Of a stretch of DNA of 64,000 bases, positions 1-64,000 are shown one piece after another. This stretch comes from Hemileia vastatrix (Eukaryota > Basidiomycota > Pucciniomycetes > Pucciniales > Zaghouaniaceae): assembly GCA_030280995.1 (NCBI GenBank), contig JASXTE010000016.1, positions 26,373,501 to 26,437,500 on the forward strand, written 5' to 3'. A model generated the notes under the pieces. It ran no database searches. It saw only the letters and a list, made by a program, of their open reading frames with translations, and was not told the origin of the DNA. Position 1 is the first letter of the stretch. Every line of letters begins with the position of its first letter. The translations under genes and the position numbers were made by a program.

Positions 1-428
1 AATATTAAAATTGATTTGAATTGTATGTTTTATCAAATATCTATGTAGTTTAGTGTAATAATTGAGATACTAAAGTTTAACCTTCTTTTACCAACTTGGC
101 AAGAAAATATATGTAGATATTCTTAGAATGAATATCAAATTTTGCTTTCCACAAGATGGGAAAGTGAATATTATGATATTTTAAGTGATATGTTCAAGCT
201 TTTCTCAATCTGTGCTCAGCTCAAAATCAAAGTAATCACCAAGCTCCAAGAAACCAGTGATTGAGTTTGCTGAACCTAGGTCTAACTGATTACCAAATCT
301 TTGTCCAATTAATTTAAATCTGGTTTCACAATTAACTCCCAACAGTCTTCCAACAGCTTTCCAACCACTTCCCAACATTTTTAAATGAGGGGTATTGCTA
401 GCAATACCCCCCCAAATTTTCTGTGGTG
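1..428. other. Unassigned AT-rich sequence at left edge
   Basis: I recognise no gene here. A 79-codon minus-strand frame (205-444) runs across the junction with the LTR remnant and has no family features, so I treat it as chance. The sequence stops abruptly where the alpha LTR fragment begins at 429, so it is probably the end of another repeat inserted into, or recombined with, that LTR. Confidence 0.4.
389..410. repeat. Perfect 22-bp palindrome
   Basis: GGGGTATTGC and its exact reverse complement meet at a central TA, giving 11-bp arms with no spacer. It lies 18 bp before the cut edge of the LTR fragment. It may be the end of a palindromic DNA transposon or a fold-back junction. Confidence 0.7.
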
Positions 429-736
429 ATACTGCATATTTCACTGAATATGAGATTTATGTATATATATAAGCTTATGTATGTACATAATTACTTAATA
501 TCACTTAAGATAAGTATATTATGTCTCCATCAAAACCTTAATAAGTATTATTATACTATGAATAAGCTAGTTAAACTACTATAATTTATATAATAGAGTA
601 ATAATTATATATATATGAAATATAATCATATATATTATTGTTTTAACCTTATTTTTAAGATATAAGCTTAATGTACTCAACGTTATCTTATTTTAAGTAT
701 AAGAAATACTCAGTCCTAGGGATATCTAGGCTGACA
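429..736 (-). mobile_element. Truncated alpha-type LTR (last ~308 bp as read on +)
   Basis: The segment matches the right-hand ~308 bp of the full alpha LTRs at 12834-14010, 30928-32104 and 38597-39775. It shares the TA-rich tract and the terminal CTGACA at 731-736. The first ~870 bp are missing. Reading direction is inferred from El-5, where the same LTR flanks a minus-strand element. It abuts El-1 gag sequence and so probably inserted there. Confidence 0.8.
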
Positions 737-740
737 AGAT

Positions 741-2042
741 ACCTGATCAAGGGAAGTATTCTGCTAAGGCAGGTGAAGATGTCAAGGGAAAAGGAGAGGA
801 TGTTAATAAAGTCTCTTTTTCTACTTCTTTTGGTGGGTTGGAGTTGTATTCTTGTGAAGGAAAGTCAAGTGGTGAATGCTTGGCTGGTGTCTATAATGTT
901 GAATCTGGAAAGGTGGGAAGGCCTAATAGCAGTTCTCAGTCCCAACCAAAGCCTAAGGCTTCAAAGGTGGATCCTAAGCTGAGTGCAGCCAGGAGAAAGT
1001 ACCACAAAGGGGAGCTGTACAAGATGCAAAAGGGGATTGCTGGTATGGGCCTCCCCAGTTTTGGTGCATTGGACATGAATGGTGAGCCAATGCCAATGGA
1101 TGTTGAATCTTACTCAGAGGAGGATTTCCCTTTGGCTTCATTGCCAAAGCCTGCTGGAGTTAGAGGTGTTGGTGAGGGATCTGGTTTGATTCCTGTTGAT
1201 AGAAAATCTGTTGGTGGTTCTGGTCCTCATGAAATTTCTAGGACCAAGGTAGTGAAGCCAAGGGCTCACTTTGAGAGGCCAGTAGTTTCTAGACAATCTA
1301 ATGTTATGGACTCTTTTCTGGAAAGAATGAATCAGGGTTAGGATTCCCTTTCTTATGGGGAATTGTATGCTATCAGTACTGGGTTGGCTGATAGACAAAA
1401 AAAATTGTTGACCAGGAGAAGGGTCTCTTCTGGGAAGGTGGAATACATTTGTGATTCTGCTGAGAAGTTGGGTGAGGGGTTGGAAACTTATTTTTCTGCT
1501 CCTCTGGGTTATTTCAATGTCACTCTGAATGGCAGGGAGGCTAGGGCATTAGTGAATTCAGGTTCTCAGATTAACCTGATTTCTTTGTTTGAGGCTACTC
1601 ATCTGAGCCTCCCCATCAAGACAGGAATTGGTGGAAGTTTAAGAGGGATTGGTGGCCATTTTACTGAGTTGATTGGGACAGCTGAAGTTATAAAGGTGGA
1701 TGTCGGTGGGGCCTCCAGAAAGGTTCATTTTTACATTGCTAAAGGTAATGTAAAAGCTGTTTTGGGTAGACCATTCTTGATGGATTTCCAGGAAAGAATT
1801 GGTTATCAGTTTGACATGGGAATCAGTTTGGAGTTTACTGGTGAAGATGAGAGGAGGCTTCACATCAGGTTATCATCTCCTGGAGATGCTGGTTGAGAGA
1901 CCAGGCCTGGCTTGTCTTTAATGTGCAAGTGCATGGATTGTTGTAGGAGAAGAAAAAAAGTGGGTGCCACCTCTGGTATTTTAAAGTGTGGCTCAGGCTC
2001 TGGTTAGAGTCTGATTTTTTTAGAGTAATAAGGGCTGATTGC
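741..2042 (+). pseudogene. El-1 gag C-terminal half plus retroviral-type protease, broken
   Basis: This corresponds to the second half of El-7 Gag (44313-46922). The first ~100 nt are frameshifted. A 167-codon stretch (838-1341) matches the acidic linker with the shared words LYKMQKGIA and GEPMP. A 177-codon stretch (1363-1896) is the aspartic protease. Its active-site loop reads LVNSGSQ where El-7 has LVDSGSQ, so the catalytic aspartate is replaced by asparagine. A TGA follows at 1894-1896, and the cysteine-rich tail continues beyond it in the same frame to a slip-site remnant near 2016. It is not functional. Confidence 0.85.
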
Positions 2043-2100
2043 CCTAGTGCTACAACCTCTCCCCAAGATGAGGAAATCCCAGGTTGTAGCAGGTCAGCTC
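2016..2100 (+). promoter_or_regulatory. El-1 remnant of gag/pol -1 frameshift signal with stem-loop
   Basis: A T TTT TTA run (2016-2022) lies just before the gag stops. It is followed by an outer stem GGGCTGA (2032-2038) with TCAGCTC (2094-2100), and an inner perfect 10-bp stem GCTACAACCT (2049-2058) with AGGTTGTAGC (2081-2090). El-7 has the same layout with different bases but conserved pairing, which supports a selected RNA structure. Confidence 0.7.
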
Positions 2101-2456
2101 CCTTGTAGATATACCAAGTGGATTTTTAACATTCTCTTTTTAATTTTTCTCTTCTCTGAAAGTATTCTTCATGTTTTTTATCAAGTATCTGTTCTCTCTC
2201 AAGATTTTCAATTATTTTTAATTCTTGTTCAAAAATGAAGATTGGTTATAAATCTACATTGAAAGGTATGCAGAAAAGTTTTGAAGTGGTGAGATTGGGG
2301 TCTAAAAGTAAGTCCTCCTAATTGTGCACCACTAGGGTTTCTTCTACACCTTTCAAAAACATTATCTGGGCCACAAATGTGAGAAATGGGGAAACCCTTG
2401 GTTTTTGTTCAAGGTCTGGTGGTGAAGATATCCTGAAGATCCCTCAAGTTGACAGT

Positions 2457-5400
2457 GAAGCCGCAAAATATAAGAAGGTAGTGTAGAATATTAGGCCTGT
2501 CAATGAGCCTATTCCTGTGGGTTTGAATCCTCCTTTGAAGAGGCCTTTGTTATCAAGAGATCCGTACTGTACTCCTCTGGTGAAGAATCCTCCTAATTTT
2601 GTGGAAACCATTTGGGTGACTGTGGAAAGGTTGAATGTTGTTAATTTTGGTCCTGATGGGTGGTTGTCTGATAAGGAAAAGAAGTTGTTGTTGCATGTTA
2701 TTGTGCTCAGGGAGAAAGTGGTGGCATTTGCTGAAGAGGAAAGGGGTGTGTTGAAATAATCTTATGGGGAGCCTTACTTGATTCCTGTGGTTTGTCATGA
2801 ACCTTGGAAAATCAAACATATTCCAATCCCAGCTTATATTAGGGACAATTTGTGGAGATTTTTAGGGAAAGAGTCAGGACAGGATTGTATGAACAATCAA
2901 CTTATAGTTACTCAAGTCCATTTTTCTGTGTTAAGAAACAGAATGGGAAGTTGAGGGTGGGGCATGATCTTAGGGCCTTGAATAGAGTAACTATCAAGGA
3001 TGCGGGGATGCCACCAAGTGCAGAGGACTTTGTGGAAGCTTTTGCTGTAAGGGTGTGTTATAGTTTGGGTGATATTATGGGTGGTTATTATGAAAAGGAA
3101 CTTCACTTGGATTCATGGCTACTTACAAATTTTGAGACTGCTTTGGGAAGGTTTCAGCTCACTAGTTTGCCTCAAGGGGAAACTAATTTGTCTGCAGTAT
3201 ATCAAGCTCAAATGGCTTGGATTTTACCGGATGAGGTTCCAACTCATGCTGGTATTTTTATTAATGATGGTGTAATTAAAGGACCCTCCACTGATTATGG
3301 AAATGAAGTGCTGAAGGAGAATCCAGGAATAAGGAGATTTGTTTGGGAATATGAAATTACTGTACAGAGTGTATTGTTTAGGATTGAAGAGGCTGGTTTG
3401 AGCATTTCAGGGTCAAAGTTTTGTTGTTGTGTTCCTGATCTAGAAATTCTGGGTCATGTTGTATTTAAATAGGGAAGGATTATGGCAAAGAAGAAAGTTA
3501 ATAAAATTCAGTCATGGCCAAGGCCCAAAATACTACTGAAGTTAGGGGATTTTTGGAAGTTTGTGTGTATGTTAGGATTTTTATTAAAGATTTTTCTTTG
3601 TTGGCTTCACCCTTGAGAAGGTTGACCAGGAAAGATGCGGAGTGGGAATGGACTGAAGAGTGTGAAGAGGCTTTTCAGAAATTGAAGAAGGTGGTAGGTG
3701 AAGATATTACTCTTCACAAGTTGGATTATGGAAGGGAAGCTAAAAAATTTTTATCTGGTGGTGGACTCAAGTTATATTGCTGCTGGTGCTGTTTTTTCTC
3801 AGGAAGATATAGCTGTGAATTTCAGGCCAGTAAGGTACAAGTCTGTAGTTTTTAATGAGGTGGAATCTAGGTATTCTCAGCCAAAGTTGGAATTTTGTGG
3901 TTTAAAAAAAGTTTTGAAGAAGCTACAAACTGTTTTGTGGGGGCAGCATTTTCAGCTGAAGGTGGATGCTAAATCTTTGGTTCAAATGATCAACACACCT
4001 AGTCTTCCAAATGCTCCAATGACTAGGTGGGTGGCATTTATTCAACATTTTTCTTTTGACCTGGTGCACAAGCTAGGTAAGACTTTTACAATTCCATATG
4101 AATTATCAAGAAGACCACCCAAAGATGATAATTCTGATTCTAAAGAATTTGATGAAGATGCTCCAGTGGTTAGGGCCAGCGCAAAGGGTGATGAAGATTT
4201 TTCTCTCCTCCCCCTAGAGGCTAAAATGGATGATTGTTCTTGCCTCCACCAAGAGGTTAAACTGGATGTTTCTGATCTTGATTCTGGTGGTCAGAATTTT
4301 TTTTTTGATGAAGATGGGGCTGTTTTTTGGGATGACTCAAAATTGGAGAATGGTGTTTTTGTTGGCTAACTAGATTCTCATAAGATTCAGTGGATGTAAA
4401 AGGAGGTTTTGAAGTTTAGGGATTGGTGTCCCGGATGGGCCAGTCGTGTTGCTCATGTGTACATTGGATATTTTGATGAAAGTGTTGTACCCTTGGATAT
4501 TGTTTTGTTGGATTTTGAAGATCAGACCTGGGGTCAGATTGGGTTTTATTTTATTATGGTTGAATATTTGTTAACCTTAGAAAGGCCAGATACTTGTTAT
4601 GATGATACTTGGGTGGAAATCAAGAAGAAGATTCCTGGCTTTTACATGTCAGGAAGGAGGTTCATGAGGAGGAGACATCCAAATCCTCAAGTGGTGGTGA
4701 CTCAGAAGAAGGGTCAAGAATTTGTTTTTAACCCTTTGCATGAAGACCTTGGTCATAGAGGCTTTGGGGAGACTTATAGAAGAGTAGAAGATAGATTTTG
4801 GTGGCCAGGTATGAAGTTGGCTGTGCAGGGTTGGGTTCAATCTTGTGAAGAATGTCAAAGAAGAAGTCACTTGAAACCTAAAGTGATTGGCCGTGGTACT
4901 GGTGAAACAACTGTGTTTAGATGATTCATTTTGGATGCTGTCCATATCAAAGAGAGAAAGTATAAATACTTGATTGTTGCCAGGGATGATTTGTCTGGTT
5001 GGGTTGAGGTGCTGCCTCTGGTAAATTTGACTGCCAAAAATGTGGCAGAATTTTTAAAGAAAGAATGGGTATTTAGGTATGGGTTAATGAAGTTGGTGAC
5101 TGTTGATGGCAGGCCAGAGTTAGGAGCTGAATTTAAAGAAGCTGTGGTAAGTATTGGTTATAAAGTCAGGGTGGTAACACCTTATTATCCTGAAGCTGAA
5201 GGCATGGTTGAAAGAGGCCATCAAGTTATCAAAAATGCTTTGGTGAAGATGTGTGGAGATAGTGCTGAAAAATGGAGGCATTATTCACCCTCAGTGTTAT
5301 TTGCTGATAGGGTCACTGTGTAAAGGACAACTGGATATTCCCCTTATGAATTAATTTTTGGGCAGAAAGCTGTTCTACAGGTGTATTTGAAAGCTGTCTC

Positions 5401-5800
5401 TTATCTTGGAATTGATTGGCATGATATATGCTCAACAGAAGATTTGCTCTGTGCCAGGATGCAACAGTTGGAATGTAGAGAGGAATTTCAAGAGAAGGCA
5501 TACTCTAGAATGATGAAGATAAGAAATCAATCAGTCAGATACTGGGACAAGAAGTTGGATCATAGAATCAGGAATCCCTTGAAACCTGGTTGTCTGGTTT
5601 TGGTGTATAATAGAAGTTTGGAGAGTCAGTGGGGAAAGATGTTTGCTGACAGATGGAATCGACCTTACAGAGTCAGATCTCAGGTGTCTGGAGGTTCTTA
5701 TGTTCTAGAAGAAATAGATGGCGCAGTCTTAAAGAAGAGAGTGACTGTAGATCAGGTGAAGATATTTTATCCTAGAGGAAAGAAAAGTGAAGAAGATTGA
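2457..5800 (+). pseudogene. El-1 pol (RT, RNase H, integrase), broken
   Basis: Blocks at 2517-2759, 2852-3472, 3514-4369, 4409-4924, 4931-5323 and 5381-5800 align in order with El-7 Pol, separated by stops or frameshifts. The RT polymerase box reads FIND where El-7 has FIDD, losing an aspartate. The RNase H core (VDSS) lies near 3750 across a frameshift, and integrase has the HEDLGHRG and CEEC zinc residues (4740-4855). The second integrase aspartate context reads VDGRPELG instead of VDGGPEFG. The C-terminal end keeps the GPY-type fold region as NRPYRV. Two coding copies of the short hairpin repeat sit at 4207-4229 and 4243-4265. Confidence 0.9.
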
Positions 5801-7100
5801 CTCTGCAATGAGGATAAACTATGGAGCATTCTTTAATTTTGGATTTTGGTGATGCTGTGCATCTGTTTTGTTGGAAACTATTTGTTAGAAGGTACCCATG
5901 GGTGGGGCTTCTAGATTTTATTTTGGAAATTGTGGGGGTGAGTGATGGTCTGGCTGCTCTATCAACAGTTACCCCAGATTGCCTGTTTCCAATCCCTTCT
6001 CTTAATTTGGTTGAACCCTAGTATCGGTTTTTCTTTACAGGTTTTAGTCCTCTACGATTTTAAACTGGAAATTCTTTTGGTCTTAAAGTGCCAGACTCTT
6101 CATGCTTATTGTTTTTGGTTTAATGTGTTGGATTTTGAATTTTGTTAGAAGGTACCCAGGGGGGCTTGTAGATTTTAAATTGGCAAGTGTGGGGGTAATG
6201 ATGAGCTGGCTGTTCTGTAGAACAGTTACCCCATAATTTCAGTTTCAAGTATTTTTGTTTGTCCTAGTTTAATCCTAGTTCTACTTTTTTTATTCAGGTT
6301 TCAAGTCCACTATGACTTTAAACTGGCTTACTAGCTTGGGACAGGCTTCTTTTGTATATTTGGTTTAGTGGGGGATCACTGGTGGTCTCCTATCATTTTT
6401 ACTTATTGGAGGGTGCCCACCCAGTGATAATTTCCTTGGACAGGAATTTCTATGGAGGTAGATTTTTTTTCTTTCTTTTCTTTAATTTTTGTGTTTATGT
6501 TTAGATAGTAGTTTTAGATTTTTTTTTCTCTTTTTTTCTTTTAATTTTCTTATGGGAGTTATTAGGATATAAAGATGGAAAAATCACAAATTATATTATA
6601 TGGTGTTACCACATCAGGGTCACCTAGAGGTGGGTAAGTATTGGTTGGGAAAGGCTCATCAATTGGCCGGGAAATGCTATTTTCTTTCTTTCTCTTATTA
6701 TTCTCTCAATTTCTTATTATTTCATCTTTTTTTTAAAAAATTTATTTAAAAATTATTGAACAGTGTATCCACATCAAGGTGCACTTGGATGTGGGTAAGA
6801 TATCAGGGGATAAGCTCATCAATTGTCTGGGGGGTACCATTAGTAACTATTATTTGTCTCATGTTATTATTATTATTCATTTCATTTTAATTTTTCAACT
6901 CTCATATTTTTGGTTAATTTTGTTATTCATTTTCAAGTTTTTTTTAGTATGTTAGTAGTTTGAAATAAAAAAAATAAAAAAAAAATAAAAAAATAAAAAA
7001 AAATAAATAATTAAATAAAATAAAAATAAAAATAAAACAAATTTTTTTATATATATTTCTGTTAATTATTATTGTTCTCTCTATTTAGTAACTTATTAAT
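5801..7100 (+). repeat. El-1 structured non-coding 3' region with hairpin blocks and A-rich tract
   Basis: It is non-coding and collinear with El-7 51056-52400. It holds a GGGGTAA..TTACCCC hairpin (about 5935-5980 and 6190-6235) and short AGTC/GACT hairpins followed by TTAAACTGG (about 6045 and 6304). A CACTGGTGG..CCACCCAGTG hairpin lies at about 6370-6432, and two CCACATC..GATGTGG hairpins at about 6605 and 6770. An A-rich simple tract (6965-7040) follows. The function is unknown; conservation with El-7 suggests an RNA or DNA role for the element. Confidence 0.7.
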
Positions 7101-7341
7101 TTATTTCTTGTTTATTTTAATGTCTTGAAGAAGAAGCCTCTGGAGGTTGGTCCAGATTATGGTGGCCTTTTTGCATTTTATTAAGATTGAAAGAAGAACT
7201 GTGTTCTTTGTGGTGTAGACTTCTGGAAAGATTATATGGATTGTAATGGTCAGGTACCGGAGTGGAAGGTAATTTTTGGGAAGAAGCGGAAGAAGCAGGA
7301 ATTGAGTGTTGGAAGGTGTGCTTGATTACTCTAGACATCTT

Positions 7342-8690
7342 TCAATGTTCATTAAGGAGCTTTTTACTCAGATTCTTTTCAAAGTCATTCAATGGACCGT
7401 GGAGGGCAAATGCCTTAAGCATGTTTGAACACATCATGCTTATGTGTTGTTTCATGTTGGCCTAATCCAGTGTTAAGGTAGTTTCTAGAGGCTGGCCAAT
7501 CCCAATTGTAGTTTCAGGAGGCGGGGTTCCAACTACACAGAAGAATAAGATCAGTAATTGTTCTCTGTTAAAGAAATTAGATTTTTTAAATTGGTACTTA
7601 CATATTGGAAGCTCATCAAATTTGTAAGCGGCTGGGATTTGAGCTGTTGAAGAAAGCTGAATGGATGTTGAAGGAGGATCAAACAGATAGATGTATGGAT
7701 CCTTATGATCATTTTCTAAATGGTGTAGAGAAGATGAAGGAGAAGAAGGGCATTCCTGTAGCCTTGTTGGAGCAGCAGGGCTGCTGTTGTTGTTTTGGAT
7801 ATTATTATTGCTTGTCCCAGTTGGGTTGGAAACTGGTGGTGAAGAACCAGGGTTGTTGAAGGGAGGATCAGGAGAAGTTGACCTGGAAGCTGATTGTGAT
7901 TTGCTGGATGAAAAGCTAGAAGAAAGTGAGCCATCAGAGGAATAATTGGGGGCCAGAGGAGAGATGTAGTTAGTTCTTCTTAAAGTAACCAGAGATTTTT
8001 GTTTGGAAGCAGCGTTGCATGCTCTGGTATTTTCAGAAGGTCCTCTGGCAGGTTTTCTAGAGTTTTTTGAATTTTTAAGGTTGTCTGGGGAAGAAATTTG
8101 GTGTGTACCCATTGCTCTTGGAGCACTAGTAGGTGGTTGCGTAGAGTTGTTGGTGTTTAATGGTGTATTTTAGCTGTTATCTGGCTAAATTTGGGAGTTT
8201 TTAGCCTGATTTTTGCTTTCTGGAAAGGCGGGCCAGCCACCTGACATTGGGAGGCCACCTGGATGTGGTATAGCAGCCTGAACGCTGATTTTGAAGCTGA
8301 TTTTGCCAAATTTTCTGAGATAAAAGCAGATTCTTTAGAAGATAAAACAGGTCTTTTAAGGAGTGTTTTGGGAATAAAACAGTGTGATCTTCAGGAAGGA
8401 GCAGAAGATAAAGAAGAGAAAGCAGGTCCAAGTTCTGGTGACCTGGTAGGAGATCTGGAAATATATTTGTGTGAAGGTGAAGGCAGAGGTATTGGATATT
8501 TGGGGTCTCTGTCACATCTTTTCTTTTTAAAGTTTCAAGAATCACAGGCTCTGTTATATAATTTGGCTTGAGGAGTAGGAAGAGTGAAGGTACAAGGCCT
8601 GCACATGTGAATGCACTGTTTAGAAGCAAAGTCCTTTGGAGCGGTGAAACAGGGAAGGTCCAATGGGTCAAAGTCTGGGGATTCAGCCAT
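7342..8690 (-). pseudogene. Antisense zinc-cluster-like gene 1 of El-1, broken
   Basis: The ATG at 8690 (minus) opens a frame with a cysteine-rich region whose second half reads ACDS, a stop (8535-8537), then six residues with KKKR and a cysteine. The stop sits exactly where the cluster needs its second cysteine. The first half of the cluster is eroded. A serine/proline/asparagine-rich middle (8112 down to 7602) follows after a break. A likely intron runs from GTAAGT at 7601 to TAG at 7533 (69 nt, in phase). The last exon crosses one TAG (7462-7464) and ends at 7342 with a helical tail. This resembles a Zn2Cys6 regulator in layout. The role is inferred; the exact exon chain between 8112 and 8200 is unresolved. 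Confidence 0.55.
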
Positions 8691-8841
8691 GATCTGTGAA
8701 GGAAAATTAATGAAGAGAAAAGAGATGAATGAAAAATTTTTCAGTGATGTTTAGATAATGAAGAATGAGTGGAAGTTCAGCAGGTTGGCTGTGGAGCACT
8801 GTGCATGGAGGTGGCTCCGCCCTTATATGCAAAATGTTGAT

Positions 8842-9265
8842 AGTCTGTCAAGACTTTAAACTGAACACAGGGAGTCCATCAAGACTTTAAACTGAGAAAT
8901 GGTACAGTCCCCCAAGACTATAAACTGAGTATGGTTGTTGGTTGAGTCCTTCAGGACCATAAACTGATAATGTGGAGTTGGTGTGATTCTGGCAGAGGGA
9001 ATCCAAGGGGGAGTCTCTGAATTTTGTTAAGGCAAGTGTGGGGGTAACTGATGAGCTGGCTGCTCTGTAGAACAGTTACCCCAGAATGTTAGTTTGTTTC
9101 CTTTGTCTTTAATGTTTTGATCTCTGGTTCTGTCTTTTTCATTCAGGTTTTTAGTCCCCCAAGACTATAAACTGAGGGGTTTTGAGTCCCCCAAGACTAT
9201 AAAATGAGGGCTGTTGGTCCCCCAAGACTTAAAACTGAGGATTAGTCCCCCAAGACTTTAAAAAG
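8842..9265 (+). repeat. El-1 array of short hairpin repeats (AGTC-N6-GACT-(T/A)TAAACTG)
   Basis: About eight copies are seen (near 8842, 8872, 8904, 8945, 9152, 9188, 9211 and 9243). Each has a 4-bp arm, a 6-nt loop (often CCCCAA), the complementary arm and a TAAACTG tail. One GGGGTAACTG..CAGTTACCCC hairpin (about 9040-9082) lies among them. The array matches the El-7 array at 52468-53290. Confidence 0.75.
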
Positions 9266-9318
9266 AGGAGTTTTTTTTATTTTTTATTTCTAAATCAAGA
9301 TTTTTGGGCAAGAAGTAA

Positions 9319-9942
9319 TTACCGAAAAGAATCAAGAGATGTAACAATATGTTCAGCATTGGCTTTGAACTGGTGGATGAGTTTCTTCCTTTTAGCAAGG
9401 TCCTGTAAGTTCCTGGCAGGAGTGGATTGAAAGTAATCTTGGATGAGATACTTCTGTTGAGAAGAATGTTGTTGGAAGTTGTTTTTGATGGTTGGCATGG
9501 ATTAGGTGAGGGTTCTTCAAGGGTTCCCACATTGTAATCATCACTGTCTGGATTGGAATGAACTGGAAATTGGTCAGATTGAATTTCATTATGAAGAAGT
9601 ATTGGGCTTACCATTAGAAGGACCAGGGATGGAGGAGCTAGTGTTTGTAGTGGGGTTGGAAGTCTTTTTTGAAGGGTGTAACTTGTTGACCAGTCTGGGG
9701 ATCAGGATGGATGGTCTGGATCTTTTGGTGCTGGTAGAAGGCGGATCATTTTGTGGAGGAGGAGAAGATGTTGAACAGGAAAATGGACCAGGTCTGAAAC
9801 AAGTATTCTTCCTAGAGTGACAGGCATCACAGGAGGTTCTGTAGGGATCAGTTGGAGGTGCAATGGTACAGATGAGATTGTTGTAAATGCAGTATTGACA
9901 AGGACCCTTGTCAGTAGCAGATTTGGAGAAGAAGCTGAACAT
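9319..9942 (-). pseudogene. Antisense zinc-cluster-like gene 2 of El-1, two exons, frameshifted
   Basis: Exon 1 runs from ATG 9942 to 9612 and holds six cysteines spaced CX2CX6CX12CX2CX6C within the first 50 residues. This is the Zn2Cys6 spacing, with the second half reading CDACHSRKNTC. A low-complexity Ser/Pro/Thr region with KRSR follows. An intron of 49 nt (9611-9563, GTAAGC..CCAG) fits. Exon 2 needs one frameshift to reach a tail with YFQSTPARN and DLAKRKK, clearly related to the tail of the El-7 antisense gene (YFQETPANN, DLMKRR). The tail frame ends at TAA 9319-9321. Such clusters normally bind DNA in the nucleus; that role is inferred. Confidence 0.65.
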
Positions 9943-9981
9943 GGTGGTTGTGATGAAGGAGAATGTGTATATTCTCTATTC

Positions 9982-9990
9982 GAGGGAGGA
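9982..9990 (+). promoter_or_regulatory. Polypurine tract of El-1
   Basis: A purine run GAGGGAGGA lies directly before the TGTGG start of the 3' LTR. The same run precedes the El-7 3' LTR. It would prime plus-strand DNA synthesis. Confidence 0.75.
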
Positions 9991-11073
9991 TGTGGTCTTC
10001 CAACATTGGTGGAGCCCTTTGTTGGTCTGTTTGGTGTTGTTTTGATATGTCTTAAATGGCATTGTTTAATAATTGGGTGTTTTTCTGGAATTATTTGATG
10101 AATATTGGGACTGCAGTGATGTGGGTATTACCATTAGATAGCCCCAGTTTTTCTCTATATTTTATGTCTTAATGACATTTTTCATATTCTAAGTATTTTA
10201 GGGATTATTTCTCATTTTTTATTTTAAAAGATAGCTGTTTAATTTTGTTTTTCATGTTTTACAGGCTAGCCTTAAGTCTTAGGGTTAAGTGCTTAGTACC
10301 ATTAAAATGGGCTAATTTTTCTCTACATTTCATGTCTCTTTGTTGTTGTAGCTTAATTATGTGTTTTAAAGGTTTTAGTAGTCATAGTTTATTTTTCTAA
10401 GTATTTTGGGTGTTTTAGGAGGTTTTTGGAGGTTTTCTGGCTTCATGGCGGTCCTCCTGACGTCGGTCAGACCACCCGCCTTTATGCTAGAAGGCTGGGA
10501 AGCGTTTCTAGAGAGGATTTATGCAATTTGGCGCTCAGAAACACCAAATTTGTTGGTGTGCATGGGCTCTTAGATAGTGGTCTGTGTGTATATAGTGAAT
10601 AAGACAGTTTGGGGAAACCTTAATCATCATACAACCATCTGGAGGTGATATCCTTGTTCCTCACTCAGTTTTCACTGTTTTTTTGGCCACAATTGGCTGT
10701 GCTGTTTCAAGGTTAGTTCTTCATTTAACTCAACTTTGGCAACTGTTTTCTCTGGTGTAGTCTTGAAAGCTATATCAAGTATTATTACTGTCTCTGGTGT
10801 GGATTTGCAACCTACATCAAGTATCATTGCTTTCTCTGGTGTGGACATCGGTCTACATTTCAGTTCTTTGGTTTGGTAGTCTGTCTGGAGACTACTTACT
10901 TGGCTGATCAGGCAGTCAAGTGGATTGGAAAAGGGCTTTAAACAACAGGAACCAATTTACTGTAGCAGGTAAATCTCACTTATATTTTTCTAAAGGGACA
11001 GGGGATTTTCTCTCTGGTTTTTCTCCAACTCCCTTGGTCAAGGCCTATAGCTAGTACTATAGGATTGTCTACA
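9991..11073 (+). mobile_element. El-1 3' LTR (gamma type)
   Basis: It starts TGTGGTCTTCC after the purine tract and ends TTGTCTACA. It is the inverted counterpart of the solo LTR at 18576-19669: the two can be read against each other over nearly their whole length. At 1083 bp it is close to the 1103 bp of the El-7 LTR. After 11073 the sequence changes to a cut beta LTR. Confidence 0.85.
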
Positions 11074-11193
11074 ACGTAAATTTAGATTAAATAAATTATA
11101 ATTAATAGTAATTTATGAGAAATTAAAAGGTGTGGCTTCATCCCAGTAAATAATTAATTATTTTACTGGGTAAGTCTAGCAGCTTGGCTGACA
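11074..11193 (-). mobile_element. Fragment of El-2 3' LTR (beta type)
   Basis: Read on the minus strand it starts TGTCAGCCAAGC and carries the AATAATTAATTATT palindrome flanked by GAAGCCACACC, as does the solo LTR start at 61462. It is followed (on +) by the CTCGCTCACTTC purine/pyrimidine tract that marks the El-2 polypurine tract. The rest is missing because El-1 ends at 11073. Confidence 0.75.
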
Positions 11194-11253
11194 CTCGCTC
11201 ACTTCAAAAAAACAATAAAAAAATTCTATGATTTTTTCTTTTTATATTTCTTT

Positions 11254-12833
11254 AGCAGAGTAGGAAGATTGAATATCTCTTTCCCAGGTATCAAAGAATC
11301 ATATTCTGAAGATTTAATCTTGAATCTCAATAAGTATTCAGTACCTTTTTCAGAAGTTACTATTCTTTCATTTAGAATCTTATCAATTTCTGCTGTCTCA
11401 GTGATTTTATCAGGGTTCTTTTTTGGTCTTCTTCTCCTTTTGGGAAATAAATTTCAAATGGATGTGTAAGATTTCAAAAGAGGTATTGGATAAACAGGAT
11501 GTTATATATCATATAGAGAATACAAAATAACTTCAACTGCATTATCACCAACCATTCTTCTGAGAACAAATGGACCTAAAAATGGGTCTTTTAATCTTTT
11601 ATTACCTTGTAAATTGAAGTGGACTGTAGAAATCAGTACTTCATCACCCTTTTTGAAAGTGTACTCTTTATGGGATTTGTCCCATCTCTTCTTCTCATAT
11701 TCAAAGGTATTTCAATACATTTTTGAGCATGACTTCTAAAAAGTTGTTGCATTTGAAGAAAAGATTTTAAACAAAAATTTAAATCTAATTTAGGTATTTT
11801 TTTTGAGAATTTGGGCAAGAGTATTTGGAACATATCCAAGCCAGAGCTCAAAAGGCTTTCTTTGAGTAACAGAATTAACAGTGCTATTATAAGCAAATTT
11901 CAAACCAGGAAGTAAGGTAACCCAATCATGAGTAAATCTGTCTTTGTCTTTGTACTCAAGGCCAAAGGCACAATACCTTATTATCAATTCCTCTAAGGTC
12001 TGAATCATCCTTTCAGCTAATCCATAAGTTTGGGGGTTATGGGCAGTAGAAAGTTTCAGATCACAACCACAAAAACACATCAGAGACATCCAAAATTCTG
12101 AAGTAAATTTAGGGTCTCTGTCAGAGATTATGGCCTTAGGAAAACCAGCAGTATTAAACAAATGAAACCACCACAAGAAAGCTAATTATTTAGTGGAAAC
12201 ATCCTTGTGGGTAAGGATAAATTTACGCATTTTTGTGAATCTGTCAACCCTAACCCAACAAGAGTTATAACTGTCTTTCCCAGCAATGAGTAATCCTGTT
12301 ACAAATTCCATGCTTATTATCTGCCATGGAGCATCAGGAGGTTCAATATGTTGCATTCATCTAGCTCTTTTACCAGTCAATCTTTTTGATTTTTGGAAAG
12401 AATCACAGGATTCAACATATAGTTTGTTGTCTTCAGACATATTAACCCACCAAGAAGTGTTTTTAATTCTGATCATTGTTTTTTCAACAACAAAATTCCC
12501 AGCCAATATTTCATAATGACAAATTTTCAAGATTATCTCTTTCAATTAAGGAGGAATAACAATAACATTACTCAACTTTCTTCTATAATATAGATATCCT
12601 TCATCAATTAAAAATTTACCTTTCTCCAAAGCCTTCTGGTACTTTGTTGAAAGGTTTTTAATTAATGCTTTTAATGAAGTATTCTTTCGATAATTTAATA
12701 TGGTATATAACCTTTTTAATTCAGTTTCCTTATCATATGAATCCAGAATAAGCTGTAATAGCACTTCCTCCATATCCACCACATATATCCCATGAATATT
12801 AATAATTTCATCATTAGGAAAATATGCAGGATT
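11254..12833 (-). pseudogene. El-2 integrase and chromodomain, broken
   Basis: The blocks match El-5 integrase. They include a zinc-binding region (the second Cys of CxxC is now Phe: CDSF), the DRDPKFTSEFW context of the second catalytic aspartate, and a degraded STAHNPQTYGLAERMIQ block that keeps the glutamate. The C-terminal end near 11270-11400 reads EIDKILNERIV and YLLRFK, a chromodomain. Stops and frameshifts interrupt it at several places (for example about 12545, 12180 and 11790). The right edge is the target site of the solo LTR. Confidence 0.85.
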
Positions 12834-14010
12834 TGTCAGTACAGTCTAGTATATAAGTATGATATAATAGTGTTATTTTATGGTCCTACTACTTATTAAT
12901 AAATGATTTAGTGATTAAACCTCAGGGGAAGACTAATAGAATAGTTATACTCAAATAAAACTCAAAATACTTGGATTTAAATGCGTGCTAGTGGTGGAAA
13001 ATAGAAGAATAAAATATAGTTATAGCTTTTATAAAGATAATATCAATTTATAAGGGCTTTATAATATATTTCTGAATGTTAATAATTGTATTGTAGTGTT
13101 TGTTTGAAGTGTAGTAATTGAATGATGATAATAAAGCGTCAAAATCCCTTCTTACTTATACCCAAATCCACTGGAGTGCACAGACCTTCAATCCAGATGA
13201 TGTCACTGCTATCCCCGGCAATTACAGCACTGTGAGGGCCCATCACCTCCCCATGGCGTCCACTCCAAGCAGTTTCAACACCCAGACCTCCAGTAAGGAC
13301 CCTCCATCACTATTAATAATAACACAGAGTCATACCATAAATAGAAATCCCAGATAAAAGCGGATACCATAAAGAAACAGGTAAAATAAATGATCAAAAA
13401 GAGATTTAATGAAACTAAAAGCATATAAAGGAAACAAATAAAATGTCCAAGCCCCCAATAACATCCCCAAGCATCCACATTAACCCAAAAACATCTTTCC
13501 AACCCATAAATCCGTGAATAACCATCCAAGGAAGTAATTTTAGTTGTCCAAACTGGGTGTATGTGCCTGATATAGGTGTCTATGCTTCTGTAGGCGTTGT
13601 GAATCCACTGATTTCGTCCATATGACCTAAAATAAGCAGAAAAACAAAGGTTATAGGCTATTAAGGGGCTAAAACCCACTTATATACCTAAATATACATA
13701 ATATACTGCATATTTCACTGAATATGAGATTTATGTATACATATAAGCTTATGTATGTCAATAATTACTTCATATCACTTAAGATAAGTATATTATGACT
13801 CCATTAACACCTTAATAAGTATTATTAGGCCATGGATAAGCTATTTAAACTATTATAAATTATATAATAGAATAATAATTATATATATATATAATAAAAT
13901 AATATATATTATTATTTTAACCTTATTTTTAAGATATAAGCTTAATCTAATTAAGTTTATCTTATTTTAAGCATAAGAAATACTCAGTCCTAAGGATATT
14001 TAGGCTGACA
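12834..14010 (-). mobile_element. Solo alpha LTR with 5-bp target duplication
   Basis: It is 1177 bp long, from TGTCAG to CTGACA, flanked by GGATT on both sides (12829-12833 and 14011-14015). It is nearly the same as the El-5 LTRs. It contains an uninterrupted 134-codon minus-strand frame (13275-13679) with hydrophobic stretches that is also open in both El-5 LTRs. A single LTR with intact target duplication indicates insertion followed by LTR-LTR recombination. Confidence 0.95.
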
Positions 14011-16000
14011 GGATTTGAGTCATCATTTGGAAAAGGTAACCTTGATAACATATCCACATTTGATTGAAAAATACCAGTCCTATGAATTATTGTCATTCTC
14101 CCTCTGTATTCTTAAACAGCTAGCTGCCATCTGAACATATGTCTGTTAGGTGTTTTCAAGTTTAAGAAGGATTTAACTGCACTGCAGTCAGTGAAAAGTT
14201 CAAATTTCTGGTCCTCCAGGTAATAATGTAGCTTCTCTAGAGCCCACACTACTGCTAAACACTCTATTTGAGTGGCACCATATTTAAATTCACTATTTCA
14301 CAATGTTCTTGAAATATAACAAATTACTACTTCTGATACTTTATTATTCATTAATTGTTTTTGATTAAGGGCAGCACCAAGACCAATAAAACAGGAATCA
14401 GTGTATAAAACAAACGTTTGATTAAAGCCGGGCAAAGAAAGAATTTGTGCTGAAATTAAACAATGTTTCATAGTGTCAAAAACTTTTTGTCTTTCACTAT
14501 TCCAGACAAAAGCATCATATTTCCTAGTTAATTGTGTAAGGGGTAATTCTATGACTTGATAATTTTTAATATACTGTCTATAATATCCACACATTCCCAA
14601 AAAACTCTGGAGCTCTATAACTGTGGTAGGAGCCTTCACCTCTTGTATGGCTGCCACTTTTTTTTGGTCAACACATATCTGTAAGCCTGAGACAAGATGA
14701 TTAAGCACTTTTAAGGAATGAAAACCAAATTTGCATTTCTTCAAAGCAAGTGTCATATTTATCTCATCCATCTTATGGAACACTTTATACAGGTGGTTAA
14801 GATGGTCCTCAAATGTTTTTGAGAATATGATGATATCATCAATATAAACCATCAGACATCCTTCAATCATTTCTTGATGGAATGTGTTATCCATAACTTT
14901 TTGAAAAACTGAAGGGGCATTTTTAGGGCCAAATGGCATCCTAATATACTTATAAATACCCATATGAGTAGCAATCATCAGAAAAGTCTGGGAATTCTTC
15001 TCAACAGGAACCTGATGATATCTCTTGTTACAATCCAAACAGATGATATATTAAGTACCTTGTAGGGTAGCATGTGTAGAGCTAATTCTGTGTAAAGTAT
15101 AGATATCATCAACAGTATAAGTGTTAAACTCTCTATAATCACCACATAACCTGGCTTTATTTTTCCCATAAGAAATCAGGACAGGTGAGATAGAACAATG
15201 TTTAGGTGTTTCAACTACCTTTTCAATAATATTCATTTGTAAAAGGGTAGAGATATTGTCTTCAATATCTTTTCTCTTTGTAAGAGAAGAAGGATAATGC
15301 TTCTTCTTTAAACTAGGTGGTATTTCAGTTAATGGGAAATATAATGAAAGTTTCATTTCTTCTTTTACAAATCCTAATTCATGTGACCCATGAGCAAAGG
15401 CCATAGAAAAATATTTTAATAATTGGATGATGAAATCTTTTTCCTCACCAGAAATTTGTTCTCCAAAAGAAGCATTGTCAATTTCAGAGACAAGGGCAGG
15501 AATTTCTTTTGTAGATCTTCCTTTTTATTGAACTACAGAATAACATGTGTTCAATCCTGGTTTTAATAATTTTTTGGGGGAGGAAATTTTAAATTTTCTC
15601 CTCCCATTCATCCCCATTGTGAAGAATTGGTTTGAAGGATCCAGTTTTATGCCATACTTGGTTAAAATATCATTTCCCACAATGAAATAACTTCTCAAGT
15701 TATCATTTTCATGAAAAAAATCACATATAGATCTTACAAAACCATGGTTATCTTTTAAAAATAATGTGGCTTTGTATTTACCAATGGGGGAGAAAACAGA
15801 GCCATAACCTCTCCAATTCTCAGAAATGATAGGCATAAGTTTTGATTTATAATCTTGGTCCACTGAAGCAAGTGCTTTTTCAGATACTACACTTCCTCCA
15901 GCTCCAGAATCTAAGACAACCTCAATGTTGTTTCCATTGGTCAAGACTGGTGCCTTGAGAGGGGAAATAATAATTGAGCTGTCCTCAAGGATTTTTATGA
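14011..16000 (-). pseudogene. El-2 protease, RT and RNase H, broken
   Basis: The protease (15525-15944) keeps VLDSGAGGSVVS. RT spans about 15404-14500 with the polymerase box VYIDD and MPFGPKNAPSVFQ, and RNase H follows with LYTDS. Stops split it near 15050, 14297 and 14116. The collinear match to El-5 (33316-35980) is clear. The right-to-left order fits a minus-strand element. Confidence 0.88.
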
Positions 16001-16185
16001 TCTCAGAATACTCTACTGTAGATAAATCATTATTCTCAATATCAATATTATTTAAATAATGAATATCATCTTGCAGAATTAAAATTTCTTGGTGAGATTC
16101 ATATGAAATATTCCTGGCACATTCACTTGAAGTATCATTCAGTTCTATTGTGTCATAAGCATGTTCCTCTGTCTTTTAAACAAGA

Positions 16186-17577
16186 TTTAACTTCTTGTCA
16201 CAAACATGGCCTTTCTGCCAAGGCTTTCTGCATTTGAAACAAGGGTTTGTTGCTTACTTTTTGGGTGTAACAGGGTCAGAAGGTTTTCCAACCTTTTTCA
16301 GAGGTTTTTGTTGGTAATTGAGGTTTTCTCCAATTAATTTCTAGGAATAAATCTGCTATTATCATACTTGTTGTTCAAAAGTATCTCATTACTAGTATTA
16401 ATGAAAGAAGAAGGTTATCTTTAGAACTCAGTCCTAGCAACTATTAAGTCTCACAGATACATAGGTAATTTATAGAGGATCCTGTCGTTCCATAGCTCAA
16501 ACTCCATATTTGGGTCCATTTTCCTCAAGATTTTCACAGGTTTTATCAGGAACTCAATAGGTTCTTCAGTAGAAGAGCTATATCTATTTTATTCATACTT
16601 CCTTTGTTGAGCTATCCTAAACTTGGAACCACCAAATTGTGCTCTGATTAATTTCTTCCAATCTTCCCATGAGTATTCATTTTTATGCAAGAGAACAGAT
16701 TCATACCACATTAGGGCTACATTGGTAAATAAAGAAATTAATATTTACACAATTTCTTCATCTGGGAGTTAATAAGAATTCTTCAAAATATCAATCCTGC
16801 AAATGAACTTCTGCCAATCAGAGGAAGAATCATCATCAAATATTTTATACTGGTCTATTTTTGGCCAATTGTTTTGATTTTAAGTAGCCTCCTTATTACA
16901 AGCTTGTTTCTGAGTGAGAAGGAGCTTTAACTTCTCTGATTGGGCAGTAATCTCATTGTTTAATCCTTCTGTGGATGATCCAGGTACATCATCAAGTTTT
17001 GATGGGAACTCATTGGTATCAACAGGTATTTTTGGTACTAACTTTACTTTGGATGAACTAGGAACAGGTAAAATTAGTGTATCCTGCAAAACAGGGTCTT
17101 TCAAAGAAATTTCAGAAAACTTATAATCATGTAACAATGAATTCAATTTCTCTTAAATGGTTGTTAACCTAGTTTTCACTCTTAGAATACTAGATAAACT
17201 CTCATTGATGGTTGCAAAAGATAACTGGTTCTTATTTTGTAAATATAAATAATGGTTACTCAATCTTTCTAAGTTCATCTTACGTCCTTCTAGCTCCTGG
17301 AAACAGATGGACACAGTATCTTTTAATTTAGACAAATCATTCTTGATATTTTTCCATAAAGCAAATTTCTTTTCATGAGTTACTTTGTAATGAAAAAAAT
17401 CATCAGAGACTCTCTGTAACTCACTCCTCAATTCTTGATAAACCTTTTTAGTTAAAAAACTATCATAATTCTTAGTCAATTGCATGTTGTTCATTACATA
17501 ATTTTCTTTAGCAATAATATCCCTCAAATATTCATCATTAATGTTAGCTACATCTGGAGTATTTCACAATACTGAAA
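16186..17577 (-). pseudogene. El-2 gag, broken and 5'-truncated
   Basis: A coiled-coil-rich N-terminal part (17527-17153) leads to the NWPKIDQY motif shared with El-3, El-4 and El-5, then a decayed capsid region. A CFKC..PWQKGHVC zinc knuckle lies near 16202-16243. The N-terminus is lost at 17578, where the El-3 LTR begins. Several stops are present. Confidence 0.8.
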
Positions 17578-18485
17578 CTTTCAGCCTGGATATCCCCAGG
17601 ACTGAGTAAAAAGTACCTTTAAGCTATGTTAAACTCATGGACTATACATGGGAGCAATAAATTAGAGTACACAAATAGTATACATAAGTAAAATTATGAT
17701 AATATAAAAAATATTCCATTATAACACCTTATATACATGCATATATCCAACTTTTATAAGTCTTATGTACTTAGTATTAAGTTGAAATATGTTAGGGTAA
17801 TATTAAGAACCTTAAATATAAGGCTAAATAATTATTAAGTGCACTTAAAGCTGTTGTTTTCATTGTTTTATGTAAAAAACAAGAAATGCACTTTAAATCA
17901 CATAAAAGTTGATCATATGTGCTATAAATTTAATAAAATTAAAAATGTGCTTTGACAGAGAAAATTTTCTTAATTAGGAGTATTGATTTGGCTACTCAAA
18001 TGCATAAAAATAACACTTTTCAAATATGGTGTTTTTTATGCCAGAAATGACTTCTGTGTACTAGCCACATACTACCTAATAGTATCTGAATTTATTAAAT
18101 CTATTTTTCTACCAACTATAAGATTGTAAGCCATATATAGTTAGTGAGATTAAAGTTACTGAGACCCTTATATTGAGTTATATTTTAATACTTATTGTAT
18201 TTGTACTACAGTATTCATATAGGACCATTAAAATCTTCTAGACACTGACCATTCAAGGAAGTTCACATCTCTGTACTTGAGCTCAGCCTGAAAATTGGGG
18301 AACATTACTCAAGAATTCTGTTGTTTATCTTTGAGTAAGTAAAAATTCAAAAAAGAGGCTACAAGAAAATAAAATCCCTATAGAAATATTTGGATAATTA
18401 CAACAGGTTGGGGTCACTTATATAGTGATTTCAGAAAAAGAAGCCCTGTTATATAATAAAATTGTGATATTGAATCAACAATTTT

Positions 18486-18575
18486 ACCACTAATTTAACA
18501 TATACTTGTTATTAGTAGGCATCTGTCAATAGACCAATTAATTTTGTGATCTTTGCAGATAAAATTTTTTACCAC
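18486..18575 (+). repeat. 85-bp tandem duplication inside El-3 LTR
   Basis: The unit starting ACCACTAATTTAACAT (18486) repeats from 18571. The second copy is interrupted after five bases by the solo LTR and resumes at 19670 to about 19750. The shared TCAATAGACCAATTAA and GTGATCTTTGCAGAT tracts make it clear. Confidence 0.75.
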
Positions 18576-19669
18576 TGTAGACAATCCTATAGTACTAGCT
18601 ATAGGCCTTGACCAAGGGAGTTGGAGAAAAACCAGAGAGAAAATCTCCTGTCCCTTTAGAAAAATAGAGTGAGATTTACTTGCTAAAGTAAGTTGGTTCC
18701 TGTTTTTCTAAAGCTCCTGTTTAACACACTTGACTGCTTGATGAGCCAAGAAAGTAGTCCCCAAAAAGACTACAAGACCAAAGAACTGAAATGCAGAACA
18801 AAGTCCACACCAGAGACAGCAAAGATACTTGATGTAGGCTGCAAATCCACACCAGAGACAACAATAATACTTGCTATAGCTTGCAAGACTATAACAGAGA
18901 AAACAGTTGCCAAAGTTAAGTTAAATGAAGAACTCACTTGCAACAAACACAGCCAATTGTGGCCAGAAAACAGTGAAAACTGAGTGAGGAACAATGATAT
19001 CACCTCCGGATGGTTGTATGATGATTAAGGTTTCCCCAAACTGTCTTATTCACTATATACACACAGACCACTAACTATGAGCCCATGCGGACCCACCAAT
19101 CTGGCACCTGTACCCGCCAAATTGCATAAAAAAACCCTCCTGAAGCGCTCCCCTACCTCCTAAAACAGAGGCGGGCGGGCCGCCCGACGTCGGAGATGCC
19201 GCCTGAAGTGGCCCGGCCTCCCTGAAGCCAGAAAACCAATAAAAACAACTAATCTACTTAGAAAAATTAGCTACAACTACTAAAACCTTTAAAACACGGA
19301 ATTTCACTATAACAACGTTGAGACATGAAATATAGAGAAAAATTAGCTATATCCAATGGTACTAAGCACTTAACCCTAAGACTTAAGGTTAGCCCGTAAA
19401 ACACGAAAAACAAAATTAAACAGCAATCTTTTATATATGAAAAATGAGGAAATGACCCCTTAAAACTCAGAATATATAAAATGTCTTCAAGACATAAAAT
19501 ATAGAGAAACACCAGGGCTATCCAATGATAGTACCCACATACCTGCAGACCCAATATCCACGGAATAAAACCAGAAAAATACCCAATTCCTTAACAGATG
19601 TCAATTAAGACATGCACAAACAGAGCCAAATCACACAACAAAGGCCCCTGCCAATGTTGGAAGACCACA
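18576..19669 (-). mobile_element. Solo gamma LTR, minus orientation, 4-bp target duplication
   Basis: Read on the minus strand it starts TGTGGTCTTCC and ends GATTGTCTACA, matching the El-1 3' LTR. It is flanked by CCAC on both sides (18572-18575 and 19670-19673). The 1094-bp length fits the family. It sits in the El-3 LTR. Confidence 0.85.
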
Positions 19670-20106
19670 CCACTAATTTAACATAAAATTGTAATAAGTG
19701 GGAGTCTTTCAATAGACCAATTAAATTTGTGATCTTTGCAGATAATAAAACAGGTAATAAAAACTGATTAATTTTTTTCTTTTAACAGGACTCTTAATAG
19801 GGGGTGTCAGTTCTGGCAAATCCGCACTTACAAATCCGCACTTAAATTTGACCAAATCCGCACTTAAATAAGTGCGGATTTCCAAAACACACTAGCCCCA
19901 ATACTGGTGGATTTCAAAATGAAATAAGTCACTTATTTCACTCAAATCCGCACTTTCTCAACCAAAAGTGCTGATTTCACCATCAAGTCCCATTTCACTG
20001 ATTTGTCAGCATCATCCCATTCATACGCAGCACTCCGCAGCATAACACTTCATAACTCAAAACATCGTACATCACTTACATCTTCATATCATATCATATA
20101 AGAGTT

Positions 20107-21372
20107 ATGCCTTCCTCACTTTCAAATCGTGATAAATTACATAAAGCAATGACTTTCATGGCTCTTGAACTGCTCTTGGACTCTGATTGCGATTCTGATT
20201 CTTATCTAGAAGAAGATTTTGTCTTTTTATCAAAAATGGCCACGAAACGTTACCTTCTTCCCAGAAAGCCTCAAGTACTTCATACCCCCAAGTACACCAT
20301 CCAAACACTTCTTAACCTATCTACACCCAGTTTTAGACAGCTGTTCAGGACTTCTCAGGAATGTTTCCTTAAATTGCTTGAGCTTATTCAGGATCATCCC
20401 ATATTTCACAATAATTCTCAAAAAGAACAACGACATCCTTCAATTCAATTGGCCATCACACTATGTCGTTTGGGTTCAAATGGTAATGGAGCCGCTTTGA
20501 AACGTTTAGAAAATGTCTTTGATTTAGGGTATGGTTCAGTTAACACTTATACCAAACGATGTATCACTGCCATCAACTCCTTGGAATCTCAACTTCTCAC
20601 CTGGCCAACAAAAGAAGAGCGACTTGAATTATCTCAGGTTATGCAAGCAGAGGGCTTCCCAGGATGTATTGGTTTTGTTGATGGTACTACTATTTGTTTG
20701 AGCCAGAAACCTACTCAAGGTGGAAACAATTACTTTGACTGTAAAAAGAAGTAGATTATTTTTAACTCCTTTCATTCTCTTTGAAGGTAACACAAACAAA
20801 TATATCTTCTTTATAGATATTCAATTTATATTCAGCTTATATGTGACGTAATAAAAAAATTTATATCATTCTTCGCTGGCTATCCTGGCTCATTTTATGA
20901 CTCCTATGTCTTCCAAAGAATGCAAAATTCAAATGAACCTGAAAAATTCTTTGATGAAGCTCAGTATCTTCTTTCAGATTCTGCTTATGTGAATGGAAAG
21001 TATGTACTTCCTGCTTTTCGGGGAGCAGCTTCAGAAGACAGTCAAAATGCCAAATTCAACAATCATTTGGCAAAGTCAAGAGTCCGTATTGAACATTCTA
21101 TTGGAATCTTGAAAGGCCGTTTTTCTAGTTTAAGGGAATTAAGAAGTCCTCTTAGAAATAAATCTGAAATGGAGGCGGTGATCAACTGGATTCTGTGTTG
21201 CACTATACTTCATAACCTACTTGCTGACCTCAAAGATCAATGGTTAGAGCTGTATGAAGATGAACAAGTTGATTCACCTCCGACTATATCCAACACTTCT
21301 ATTTCTCAATCAACTAGTATAAGGGCGAAAATCCTTCCAATAACACTCCAACATTTTTCAACGCAATTTTAA
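20107..21372 (+). CDS. Harbinger-type DDE transposase, two exons
   Basis: Exon 1 is 20107-20750 and exon 2 is 20817-21372, joined by a 66-nt intron (GTAGAT..TATAG) that restores the frame, giving 399 residues. The catalytic triad context is visible: the first aspartate in GFVDGTT (about residue 192), the second in LSDSAYV, and the glutamate in RVRIEHSIGILKGRF. The N-terminal half is helical and acidic (DSDCDSDSYLEED), typical before the DDE_Tnp_4 domain. The enzyme would cut and rejoin the element ends in the nucleus. No stop or frameshift is seen in the spliced frame, so it could be functional. The donor GTAGAT is non-consensus, so splicing is inferred from domain continuity. Confidence 0.88.
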
Positions 21373-21750
21373 TTTTTTTCTCTTTCTCTTCAAATTATCA
21401 ATTTGCATGTATTATTCACTGAGAATGGAAAATTTTTTTGCATATTTTTTTGGTTTTTGAATTTGCTGTTAAAGTCTTATTTTTTTTTCTCTCTGTGTTT
21501 TCTTTCATCAACTCAACATGAAATCGCATATTTTCAGCAAACACATATTTTTTCAGTCACTCAAAGGTTGGGAAAGAGTTGGAAGGGAAGATTAAGGGTT
21601 CCGAGGCATTTTAAATGAAGAAAAGGGTCTGGGAGAGGTTGAGAGGGGTGAAATGGGGATCAAAAGAGGATGGCATACAATGGGGCTGGGAGGATAGCAA
21701 AAGGCATGGGGAGAGAAGACAAGCATGTGTTGATAGAATTGAAAGGGATG

Positions 21751-22753
21751 GAGATTGGTGCAAACAGAGTGTGAAAATAGGAGGATGAACTCTGTTCTTC
21801 GGGCGAAGAACAGAGTTCACTTCCATAAAATATTAGCTGAAACATAGTTTTCAATTCTGTAAAAACAGTTGTAAGTAATAGAAAAAGTCACTGATTTTTT
21901 TTCTATGTAATCCTTGCTTTACGAGGAGACTTTTGTGACGAAGCAGATTTTTGAGTTACCCTTTGAGATTTGGAATGTCTGGGAGGCATTATGAAACTGG
22001 CACATAACAAGAAAAAAGATTAAAAAGTAGAAGAAATAAGTAAAAAAGAATGTAAACATGCCTGGTCAAAATATTGAAAATGTTGGAGATTGGTGCAAAC
22101 AGAATGTGAAAATAGGAGTATGAACTCTGTTCTTCGGGCGAAGAACAGAGTTCACTTCCATAAAATATTAGCTGAAACATAGTTTTCAATTCTGTAAAAA
22201 CAGTTGTAAGTAATAGAAAAAGTCACTGATTTTTTTTCTATGTAATCCTTGCTTTACAAGGAGACTTTTGTGACGAAGCAGATTTTTGAGTTACCTTTTG
22301 AGATTTGGAATGTCTGGGAGGCATTATGAAACTGGCACATAACAAGAAAAAAGATTAAAAAGTAGAAGAAATAAGTAAAAAAGAATGTAAACATGCCTGG
22401 TCAAAATATTGAAAATGTTGGAGATTGGTGCAAACAGAATGTGAAAATAGGAGGATGAACTCTGTTCTTCGGGCAAAGAACAGAGTTCACCTCCATAAAA
22501 TATTAGCTGAAACATAGTTTTCAATTCTGTAAAAACAGTTGTAAGTAATAGAAAAAGTCACTGATTTTTTTTCTATGTAATCCTTGCTTTACGAGGAGAC
22601 TTTTGTGACGAAGCAGATTTTTGAGTTACCTTTTGAGATTTGGAATGTCTGGGAGGCATTATGAAACTGGCACATAACAAGAAAAAAGATTAAAAAGTAG
22701 AAGAAATAAGTAAAAAAGAATGTAAACATGCCTGGCCAAAATATTGAAAATGT
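21751..22753 (-). repeat. Three tandem 335-bp repeats inside HB1
   Basis: Unit starts are at 21751, 22086 and 22421, spaced exactly 335 bp, with few differences. Each unit has a hairpin with 15-bp arms (TGAACTCTGTTCTTC and its complement) around GGGC, at 21786-21819, 22121-22154 and 22456-22489; the third has one arm mismatch. Each also has a minus-strand ATG opening a basic 28-codon peptide (start MPPRHSKSQRV). This may be an amplified exon of the lost second Harbinger gene. Confidence 0.9.
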
Positions 22754-23310
22754 CAGGAATGGGTGTGTGCCGAGGATTGATGGGTAGGTAGCGAGGAAGG
22801 TCAGTGTGTCACATGTGACAGGGATGGGGTAAGAAACGAAGGGATGTTTTGTGGCCAAAATGTGGTTGTGAAAAAAAACGGGAAAAAAGTGCTGATTTGA
22901 GGTCATAACTGACACCCTTTTTTGAAATAAGTGACTTTTTTGCAAAATTTAAGTGCTGATTTGTAAGTGCTGATTTGGTTTGAAATCCGCACTTAATTTA
23001 AGTGCGGATTTGCCAGAACTGACACCCCCTAATCCCTTTTTATTGGTTTGTAAAACTCATTGAATATTTAGAAAGAATCTTACTGACAGATTTTATTTTT
23101 TAAATGTAAAAACATGGCCTAATATTGTAGACCAGTTAAATCAAGTAACCACATAAAAGCATATTTGTATTTTGGCACTTATAAATTCACTTCATACCTA
23201 CAAGTAAGCAATAAAAATTGTCTTCAGTGGTATTCATAAATACTGATAAAACTCCTTTTTGAAGTTTTAATATCTCAAATTTCAATTCTTTGATTAAATT
23301 CCACGTAAAA

Positions 23311-25572
23311 ATGTGTGACAACAATAATATTTCGAGTAATAAGGCAAAACCTTATAGCCTAAGACCTAGAGCTGAAAGACCTGTTACAGGACATTCAAAT
23401 GGAGGGCCAGGATTCGCCCTCAAACAGCAACACTCCACAAATGTCTCTGGAGGAAAGGGAAAAACTATTAAAACAGGTATCAATAAAGAAAACAAGAAAT
23501 AACTTACAAGAACAAATTCACTCGCTATCCACTCTACTGAAAACCTTCAAAATAAGAGTCAAAAATATAGTGGACCAGATAAAAAATCTGGAGAAAATAG
23601 CAGCTCAGGGTTTCATAGAAGTCAATCAATCTCTAGTAGAAAGAAAGGCTCAACCACCAACAGTGGCACCCAAAAGTTCCATAGCCACACTTCCAGCCCA
23701 AGAAGAGTACCAAAAAATTACTGTAAGCAAATGGAAGTGTGATTGGTACGCCCAAAACTACAACAGCCCTCAACAGCAGGGCTCCAGCAGTCACCCTTAC
23801 AGGGGAAAGCCAAGGAGAGGTAGGGTAAATTGAATAAGACCTTGGTAAGTCACCCATCTTCTCAGTATCAATTATATAACCCTAAAAAAGAATTACTTAT
23901 AAGTAATGAAATTGATAGAGAGTCATCAGATATAATTGATAAAAATTTAAAAAACTATTCATTTGAAAATAACATGTTAAAATTGTCTTTAAATTCGGAC
24001 AATGTACATAGTTTTATTGAACACCAGGAAAATGCTATTAATATAAAAATGGAACCAAATGTATTAAATCTTGAACCTGATTATGAGTCTTCTGAATTGG
24101 ACACAGGAAAAATTGAATATTTTCTAAAAGAAAATCCAATGGAATCAAAAATAATTAGTAAATTATTATTAAGAATTGAAAAATTGGAAGAATTCTCTAG
24201 AGAGTCAAACAATAATACAGAAAGTGTATTTTTAAACCTCACACAATCATTGAGTACAAAAGCCAATAGGTTAAAAATTATTTAGAATTCAAATAATGAA
24301 TTAATCAATGAAAACAAAAGATTAAACTCTGAGAATAAAAAAAATTAGAAAATAAATTGGAACATTCTCAGAATATTATGTCTACCATTGAGGCACATGT
24401 GAAATTGTCTTTTTCAAATGTGAATGATACATTTAATCATTTACCTGTAATAAATGAGAGGTTACAAAGAGTATTAATTGAAATTTCTAACATTTTGAAA
24501 AATACTGATAAAGTAAAAGATAATACCTCTTATGTGGAAAGAATACCAGTTTTATGAAACACTCAAATGATAAACCAAAGATTGAACATAAACATAGTGT
24601 CATGGTCTCTGAGAATAAAAAATCAGTAAAAGATGAAATAAATGATCATCTTTCTAAAGTATTTGAATTACTCAATATTCCTCAGGTTAGGGAAGCAAAA
24701 ACTAACCAAAAGAACTGGCCTAAGTTAGATCAGTACCCTTTTCTTGATGGGGATTCAAAATCTTATTGGCAATGATTCATTCAGCGGATTGATAACTTAA
24801 AATTTTCATGCAAATTACCTGATTAAGAAATTACATCAAAATTGATATCTTTATTTACAGATGTGGCCTTATTATGGTTTGAATCTGTATTGAGTGAGGG
24901 AATTAACTACTCCTGGAATGAATGGAAGGCGCTAAATGAAAGGCAATTTTATGGCCCAAAATTTAGAATCACTCAACAAAGATTGTATGAGAATGCCAGA
25001 TATAATCCAAATGCTGGATATAGACCCATGGTATTTTTTATAAATTTAATAAAAATAATGAAAGCCATTGATCCATAAATGGATTATGATGAGTGGAAAG
25101 AAAAAATAATATATAAATCACCTATATCAGTCAGAGACATTATTGTAGCTAGAACCAAATCCATCAGAGATACTTCTGGGTTTATTAATATATGCAATGA
25201 AATATTGCTGAACCACAAATATGAAACCAGGTATTATAATTACAAGCAAAGTGTTGAGATAGTAAAGCCTACTACAAATAAGTTATCAGTGGAGAAGAAA
25301 AAACCTTCACCTCTGCTTGTCCCTCAAAGATAAGAAAATAACACTTGTTAGAATTTAATGAACCTTAGGCTAAAGGTCATACTTGTAAGAAAAGAATAAA
25401 TGTTATTGAAAACTCACAAGATTCTGAACAAAGTAATCATGAAGATGAAAAGGAGGAATCTAGTGAGGATTGTAAAAGTAACATTTCTTACAGTGATGAT
25501 GAAAATGAGATATATGTATTAGAACAGGATATTATGTTCCTGAATGATGCAATACCTAAATGCGTGAGATAA
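23311..25572 (+). pseudogene. El-3 leader ORFs and gag, broken
   Basis: Three linked reading parts are visible. A first frame (23311-23502) has KPYSLRPRAERP. An overlapping frame starts MEGQ (23399-23833), includes a coiled coil and ends near KWKCDWY and HPYRGK. A third begins near 23842 at TTGGTAAGT, where El-4 and El-5 have ATGGTAAG. Gag continues with KNWPKLDQYPFLDGD and capsid-like ALLWFESVLSEG, broken by stops at about 24285, 24560, 24773 and 25076. It ends in an acidic tail. The zinc knuckle has decayed (AKGHTC near 25372). No protease or RT is present. Confidence 0.8.
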
Positions 25573-26040
25573 TTTTTCTTTTCTTATAGCTTGATATGAC
25601 TTCATGTTTAGTGCACAGAAAAATACTAACCAAAACCAAATTAGGGGGTATCAATGTCAAGGGATCCACAATTAGGGATCAGGAATTTTTTTCCAAGATA
25701 AGAAATTATAAATTGTGGAATATTCTTATCCACTAGCCCCAGGGCTAGTGGAAAGTATTGCACAATAATGCATTATCTCACCTCTTATATCCCGATTTCC
25801 ATTCCTAATTTCTGATCTGAAACTCATCACATCCATGATTGATTTGTCAGAAAGTCACATGAAATATAATTGCAGATTCTATCTTTATGTCTCTCTTCAC
25901 TTTATGCTACTTAATTTTGGTGTAGAAAAAATAGTATTTTTTTTCTATCTACACACCCCACCTGCTCATTTGGTGGAAAATTCACACTTACCACTCATTA
26001 CCTAAACCTTCAACCAACAACTTTTTCTACTGACAATAAT

Positions 26041-27330
26041 GAGGTACCTCTCTACTAGGAAGAAACTTCACTAAGCTATTAATGCTATCAATTTAACTTT
26101 AGCTACTGACTCTGATTATGTCCATGTATTCTAATACTTAATTATAACTTATTAGTAAATATTAATGGTCCTACTACTTAATAATAAATGATTTATAGAT
26201 ATAACCTCAAAGAAAGACTAACAAAACTTTTATACTCAATTTTCAGCTTACAATAATTGGATTGGTGCAGGCTAGTGGTTGAATATTGGCTAATAAAATA
26301 TAGTTATAGCTAATATAAGGATAATATTAACTTGTAAGGGCTTTAAAATATATTTTTATATTTTAATAATTTTTTAAAATTGTTTATTTTATATTTAGTA
26401 AGTAAGTGATGTCTAATAACCTGCCAAATCCTTCTTTACTTGAACCAAAATCCACTGGAGTGCACAGACCTTAAATCCAAATGATGTCACTGCTATCCCT
26501 TGAAATTATAGCACTTTTAGGTTTCATAACCTCCCCATGGTGCTAACTATAAAGAAAACAGATAAAAGCAGATACCTTAAGAAACAAGTAAAATAACTCA
26601 TCAAAAGAGAATAAAATGAAGCCAAAAGCATATCAAGGAGCAAAATAAACTTTCCAAGCCCCAAATAACATCCCCAAGAATCCACATTAACCCAGTAATC
26701 ATTTCCCAACCCATAAATCTGTGAAAATCTATTATTTGAAGCAGATTAAGTTGTCAAAACTGGATATATGCATCTTAAAAAGGTCTATATGCTTGTGTAG
26801 GCATGGTGAGTTCATTTAATACATACATATGACCTAAAATAAGTAGAAAAGTAAAGCTTTTTGGCTATTTAGAGGGTTGAACCCAGATATAGACCTATAT
26901 ATACATAATATAACTACATATTTTACTTAATATGAGATTTATGCATACATATAAGCTTATATACATCTTTAATTACTTAATATCACTTCTGATAAGTATA
27001 TTTTGACTAAATAAGCACCTTAATAAGTATTATGGGGCTATAGATAAGCTATTTGAACCAATATAAGTCATATAATAGTGTAATAAATATATATATAAGT
27101 ATAATAAACATAATTTTAACTTATAAGCTTAATGAAATTAAGGTTATCTTAGATACCTAGACTGAGAGATTCTGACTCTGGTTTGGAAGACACTTTAGCT
27201 TATATGTCTTTTCTTTCTAAAAAGTGCTACATAATCCCAAGGGGGCCAAATCTTTATCATGATCTTGGATATGATCTTGCCTCAATTCTTGATATTCCTC
27301 ATTTAACTATGAATAAAAGAATCCCAAACC
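26041..27330 (+). pseudogene. Harbinger transposase N-terminal remnant, split by an LTR
   Basis: Part 1 starts at ATG 26041 and runs to 26118, with one TAA. It aligns with the HB1 start in the order short serine/threonine lead, RxKLH, then DSD. Part 2 resumes at 27168 with LEDTLAYMSFLSKK and CYIIPRGP, matching the HB1 order LEEDFVFLSK and RYLLPRKP. Similarity fades after about 27330. No catalytic residues remain. Confidence 0.6.
26119..27167 (-). mobile_element. Diverged alpha-like solo LTR in HB2
   Basis: It is 1049 bp long and collinear with the alpha LTRs, including the conserved CCACTGGAGTGCACAGACCT and ACCTCCCCATGG blocks. It runs from TGTCCATG to CTGAGA. Flanks are GATTA and GATTC, a 5-bp duplication with one change. 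Divergence and broken ends make it older than the solo LTR at 12834. Confidence 0.75.
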
Positions 27331-28893
27331 TTTACCATCTCTCCCCTAGCTTAAATCACAAAACATTCTATCCACCAGCATATGCTCTTTCATTATGCCA
27401 ATCACCCTCCAACATTTTGAAACACAACCCTTTTAATTTTTTCATACTCTTCAGATTTTTAACTTGTGTGCTTTATTCACTTGGTTTGGTTTTTTTGTTT
27501 TTTATATTCATTTTTAATTTACAGTGAATGTCTCATTTTTGGATGTTTCATTTGTTGTCATTCACCAGCTCAAAATGAAATTGCATAACTTCTGCAATAG
27601 CATAATTTTTCACTGTTTATTTTTTCATACATGCCTCATATCCTTTTCCTTCTCTCTTCAAACATCCCTCACACAATTTGGTTTCATTTATTATCTCATC
27701 TCATCTCTCCAGGAAATTTATTTTATTCACTTTTTTAAATTTTTGTTTGCTAATTATATGTTTTTTAAATTTTAATTTTAATTTTTTGTTTTTGTTTTTT
27801 CTTTTTTTATCACAATTTGTTTTTAGGTGTTTTTTTTTATTTTCAAGCTCAAATTAAACCTTTTTTTTCTCTCCCTCTTTTGTTTCTTTTTTGACTCCAT
27901 CATCTCACTCTTCATCCCTCCTTGTCATGGCCATTATCCCCCCTTTCCCCTATTTCACTTTTTTTTGGTTCCATGTCATTAAAAATAATAAATTGCACCT
28001 TTTTCACTCATTTAATTTCCTTTTTTATGTCTATATTATATCTCTTTCTCTCTATGAAAAATTCATACTTAAATATATGTAGGACTCATATCTGGATGAC
28101 AGTGGACTTACTAAACTCCTCTTGTTGTCATTTCCATTATCACTTTTCAAGGTTTTGTAAAATTTTAAGAATCAAAGCCAGATTTAGGGTTAAATTTTTT
28201 GAAACTAATTTACTTTTAGCTGAAGATCCTTCTTGAAGCTTTCAATCCTTCTCTACAAACATAATTTGAATTTCTTTCAGTGGTTTCTGAGATATTGACC
28301 TTTAAATTTGAGGCATTTTTTCCCAAGTTCAATTTATTTATTTCATTTTTTATATTGCATAATTAGAGAATAAGGCTTTTGAAACTCTTATCTTATGATT
28401 ATCTAAGCTTTTATCTCCCACTTTTTGGAATTTTTATCATCACATTTTAAGTTTTTGTGCAATTTTGAAAATCAAAGATGGAATAGGGGTTAGGTTTCTT
28501 CAAGTCTAATCTCCTTCAGATCCATGTGGACAAAACTAATTCTAATATGCTTACTTTTGGGATTTTCTGTTTTATAGGTCCTTTTCCAGGGAGAAAAATC
28601 CATATACAAGCTCAAATCAAAGGACATTTACTTTACCTTCCAGATCATAAATGTATCATGGACTTTGGTTTGGGAAATGGGATTATCAAAGCAATTTGGA
28701 ATTCTTCATGAGATAATCATCAAACTACTAAGGCACCTCCTGAATTGGAATCTTGCAAAAATTATACTCATTTTTGATGTTCTTTTCAGATAAATTGAAT
28801 TTTGATAAAACGGGTAAGTAAAATAAGGGGTGAAGGGTTAATTTCTAGTAAAACATTAGGGAGTGGCTCTAAATATGGTAATTAAAGGATCTC
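27331..28893. other. T-rich stretch with no recognised gene
   Basis: The sequence is rich in long T and TC runs. Open frames up to ~114 codons are present but are low-complexity and hydrophobic, as expected from T-rich DNA. It may be the decayed remainder of HB2 or of El-3. I see no RNA gene or conserved motif. Confidence 0.4.
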
Positions 28894-30172
28894 TGTCAGC
28901 CAGGCTATACCAAAAGCCCAGAAAATTATATGTTAATTTATTGGACCTGAAAGAGGGCGTAAGAATTTTATTTTATGTATTTAAATTAATATTTTATTGC
29001 ATAATAAAATTATATAAGTATATTATTAATAATAAGTGTTATATTAATTTTATTGTTATATAAATTTTTATACATTTAAATTAAGCATAATATATTTTAT
29101 ATTCTACAAATAATGGCGCATTTTTAAAATTATAAATTAATAATTAATTAATTACAAAACATATATTATAATTATATATGTAAAATTGACTTATAATGTA
29201 ACTAAGTTAATTAATTAATTTTATATATTAAATAAAACTTCATATATTATTAAACAATAATATTGGGCGCTTTTTTTGACCCTTAATTGTGTCAGAAAAA
29301 TATTATTAAATAAAGTATAATACCTATTTAATAACATAGTATTAAAATCCCCACTTTAAATTACAAATATCACTAAATTGATTATATGTTTCATTTAAAC
29401 TAATGATTGAATTAGTTACTTAATTAAAACAACTAATTAAAATTGCTTTAAACTTGATTTAATTTATTACATGAATTTTTGGTGTGAAAATAATTTTATT
29501 TGTTTTACTTAAAACCTTTACATGTCACTATAATGTCTGTTTTTGATTATTTTACTCATAGTTCTCATGTTTCAGACTTAATTGGTTAATAATTATTTTA
29601 ATTAAGTGTTTTGGGAAGTTATGGTGGAAAAAGGATTAATTACTCACGGGTTTTAGTTAATTGTTTCATATTTTTCTCTTGATAGTCATGTTTCATTTTT
29701 ACTCTGTTATCTTTTGTTTTAGCTATTTCTATTTTTTAATTATTGGTTGTTGGAGCTTCAGGGGTCCCTTGGTCTATAAAAGGGCCTTGGATAATCCCCT
29801 TTAACCGCATCACTTATTAAACTCACCTTTTATTACATATTTAAATATTATAAAAAATTATTATTATTATTATTATTAGTGTTATAATTCTAATATAAAT
29901 TTTAATAAATTTCTACGGTTTCTTTAAGTCTAATAATAAATATACGTGTGTCCGCGCATTGAAATTAAATCCTTACTAAAATAAATATTGTAATTTAATA
30001 AATCTTACTTTTGTGTCAGCTCTCAAGTAATTTGTTGTTGCTCCTCTTTAAATAATTTAAATCATTTTATTATTTTATTTCTTTTATTCTTTATGAAACT
30101 TTTCCTCCCTATTCTTATTTCCTCCTCTTCTTCTTTCCCCTTTCATTCCTTCTTCTACACAACTGGCCGACA
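28894..30172 (+). mobile_element. El-4 5' LTR (beta-like)
   Basis: It starts TGTCAGCCAGGCTATACC, like the solo LTR at 61462, and has a TATA box at 29775. The right end is placed at CCGACA (30172) because a primer-site-like TGGGAGCC follows two bases later, as in El-5. The length would be 1279 bp. The start is firm and the end is inferred. Confidence 0.6.
29775..29784 (+). promoter_or_regulatory. Likely TATA box of El-4 LTR
   Basis: TATAAAAGGG lies ~880 bp into the LTR. The same motif occurs in the solo beta LTR (61976) and the El-6 LTRs. Confidence 0.55.
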
Positions 30173-30174
30173 AG

Positions 30175-30188
30175 TGGGAGCCTTTCTG
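30175..30188 (+). promoter_or_regulatory. Putative primer binding site of El-4
   Basis: TGGGAGCCTTTCTG starts two bases after the inferred LTR end. El-5 has TGGGGGTCTTTC at the same spacing (minus strand, just left of 38597). The tRNA is not identified. Confidence 0.4.
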
Positions 30189-30853
30189 AATGACAAAAAC
30201 AATACTGATACTTGCGACAAACGACATAACGCACAGACCACCCAGCCAAAAAGAAACTTTTGCTGCGACTGTGTTTCAAACTTGGGTTCGATCTTTTAGG
30301 TTTATATTAAATTAATTCATATATTATTTTGAAGTGATATTACAATCACTATAGTAAGTTCACCTTTGCACCTCTCACTCATATTATTATATTTTTACTG
30401 CAATTACAGTGTTTGTGGCTTAATTGCTGATCCACTGAGTGTAAGTGTTCATTATTTTTTAATTTTTTTTCCTAGTTGACCATAATAGAGTAAAACTCTT
30501 AGTCCTAGAAGACAATTAATATTTAATAAATTATTAAATTAACTTGATTATTATTTTTTGTATATTGGTTGACCATAATGGTACTCAGTACTTAGTCCCA
30601 ATTTTACCATTATATTAATTTTGGTATTAATTATTTTGGTTGACTTCTTCAACCTTTATTGGTTGGTCCCATTTTAATTACTGTTAATTCTTAATAAATA
30701 ATTGTAATTACATTTATTTGTATTACATTTTTGTTAATTAATTGATTTTTTGATAATAATTAAAAAAATTTTATTGTTAAAATTCAATAAATTTTATTTT
30801 GAATTAATAATTTGAATCATTGAATTTTTTTTGATTCTATTTTAGCAGTTTAA
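30189..30853 (+). other. El-4 5' leader, no gene seen
   Basis: AT-rich leader between the primer site and the first ATG. Repeated TTGACCATAATRG-like words (about 30476 and 30570) are visible but nothing else. Confidence 0.4.
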
Positions 30854-30927
30854 ATGTCCAATAGTTTGGCTAGCAGCATGGATAACTTACATGTGGATGA
30901 GGTTGAAGTGGATAATGACACTGAATC
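30854..30927 (+). pseudogene. El-4 leader ORF, first segment, cut by El-5
   Basis: The ATG at 30854 opens an acidic frame (MSNSLASSMDNLHVDEVEVD) that stays open up to the El-5 insertion. It resumes after the target duplication at 39781. This is the first of the overlapping leader frames also seen in El-3 and El-5. Function unknown. Confidence 0.6.
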
Positions 30928-32104
30928 TGTCAGTATAGTCTAGTATATAAGTATGATATAATAGTGTTTATTTATGTTCCTACTACTTATTGATAAATGA
31001 TTTAGTAATTAAACCTCAGGGGAAGACTAATAAAATAGTTATACTCAAATAAAACTCACAATACTTGGATTTAAATGCGTGCTAGTGGTGGAAAATAGAT
31101 GAATAAAAATATAGTTATAGCTTTATATAAAGATAATATCAATTTTTAGTGGCTTTATAATATATTTCTAAAGGTTAATAATTGTATAGTAGTGTTTGTT
31201 GGAGTTTTAGTAATTGAATGATGATAAATAACTGTCAAAATCCCTCCTTACTTATACCCAAATCCACTGGAGTGCACAGACCTTCAATCCAGATGATGTC
31301 ACTGCTATCCCGGGCAATTACAGAACTGTGAGGGCCCATCACCTCCCCATGGCATCCACTTAAAGCAGTTTCAACACCCAGACCTCCAGTAAGGACCATC
31401 CATCACTATTAATAATAACACAGATCCATACCATAAATAGAAAACCCAGATAAAAGCGGATACCATAAAGAAACAGGTAAAATAAACAATCAAAAAGAGA
31501 TTTAATGAAACTAAAAGCATATAAAGAAAACAAATAAAATGTCCAAGCCCCCAATAACATCCCAAAGCATCCACATTAACCCGGAAAAATCCTTCCAACC
31601 CATAAATCCGTGAATAACCATCCAAGGAAGTAATTTTAGTTTTCCAAACTGGGTGTATGCTCCTGATATAGGTGTCTATGCTTCTGTAGGCGTTGTGAGT
31701 CCACTGATTTCGTCCATATAACCTAAAATAAGAATAAAAACAAAGGTTATAGGCTATTAAGGATCTAAAACCCACTTATATACCTAAATATACATAATAT
31801 ACTGCATATTTCACTGAATATGAGATTTATGTATACATATAAGCTTATGTATGTCAATAATTACTTCATATCACTTAAGATAAGTATATTATGACTCCAT
31901 TAACACCTTAATGAATGTTATTAGGCCATGGATAAGCTATTTAAACTATTATAAGTTATATAATAGAATAATAATTATATATATATAATAAAATAATATA
32001 TATTATTATTTTAACCTTATGTTTAAGATATAAGCTTAATCTACTTAAGGTTATCTTATTTTAAGCATAAGAAATACTCAGTCCTAAGGATATTTAGGCT
32101 GACA
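30928..32104 (-). mobile_element. El-5 3' LTR (alpha)
   Basis: 1177 bp, TGTCAG to CTGACA. It holds the 134-codon minus-strand frame (31371-31775). On its right it is bordered by the polypurine tract of El-5. Confidence 0.93.
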
Positions 32105-32122
32105 CTCCCTCACCCCAAAAAA
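32105..32122 (-). promoter_or_regulatory. Polypurine tract of El-5
   Basis: On the minus strand, TTGGGGTGAGGGAG directly precedes the 3' LTR. El-2 has a related tract at the same place. Confidence 0.7.
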
Positions 32123-32280
32123 AACAATAAAAAAATGTTAAGACATTTTAATTAAAAGTAAGGAGTGAAAATAGAAAAAATAAAAATATTTTTTATAATA
32201 CATATACTGAATAAACAGTATTATTTTGATTTAAATTTTTTCAAGAGATTTTTAAGATCTGAGATTTCATTTTCTGGAAT

Positions 32281-35200
32281 CTACTGGTCATATTCACTTG
32301 ATTTATTTTTAAATCTTAATAGATACTCAACTCCCTTTTCTTTGGTAAGGTGTCTCTTTTTAAGTATCTTTTCAATTTCTGCCTTTTCAACTATTTCTTC
32401 AGGTTGCTGTTTATGCCTTCCTGATCTTCTTGGAAATAGAGCAGTATCATTAGAATGGTATGGTTTTATAAGAGAAATAGGAAATACTGGATGTTTTCTA
32501 TCATATGGTGCATATAGAATAACCTTAACAGCATTATTACCAACCATCTTTTTAACTACAAATGGTCCAATAAATGGATCCTTCAATTTAACATTACCAT
32601 TTAAATTGAAATGTAGTGTTGAAATAAGGACTTCATCACCCTCTTTGAACATTTGTTCTTTATGGGCTTTATCCCATCTTTTCTTTTCATACTCAAATGC
32701 CTTATTTATACATTCTTGAGCATGTTTTCTGCATAATTCTTGCATCTGAAAAAAAGATTTAGTACCTGGATGGATATCCAATCTAGGTAACTTATTAAGA
32801 GTTTTAGAAGGGGTATTAGGTACATAACCCAACCATAACTAAAATGGCTTCTTGCCAGTGACAGAATGTACTGTACTATTGTATGCAAATTCTAAACCTG
32901 AGATAAGGGTTACCCAATCATGCGTGAATTTGTCATTGTCTTTAAAATTAAGACCAAAAGCACATTATCTTCTTATCATATCTTCTAAGGTTTGTATCAT
33001 TCTTTCTGCTAGACCATCAGTGTGTGGATGGTGTGCTGTAGAAAGTTTTAATTGACACCTTGAAACATCCATAAGTGATGTCCAGAACTCAGAAGTAAAT
33101 TTAGGATCTCTGTCAGAAACTATTGCTTTGGGGAAACCTGCTATATTCAACATTTGTGTCCACCATAAAAAAGCTAAGTCCTTTGCAGAAACCTCTTTGT
33201 GGGTAGGAATAAATTTACACATCTTTGTAAATCTATCTACAATTACCAAGCAGGAGTTATAACTCTTATGCCCTGCTATTGGCAAAACTGTTACAAAGTC
33301 CATGTTAATTATTTCCTATGGAGCTTTTGGTTGCTCAATTTGTTGCAATAAACCAGCTCTTTTTCCTGTTAATCTTTTATATTTTTGACAAGAATCACAT
33401 GTTTCAACATATTTCTGAACATCCTCAGACATGTTAATCCACCAAGCTGTGTTTTTTACTCTGGTTAATGTTTTATGGTAGTCAAAATGACCTGCTAATA
33501 TATCATCATGACATATACTTAACATTAACTCCTTCATTGAAGGGGGAATCACAATTACATTACTTAATTTTTTCCTGTAATATATAAAACCATCCTCAAT
33601 GGAAAATTTTCCTTTTTCTAATGCCTCTTTATGTTTATTTGGTAATGTTTTTATTAAAAAATTCATTGAAGCATTAGATGGATCATTTAATATTGTAGTG
33701 AGTTTACTCAAGTCAGGATCTGAATTATAATTATCAAGAATTGATCGCATAAATTCGTCCTCAAGATCTACAATATAAATGCCATAAATGTTAATAATCT
33801 TTGACTCAGGAACATAAGCAGGATTATCATCATTATTAGGCAGAGGTACTCTAGATAACAGATGTACATTAGAGTGAAAGGTTCCTGCTCTATGTGTAAT
33901 AGTCATCTGTCCTCTGTATTCTTGTACAGCTAATTGCCATCTAAACATGTGTCTATTAGGAGTTTTCATGTTTAAGAGTGACTTAACTGCACTATAGTCA
34001 GTTATTAACTCAAATTTTTGGTCTTCAAGGTAATAATGTAGCTTCTCAAGAGCCCATACTACTGCCAAACATTCAAGTTGAGAAGCACCATATTTCAATT
34101 CACTACTAATAAGAGTACGTGAAATATAGCAGATTACTACTTCTGAAATTTTTCCTTCAATAAGTTGTTTTTGATGCAAAGCAGCACCCAGACCAATAAA
34201 ACTTGCATCTGTATATAATACAAAAGGTAATTGGAAATCTGGTAGTCCCAAGATAGGAGCTGTCATTAAACATTCTTTCAACTTATCAAAAGCCTGTTGT
34301 CTTTCATTATTCCAAATGAAAGCTTCTGATTTCTTTATCAGTGTGGTCAATGGTGCAGCAATTGATTGGTAGTTTTTTATATATTGTCTATAATAACCAC
34401 ACATTCCAAGAAAAGATTGTACATCTTTTACATTTTGAGGAACGCCAATATTCTTTATTGCAGCCACTTTATTTTGGTCTACAAATATTTGTAAGCCAGA
34501 TACAATATGACCAAGCACTTTTAAAGATTCAAACCCAAATTTACATTTTTTCAATGCAAGGGTCATTTTTATTTCATCCATTTTCTGAAATACCTTCTTT
34601 AAATGGATTAAGTGTTCATCATAAGTTTTAGAGAACACTATGATGTCATCAATGTATACCATTAACCATCCTTCAATCATTTCATTATAAAATTTTATAT
34701 CCATTAACTTCTGAAATACTGATGGAGCATTTTTTGGTCCAAATGGCATTCTGACATATTTATAAATTCCTATGTGTGTTGTTATCAACAAAAAGTTCTG
34801 TGTATTCTTTTCAACAGGAATTTGATGGTACCCTTTATTTCCATCTAGGCAACTTATATACTTAGCACCTTTAAGGGTAGCATGTAAAGAGGCAATCCTT
34901 GGCAAGGGTTAAATATCATCTACTGTAAATTTATTTAATGCTCTATAATTACTGTACAGTCTTGCTTTATCTTGTTCATAAGAAATTAGCACTGGTGATA
35001 TTACACAATATTTTGGTGTAGTTTCAACCATCTCAAGAATGTTCATTTTTAATAACATCTTAATATTATCCTCTATGTATTTCCTTTTCATTGGTGAAGC
35101 AGGATATGGTTTCTTTTTAAGACTAGCAGGAATATTATCCATATCACAGGTTAAACTAATTTTCATTTCATGATCTTTTACAAGGCCAAGTTCATTGGTA

Positions 35201-35989
35201 CCATGTGCAAAAGCCATTGGAAATGCTTTAATTAATTCCAAAATTTTATTTTTCTCAGCTTTACTTATCTGAGTGCCAAATGATGCTTTTGAAATTTCTG
35301 TTTCCAGAAGTTCCATCTCATTGGATTCTCTTCCTTTACACGGGGAATTTTTTACTGACTCAATGTGTAAGACTGTGTTAAAAGAATTTATTTTAAATTT
35401 TCTTTTATTATTCATGCCAATTTTAAAATTGTTATTAGCAGTGTCTAATTTTACACCAAATTTAGTCAGAATATCATTTCCAATGGTAAAACAGTTACTA
35501 CAGTTAGTATTATCCATTACTACAAAGTCCCAAGTTACCCTTACATAACCATGTTGATGTTTAAAGAAAACAGCAGCTTTGTATTTACCAATGGGGTGTA
35601 GTACTGATCCAAAAACTCTCCAATTTTTATTTTGAAGTGGTTCAAGCTTAGACTTATATTCACTATCAATTTTCTGTAATGTATTAGTGGAAACAACAGA
35701 ACCAGCAGCTCCTGTGTCCAGTACTATATTAACATTTTCACCAGAAATGATAGCTGTAACCGTGGTAGGTGTCATTCTAAAGTTATCAGCTTGTATATCC
35801 TTAATGATTTCAGCATCCTCAAAATTCATTAAAGATTCATTTGAGTCCATATTTAATATCAGATGTTCAAAGATGGACAAATCATATTCCAACATACAGA
35901 CTTCATTTTCATGACTATATGAGATATTGCTGTCATAATCACTTGATTCTTTACTTTTTTCAGTTTCAGTTTCAGATTCACGTTGATTT
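32281..35989 (-). pseudogene. El-5 protease, RT, RNase H, integrase and chromodomain with several stops
   Basis: Domains in minus-strand order are: protease VLDTGAAGSVVS (near 35700); RT with MPFGPKNAPSVFQ and the polymerase box VYIDD (near 34650); RNase H with LYTDAS (near 34210); and an integrase zinc finger with CDSCQ (near 33390). The integrase core follows with MDFV, SDRDPKFTSEFW and STAHHPHTDGLAERM, then a chromodomain near 32300-32380 with EIEKILKKR and YLLRFK. Stops lie at about 34909, 33313, 32965 and 32833, and one cuts the chromodomain at 32281. These enzymes would copy the RNA and insert the cDNA; the chromodomain normally steers insertion to modified histones. Confidence 0.9.
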
Positions 35990-37547
35990 TCAACAATATT
36001 TATGTTTTTCTCACATTTGTGACCTTTTACCCAAGGTTTTTTACACTTATAACAAGTATTTGTTTCATACTTTTTAGGTACTACAGGTGCAGTAGGTTTT
36101 TTCTGCTTCTCCTGAGGTGTTTTTGAATTCTGAATTTTTACAGGTTCAACATTTTGTTTATAAGTGGAATACCTTGATTCATACTTATGGTTTAAAAATA
36201 TTTCATTGCAAATATTAATAAAATTAGAATATTCAGTAACATTTAATGTTCTAGCTACAACAATGTCTCTGACAGATATAGGTAATTTATATATTATCTT
36301 ATCTTTCCATAAGTTAAAATCCATATGAGGCTCAATGGCTTTTAATATTTTATTTAAATTCATTAAAAATACCATATGTTTGTCACCAATTAACAGATTA
36401 TACCTAGTTTTCTCATAAAGTCTCTGCTGAGTAAGCCTGAATTTAGAACCTCCAAATAGTTTTTCAATAAGTTGTTTCCATTCAGCCCAAGAGTAATCTT
36501 TACCCTCACTCAATACAGCTTCAAACCATAATAAAGCAACATCCTTAAATAAAGAAATTATTTTTGATGTTATTTCTTCATCTGGTAACTTATATGAGAA
36601 TTTCAAATTGTCAATTTTTGAATAAAATGTTGCCAATCAGAGCTGGCTTCCCCATCATAAGTTGGGTACTGATCTATCTTAGGCCAGTTTTTCTGATTGG
36701 ATTTTATCTCACTAATCTTAGGTAAATTCAACAACTCATTCACTTTTGATAAATGGTCTTGTATTTCCTCCTGTACAGATTTGTGACTTACATTTTCAGA
36801 TTTGACACTACCACCAGATGGTTTTAATTGTGGTGGTATAGGGAAGGAATGAGATTCAATTTTTCCAATGAAAGGATTATTATTGTATTGATTATACTTA
36901 TGATTATCCTGGTTCATTAGTAGATTGGCAGTTTCAATCTCAACTTTAGTTAATCTTTGTAGCAACTCAGAGACACTTTGATTTTTCTGGGCAAAAGATA
37001 ACTTTGTTCTTGATTCAGTTTTCAATAAATGTGTTTCATATAATTTTTCTAACTCACAGAACTTGTTTGAAAGCTCATTATATTTATTACTCAATGAAGC
37101 ATATTTAAGAGTTAGAGACAAATGTTCTTTCTCTAATTCTTTGTTACGTGTTGCTAATTGAGAAATGTTTAATGTCAAGGATGAAATTGTATCACTAGTG
37201 AGCTTAACTGTATGTTCCTCACAATCAGTCATTCTATTCCACAATGCTGAAACAATTCTATGGACAGTTGGATTATTGTTAAAATATTCCATGTCTTCCT
37301 TTTCAATTCTCTCACTCTCCTGTGATTTTCTCATCTCACTAGTAGGTGGTTGCAACTGAGGGTTAACTGTATTATCATTATAAATAGTACTGTTATTGTG
37401 GACAAAAGACAAGTCAGGTGTATCTACTCTAAAACCTAAATTTCTTAAATCCTCCTCTATTTTTTGTACAGATTTAACATCAATAGAATTACCTATATTG
37501 TAATTATCAGTATTATGTTCAATCTGAGAGGGTAATCTACTTACCAT
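35990..37547 (-). pseudogene. El-5 gag (main frame), one frame break
   Basis: It begins at the ATG overlapping the previous stop (ATGGTAA, 37547-37541). An N-terminal coiled coil is followed by NWPKIDQYPTYDGEA, then a frame break around 36620. The capsid core follows with ALLWFEAVLSEGKDYSWAEW and KFRLTQQRLYE, then a CYKC..KGHKC zinc knuckle (about 36014-36055) and an acidic tail. The homologues in El-3 and El-4 share this order. Confidence 0.85.
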
Positions 37548-38086
37548 GGGATAGATTCCAGTCCAGATTTTTGGCGCTTTTTTCCTTTGTAAGGGTGAGC
37601 TGAGGAAGTCAGATAAGGTGGTGGATCCCTGTTGCAACTGTGGCTGGTCCACTGTTGATGAAACCAGTCCCATTTCCATTTGTCTACCAGGATTTTCTCC
37701 TGGGAGTGAGTTGACCCACCTGGGGTAGGGGGTTGCTGATTTTTCTGACTGGGATGCCCTCCCTTTAACTCTGCCAATGCCTGATTCATCTGCTGAAACC
37801 CTACCTTGCAATTGTTTTGCAATTGCTCTACCTCTTTGAACATGAGTGATTTAGATTCTTCCAACTTCAGAACCTGTTTGGCCAGGTGAGACAGTTGATC
37901 CTGAAGAGGAGGAGACATTTTTTTATAGTTATCTTTTTTAAGAAGGCGTCCTTTTCTTCTATACTCATGCTTTCTGCTTGGGGGTATTGTTGACCCTCCA
38001 TGGTGATGTCCTGGAAAGTTTTTGTTAGCTTTAGACCTGGTATTATAAGCAGGCTTTTCACTTAAATTTTCCTAGGGAGCACTCAT
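37541..38086 (-). pseudogene. El-5 overlapping leader ORFs before gag
   Basis: A first frame starts at ATG 38086, has an early TAG, and carries KPAYNTRSKA. A second frame starts MEGQQYPQ (about 38002), has a coiled coil and the KWKWDWF motif, and ends at TAA 37541-37543. That stop overlaps the gag ATG (ATGGTAA). El-3 and El-4 have the same three-frame layout. A frameshift within the second frame is seen near 37920. No known domain is recognised. Confidence 0.7.
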
Positions 38087-38596
38087 ATTGTTAATAATGA
38101 CAATATTTCATGTCTGCAGAAAGGAAAAACTCTATGGAATTAGTAGACAAAATATATTAGCAATGATATTACTAATAAAAAAGCAATGGAGCTTACCCTG
38201 AATTTATATCTTTATTTACTTAAATAAATTATAAGAAAAATTCGAAAAAATATGTTAAAAATAGAATAATAATTTCAACTAAACCTTTATAAGGGTGAAT
38301 AAGTAGCTTACTAAGATTTAACCAAATACTAATTAAATTGGGTGTTATATTGGTGTCCAAATACCAAGTGAAATTGGGTTTATATTGGGTACAGTTACTA
38401 CTGTAAATACCTAATTTTTATGATAAAAAATTAGTACAATTATTTTAAGGGTTCTTTTCCGCAATCACTGAGTTATTATTACCCACTAATATGCAGCAGA
38501 CCCAAATATTTGGTTATTTTGAGCTGTACCAAGGTAAAAATCACGTCCCAAGGTTTATAGTAAATAATAAGTAAAATATAAAGAAAGACCCCCAAT
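38087..38596 (-). other. El-5 leader with putative primer site
   Basis: No gene is visible. On the minus strand TGGGGGTCTTTC begins two bases after the 5' LTR, in primer-binding-site position. The tRNA is not identified. Confidence 0.45.
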
Positions 38597-39775
38597 TGTC
38601 AGTATAGTCTAGTATATAAGTATGATATAATAGTTTTTATTTATGGTCCTACTACTTATTGATAAGTGATTTAGTGATTAAACCTGAGGGGAATACTAAT
38701 AAAATAGTTATACTCAAATAAAACTCACAATACCTGGATTTAAATGCGTGCTAGTGGTGGAAAATAGATGAATAAAAATATAGTTATAGCTTTATATAAA
38801 GATGATATCAATTTATAGTGGCTTTATGATATATTTCTAAAGGTTAATAATTGTATAGTAGTGTTTGTTGGAGTTGTAGTAATTGAATGATGATAAATAA
38901 CCATCAAAATCCCTCCTTACTTATACCCAAATCCACTGGAGTGCACAGACCTTCAATCCAGATGATGTCACTGCTATCCCCGGCAATTACAGCACTTTGA
39001 GGGCCCATCACCTCCCCATGGTGTCCACTTCAAGCAGTTTCAACACCCAGACCTCCAGTAAGGACCCTCCATCACTATTAATAATAACACAGATCCATAC
39101 CATAAATAGAAAACCCAGATAAAAGCGGATACCATAAAGAAACAGGTAAAATAAACAATCAAAAAGAGATTTAATGAAACTAAAAGCATATAAAGGAAAC
39201 AAATAAAATGTCCAAGCCCCCAATAACATACCCAAGCATCCACATTAACCCGGAAATATCCTTCCAACCCATAAATCCGTGAATAACCATCCAAGGAAGT
39301 AATTTTAGTTGTCCAAACTGGGTGTATGCGCCTGATATAGGTGTCTATGCTTCTGTAGGCGTTGTGAGTCCACTGATTTCCTCCATATGACCTGAAATAA
39401 GCATAAAAACAAAGGTTATAGGCTATTAAGGGGCTAAAACCCACTTATATACCTAAATATACATAATATACTGCATATTTCACTGAATATGAGATTTATG
39501 TATACATATAAGCTTATGTATGTCAATAACTACTTCATATCACTTAAGATAAGTATATTATGACTCCATTAACACCTTAAACAATGTTATTAGGCCATGG
39601 ACAAGCTATTTAAACTATTATAAGTTATATAATAGAATAATAATTATATATATATATAATAAAATAATATATATTATTATTTTAACCTTATTTTTAAGAT
39701 ATAAGCTTAATCTACTTAAGGTTATCTTATTTTAAGCATAAGAAATACTCATTCCTAAGGATATTTAGGCTGACA
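38597..39775 (-). mobile_element. El-5 5' LTR (alpha)
   Basis: 1179 bp, TGTCAG to CTGACA, nearly the same as the 30928 copy with scattered differences. It holds the 134-codon frame at 39040-39444. The two LTRs differ at many sites, so El-5 is clearly older than El-7. Confidence 0.93.
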
Positions 39776-39780
39776 GAATA

Positions 39781-40032
39781 TGTAGGTTCTTCTAAATTAA
39801 CTTACAGAAATGATTCAGCTGACAAAAAACCTTCAGGACGTGGAAATGGCAAGAGAAGTGGAAAAACCCCCTCACCAAACACTTCTGAGAGAAGTAAAAC
39901 CTCTAATAAATCAGGACAATCAACTCATAGGTATAAAAATAAAAAAGATAACTCAAACCCAACAAGTAAACAATCTGTCCAGTCACATCAAAGAACTGAA
40001 GGCAGAAAGCATGAAGTACAAGGCAAGGGTAG
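39781..40032 (+). pseudogene. El-4 leader ORFs, second segment, cut by El-6
   Basis: Two frames overlap. One continues the 30854 frame (LTYRNDSADKKPSGRG). The other starts near 39810 and carries a coiled coil with IKIKKITQTQQVNNLSSHI. The second is in frame with the next segment after El-6 (..ARV joined to DTLWQQMQ). The equivalent El-5 and El-3 proteins have ITIKK and VSIKK at this place. Confidence 0.65.
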
Positions 40033-40805
40033 TGTCACACGCCACGTGACACTCGAGGAAAAAGCAGCTCATTAAATCAAAAATATCAAGTTCTAAATCT
40101 ATACTCGAAGCGCAGAAAGCAATTCACCATAGCAACTGCAATTCCCCTTTGTGTACTTACTATTCAACTGCGCTAGCCTAAACTCTAAATCTAAATTAGT
40201 CAATCTCTCAATAGTGTGTCTTAGTCTTAATTTCAATAAGCGACGCACAGCGCTATGATCAACGTAATAGTACATTAGTAGTTTTCATTAAAAAGTTTGT
40301 TAATTATTTAAAAGGGGTAAATTGAACATGGACGGATATTAGCAAAGAGGGTCTAAGTGTATGTTATTAATGGTCTGTGGTATGGGAATGGTACAATGAG
40401 AGGGAGGTCAATGCGAGGAGGAATAAAGGATATAAAAGGGTTGAGTTTTTGGTTCGACATTCCTTAGAATTAAATTATAAAACGTATTTACATTTAATAG
40501 TGGTAAAATTACAAAATTAAATCATTGTTATTGTATTTTTCTTTAAACTTTCTCAGTAATCATTTCTAAAATCCTAAATCCTTGATTGTTGAGTTTCAAA
40601 CCCTTTGTGAGATCTTAAGAATTCCTATTAACTTTGAAACTATATTATAATTCTTCTCGAAAATACCTTGAGCCCGTAGCTCTTACTTCGAGTGACCTTT
40701 GAATCACTTCCTCGAATCATTCCTCTGTGCTTCGAAGAAGTTTCTAAATCCCTCATCTCACTTTCAGGAAAATCCTCGACCTTGTGCATAGGTTGTCCGG
40801 TGACA
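40033..40805 (+). mobile_element. El-6 5' LTR (delta)
   Basis: It starts TGTCACACGCCACGTGACAC and ends GGTGACA. A TATA box TATAAAAGGG lies at 40431-40440. No clear tRNA primer site follows. Confidence 0.93.
40431..40440 (+). promoter_or_regulatory. Likely TATA box of El-6 5' LTR
   Basis: TATAAAAGGG is 399 bp into the LTR, repeated at 60825-60834 in the 3' LTR. Confidence 0.6.
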
Positions 40806-40877
40806 GTATAATTTAATTCTCTGTAGTTCTCATTCTTTGACCTACTACCTCCTTTTAGGTGTTTTTAAAATTTTAAA

Positions 40878-42065
40878 ATGGCACCTGTTCAACGCACTCC
40901 TCCTACGGGCGCTACTACTAGAGCTCGCGCTAGGGGCAGGCCAACAGCCACAAGGCCTGTTTCCCGCACTCACTCTTTGGAACCACTCGACCTTAGGGAA
41001 CGGCAACATTCAGTTCAATCTGTAGAAGACATCCCACAAGATTTTGAGGATTATAGTGATGAAGAAGAAGGAGAGGATACAATGCACAAGGCACCATCAG
41101 CCCCTGCCAATCATCCTTCTGGCCAATCCTCAGAACCTGGACCATCTAACTCTCTGGAAGATTTCATGAGACTTTTCATGAAAACCCTTTCAAATCCAAC
41201 ATCTTCAGAGGGATCTAAGTTCAAAACTCCTTTTATGAATTCTCCTGACAAATTTGACAGAGATCACCCCGACAGATTGCGACCCTTCTTGCAAGCCTGC
41301 AAGCTACTGTTCCATAATGACCCTCAAACCTTTAATAGCGACTGATCAAAGGTTGTTTACACTTCTTCATTCCTAGCCGGGAAAGCAGCAAGATGGTTCG
41401 AACCTTATCTGCTCATGCTTTCTTTGACAGAAACCCACTTACATATCAATAATTGGGAAAAGTTCGAAGACCAACTCTTTACGTTGTTTGGGGACCCTAA
41501 TGAAACTGACAACACAGAAATTGAACTTGATTTTCTTCGCATGAGTGATAATGGTAAAGCCTCTGAATATATCTCGAACTTCAGAGCACTTCAAGCTCAA
41601 GTAGGTTGGAATGATGCTGCCCTTAAGTATCATTTCAAGAAAGGACTTCCTTCAAGGATTCTGGATCAATTAAATCTTCATGTTCAGAAGATGACTACTT
41701 TGACGGATTTAATGGATCAAACCCTCGAACTTGACAGCGTTTATCAAGGACAACTTCAACATCGTCGATACGCCAACAAATCTCAAGGCCTAAATTTTAA
41801 ATTGGGATCTTCTTCACACCCACGACCAAATCAATCCTCCTCGACTCAATCCAAACCCAATAAGGGGAACGATAAACCTCAACCAAAAGGCTCTACTCCA
41901 GGCGATATCAGCAGAGTACTGGATCCTAAAGGGGAACTTAAAGAAGCTGAGAGGAAGAGATGAGCAGATAATGGGTTATGTATGTATTGTGGGGGTAAGC
42001 ACAAGTTGGAAGACTGTGTAAAGTTGAAGGAAAGAGAAGGTACTAGTTCGAAGTCAAAAAACTAG
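40878..42065 (+). pseudogene. El-6 gag with two in-frame TGA codons
   Basis: The ATG at 40878 opens a basic then acidic N-terminus. The retrotransposon gag core follows, with TPFMNSPDKFDRDH, NWEKFEDQLFTLFGDP and YISNFRALQAQVGW. TGA codons at 41343-41345 and 41961-41963 interrupt a single frame. Beyond the second lies a CMYCGGKHKLEDC zinc knuckle (CX2CX3HX4C). The frame ends at TAG 42063-42065. The stops look like Trp or Arg codons changed by G to A or C to T. Gag would form the particle and bind the RNA. Confidence 0.88.
42056..42062 (+). promoter_or_regulatory. -1 frameshift slip site A AAA AAC between El-6 gag and pol
   Basis: Read in the gag frame, TCA AAA AAC TAG gives the heptamer A AAA AAC directly before the gag stop. 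Pol is open in the -1 frame. A AAA AAC is one of the most efficient known eukaryotic slip sequences; use here is inferred. Confidence 0.7.
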
Positions 42066-43032
42066 TAGATAATTTACTTGTGTGCAAAGCAAACTATCTT
42101 ATCTCTCCCAGTGCACAGAACCTCCATGTCTTAAGGACAGGAGTTGCCTTAAACCGCTTGAGATTCATTCTTTTTAAGGAGGATATCCCCTTCAGTTGTC
42201 TTATAGACTCTGGAGCTTCAATTTCTTTTGTTAGTTTATCTTTTGCCGAGAAGCTTCAACTAACATTTAAAGATGTCGATCGAACTCCAATCTATTTGGT
42301 CAAATCAGAGGAACCCAAATATTGGGTAAGTAAGAAAGTTTTATGGGTTTTCAACTTTCCAAACTTTCCCCCCTTTGAGTGGGAATTATCAGTCTTGGAC
42401 GCCCCAAGGATGGACAATACCATTCTTGGCCATGACTTTTTAACGCATTGGAATCCCGAAATTGATTGGACTAGGGGATTGATCACCCCATGCTCTAAGT
42501 ATATTTCTGATTCTTCAATGCAGGTCAATAGGGAGTTAAACAACCCGCCTGACAACGTCCTTCTAGAGGACAAATCTCTGCCAGATGACTTGCAAGCATC
42601 TGATCTTTTTCTAAATGAGCAATTGGCTAACCCTTCTAGCTCGATGACTTCACTTGAAGAGGATTTAAATTGCCTCGAAGTAATCGAATTCTGCTCTCTC
42701 AATTCAGGTATCCCCTCAACAGATTCTCTCAAAGATGAAGAGGATGACCAAATCAACATTGAAGCCATTAAATCAACTCTACCAGAAATCTACCACAATT
42801 TCTTTGATGTTTTCTCAATCCGCAAGGCCGATAAGTTACCACCTCATCGACCCTACGACCATCAAATAGAGTTAATAGGCCCAGTACCTCCGGCAGGTCC
42901 TGTCTATTCTTTGTTGAAGGACAAATCTCAAGTTCTTCGAGACTACATTGCAGAGAATGTAGCCAAAGGTTTCATCAGAGCCAGTAAATCTCCAACCGGC
43001 TCCCCTGTCCTCTTTGTAAAAAAGAAGGACGG
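42063..43032 (+). pseudogene. El-6 pol, first part (protease, RT start), cut by El-7
   Basis: The aspartic protease carries LIDSGASISFVS (near 42200). RT starts with the usual PYDHQIEL region and SPTGSPVLFVKKKDG, where El-7 enters after 43032. The frame is open from the slip site to the insertion. It resumes at 55804 with GSLRLCVDYRKFN, so the two halves fit exactly after removing El-7 and one copy of ACGG. Confidence 0.93.
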
Positions 43033-44135
43033 TGTGGTAGCCTAAAGTTTAGTACGGCACCTAAGTACGTAAATGGAGTTATTACGGCGTGCAAGATTGG
43101 CGTTATTATTTTTTTATATAAAAGGGTTTTATTTAATTTATTTGAGTTTTAAATATGAAGAAATTGGTCACGAGCGAATTCCTACACGAAAACAATTTAT
43201 TTTACGGAGAAAACTTATTTTTACGGTCTGAAAAATTTATAAGTATTAAGTCAAGTCACTCAAGAACCTTGGGAAATTTTCCCAGAATTTTTACTATTTT
43301 TCTTATATTTTTAAATGAATTTTAAAGTTTTATAGAAATATTTACGTTTTTCAAAAATTACTTAACTTTGATGAATTTTCACGGGGTAATTAGAGCTGCG
43401 CAGACTACGAAAATTCGTTTGGTAGGTAAAGGGGAAGTAGCTCTATTATGTGTAATTTTTCTAGATTTTTTATTATCGTTTTAAGGTTCTAAATTGAGTC
43501 CGGAAGTCCGGACGGACTCCGTACGGACTCCGTACGGGCTCCGGATTGACTCTGGAAGAGCTCTGGAGGGGAAAACTTAGGCACGTGACTAGGAATACTT
43601 AAGCGCTTCTCAAACTCGAAATTGAGGGGGGGGACACATCATACAGCTTAATCATTGACCACCACGGTCTCATTTTTTATTTCTCAACAAATTAAAATAA
43701 CTTGTAATACCCTTATAACATTATTATTTTTACATAACATCTTAGAAATACAATTCAACAGTTTAAATAACACTTCATACAGGGTATCTTTAGAAAGGTC
43801 TTCGTCGCTGGAACTTGATTATTGCTGTCTCATAAAAATTCAAATTATTATAAAAACATAAAAGTCAATCTTTACAGATCTTTCACTGGTACACCTTAAT
43901 TGTTGTTATCAGTATTTCTTTATCAACAGCCACTTTCTTTAAACCTCAAATAAGCGTTAATTATTTTAGAGTTTCATTATTTTCATCAATCAGATCCAAG
44001 TAGATTGGTTAGCTTAGTGATTTAGAATTCCCATTTTGTTATTTTTATTGGAAGGACGGGGTTTTCCACTAAATCCACATATCTCCTCCGGATTCTGCTT
44101 ACAGCAAGGCGACTGTAAGAGTTTACCTTACCATA
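43033..44135 (+). mobile_element. El-7 5' LTR (gamma)
   Basis: It runs from TGTGGTAGCC to CTTACCATA, so its 3' end is not the usual CA. A TATA box is at 43116. A GC-rich patch at 43499-43556 has tandem GGACTCCGTAC units between TCCGGA sites, unlike the AT-rich surroundings. Confidence 0.95.
43116..43125 (+). promoter_or_regulatory. Likely TATA box of El-7 5' LTR
   Basis: TATATAAAAG lies 83 bp into the LTR, and the copy at 54784 is the same. So early a position would leave a very short U3, or it may not be the true promoter. Confidence 0.45.
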
Positions 44136-44137
44136 GT

Positions 44138-44155
44138 TGGCGCCCAACGTGGGGT
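44138..44155 (+). promoter_or_regulatory. Primer binding site of El-7, complementary to tRNA-Lys(CUU)
   Basis: TGGCGCCCAACGTGGGG begins two bases after the LTR. It is the primer site complementary to the 3' end of eukaryotic tRNA-Lys(CUU), the same type used by tRNA-Lys1,2-primed retroelements. Confidence 0.85.
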
Positions 44156-44206
44156 TCGATTTCTCTAGCTTTCTTTAAAAGACTTACTTGGATCAAGAAC
44201 GTTATT

Positions 44207-44270
44207 AGCCTGCAAGAGGCTTATTTTCTGGAACTCTAATTGGATTTTTGTTATTGGCCTGCAAGAGGCT
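44207..44270 (+). repeat. Two GCCTGCAAGAGGC hairpins in El-7 leader
   Basis: Copies at 44207-44222 and 44255-44270 share TTATTrGCCTGCAAGAGGCTT. Each folds GCCT with AGGC around GCAAG. They resemble the CCTC-N6-GAGG repeats elsewhere in El-7. Position between primer site and gag would suit a packaging or dimer signal; this is inference. Confidence 0.6.
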
Positions 44271-44312
44271 TGTTATTTTATCGATTGTTAACGCTTTTCA
44301 TTACTTATTGGG

Positions 44313-46922
44313 ATGTCTTCTTCTGCTGTTGCTTCTGGATCTTCTAACCCTCTTACTCCCTCAGTTAGAATTGTTTCTTGGGATGGCCCAAAGTTTGATG
44401 GGGAGGAGGTTAAATGGTTCATTAGCAGGTATGAAGCTGCTGCTGCTGTTGATGGTGCTTCCCATGAGGACATGGTAAAGCAAGTTAGATTTTTTATTGC
44501 TGATAGGGAGGTGGAAAAAGAGGTTATTGCTATGCAGGCATTTAAGGACAAGGATTGGGTTAAGCTTTCTAAAGCTATGGTTGATAGATGGGGTGTTAGG
44601 TTTACTATGATGGACCTCAACAAAATTGTAGGTGACTGGCAAGCTAAAGGTGGTGTTTCTTCAATGGTGGACTTCAAAAAACTTTGTGTTCAGTTTGATG
44701 AAGTGGTAGAATATCTTATTTTGGTGGATGAATTAGTGCATGAAAATCAAGCAAAAGATTTGTTTTGGTCAGCATGCAGTAGGGATATTCGAATGGACGT
44801 CTTGAAGGATCTCTCAAGAAAGAATTTAATGAAGGAACTGCCAAACGGTGAGCAGAAGTTACCGGCTCTGGAGGTTATTAAAGAGAACATCCAAGCCCAT
44901 CTAAAGTTATTAGCGTTGGACAAGTATCAAGAGTCTTGCACTCAATATGTCAGTAAGGTTAGCGAAGTTTTGGCCGAGAACAACGATATTATGGTCAAAG
45001 CCCAGGAGGCCAAGAAGGCACAAATGGGTGTTCCTGCTGCAAAAGTTGAGGGCAATGTAGACAACAAGATGGTCGATCACTTGGCCGATTTAACGAAACA
45101 GCTAAAGATATTTGTCCAAGAGACTCAAAAGGCCAGTAAGGCCCCAATCGCTTCCTCGTCGACATCGACTTCTTATCAGTCTAGAGGGTATGAACGTCGA
45201 AATTATAATGGCAATAACAACGGTAACCACTTCCCAGGCAATGGGAGAAATGGTGGGAATGGTGGTAATGGATATAGAGGTGGCTATGATGAGCCAAAGG
45301 TGTGCTCCTATTGTAATAGGAGGGGGCATAGAGCAACAGTTTGTTTTGCTCTTGATAAGGATATGGATGCTGGGCGAGTTTTATTTGATGGTAAAGTTTA
45401 TAAATTTCCCGATGGTTCGTTCATCAAGCCCAGTGATGGACAGTCTCCTTCTGATTTGGTCAGAAGAAGTTTAACGGCTGAAAGAAGAGCCAGATTTGAA
45501 GAGGTGACGGATGAAGATGTTAATGCCAAGGGTGGCAAAAATGGTAACGGTAATGGTGGAAAAGCTGACAAAGGTAAAGAGAAAGAGGTCAGTAAAGCCA
45601 CATTTTCTACTTCTTTTGGTGGTTTAGAGCTGGCGACGGTTGCCCAGGTGGAGGGTAGCTGTATGGCTGGCGAATATGATGTTAATGCTGCTAGAAGAGC
45701 AGCTGCTACTAAGGCGAAAAGTAGCATTCAGAGCCAATTGAGGGCTAATCCTGGCAAGGCCAATAACAAAGTGAACCCTTACTCTAAGGACAAGAATTCT
45801 AGTGCTCAAACTGCCGTCAACAAATTGAACCCTTACTCTAAGGACGAATTATATAAAATGCAGAAGGGGATTGCTGATATGGGGCCCCCTAGTTATGGCA
45901 AGTTTGATTTAAATGGTGAGCCTATGCCAGAGGACGATTCGGATTCTGAGGAGGACGTACCGTTGGCGTCTCTACCCAGACCAAGTTTTAGTGGTCCCAT
46001 CCCAATGGAGGGTGTAAGAAGGACTAGCGATGGATCAGGATTAGTGCAAGAAGCTGGTGACGGAGTTAGGGTTATAGAAAGTGAAGATGTTATAATGGGG
46101 GGTGAAGATGGCTCGGTTGGACCTCAAGAGGTACCCAGGGCCAAGGTTGTTAAATCAAAGGTCCAGTATGAGCGGCCAGTAGTTTCTGGTCAAGCTAATG
46201 CGATGGACGCAGTTTTGAATAGGGTGAATCAACTGCAGATTCCCTTATCTTTGGGGGAGTTATTTACGATTAGTCCGGCGCTTGCTGAAAAGCAAAAGAA
46301 GCATTTGACGAGGCGTCGGGTTTCCACTGGAGAGGTGGAATATATTTGTGAAAATGCTGAAAAGTTTGGGGAAGATGTAGATACACATTTTTCCGCTCCC
46401 CTGGGTTACCTGGTGGTAACTCTTAATGGTAAAGAAGTAAAGGCCTTGGTCGATTCAGGGTCTCAAATTAATTTAATTTCATTGGAGCAAGCGACGAGTA
46501 TAGGCTTGCCAATTAAAAGTGGAACTGGGGGAAACCTCAGAGGTATTGGAGGGCATGCAACAGAGCTGATGGGTACTGCTGAGCATGTCAGGTTAGGCAT
46601 TGGTGGATCTGTTGGTAAGGTTCACTTTTATGTGGCCAGAGGAGCAGTCAAAACTGTTCTTGGTGGTCCTTTTTTGATGGATTTTGAGGCCAGGATAGGG
46701 TATCAAGCTGGCATGGGGATTAGTTTGGAGATCACTGGTGAAGATATGCGGAGGTTGCATATGCGGTTAGCGCCTCCTGGAGATGAAGGTTGGGAAACAC
46801 GGCCAGGGATTACTACTCTGTGCCAGTGTTGTGTTTGCACAAAGAAGCGGCATATAAAACGGACGGCTTCTGGTGAATTATGTTGGTTGGAAAGGGATGA
46901 ATGCCCTCATTTTTTGGGGTAG
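44313..46922 (+). CDS. gag: El-7 Gag with C-terminal aspartic protease, 869 aa
   Basis: The ATG at 44313 is the first after the leader. Residues ~20-220 are a capsid-like helical region (WDGPKFDGEEVKWFISRYE). A Gly/Asn-rich stretch leads to a zinc knuckle CSYCNRRGHRATVC (CX2CX4HX4C, about residue 330). An acidic linker follows. Residues ~700-800 are a retropepsin-like protease with LVDSGSQINLIS (catalytic Asp about 714) and VLGGPFLMDF. A cysteine-rich tail (CQCCVC) precedes the TAG at 46920. Protease inside the gag frame, not the pol frame, is an unusual arrangement. Pol follows in the -1 frame across a slip site. The frame is fully open, so it could be functional. Confidence 0.93.
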   Translation: MSSSAVASGSSNPLTPSVRIVSWDGPKFDGEEVKWFISRYEAAAAVDGASHEDMVKQVRFFIADREVEKEVIAMQAFKDKDWVKLSKAMVDRWGVRFTMMDLNKIVGDWQAKGGVSSMVDFKKLCVQFDEVVEYLILVDELVHENQAKDLFWSACSRDIRMDVLKDLSRKNLMKELPNGEQKLPALEVIKENIQAHLKLLALDKYQESCTQYVSKVSEVLAENNDIMVKAQEAKKAQMGVPAAKVEGNVDNKMVDHLADLTKQLKIFVQETQKASKAPIASSSTSTSYQSRGYERRNYNGNNNGNHFPGNGRNGGNGGNGYRGGYDEPKVCSYCNRRGHRATVCFALDKDMDAGRVLFDGKVYKFPDGSFIKPSDGQSPSDLVRRSLTAERRARFEEVTDEDVNAKGGKNGNGNGGKADKGKEKEVSKATFSTSFGGLELATVAQVEGSCMAGEYDVNAARRAAATKAKSSIQSQLRANPGKANNKVNPYSKDKNSSAQTAVNKLNPYSKDELYKMQKGIADMGPPSYGKFDLNGEPMPEDDSDSEEDVPLASLPRPSFSGPIPMEGVRRTSDGSGLVQEAGDGVRVIESEDVIMGGEDGSVGPQEVPRAKVVKSKVQYERPVVSGQANAMDAVLNRVNQLQIPLSLGELFTISPALAEKQKKHLTRRRVSTGEVEYICENAEKFGEDVDTHFSAPLGYLVVTLNGKEVKALVDSGSQINLISLEQATSIGLPIKSGTGGNLRGIGGHATELMGTAEHVRLGIGGSVGKVHFYVARGAVKTVLGGPFLMDFEARIGYQAGMGISLEITGEDMRRLHMRLAPPGDEGWETRPGITTLCQCCVCTKKRHIKRTASGELCWLERDECPHFLG

Positions 46923-49900
46923 CAGGGGCTGATCGCTCAAATGTTGTAATCTCTCCTCAGGATGAGATCCCGGATTGCAATAGGTCAGCTCACTTGGAGA
47001 TAATTCAAGTGGATTCTCAATTATTTTCTGTTAATATTACTTTGGAGTGCAAATACGTTTTGGACTTTTCTATATGTTTATTGGATTTACCCGGTTTTTC
47101 TATTAAATTTAAAAACGGTGAAAAAGGCAAAATGGGCCAAATTAGGTTGGATAAAAATTGGAAGGGTATGTTTTATGACCTCCAGCAAGAGGTTAAACTG
47201 CAATTATCTCCTTCTATTACGGACCTCCAGCAAGAGGGTAAACTGCGAAAATCTTATCTAAATCCGATAAAAAATCTCAGTATAATTAAAACACAAAAAA
47301 ATAATTTTTGTGAAAATTCAATTCCGGTTCTCCAGCAAGAGGTTAAACTGCCAACTTTCTTTACGGGTGATTTACTGTTGGATAAGGGAAGAAAAGGTGT
47401 TGGAAAATCTGTTTATAAATTAGACGAGGGAAAGGAGAAAAGGGTAAAATTTAAAAATGAAATAAAATATTTTTCTAATTTTTCTTATTCTGATTCTGGC
47501 GATGAAGAAGATTCATTTGATGAAAGTTTTAATGGCGATGTTTTACCTCAAGTTTATTTAGATGTGGACGCAGCCAAATATAAGAAAGTAGCAAATAAAG
47601 TTCGACCTATTAATGAACCGCTACCTGCTGAATTAAATCCACCTTTGAGAAGACCAAGGTTATCAAGAGATCCTTATGAAAGTCCCTTGGTAAAGAATCC
47701 GCCTGAATTTTCTGAGACGTCAAGAATCACTTTTGAGAGACTGGGTGTTGTAAATTTTGGACCTGATGGTTGGTTGTCTGGAGAAGAGAAGAAGTTGTTG
47801 TTGGATGTGATGGTCAAGCGAGAGAAGGCCATTGCTTTTGTAGAAGAGGAGAGGGGTGTGTTGAAGCATTCCTATGGGGAGCCTTACAAGATTCCTGTGG
47901 TATGTCATGAACCTTGGCAGCAGAAACCGATTCCTATTCCGGCTGCATTGAAAGAAGCTTATATCGAAGTTGTCAGAGAACGGATACGCACTGGACTGTA
48001 TGAGCAATCAACGTCAAGTTATTCTAGTCCGGTATTTTGTATCAAGAAACCAAATGGCAAGCTTAGAGTTGTTCATGATCTTAGGGAATTAAATAGGGTT
48101 ACAATAAAGGATGCTGGGATACCGCCTAGTGCTGAGGAGTTTGTTGAAGCGTTTGCAGGGAGAGTGTGTTATGGTTTAGGAGATATTATGGGTGGATATG
48201 ATGAGAGAGAGTTACATCTGGACTCAAGGCCTCTCACTACATTCGATACGCCACTTGGACGTTTACAGTTAACAAGATTACCTCAAGGAGCAACAAATTC
48301 GGTTACAGTTTATCAAGCTCAGATGGCTTGGATCCTTCAAGATGAAATTCCACAATATGCTGGAATCTTTATAGATGATGGAGGAATTAAGGGACCAACA
48401 ACCGACTATGATAACCAGGTGTTGGAAGAGAATCCCGGGATACGCAAATTCATTTGGGAGTTTGCAATTACTTTAGAAAGAATCTTGTTTCGAATTGAAG
48501 AGGCTGGTTTAACTATTTCAGGTTCAAAATTTTCATGTTGTGTGCCAGCCTTAGAAATATTAGGCCATGTGGTATGTAGAGAGGGTAGGATTATGTCCAA
48601 GAAGAAAGTTAACAAAATTCAGTCCTGGCCAAGACCCAAGAATACGACCGAAGTTAGAGGGTTTTTAGGTGTTTGTGTATATGTTAGAATGTTTATTAAG
48701 GACTTTTATTCATTGGCAGCTCCATTGAGACGGTTAACGAGAAAGGATGCAGACTGGGAGTGGGATGAAGAGTGTGAGAAGGCGTTTGTGAAGTTGAAGG
48801 AGGTTGTAGGGAAGGATTTAGTCCTGCACAAGTTTGATTATGGAAAAGAAGCTGGCAGAATTTATTTAGCGGTTGATTCAAGTCAGGTTGCAGCTGGGGC
48901 GGTTTTGTCTCAGATGGATAAAGCTGGTTACATCAGGCCAGTTAGGTATGAATCTGTAGTATTTACTGAGGTCGAATCAAGATATTCTCAACCGAAATTG
49001 GAATTATGTGGTGTGGCGAAAATACTGAAGAAACTTCAGCATATTTTGTGGGGGCAACATTTTGAGTTGCAAGTGGATGCGAAATCGTTAATCCAGATGA
49101 TTAATTCCCCAAGTTTACCGAATACACCCATGACGAGATGGGTAGCTTTTATTCAACATTTTTCATTTGATTTAGTTCATAAGCCTGGCAAGACTTTTAC
49201 TATGCCAGATGGTTTATCAAGAAAACCACCCACTGAAGAAGATTCAGACTCAGAAGAGTTCGATGAAGATATACCTATTATCAAAGCCAGCATTAAAGGA
49301 GCTGAAGACTTTCCATACCTCCCCCATGAGGTTAAACTGGCAGGGCTATTGTGTTTAGATTATGATGATGATGACCTCCACCAAGAGGATAAACTGGAAA
49401 ATAGTTTTTATGTTAATAAAGGTGTTGGAAAAGGTGTAGATAAATTCGGCAGAGAGGAGGTAGAAGTAGATGTGGTGTATGTAGAGGAAGATGGATTGGT
49501 AGTGTGGGATAGTAGTAAATTAAGGAATGGTGTATATGTTGGAGAATTAGAGAATTTAAATAAAAAGGTGGATAAAGAGAAAGAGGTATTTTCAAATACG
49601 GTTTTCGAAGGATCCAAAGGTTCAGAAGAAAAACGTCGACATAGCTCGATTAAAAATTTATTTAGGGGTCAACGATTATTGGCTCATTCATGTGCAGGTG
49701 ATATTGGTGATAGAGAAGTCCCTATTGATGTTATATTAATCGATTTTCAAGATGAAGTCTGGGGTCAGACTGGTTTTTATTTTTTGTTAGTCAAATATTT
49801 GTTGACTTTAGAGAGGCCAGAAGATTGTGAAGACGATGAATGGGTGGCTATCAAGAGGAAGTCATCTATGTTTTACCTATCTGGTCGACGTTTAATGAGG

Positions 49901-51055
49901 AGAAGGTATCCAAATCCTCAAGTAGTTATAACTAAACAGAAGGGGCAAGAATTAGTTTTGAAATCACTGCATGAAGATCTCGGGCATAGAGGCGTTGGAG
50001 AAACATTTAGAAGAATTTCTGATCGATTTTGGTGGCCTGGCATGAAGATGGCTGTTAAACAGTGGGTTCAGTCATGCGAAGAATGTCAAAGACGAAGTTA
50101 TTTAAGGCCAAAAGAACCTGGACGCGCGACCGGTGAATATACGCTCTTTGGAAGAGTTAGTTTAGATGCTGTTCATATAAAAGAGGGACGGTATAAATAT
50201 TTAATTGTGGCCAGAGATGATTTATCTGGTTGGGTAGAGGCAGCTCCTCTTATTAATTTAACTGCCAAAAATGTGGCAGAATTCTTTTTGAATAATTGGG
50301 TATATAGGTATGGGGTGATGAAGTTGGTAACGGTAGATGGAGGTCCTGAATTTGGGACAGAGTTTAAAGAGGCTGTATTGAAAGTTGGATCAAAGGTTAG
50401 GGTAGCAACCCCATATTATCCTGAAGCTGAAGGCATGGTTGAAAGAGGGCATCAAGTTATCAAGGATGCTTTAGTTAAAATGTGTGGGACAAGTGCCGAA
50501 AAGTGGAGGCACTATTTACCTTTAGTTTTATTTGCTGATCGAATCACTGCCAAAAGGACGACCGGATTTTCACCTTATGAACTTGTTTTTGGACAGAAAG
50601 CAGTTTTACCGGTTGATTTAGAAGCTGAATCATATCTTGGAGTTGACTGGGACACGGTCAAAACTACTGAAGAATTATTGTGTGCAAGAATGATGCAGCT
50701 AGAAAAGAAAGAAGAATATTTAGAAAAGGCATATTCGCGGATGATGAAGATCCAAAATCAATCAGTTAGATATTGGGATGAGCGGTTGGCACATCGATTA
50801 AGGAAACCTTTGAACCCAGGAGATATGGTCCTGGTGTATAATAGGAGTTTGGAAAGTCAGTGGGGAAAAATGTTTGCAGATAGGTGGAATGGACCGTATA
50901 AAATCAAGGAGCAAGTTTCTGGCGGTTCATATGTGCTAGAAGAGTTGGATGGAGTAGTATTGAAGAAGAGGGTAGCGGCCGATCAAGTGAAATGGTTCTA
51001 TCCTAGAGGCACCAGGAGTGCCGAAGTCTTCCTCCGCAATGAGGATAAACTATGA
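46901..51055 (+). CDS. pol: El-7 Pol: RT, RNase H, integrase, 1384 codons
   Basis: It is in the -1 frame relative to gag, probably entered by frameshift near 46913 rather than from the ATG at 46901. The first ~240 residues are specific to this family and hold three LQQE(V/G)KL peptides encoded by the hairpin repeat. RT spans about residues 330-560 with the polymerase box FIDD (490-493). RNase H has VDSS near 658. Integrase has its zinc site HEDLGHRG..CEEC (about 1023-1060). The core residues are D in LDAVHI (~1088), D in VDGGPEFG (~1145) and E in GMVERGH about 35 residues later. A GPY-type C-terminus (~1331) ends it; there is no chromodomain. The last codons are another hairpin repeat (FLRNEDKL). 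No stop is seen. Confidence 0.95.
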   Translation: MPSFFGVAGADRSNVVISPQDEIPDCNRSAHLEIIQVDSQLFSVNITLECKYVLDFSICLLDLPGFSIKFKNGEKGKMGQIRLDKNWKGMFYDLQQEVKLQLSPSITDLQQEGKLRKSYLNPIKNLSIIKTQKNNFCENSIPVLQQEVKLPTFFTGDLLLDKGRKGVGKSVYKLDEGKEKRVKFKNEIKYFSNFSYSDSGDEEDSFDESFNGDVLPQVYLDVDAAKYKKVANKVRPINEPLPAELNPPLRRPRLSRDPYESPLVKNPPEFSETSRITFERLGVVNFGPDGWLSGEEKKLLLDVMVKREKAIAFVEEERGVLKHSYGEPYKIPVVCHEPWQQKPIPIPAALKEAYIEVVRERIRTGLYEQSTSSYSSPVFCIKKPNGKLRVVHDLRELNRVTIKDAGIPPSAEEFVEAFAGRVCYGLGDIMGGYDERELHLDSRPLTTFDTPLGRLQLTRLPQGATNSVTVYQAQMAWILQDEIPQYAGIFIDDGGIKGPTTDYDNQVLEENPGIRKFIWEFAITLERILFRIEEAGLTISGSKFSCCVPALEILGHVVCREGRIMSKKKVNKIQSWPRPKNTTEVRGFLGVCVYVRMFIKDFYSLAAPLRRLTRKDADWEWDEECEKAFVKLKEVVGKDLVLHKFDYGKEAGRIYLAVDSSQVAAGAVLSQMDKAGYIRPVRYESVVFTEVESRYSQPKLELCGVAKILKKLQHILWGQHFELQVDAKSLIQMINSPSLPNTPMTRWVAFIQHFSFDLVHKPGKTFTMPDGLSRKPPTEEDSDSEEFDEDIPIIKASIKGAEDFPYLPHEVKLAGLLCLDYDDDDLHQEDKLENSFYVNKGVGKGVDKFGREEVEVDVVYVEEDGLVVWDSSKLRNGVYVGELENLNKKVDKEKEVFSNTVFEGSKGSEEKRRHSSIKNLFRGQRLLAHSCAGDIGDREVPIDVILIDFQDEVWGQTGFYFLLVKYLLTLERPEDCEDDEWVAIKRKSSMFYLSGRRLMRRRYPNPQVVITKQKGQELVLKSLHEDLGHRGVGETFRRISDRFWWPGMKMAVKQWVQSCEECQRRSYLRPKEPGRATGEYTLFGRVSLDAVHIKEGRYKYLIVARDDLSGWVEAAPLINLTAKNVAEFFLNNWVYRYGVMKLVTVDGGPEFGTEFKEAVLKVGSKVRVATPYYPEAEGMVERGHQVIKDALVKMCGTSAEKWRHYLPLVLFADRITAKRTTGFSPYELVFGQKAVLPVDLEAESYLGVDWDTVKTTEELLCARMMQLEKKEEYLEKAYSRMMKIQNQSVRYWDERLAHRLRKPLNPGDMVLVYNRSLESQWGKMFADRWNGPYKIKEQVSGGSYVLEELDGVVLKKRVAADQVKWFYPRGTRSAEVFLRNEDKL
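46910..46991 (+). promoter_or_regulatory. -1 frameshift signal of El-7: slip site T TTT TTG plus stem-loop
   Basis: The gag frame reads CAT TTT TTG GGG TAG, giving T TTT TTG at 46910-46916. After nine bases, GGGCTGA (46926-46932) pairs with TCAGCTC (46985-46991). Inside, TGTTGTAATC (46942-46951) pairs with GATTGCAATA (46973-46982), including two G-U pairs. Pol is open in the -1 frame. El-1 keeps the same fold with different bases. Confidence 0.75.
47179..49397 (+). repeat. Hairpin repeats inside El-7 pol coding sequence
   Basis: Five in-frame copies of CCTC-N6-GAGG-(T/A)TAAACTG lie at 47179, 47224, 47328, 49318 and 49375. They encode LQQEVKL, LQQEGKL, LQQEVKL, LPHEVKL and LHQEDKL. The third has lost the first C of the arm. 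They fall in the N-terminal linker and in the linker between RNase H and integrase, not in folded domains. Confidence 0.8.
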
Positions 51056-51337
51056 TATCTACAAAATTTTATGGATTCCTCCGCAATGAGGATAAACTAT
51101 GAAATTTCTTAAAATTTATACCTCCGAAATGAGGATAAACTATGATGTTTATAAAAATTTTATGAAGACCTCCGCAATGAGGATAAACTACGAAATTTCT
51201 TAAATTTTATCAACTCCGAAATGAGGATAAACTACGATTTTAATGACTTTTATTAAATTTATGGAATCCTCCGCAATGAGGATAAACTATGATATCTACG
51301 AAATTTTATGGATTCCTCCGCAACGAGGATAAACTAT
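51031..51337 (+). repeat. El-7 array of CCTC-N6-GAGG-ATAAACTA hairpin repeats
   Basis: Seven copies start at 51031, 51078, 51121, 51169, 51214, 51268 and 51315, spaced 43-54 bp with AT-rich spacers that often contain AAATTT. The first copy overlaps the pol stop codon. Loops are CGCAAT, CGAAAT or CGCAAC. Irregular, similar spacers and covarying arms elsewhere set it apart from CRISPR. Confidence 0.88.
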
Positions 51338-51539
51338 CATCTTTTTTTATCAAAATACTTTACTATCGTTACATTGTATATGGTCGACGAAACTATGATG
51401 GAACTTAACGAAATTCAAGTAGACCTTCTTTGAAATTTTCAAAAACTTAAAATTCTTTAAATATGGGTGAAGATAGTGTTGGAAAATTTTTAAAATTTAT
51501 TGGAAGAAGTGTTCACAGGGGAACCTTCTTAATTTAATA

Positions 51540-52010
51540 TTGGCAAGTGTGGGGGTAATTGATGGGCTGGCTGCTCTATACACAATTACCCCATAATGTT
51601 CGTTTCCAAAATTTTCCCTGTTTCTAGTTGAATCCTGGCTTTGTCTTTTAATTATAGGAAGTCCACTAAGACTATAAACTGGAACGAATCAAGAGACACC
51701 GCTCTCAACGCCGGATTCAAGATTCTTCTATTTTATTTTGTTTTTGATTTTTTTTATGTTAGATTGTGATTTCTTTTCTTTAATATATATTATGAATTAT
51801 TGTAAAGGTGATGCTCACTGGTGGTCTCTAATCATTTTTATAAATTGGAGGGAGCCCACCCAGTGATCATCATTATAAAAATTATCTTCTAAAAACTTTC
51901 ATTTATTTTCTTTTCTTTTCAATTTCTCAAAATTGTGTAACCACATCAAGTTGCACTTGGATGTGGGTATGATGTCGAGGGTACGGCTCATCAAATGGCC
52001 GGGGGGCATC
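51540..52010 (+). repeat. El-7 block of three larger hairpins
   Basis: GGGGTAATTG..CAATTACCCC lies at about 51549-51590. GATGCTCACTGGTGG..CCACCCAGTGATCATC lies at about 51810-51873, with an inner CTCTAAT/ATTGGAG pairing. CCACATCAAG..CTTGGATGTGG lies at about 51943-51967. All three occur in the same order in El-1. One AGTC-N6-GACT repeat is at 51660. Confidence 0.75.
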
Positions 52011-52440
52011 TTTTAAAATTTTATTTTAAAATTTTTTTTAGTACTTTTTTTATCTTTTTTTTCACATTCATTTATCTTTCTTTAAAATTAAATTTTAACT
52101 TTTATTTCAAAACTATCTTTTCTAAAATCTTTTATTTTAAATTTAAAAAAAAAAAAAAAAAAAAAAATTAAAATTAAAATTAAAAAAAAAAATAAAATAA
52201 AATAAAATAAAAAAAAAAATAAAAAAAAAAAATAAAATAAAATAAAAATAAAATAAATAAAAAAAAAATAATAATAATAATGATAATAATAATAAAAAAA
52301 AAAAAAATTAAAATTTATTAATTAAATCAAAATCATTATTATATTTCTTAGTTTTAATTTTTTTTTTTTTAGTTTTCATTCTTTTTAGTTTTATTCATTT
52401 AGTTTAGACAAGAAACAGGGTCTAGGAGAACTCAATACCA
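52011..52440 (+). repeat. Low-complexity T-rich then A-rich tract in El-7
   Basis: Mostly T runs to 52140, then AAAAT/AAATAA-type simple sequence to about 52330. El-1 has a shorter A-rich tract at the same place (6965-7040). No gene. Confidence 0.8.
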
Positions 52441-52467
52441 ATGGGATTTTACTTCAAGACATCTGTT

Positions 52468-53290
52468 AGTCCTCCAAGACTTTAAACTGGCTACTGTTCA
52501 AGACATTCTTTAAGGTTTTTTTTTTATATATGTATTTTGGATCTGTTAGTCCTCCAAGACTTTAAACTGGCTACTGTTCAAGACTTTCTTTAAGGTTTTT
52601 ATACAAATTTTGGAGCTGTTAGTCCTCCAAGACTTTAAACTGGCTAATTTTCAAGACTTTCATTAAAGATTTTATAATGGAGCTGTTAGTCCTTCAAGAC
52701 TTTAAACTGAATTTCAAGGATTTTCAAGATTTTATGGATATTTTCGGAGACGGATTTTTTTTTATATAAATCAAATGTTAGGTCCACCAAGACCTTAAAC
52801 TGGAGTGTTATCAAATGTTAGGTCCACCAAGACCTTAAACTGGATTGTTATCAAGCTGTTGGGTCCACCATGACCTTAAACTGGATTTCTTATCGATTAA
52901 ATGTTTGGTCCACCATGACTTTAAACTGGTAGTTCATTCATTGTTTAGTCCACTATGACTTTAAACTGGAAAATTAATATCTGCAGGATAATTCAACATT
53001 CATTGGACCACTATGGCCTTATACTGGATTACTTGTCGATCAAATGTTTGGTCCACTATGACATTAAACTGGATTATCAAATTTATTCAATCTTTGGTCA
53101 AGCCTAGGCCTTACTTAGGAATATATCAAGATATTTATGCACTTAAACGATCTTTGGTCCACCAAGACCATAAACTGGCAATCGATTATATGTTTGGTCT
53201 ACCAAGACTTTAAATTGGAATGTCAATCTTGTTTGGATAACTCAATTCAATCTTTTAATTTATCACTGTCCCCTAAGACTCTAAACTGGT
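52468..53290 (+). repeat. El-7 array of AGTC/GACT and GGTC/GACC hairpin repeats
   Basis: About thirteen copies, each arm-N6-arm followed by TTAAACTGG. The first four (52468-52710) use AGTC/GACT, the next ones (from about 52780) use GGTC/GACC or the G-U intermediate GGTC/GACT, and the last ones decay. Loops are mostly CTCCAA, CACCAA or CACCAT. Longer identical units (about 80 bp) repeat at the start. Confidence 0.88.
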
Positions 53291-53879
53291 TATTCAATTA
53301 TTTCTGGAATTGGGTGCTGAAAAGCTTTAGGAGGTTAAAACTTTAGGTGGTGATGATGCTAAAGAAAGCATAATGGTTAATTAGGTGAAATTTGTGGCGC
53401 TTTAACATGGTCTAAAGTTAATATTATTATTGGAAGCCTGGCAAAAGTATTTTATGGGTTTGCTGTATAGAAAAGTTTGAAAATTGTGATGAAGGAATCA
53501 GAAGTTAGGATGGTAGTTGGATTTTAGGGAATGATTTTTTTAGTGCCTCATAGTTAGGCCATTTTTTTTTTGGTGTGAAGCTTGGAGGACCTTATGGCGA
53601 GATTGGAATCATAGAATTCGGCTCAGTGGGGGGCCCTATGAGGTTGGAATCAGGAGTATTCGGCTCATAGGAAGATCCACTCTCTCAATGCTGTGACAAG
53701 AAGGAAGACTGGTATATGGGAGTCTGAAGGGATTCAAACCTTGCTCTCAGTAGTGGAATCATCACAAGATTTATTTTATTTTATTTTATGTTATATCAAG
53801 CCAGAGAAGAAAGAAAACATCATTTATGTTGAAAGTTTAAGAAGACCAAGCAAAAACAAAATTTTATCAAGTTATACTG
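53291..53879 (+). other. El-7 stretch without recognised feature
   Basis: No conserved domain or hairpin repeat is seen. A near-duplicate GGAATCATAGAATTCGGCTCA / GGAATCAGGAGTATTCGGCTCA pair occurs at about 53605-53680. A plus-strand 86-codon frame (53693-53953) overlaps the antisense gene and has no recognisable features. Confidence 0.4.
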
Positions 53880-54577
53880 TTAAAAAAGATAATTTCTTTG
53901 AAATTGTTCAACATCATTATCAAAGCTTTGCATTAAAATTCTTCTTTTCATGAGGTCTTCATGGTTATTAGCTGGAGTTTCTTGAAAATAGGCCAGCATT
54001 TTTCGTTTCAACTCATTAGTAAAGTCAAGAAAAAGATAGCGATGAAAATTTGGGTAATGATTAATATAGTCCGTCTTCACTCTACCAACATCATCAGTGT
54101 TGGTTAATTCGACAGCTAGAAGTTCAAATATGTTATTAAGTCATAGGTTTAGTCAATTTTGATTAAAAGTTTTTTTTTTTTTAGTAAGATAAATAGGGTC
54201 TTACATTTAGAGCCAGGAAACATAGTCTCAGCAAAGTTAGTTGGGGGTACTGGCGTTATAGGATTAGGATCTTGTGAAGGCAAAATTAGGCCGGGATCCG
54301 CTGATGAAGATTGAACTTTTGAAGCTGTTTTTGATCTTATTCATTTTAAGAAGACAGGAATTTTGGATCGCTTTTTAGATGTTGAGGGATCAGGGAGAGC
54401 TGCTGGTCCTAAATATACGTTTGTTTTAGAAGGAACTAATGGCCGGTTGCATTTGACTTTTTTCACACGGCATAAGTCGCAAGCTGTTCTGCCAGGAAGA
54501 TTAGGATTGGACATTAAACAAGGTACCTGGTATCGAGCGCAGAGTTCACATGGAGCGACAAGTTCTTTGGAAGACAT
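53880..54577 (-). pseudogene. Antisense two-exon Zn2Cys6-like gene of El-7 with one stop
   Basis: Exon 1 runs from ATG 54577 to 54205. Near its start six cysteines are spaced CX2CX6CX12CX2CX6C; the second half reads ACDLCRVKKVKC, typical of fungal zinc-cluster DNA-binding proteins. The intron is 54204-54116 (89 nt, GTAAGA to TTCTAG, possible branch TTGACTAA). Exon 2 (54115-53880) is in frame and ends in a helical tail with YFQETPANN and DLMKRR. A single TGA at 54341-54343 (codon 79) interrupts the frame; El-1 reads through this place. Total length would be ~202 residues. Its likely promoter side is the antisense face of the 3' LTR, ~120 bp away. Nuclear DNA binding is inferred from the cysteine pattern. 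Confidence 0.7.
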
Positions 54578-54687
54578 ATTGATGAAGATGAATTTTATAG
54601 TTGATTAAAGAAGATGGTGGTTGAAGGTTAAAGATGAATATTGTGTTCAACCCCTTATGCAAAGCTTTAAGAATGGGGACATTCTCG

Positions 54688-54700
54688 ATTGGAGGGAGGA
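54688..54700 (+). promoter_or_regulatory. Polypurine tract of El-7
   Basis: GGAGGGAGGA directly precedes the TGTGG start of the 3' LTR, as in El-1. Confidence 0.8.
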
Positions 54701-55803
54701 TGTGGTAGCCTAAAGTTTAGTACGGCACCTAAGTACGTAAATGGAGTTATTACGGCGTGCAAGATTGGCGTTATTATTTTTTTATATAAAAGGGTTTTAT
54801 TTAATTTATTTGAGTTTTAAATATGAAGAAATTGGTCACGAGCGAATTCCTACACGAAAACAATTTATTTTACGGAGAAAACTTATTTTTACGGTCTGAA
54901 AAATTTATAAGTATTAAGTCAAGTCACTCAAGAACCTTGGGAAATTTTCCCAGAATTTTTACTATTTTTCTTATATTTTTAAATGAATTTTAAAGTTTTA
55001 TAGAAATATTTACGTTTTTCAAAAATTACTTAACTTTGATGAATTTTCACGGGGTAATTAGAGCTGCGCAGACTACGAAAATTCGTTTGGTAGGTAAAGG
55101 GGAAGTAGCTCTATTATGTGTAATTTTTCTAGATTTTTTATTATCGTTTTAAGGTTCTAAATTGAGTCCGGAAGTCCGGACGGACTCCGTACGGACTCCG
55201 TACGGGCTCCGGATTGACTCTGGAAGAGCTCTGGAGGGGAAAACTTAGGCACGTGACTAGGAATACTTAAGCGCTTCTCAAACTCGAAATTGAGGGGGGG
55301 GACACATCATACAGCTTAATCATTGACCACCACGGTCTCATTTTTTATTTCTCAACAAATTAAAATAACTTGTAATACCCTTATAACATTATTATTTTTA
55401 CATAACATCTTAGAAATACAATTCAACAGTTTAAATAACACTTCATACAGGGTATCTTTAGAAAGGTCTTCGTCGCTGGAACTTGATTATTGCTGTCTCA
55501 TAAAAATTCAAATTATTATAAAAACATAAAAGTCAATCTTTACAGATCTTTCACTGGTACACCTTAATTGTTGTTATCAGTATTTCTTTATCAACAGCCA
55601 CTTTCTTTAAACCTCAAATAAGCATTAATTATTTTAGAGTTTCATTATTTTCATCAATCAGATCCAAGTAGATTGGTTAGCTTAGTGATTTAGAATTCCC
55701 ATTTTGTTATTTTTATTGGAAGGACGGGGTTTTCCACTAAATCCACATATCTCCTCCGGATTCTGCTTACAGCAAGGCGACTGTAAGAGTTTACCTTACC
55801 ATA
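54701..55803 (+). mobile_element. El-7 3' LTR (gamma)
   Basis: 1103 bp, matching 43033-44135 except for one difference that I saw (55624). It is followed by ACGG and the El-6 RT continuation. Confidence 0.96.
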
Positions 55804-58487
55804 ACGGTAGTCTTAGGTTGTGTGTTGACTATAGAAAGTTCAACACAGTCACTAAGAAGAATGCATATCCTGTTCCTCCTATGTCATTACTTCTTACCCT
55901 TTTCAATGGTGCTAATTTCTTTTCTAAAATTGATCTTAGAGGCGCTTACAATCTGATTCGCATTGCAGAAGGTCATGAACCACTGACTGCAATGCGCAGT
56001 AGATTTGGTAGTTTTGAATATTTAGTTATGCCTTTTGGATTGTGTAACGCACCTTCAACTTTTCAAACTTTTGTTAATGACATCTTTCAAGATGTTGTTG
56101 AACAATTTGTAGCCGTCTATTTAGATGATATTTTAATATTCTTGAAAACACTAGATGAACATATTCATCATGTTCAACAGGTCCTAAATCGACTTCAAGA
56201 TCATGGTCTCTACGCCAAGCATAATAAATGCGAATTCCAACTCAAATCAATTGATTTTTTGGGTTTTACGTTGTCCACTGACGGTTTAGTCATGGATGAC
56301 AAAAAAGTCCAGAAAATCCTGGAATGGCCTGAGCCCAAAACCATTAAATCACTCCAAGGATTTTTGGGTTTTGCAAACTTCTATAGAAGATTTATTAAAG
56401 ATTACTCTAAAACTATTTCCAATCTTACTTCTCTTCTTAGAAAAGACATTCCTTTTGTTTTTACTTCTAGAGCACGAAAGGAATTCGAAGCACTAAAAAC
56501 GGTGTTCACCACAGCCCCAATTCTTCAACATTTTGATCCTTCTGCTTTGACAATAGTTGAGACAGATGCGAGCGATTATGCTATTGCAGGGGTCATCTCT
56601 CAATTAAATCCTGAAACAAATTTGTTTCATCCTGTTGCTTTTGAGTCACGCAAACTCATAGCCGCAGAATTAAATTATGAAATTCATGACAAAGAGCTTT
56701 TAGCTATTATCCATTGTCTTAAAAAATGGTGTTCTTTTCTTCTCAGCCTAGATAGTCCTTTTCAAATTTTAACAGATCATAATGCTTTAAAATACTTCAT
56801 GTCTTCCAAAGAGTTAACCAGGCGTCAAGCCAGGTGGGCTGAATTTTTGTCTGAATTTCCCTTCTCTATTTCCTATTGCCCAGGTAAGAACTGCATTGTC
56901 CCAGATATCTTGTCACGTCGGGACGACGTTTACCCAAAGCGGGGGGACACATTTGCTGACAAGAACCCAGCAAATGTGCAATCAATTTTCAACAAATCAA
57001 TGTTAACGACTCATCAACTTAATTCAATGACAATTCAATCTTTTCAAAATCCACTATCCAACATCCTCGAAGCTCAGTCGAAGGACGATTATTGTTTAGG
57101 GTTAAAAGACAAAATACTCTCAAAGCAAGGGGCCAAAAGATTTAGTATTGAATCAGGTCTATTAGTCTTTGAAGGTAGAGTAGTCATACCCAACAACAAT
57201 GAGATAAAATTATGGATTTTCAACAGTCGACATGATTCTCCATTAGCTGGTCATTTTGGGGTTGATAAAACCTACCAGTTAATAGCGAGGGATTTCTTCT
57301 GGCCAGGTATGACCAGGGAAATCAAGGCCTATATAAAAGCTTGTTACGAATGTAATAGGAATAAGGCTCCCCGTCACCGGAAGCATGGGTTGCTTCAACC
57401 ACTTCCTATTCCCTCTAAACCTTGGGAATCTTTATCGATGGATTTCATTTCTCAACTTCATATTTCTAATGATTTTGATGCTATATTAGTAATAGTAGAT
57501 AGATTTTCAAAAATGTCTATTTTCATTAAAACCACTACTACTACTACAGCAGAAGATTTGTCAAAATTGTTTCTAGAATATGTATTTTTTAAACACGTCT
57601 TACCAAATGATATTATTTCAGATAGGGGCTCATTGTTTGTATCCACATTCTGGACCCAACTGTGTCGACAACTCAATATCACGAGGAACCTCTCCACGGC
57701 TTATCACCCTGAAACCGATGGTCAAACAGAAAGAGTTAACCAAATCCTCAAACAATATCTTCGAATGTATGTCAGTTACCAAAAAGACGATTGGACCACA
57801 TGGTTACCATTGGCCGAATTTGCTTATAATAACTCGACTCATTCTTCGACACGACAATCTCCCTTCAAAACCATTTATGGACGACATCCTCGATTCAACT
57901 CAATCCATGTAGGAACTAATCATCCTGCGGAACATTATCTTCGAACTATATCACGACTCCAAGAAGAGCTTAAAACAAATTTGTAATTAGCGATTCGAAG
58001 ATACAAGGAACAGGCCAAAAAACATCGACAATCTGCTCCTTCCTTTAAACCAGGCAACAAAGTATGGCTCGACGCACAAAACATTTGAACAACAGGACCA
58101 TCAAAGAAACTGGCTGAAAAGCGCTTGGGACCATTCGAAATCGACTCTGAAGTCTCTAAAACTGCATTTTGACTCAAGTTACCTCCTAAATGGCAGGCGA
58201 TTCACCCTGTTTTCCATGTATCTCTCCTGGAACTGGCTCGAGAAATATACCTGGGCAAGAACCAACCCCCTCCGGAACCGGTCGAAGTAGAATATCATCT
58301 AGAGTGGGAAGTAAGTCGTATCCTTGATTCAAGAATACGCAAGGGGAAACTTCAATACCTCGTGGAATGGGAAGGCTTCCTCAATGACTCAGACAAAACA
58401 TCCTGGGAACCAGCCATCAATGTTTCTAACGCCCCTGAACTTCTAAAATCTTTTCATTTGAAATATCCTTTAAAACCAAAACCTTAA
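55804..58487 (+). pseudogene. El-6 pol, second part: RT, RNase H, integrase, chromodomain, three stops
   Basis: RT resumes with RLCVDYRKFN and has MPFGLCNAPSTFQ and the polymerase box VYLDD (near 56130). RNase H follows with ETDASDYAIAGV. Integrase has HFGVDKTY with CYECNR, MDFISQL, SDRGSLFVSTFW and STAYHPETDGQTERVNQ. The frame continues through TAA (57984-57986), TGA near 58086 and TGA near 58169. It ends in a chromodomain with EWEVSRILDSRI, YLVEWEGF and SWEP (about 58300-58430) and a stop at 58485. The three stops fit CAA or CGA codons altered by C to T. Confidence 0.93.
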
Positions 58488-59358
58488 AATTTCTTTTATT
58501 TTAAAATTTCTTTTCTTTTTTTTTCTTTTCTTTCTTTTTTCTCTTTCTCTTAAAATCTAAAACACCTCTTAAATTTCTTATCCTTGTTTTATTTTTTTTC
58601 TTTTTCTTTCTTCTCCTTCTATAAAATTTTCTCCAAAACCAACTAAAATTAAAATCAAAATTTAAGAAAAAAAAAAACAAATAAATAAATAGAATAAACA
58701 TAAATAATAAAATAAAATAAAAAACTTTTAAATCTCTCTAAATGTTTTTTTTCTCTTCTCTAAATACATTCTTTTCTTAAATTTAAAATTCTCTTTAAAA
58801 TTTTCTTTTCTAAAATTTATTCTCTCTTTAAACTTTCTTTCCTTCGAACCATCAAAATCTTGTACAAATAATGACACGACAATTTCCTCGAACTTAACTT
58901 CAACCTCTAAATCTCTTTATAAAATTCTTTGAACAAATGATTCTTCTTTTTCAAATTCTCTTTAAATTCTAATTCTGTTTTTTCTCTCTTTTCAACTCTC
59001 TAAAATTCCTAAAACATCAATAAACAACTTTACGCAAAAAACAAATTCTTCTTTCATTAAATTTTCATTTCAACAAACTCATCTCAATCACCAACCATTT
59101 TTTTCTTCTTTCTCTCTTCTCTTACATAAATTTTTCTTTTAAACTTAAACTTCCTTCAATTAATAACTTCTTTCTTTTTCTTTCTTTATTTAAATTTATT
59201 CTTTCAAATTCTAAAGCAAAATTTTATTTAAAACTTTTTTTTCTCTCTCTCCCAAATCTTATAAAAAATAATATTCACCTTAAATACAATAAAATAATAC
59301 AAAAATAAAACTAAAGACAATTCTACTTTTCTACTTCTTTACAACTCTCCCTTTCATT
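58488..59358 (+). other. El-6 pyrimidine-rich spacer
   Basis: About 870 bp of TC- and T-rich low-complexity sequence with AAAAT tracts, between the stop of pol and the end of the antisense gene. No gene or hairpin repeat of the El-7 type is seen. Confidence 0.6.
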
Positions 59359-60314
59359 TCAAATTTTCTCTTTTAATTTTTCTCGAACCAATCCTTTCAT
59401 CTTCTCCAAAATTACCCTTATCTCCTTCCTGCATTTCTCAAATACCTCCTCCTCTCCTACCGGAACCACCTCTCCAATCTCCAACAGTTCCTCTGCCACG
59501 TCGAAGGAAGAAGTGTCAATAATTGTATTGACCTCCCCACACAACTCTTCTTCGAACCTAACTTTTTGACCCTGACGAGGCTTCTTCGACCACACCTGGT
59601 CTAGCGTTTCCTCAGGTTCTTATATTCCACCCGTGACCGGAGGGTTTGCCTCAGTTGGCAAAAGCGACGCAGGTTCCCCAATTGGGTCTTCAACAATAGC
59701 ATTCAATGTCTAAAAAAGAACTCATCAGTAACCTCATCCCTAAAAAAGCAACAGATAAAACTTACTTTGAAGATGGGGTCAGGTTCTAAGAACAACCTTG
59801 GAGCCACCTCTACCTCTGCTTCTTTCTCCTCCTCGTCATCTTCAATGACCACCCGTCGTTTTTTGGGTGTCCGCCTTGGAACAGGGACTTCATCCTCATC
59901 TTCCTCCACCAATTCATCGATCTCTTCTTTGACACCCCGTTTTGAACCTGTGGCCTGGGTTACCCAGGTTGTGATCTTGTTATCTAGTTCCTTATTGTTC
60001 TCCCCCACCGATTGATTGTATCCAACCGAGACATCCCAAATGTCTTCGACCACCTCTTTTGTTTTAGGGATCACCCAAAACTTAGTCTTGGTGAATCGTC
60101 GTCCAATCTCTGCGTTCTTTGTCAACGCATTGCACGCCATTCGTCGCCAACGGCAAAACTCGCACTTCTGGCGAGGGCCTCAAGTCGCCGTACTTTTGAC
60201 ACAAAAGTACTCCATCGCTTCACAAGCCGTGCAAGCCTGGGATAACTGTCGCGTAACCATTCCCCCATCCGCTTTAGGGTGTGGAGGCGTAGGCGTTGGG
60301 GTAGGACAGTTCAT
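59359..60314 (-). pseudogene. Antisense two-exon Zn2Cys6-like gene of El-6 with two stops
   Basis: Exon 1 runs from ATG 60314 to 59766. Residues ~29-60 carry cysteines spaced CX2CX6CX12CX2CX6C (ACTACEAMEYFC, then CEFCRWRRMAC), with a TGA (60180-60182, codon 45) between the halves. An acidic Glu/Asp-rich stretch with PKKRR follows. The intron is 59765-59710 (56 nt, GTAAGT..TTTTTTAG, possible branch TACTGAT), phase 0. Exon 2 (59709-59359) has one TAA (59620-59622) and ends in a charged helical tail (EKCRKEIRVILEKMKGLVRE). Length would be ~299 residues. It lies between pol and the 3' LTR, as in El-7, though the elements are from different lineages. Function inferred only from the cluster. Confidence 0.7.
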
Positions 60315-60426
60315 TATATAATGAGGAAAGTAATAAACAAGAAAAGATATATATAGAGGAAAGGGAAACTAGTGTGAGAAGATGGCTCAAGCTCAATGGA
60401 GCTTGCGATTCTTATACCCAGGCATC

Positions 60427-61199
60427 TTTCACGCGCCACGTGACACTCAAGGCAAAAGCAGCTCATTAAATCAATAATATCGAGTTCAAAATCTATACTC
60501 GAAGCGCAGAAAGCAATTCTCCATAGCAACTGCAATTCCCCTTTGTGTACTTACTATTCAACTGCGCTAGCCTAAACTCTAAATCTAAATTAGTCAATCT
60601 CTCAATAGTGTGTCTTAGTCTTAATTTCAATAAGCAACGCACAGCGCTATGATCAACGTAATAGTACATTAGTAGTTTTCATTAAAAAGTTTGTTAATTA
60701 ATTAAAAGAGGTAAATTGAACATGGACAGATATTAGCGAAGAGGGTCTAAGTGTATGTTATTAATGGTCTGTGGTATGGGAATCGTGCGATGAGAGGGAG
60801 GTCAATGCGAGGAGGAATAAAGGATATAAAAGGGTTGAGTTTTTGGTTCGACATTCCTTAGAATTAAATTATAAAACGTATTTACATTGAATAGTGGTAA
60901 AATTACAAAATTAAATCATTGTTATTGTATTTTTCTTTAAACTTTCTCAGTAATCATTTCTAAAATCCTAAATCCTTGATTGTTGAGTTTCAAACCCTTT
61001 GTGAGATCTTAAGAATTCCTATTACCTTTGAAACTATATTATAATTCTTCTCGAAAATACCTTGAACCCGTAGCTCTTACTTTGAGTGACCTTCGAATCA
61101 CTTCCTTGAATCATTCCTCTGTGCTTTGAAGAAATTTCTAAATCCCTCTTCTCAATTTCAGGAACATCCTCAACCTTGTGCCTAGGTCGTCCGGTGACA
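60427..61199 (+). mobile_element. El-6 3' LTR (delta)
   Basis: 773 bp, the same length as the 5' copy, with scattered differences. The first bases are TTTCACGCG instead of TGTCACACG. It is followed by the target duplication GGTAG. TATAAAAGGG lies at 60825-60834. No clear polypurine tract precedes it. Confidence 0.93.
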
Positions 61200-62317
61200 G
61201 GTAGACACACTCTGGCAGCAGATGCAGGAATTGTTAGATCCCAAACAGTCTCAAACTCCTTATTTCCCAGCCTCTCAGCCTCAGCCTCAACCTCAGCCCA
61301 ATAAGGTACCCAGCTCCTTCACGCGAAATCAAAGCACTCTGCAAGTGGAACAGTGGAAATGGGATTACTTGATGAGCCATTACCAGAAGAATGTTCAGCA
61401 ACAAGCTCAACACCCTGGCCCATCCAGGACACAAACCTACCATCCAGCTCCTCAGCCCCATTGTCAGCCAGGCTACTATACTTAATCGGTAAAATAATTA
61501 ATTATTTTACTGAGTTGAAGCCACACCCCTTCTTCTTACTAATAATTAATTATCTACTTAATTATTACTTATAATTAACTAGTTAAGTACAATAAGTAGT
61601 ATAATCAATTAGTGTTAATAAAATGTCCCCTACAATTTTACTCCCTAACACTGTGCTCAATAGTATAAGTCAATGGGAATAGAATTTAATAATAAAATTA
61701 TAATAAAAAAAATTTAAAACAATTATATTACCTCAGTGAGAGATCTGGAATCCCGTGAAAGTAATATAATTAATTAATTATTGTGTAATTAATTGTTACA
61801 GTCCAAGGAACTCAAAATTTATTGCTAATAAATTTGATGCCCTTGTTGACGTACCAGTTTATTTATTTCTTATGTCATATATGTACTCCTTTTAGTCATT
61901 CTTTTTCTCACATTCTTACAGTATATGGTGTAAATTCCGTATATTTTATTCCCTCATGTTTTGCCTATAAAAGGCCTTTTACTTTGTACTTTTCAGAACA
62001 TTCATTCATCACTTACTTTATTATTACAATTACAATACAACACTTATTTCTATATTTTATAACTTTAGTATTTACAACAGCGTAATTCTAATCTATAATC
62101 TATACTTATATTATAAAACTACCTCTTATATTTGATTAAATTAATCAATTTGATTAAGAAACTACGTTCTTTACTTTGAGAGTTCATTTAATCCCCAATT
62201 TTCCTCGTATAAACCTCAAATAAACTTCTAGACCCAAAAGGACCCCTTGACACCCATCCTTATCAGGGAGGCAGAAGAAAGAAGGCACAGGGAAATTTTC
62301 CTCCCTTACCATGGTAA
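61200..62317 (+). pseudogene. El-4 leader ORF, last segment, split by a solo LTR
   Basis: The frame from 39810-40032 resumes here with DTLWQQMQELLDPK, a PQ-rich stretch and the conserved VEQWKWDY motif. It breaks at the solo LTR (61462-62252) within PQPH and continues as PYQGGRRKKAQ, ending at TAA 62315-62317. The stop overlaps the ATG of gag (ATGGTAA). El-5 has KWKWDWF and HPYKGKKR at matching places. Confidence 0.75.
61462..62252 (+). mobile_element. Solo beta LTR with 5-bp target duplication
   Basis: 791 bp from TGTCAGCCAGGC to CCTTGACA, flanked by CCCAT on both sides (61457-61461 and 62253-62257). TATAAAAGG lies at 61976-61984. It carries an AATAATTAATTATT palindrome near its start, shared with the El-2 LTR fragment. 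Confidence 0.93.
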
Positions 62318-64000
62318 GTAATTTGTTTGATAAACATGTTGGAATGTATAATAACAAAGCTTCTTCAGGTAATCTTGTGGATTCTGGTGAAAGAACAGTT
62401 AAACCTTTAAAAAGACAACTTCCTTTAATGAGTAGCCCTAATGATGTAATTAGAAAATTATCATTTGATGAACCTTTACATTTGACTTCTACTTCTTTAA
62501 TTAATCCTTCTCTTGAAATTAAGAATGATTCTGTTTCCCCTGAAGTCTATACCTTAATTGAAAAAACTTCTGAAGAAATATTGAAAGATACCCTTGATTT
62601 TAATGTTGTAAAAGACAAACATTTGAGAGATGTGTTAATCCATGAGAGTGATAGATTAAATAATTTTCACTTGCATTGTAAAGTAAGTTCTTCTGTACAA
62701 GATACGGCTTATTCTAAAATCAAGGAAACCTTGAATATTGTTCTTAGCCAACAAAAACAAATAAGGAGTGACCATAGAGCTATCTCAGATAAGAATATCA
62801 ATCTACATAAAGCCTTGAGTGAACTGAAACCCCTTATTGAGGAAAATTATTCATTAAAAAGTGAAATTAAATCTCTAAAAAATGAGTTTAAAAAGCTAAA
62901 AAATGATTTCCATGCACTGAGTGCCAAACACACAGATTCTGAGGACAGAAATGTTTTATCTCTTGCAAAAGTAAATGACCAAATGTCTGAAATTCCAAGG
63001 ATAAGAAACTATGTGTCTGACCTGCAAGAAAAAGTTTCAACCTTAACCATCAATAATTATGGTATAAATGAGACTGATGCCCATAAGCTGCATAAAAATA
63101 AAGAAAAAGAACCTGAACAGAGTTCCTCCTTTTTTCCCTCATATTTCAGCCATTAAACAAACTGAAAATGAGTCTGTAAAATCTTTTGCTACTAGCAAAA
63201 AATCTTGTAATGGTCATGTACCAGCTGTTTCTGTAAATAATGAAATTTCTAAACACCTGGCTAAACTTCAAGAATTATTAATAATGAATAATTCAAACCA
63301 AAAAATGGACCATCCCAGTAGTCAGAAAAATTGGCCTAAATTGGACCAATATCCTATCTTTGATGGTGATTCTTCTTCTGATTGGCAACACTTTATCCAA
63401 ATAATTGATAATTTAAAGAGATCTTATAAACTAACTGATGAGGAAATTGTTTCTAAGCTAATTTCTTTATTTTCCAATGTAGCCTTGATGTGGTATGAAA
63501 CTGTTCTTTTAGATAAAAATCTTTATACATGGAAGGATTGGAAATCCTTGATTGAGAATCAGTTTGGTGGTTCTAAATTCAGGTTGGCACAGCAAAGACT
63601 GTATGAGAATACTAGATATGTATCCTCCTCTGTTGAAAAACCCATCGTTTTTCTTATGAAAGTAACAAAAATCCTGAGAGCAATTGATCCAAAGATGGAT
63701 TATGATATTTGGAGAGATAAAATCTTGTATAAATTACCAAATTCTCTTAGAGATTTAATTGTATCTAGAACTGAGCATGTAAGGGAAAATTCTTCCTTCA
63801 TTAATATCTGTAATGAGGTACTACTCAACCATAGATATGAACCAAAGAATTACCTTGGTAAATCTTATCATGATCAAAATAAACCCTCTACAAATCCCCC
63901 AGAAAAATCTGGTAAAACCTCTGCCCTAGTTGCACCTAAAAAATATGAAACAAGTACTTGTTATAAATGTAACAAACTATGGCAAAAGGGTCATGTTTGT
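62311..64000 (+). pseudogene. El-4 gag, one frameshift, runs off the window
   Basis: It starts at ATG 62311. A long coiled coil (about 62750-63050) is followed by a frame break at a T6 run (about 63127-63132). The +1 frame then continues with NWPKLDQYPIFDGDSSSDW, capsid motifs (ALMWYETVLLDKN, KFRLAQQRLYE) and the start of a zinc knuckle, CYKC..KGHVC, at the window end. It is open from the break to 64000. It is related to El-2, El-3 and El-5 gag. Confidence 0.88.

What the first reader, a model, noticed from the sequence alone, without database searches (positions are those of the whole stretch)
53880..54577. Retrotransposon with an antisense, spliced zinc-cluster gene (El-7)
A minus-strand gene between pol and the 3' LTR has six cysteines in exact Zn2Cys6 spacing, an in-frame 89-nt intron and a conserved tail shared with the decayed relative El-1. 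Antisense genes in this position are known from some plant Ty3 elements, but I know of none encoding a fungal zinc-cluster protein. It could regulate the element's LTR, the host, or integration. One TGA breaks this copy although gag and pol are intact, so it may be dispensable in cis or supplied in trans.
Basis: partly seen in the sequence, partly recalled or inferred. Interest (0 to 1): 0.92.

Follow-up and report, generated by a model that had tools for sequence, protein, structure and literature searches.

The report
Antisense zinc-cluster gene in fungal retrotransposons
Several families of jumping genes in a very large fungal genome carry, on the strand opposite to their other genes and beside their end repeat, a small gene with an intron for a protein that looks like a fungal gene switch with its two halves swapped, so these elements may regulate themselves much as some retroviruses do.

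Summary
Confirmed and extended. The minus-strand gene at 54577-53880 is as described: six Cys at 2-6-12-2-6 spacing, an in-frame 89-nt GT..AG intron, one in-frame TGA. In 20 of 20 other copies fetched that stop is absent and a 202-aa spliced frame is open. Among these young copies the gene shows no purifying selection, while pol does, so open frames there prove little. The evidence comes from other families. The window holds exactly three frames with this spacing, all minus strand, each 48-123 nt from the 3' LTR of a plus-strand Ty3 element. El-1 shares both exons and the intron phase; El-6, a distant Ty3 lineage, has its own version. Both occur in many copies, with purifying selection in the antisense frame. 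New: the cluster is half-swapped; the basic half, first in GAL4-type proteins, comes second. Best reading: an accessory, probably DNA-binding regulator read antisense from the 3' LTR, placed like plant Grande/Retand antisense ORFs and HTLV-1 HBZ. I found no report of it in the papers searched. Transcription, splicing and DNA binding are untested.

The parts
53880..54577 (-). antisense gene of El-7: exon 1 54577-54205, exon 2 54115-53883, stop 53882-53880; 202 codons when spliced, broken by one TGA in this copy
   Evidence: 20 of 20 other copies fetched read 202 aa
54449..54550 (-). zinc-cluster segment C-x2-C-x6-C-x12-C-x2-C-x6-C, halves swapped relative to GAL4-type
54116..54204 (-). 89-nt intron GTAAGA..TAG, phase 1; same place and phase as the 49-nt El-1 intron
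53883..54115 (-). exon 2: C-terminal part shared with El-1 (YFQETPANNHEDLMKRR...)
43033..44135 (+). 5' LTR of El-7
54701..55803 (+). 3' LTR of El-7; 123 nt lie between it and the antisense start codon
55164..55212 (.). CCG/CGG cluster with a variable 11-bp tandem unit GGACTCCGTAC, candidate binding sites (same in the 5' LTR at 43496-43544)
44292..46922 (+). El-7 gag-protease frame
46901..51055 (+). El-7 pol frame (RT, RNase H, integrase)
9799..9900 (-). zinc-cluster segment of the El-1 antisense gene; start codon 9942, El-1 3' LTR begins 9991
60132..60233 (-). zinc-cluster segment of the El-6 antisense gene (one stop inside in this copy); start codon 60314, El-6 3' LTR begins about 60427

Best explanation
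The feature is a genuine accessory gene carried by several Ty3-type LTR retrotransposon families of this fungus. It is read antisense to gag-pol, most likely from a promoter inside the 3' LTR, has an intron, and makes a small protein with an N-terminal half-swapped Zn2Cys6 cluster. The most likely function is a nuclear DNA-binding regulator of the element itself, which in El-7 may bind the CCG/CGG sites of the LTR and raise or damp transcription of gag-pol. Shown: the frames, intron positions, LTR adjacency, occurrence in many copies, protein conservation between El-7 and El-1, and purifying selection in El-1 and El-6. Inferred: transcription from the LTR, splicing, zinc and DNA binding, and the target. 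The window's copy of the gene is a dead allele in an otherwise open element.
For: 20 of 20 other El-7 copies fetched are open over 202 aa, 19 with ATG, 19 with all six Cys, 20 with GTAAGA..TAG. El-7 against El-1: exon 1 alignment score 127 against 36.8 +/- 6.5 in 500 shuffles, exon 2 93 against 26.1 +/- 4.8; 23 of 31 identical residues in exon 1 use different codons; codon positions 1/2/3 identical at 0.42/0.48/0.32 and 0.58/0.58/0.33. El-1, 28 copies: N/(N+S) 0.66 against 0.75 expected in exon 1 (P 0.002); shared changes in exon 2 0.58 against 0.73 (0 of 1000 simulations as low). El-6, 21 copies: 0.551 against 0.702 expected (0 of 2000); none of the five other frames is below expectation. 123, 48 and about 112 nt lie between start codon and LTR. 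Pfam Zn_clus over its cut-off for El-7 and El-1; PPR1 is the best solved chain by sequence (E 0.0087). Foldseek: the 18 of 18 listed rows are, as far as I recall these proteins, Zn2Cys6 DNA-binding domains, though all at E above 1. The El-7 LTRs hold the densest CCG/CGG cluster of the window, 11 in 100 bp against a maximum of 8 in 200 shuffles; an El-1-like LTR at 18576-19669 has 8 against a maximum of 7.
Against: Within El-7 no purifying selection is seen: 27 of 36 changes are nonsynonymous or stop, 28.7 expected; 8 of 9 shared ones are, against 33 of 96 in pol (Fisher P 0.002). In El-1, shared changes of exon 1 (P 0.06-0.07) and all changes of exon 2 together (P 0.11-0.12) miss significance, and one other frame of exon 1, which shares its third positions with the gene frame, is also low (P 0.011-0.018). 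CCG/CGG clusters are not a common property: the El-6 LTRs have 3 and 4 triplets, fewer than expected, and 7 of 8 El-1 3' LTRs do not exceed the shuffled maximum. The El-6 cluster scores below the Pfam cut-off (9.9 bits) and its fold prediction is unusable (mean pLDDT 33). No transcript data.
Confidence: 0.6

Rival explanations
1. A real antisense accessory protein, but not a transcription regulator: it acts as a zinc-bearing nucleic-acid binder in RNA export, packaging, target-site choice or counter-silencing.
For: Only nucleic-acid binding is suggested by the domain; El-6 LTRs lack CCG/CGG clusters; the El-7 internal region is full of repeated hairpin-like motifs that something could bind.
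Against: The structural and profile matches listed are mostly or all sequence-specific DNA-binding domains; the second half is net basic in all three families.
Confidence: 0.25
2. A captured host zinc-cluster gene that rides along without use to the element.
For: El-7 copies show neutral change in it.
Against: Purifying selection in El-1 and El-6 copies; same position in two distant Ty3 lineages (pol pieces 22-28% identical); many copies.
Confidence: 0.08
3. The antisense RNA, not the protein, is what matters (double-stranded RNA or interference), and the frame is incidental.
For: Antisense transcripts of retrotransposons may act this way (passages of PMC7264820); neutral pattern inside El-7.
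Against: Protein-level conservation with codon turnover between El-7 and El-1 and frame-specific selection.
Confidence: 0.06
4. A chance open frame with chance Cys spacing.
For: The stop in this copy and the neutral pattern inside El-7.
Against: 0 of 20 shuffled windows have any such frame, while the window's 3 of 3 lie next to a 3' LTR on the minus strand; selection and conservation between families.
Confidence: 0.01

Closest known systems
Plant Ty3 antisense additional ORFs: maize Grande gene23, rice RIRE2, Silene Retand (TRP28 proteins)
   Different: No TRP28 match in the Pfam scans (for El-1 and El-6 exon 1 only); here a fungal host, a zinc cluster, an intron within the coding part, and a start codon 48-123 nt from the LTR.
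HTLV-1 HBZ (antisense regulator from the 3' LTR)
   Same: Antisense, beside the 3' LTR, presumed regulator of the sense promoter (named in passages of PMC7264820 and PMC11963269; details recalled).
   Different: HBZ is a bZIP protein of a retrovirus (recalled); here a zinc cluster in a retrotransposon in which I saw no env; the promoter in the LTR is inferred only.
Fungal Zn2Cys6 transcription factors (GAL4, LAC9, PPR1; Pfam PF00172)
   Same: Six Cys with permitted spacing; basic half ACDLCRVKKVKCN close to GAL4 ACDICRLKKLKCS; two short helices in the El-1 model.
   Different: Halves swapped in order; only the zinc-cluster domain was matched in Pfam; encoded by a retrotransposon.

Membership tests
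Pfam PF00172 Zn_clus (Zn2Cys6) | score over the curated cut-off of 21 bits | tested here: met
   El-7 26.4 bits for the window piece, 24 for a whole copy; El-1 21.2; but El-6 only 9.9, below the cut-off
Pfam PF00172 Zn_clus (Zn2Cys6) | six Cys in C-x2-C-x6-C-x(5-12)-C-x2-C-x(6-8)-C (rule recalled) | tested here: met
   2-6-12-2-6 in El-7, El-1 and El-6
Pfam PF00172 Zn_clus (Zn2Cys6) | canonical order: basic half first, other half after it, in one collinear match | tested here: not met
   best stretches: El-7 residues 31-45 to profile 1-15, El-1 residues 14-30 to profile 18-35; both halves match LAC9 and GAL4 in swapped order (weak E-values); swapped beats parallel in 9 of 9 half comparisons
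Pfam PF00172 Zn_clus (Zn2Cys6) | fold | tested here: inconclusive
Plant antisense aORF (Grande/Retand type) | antisense frame between pol and 3' LTR | tested here: met
Plant antisense aORF (Grande/Retand type) | TRP28 domain PF04195 (Retand) | tested here: not met
   no match in Pfam scans of the El-7 protein and of exon 1 of El-1 and El-6
HBZ-type antisense regulator | transcription from the 3' LTR | not testable with these tools
   only the distance of 48-123 nt from start codon to LTR
HBZ-type antisense regulator | bZIP domain | tested here: not met
   no bZIP match in the Pfam scans

The most novel reading that the evidence does not exclude
At least two distant Ty3 lineages of one fungus use a half-swapped (circularly permuted) Zn2Cys6 protein, made antisense from the 3' LTR, as a feedback regulator of their own LTRs: a fungal counterpart of HBZ, built on an arrangement of the DNA-binding domain for which I found no report, with the number of CCG/CGG repeats in the El-7 LTR setting the response of each copy.
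Probability: 0.25. Interest if true: 0.88.

Novelty: new variant of a known kind. Interest (0 to 1): 0.74.

Why it matters
Antisense genes beside the 3' LTR are known from plants and some retroviruses, and in plants their function is open. Here is a fungal case with a recognisable regulator-type domain, repeated in many natural copies of at least three element families, so function and co-evolution of regulator and LTR become testable on natural variants. A permuted Zn2Cys6 cluster would also add an arrangement to a very common fungal transcription-factor domain, and such elements could spread a regulator and its binding sites through a host genome together.

Tried and rejected
Open frames among El-7 copies as proof of selection: rejected, because only 1.8 stops were expected among the 36 changes without any selection. 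First El-1 test with 8 copies showed nothing (40 of 55 nonsynonymous, 42.0 expected); 28 copies did. Homologues elsewhere: none in the protein collection for the 202-aa protein (24 candidates, none at E 10), for gag (7991 scored, none at E 0.001) or for alignment A1 (2607 candidates, none at E 1); since gag also finds nothing, the collection may lack this host group and the absence says little. PF00172 in the own genome: 13 matches among 150 scored candidates; none lies at a place of the copies fetched, and I did not check what they are. NCBIfam: one insignificant match. A CCG/CGG rule for all LTRs: rejected. El-6 fold model: unusable. Common origin of the El-6 cluster with that of El-1/El-7: tblastn E 5e-4 and hhalign probability 15.6%, E 0.0017; left open. 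Rfam on 51000-54700: two matches far below their gathering scores, taken as chance. Host: not identified; one search gave no ground for naming it. Nine literature searches on the topic listed no title or abstract start that reports a fungal zinc-cluster antisense gene in a retrotransposon; of the listed papers only PMC7264820 and PMC11963269 were opened, and of those only passages were seen.

Full report
What is there. El-7 is a Ty3-type LTR retrotransposon at 43033-55803 with a target duplication ACGG (ends by eye), LTRs 99.6% alike over an aligned 1112 bp, an open gag-protease frame (44292-46922) and an open pol frame (46901-51055) with RT, RNase H and integrase domains. Between pol and the 3' LTR, on the minus strand, lies the reported gene: start codon at 54577, zinc-cluster exon to 54205, intron 54204-54116 (GTAAGA..TAG, phase 1), second exon to the stop at 53880. 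One in-frame TGA interrupts exon 1 of this copy.

Other copies. The genome (747.6 Mb, 791 contigs) holds at least 40 places, the window included, with this stretch at 97-100% identity (40 scored of 2161 first-look candidates). Of the 39 others 20 were fetched: 20 of 20 lack the stop and read 202 aa through the same splice sites; 19 keep the ATG and 19 keep all six Cys. In the 21 copies the exons have no indels, the intron and flanks do.

Selection inside El-7. This is the main result against the reading. Of 36 changes in the gene 27 are nonsynonymous or stop, 28.7 expected from the same mutations placed at random (P 0.29); of 9 shared changes 8 are nonsynonymous. In a 2631-nt part of pol of the same 21 copies 167 of 306 are, 230.3 expected, and 33 of 96 shared ones, 69.3 expected. 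The gene in El-7 is thus too young to tell, relaxed, or diversifying; the difference from pol in shared changes is significant (Fisher P 0.002) on few sites.

Related families. A scan of the window for the Zn2Cys6 spacing found three frames, at 54449-54550, 9799-9900 and 60132-60233, all on the minus strand, all with spacing 2-6-12-2-6; 20 shuffled windows gave none. The second belongs to El-1, whose pol is 64-69% identical to that of El-7 in the longer pieces; the third to El-6 (LTRs about 40033-40806 and 60427-61200), a distant Ty3 element (pol pieces 22-28% identical) into which El-7 appears to have jumped. Between start codon and LTR lie 123 nt (El-7), 48 nt (El-1) and about 112 nt (El-6), so an antisense promoter most likely lies in the LTR (inference). 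A further Ty3 element on the minus strand (repeats at 30925-32104 and 38596-39776, read by me as its LTRs) has less than 200 bp between pol and LTR and carries no such frame, so the gene is not universal.

El-1 and El-7 share both exons at the protein level, with codon turnover, and the intron at the same place and phase. The El-1 intron is 49 nt; GT is kept in 27 of 28 copies, AG in 27 of 28. A search with the El-1 frame returned 150 of 150 scored places (10,984 first-look candidates), 79-88% identical apart from the query itself, 125 of 150 without a stop by my count of the table. In 28 copies (8 as they came, two of them with a stop, and 20 picked for open frames) nonsynonymous changes are too few in exon 1 (N/(N+S) 0.66, 0.75 expected, P 0.002; shared changes alone P 0.07) and among shared changes of exon 2 (0.58, 0.73 expected, 0 of 1000); all exon 2 changes together are not (P 0.12). 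One of the other frames of exon 1 is also low (P 0.018); it shares its third positions with the gene.

El-6: 150 of 150 scored places (6169 candidates), stop-to-stop frames often of 216-303 codons, at most 392. In 21 copies (20 picked for open frames plus one with a stop; the window's own left out) the antisense frame has N/(N+S) 0.551 against 0.702 expected (0 of 2000 simulations as low) and changes at codon positions 1/2/3 of 58/54/104; the five other frames show no deficit. An intron-like stretch GTAAGT..TTTTTAG with a length-variable T tract follows the first exon; 21 of 22 copies have GTAAGT.

Possible target. The El-7 LTRs hold the densest CCG/CGG cluster of the window, 11 in 100 bp (maximum of 200 shuffles 8), in an 11-bp unit GGACTCCGTAC whose number varies between the 10 LTRs compared: the window's two and those of 8 other copies; 12 copies were dropped because their LTR did not align in one piece. 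GAL4-type proteins bind such triplets (recalled). Against this, the El-6 LTRs have no such cluster, and 7 of 8 El-1 3' LTRs do not exceed their shuffled maximum, although an El-1-like LTR at 18576-19669 does. The target is therefore a guess, and for El-7 only.

What it works like, and what it is. By position and orientation it works like the antisense genes of plant Grande, RIRE2 and Retand elements and like HBZ of HTLV-1 (passages of PMC7264820 and PMC11963269). It matches neither the Retand TRP28 family nor a bZIP in Pfam. By spacing and score El-7 and El-1 belong to the zinc-cluster superfamily, but the order of halves fails, so I file it as a variant. Nine literature searches on the topic listed no fungal zinc-cluster antisense gene; most papers of subscription journals are not in that library.

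Noticed in passing
47180-53290 (El-7), also 4259-9190 (El-1): A repeated motif: perfect stem of 4-6 bp, 6-nt loop, then mostly (A/T)T-AAACT(G/A). 20 of 28 AAACT[AG] sites in 46901-54700 have such a stem against a mean of 3.3 (max 8) in 200 shuffles, and 7 of 15 in 1-9990; stems differ between sites by paired changes (ACCTC/GAGGT, TCCTC/GAGGA, AGTC/GACT, AGGTC/GACCT), which suggests base pairing, perhaps an RNA binding array.
   Followed up: partly
about 8717-8457, minus strand: A second antisense frame in El-1 with a Cys-rich start and a basic stretch NFKKKRCDRD after a stop; its first 49 residues give 150 of 150 scored places of 5173 candidates in the genome, open frames up to 453 codons.
   Followed up: partly
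G000 contigs such as C472, C511, C313, C446, C698: 12 of 13 PF00172 matches in the assembly lie at coordinates under 111 kb on contigs that gave no copies of these elements here; they might be from another fungus in the sample.
   Followed up: no
54783-54796 and the matching place in the 5' LTR: A palindromic TATA-like stretch (TTTTATATAAAA) about 210 nt upstream of the antisense start codon, readable in both directions.
   Followed up: no
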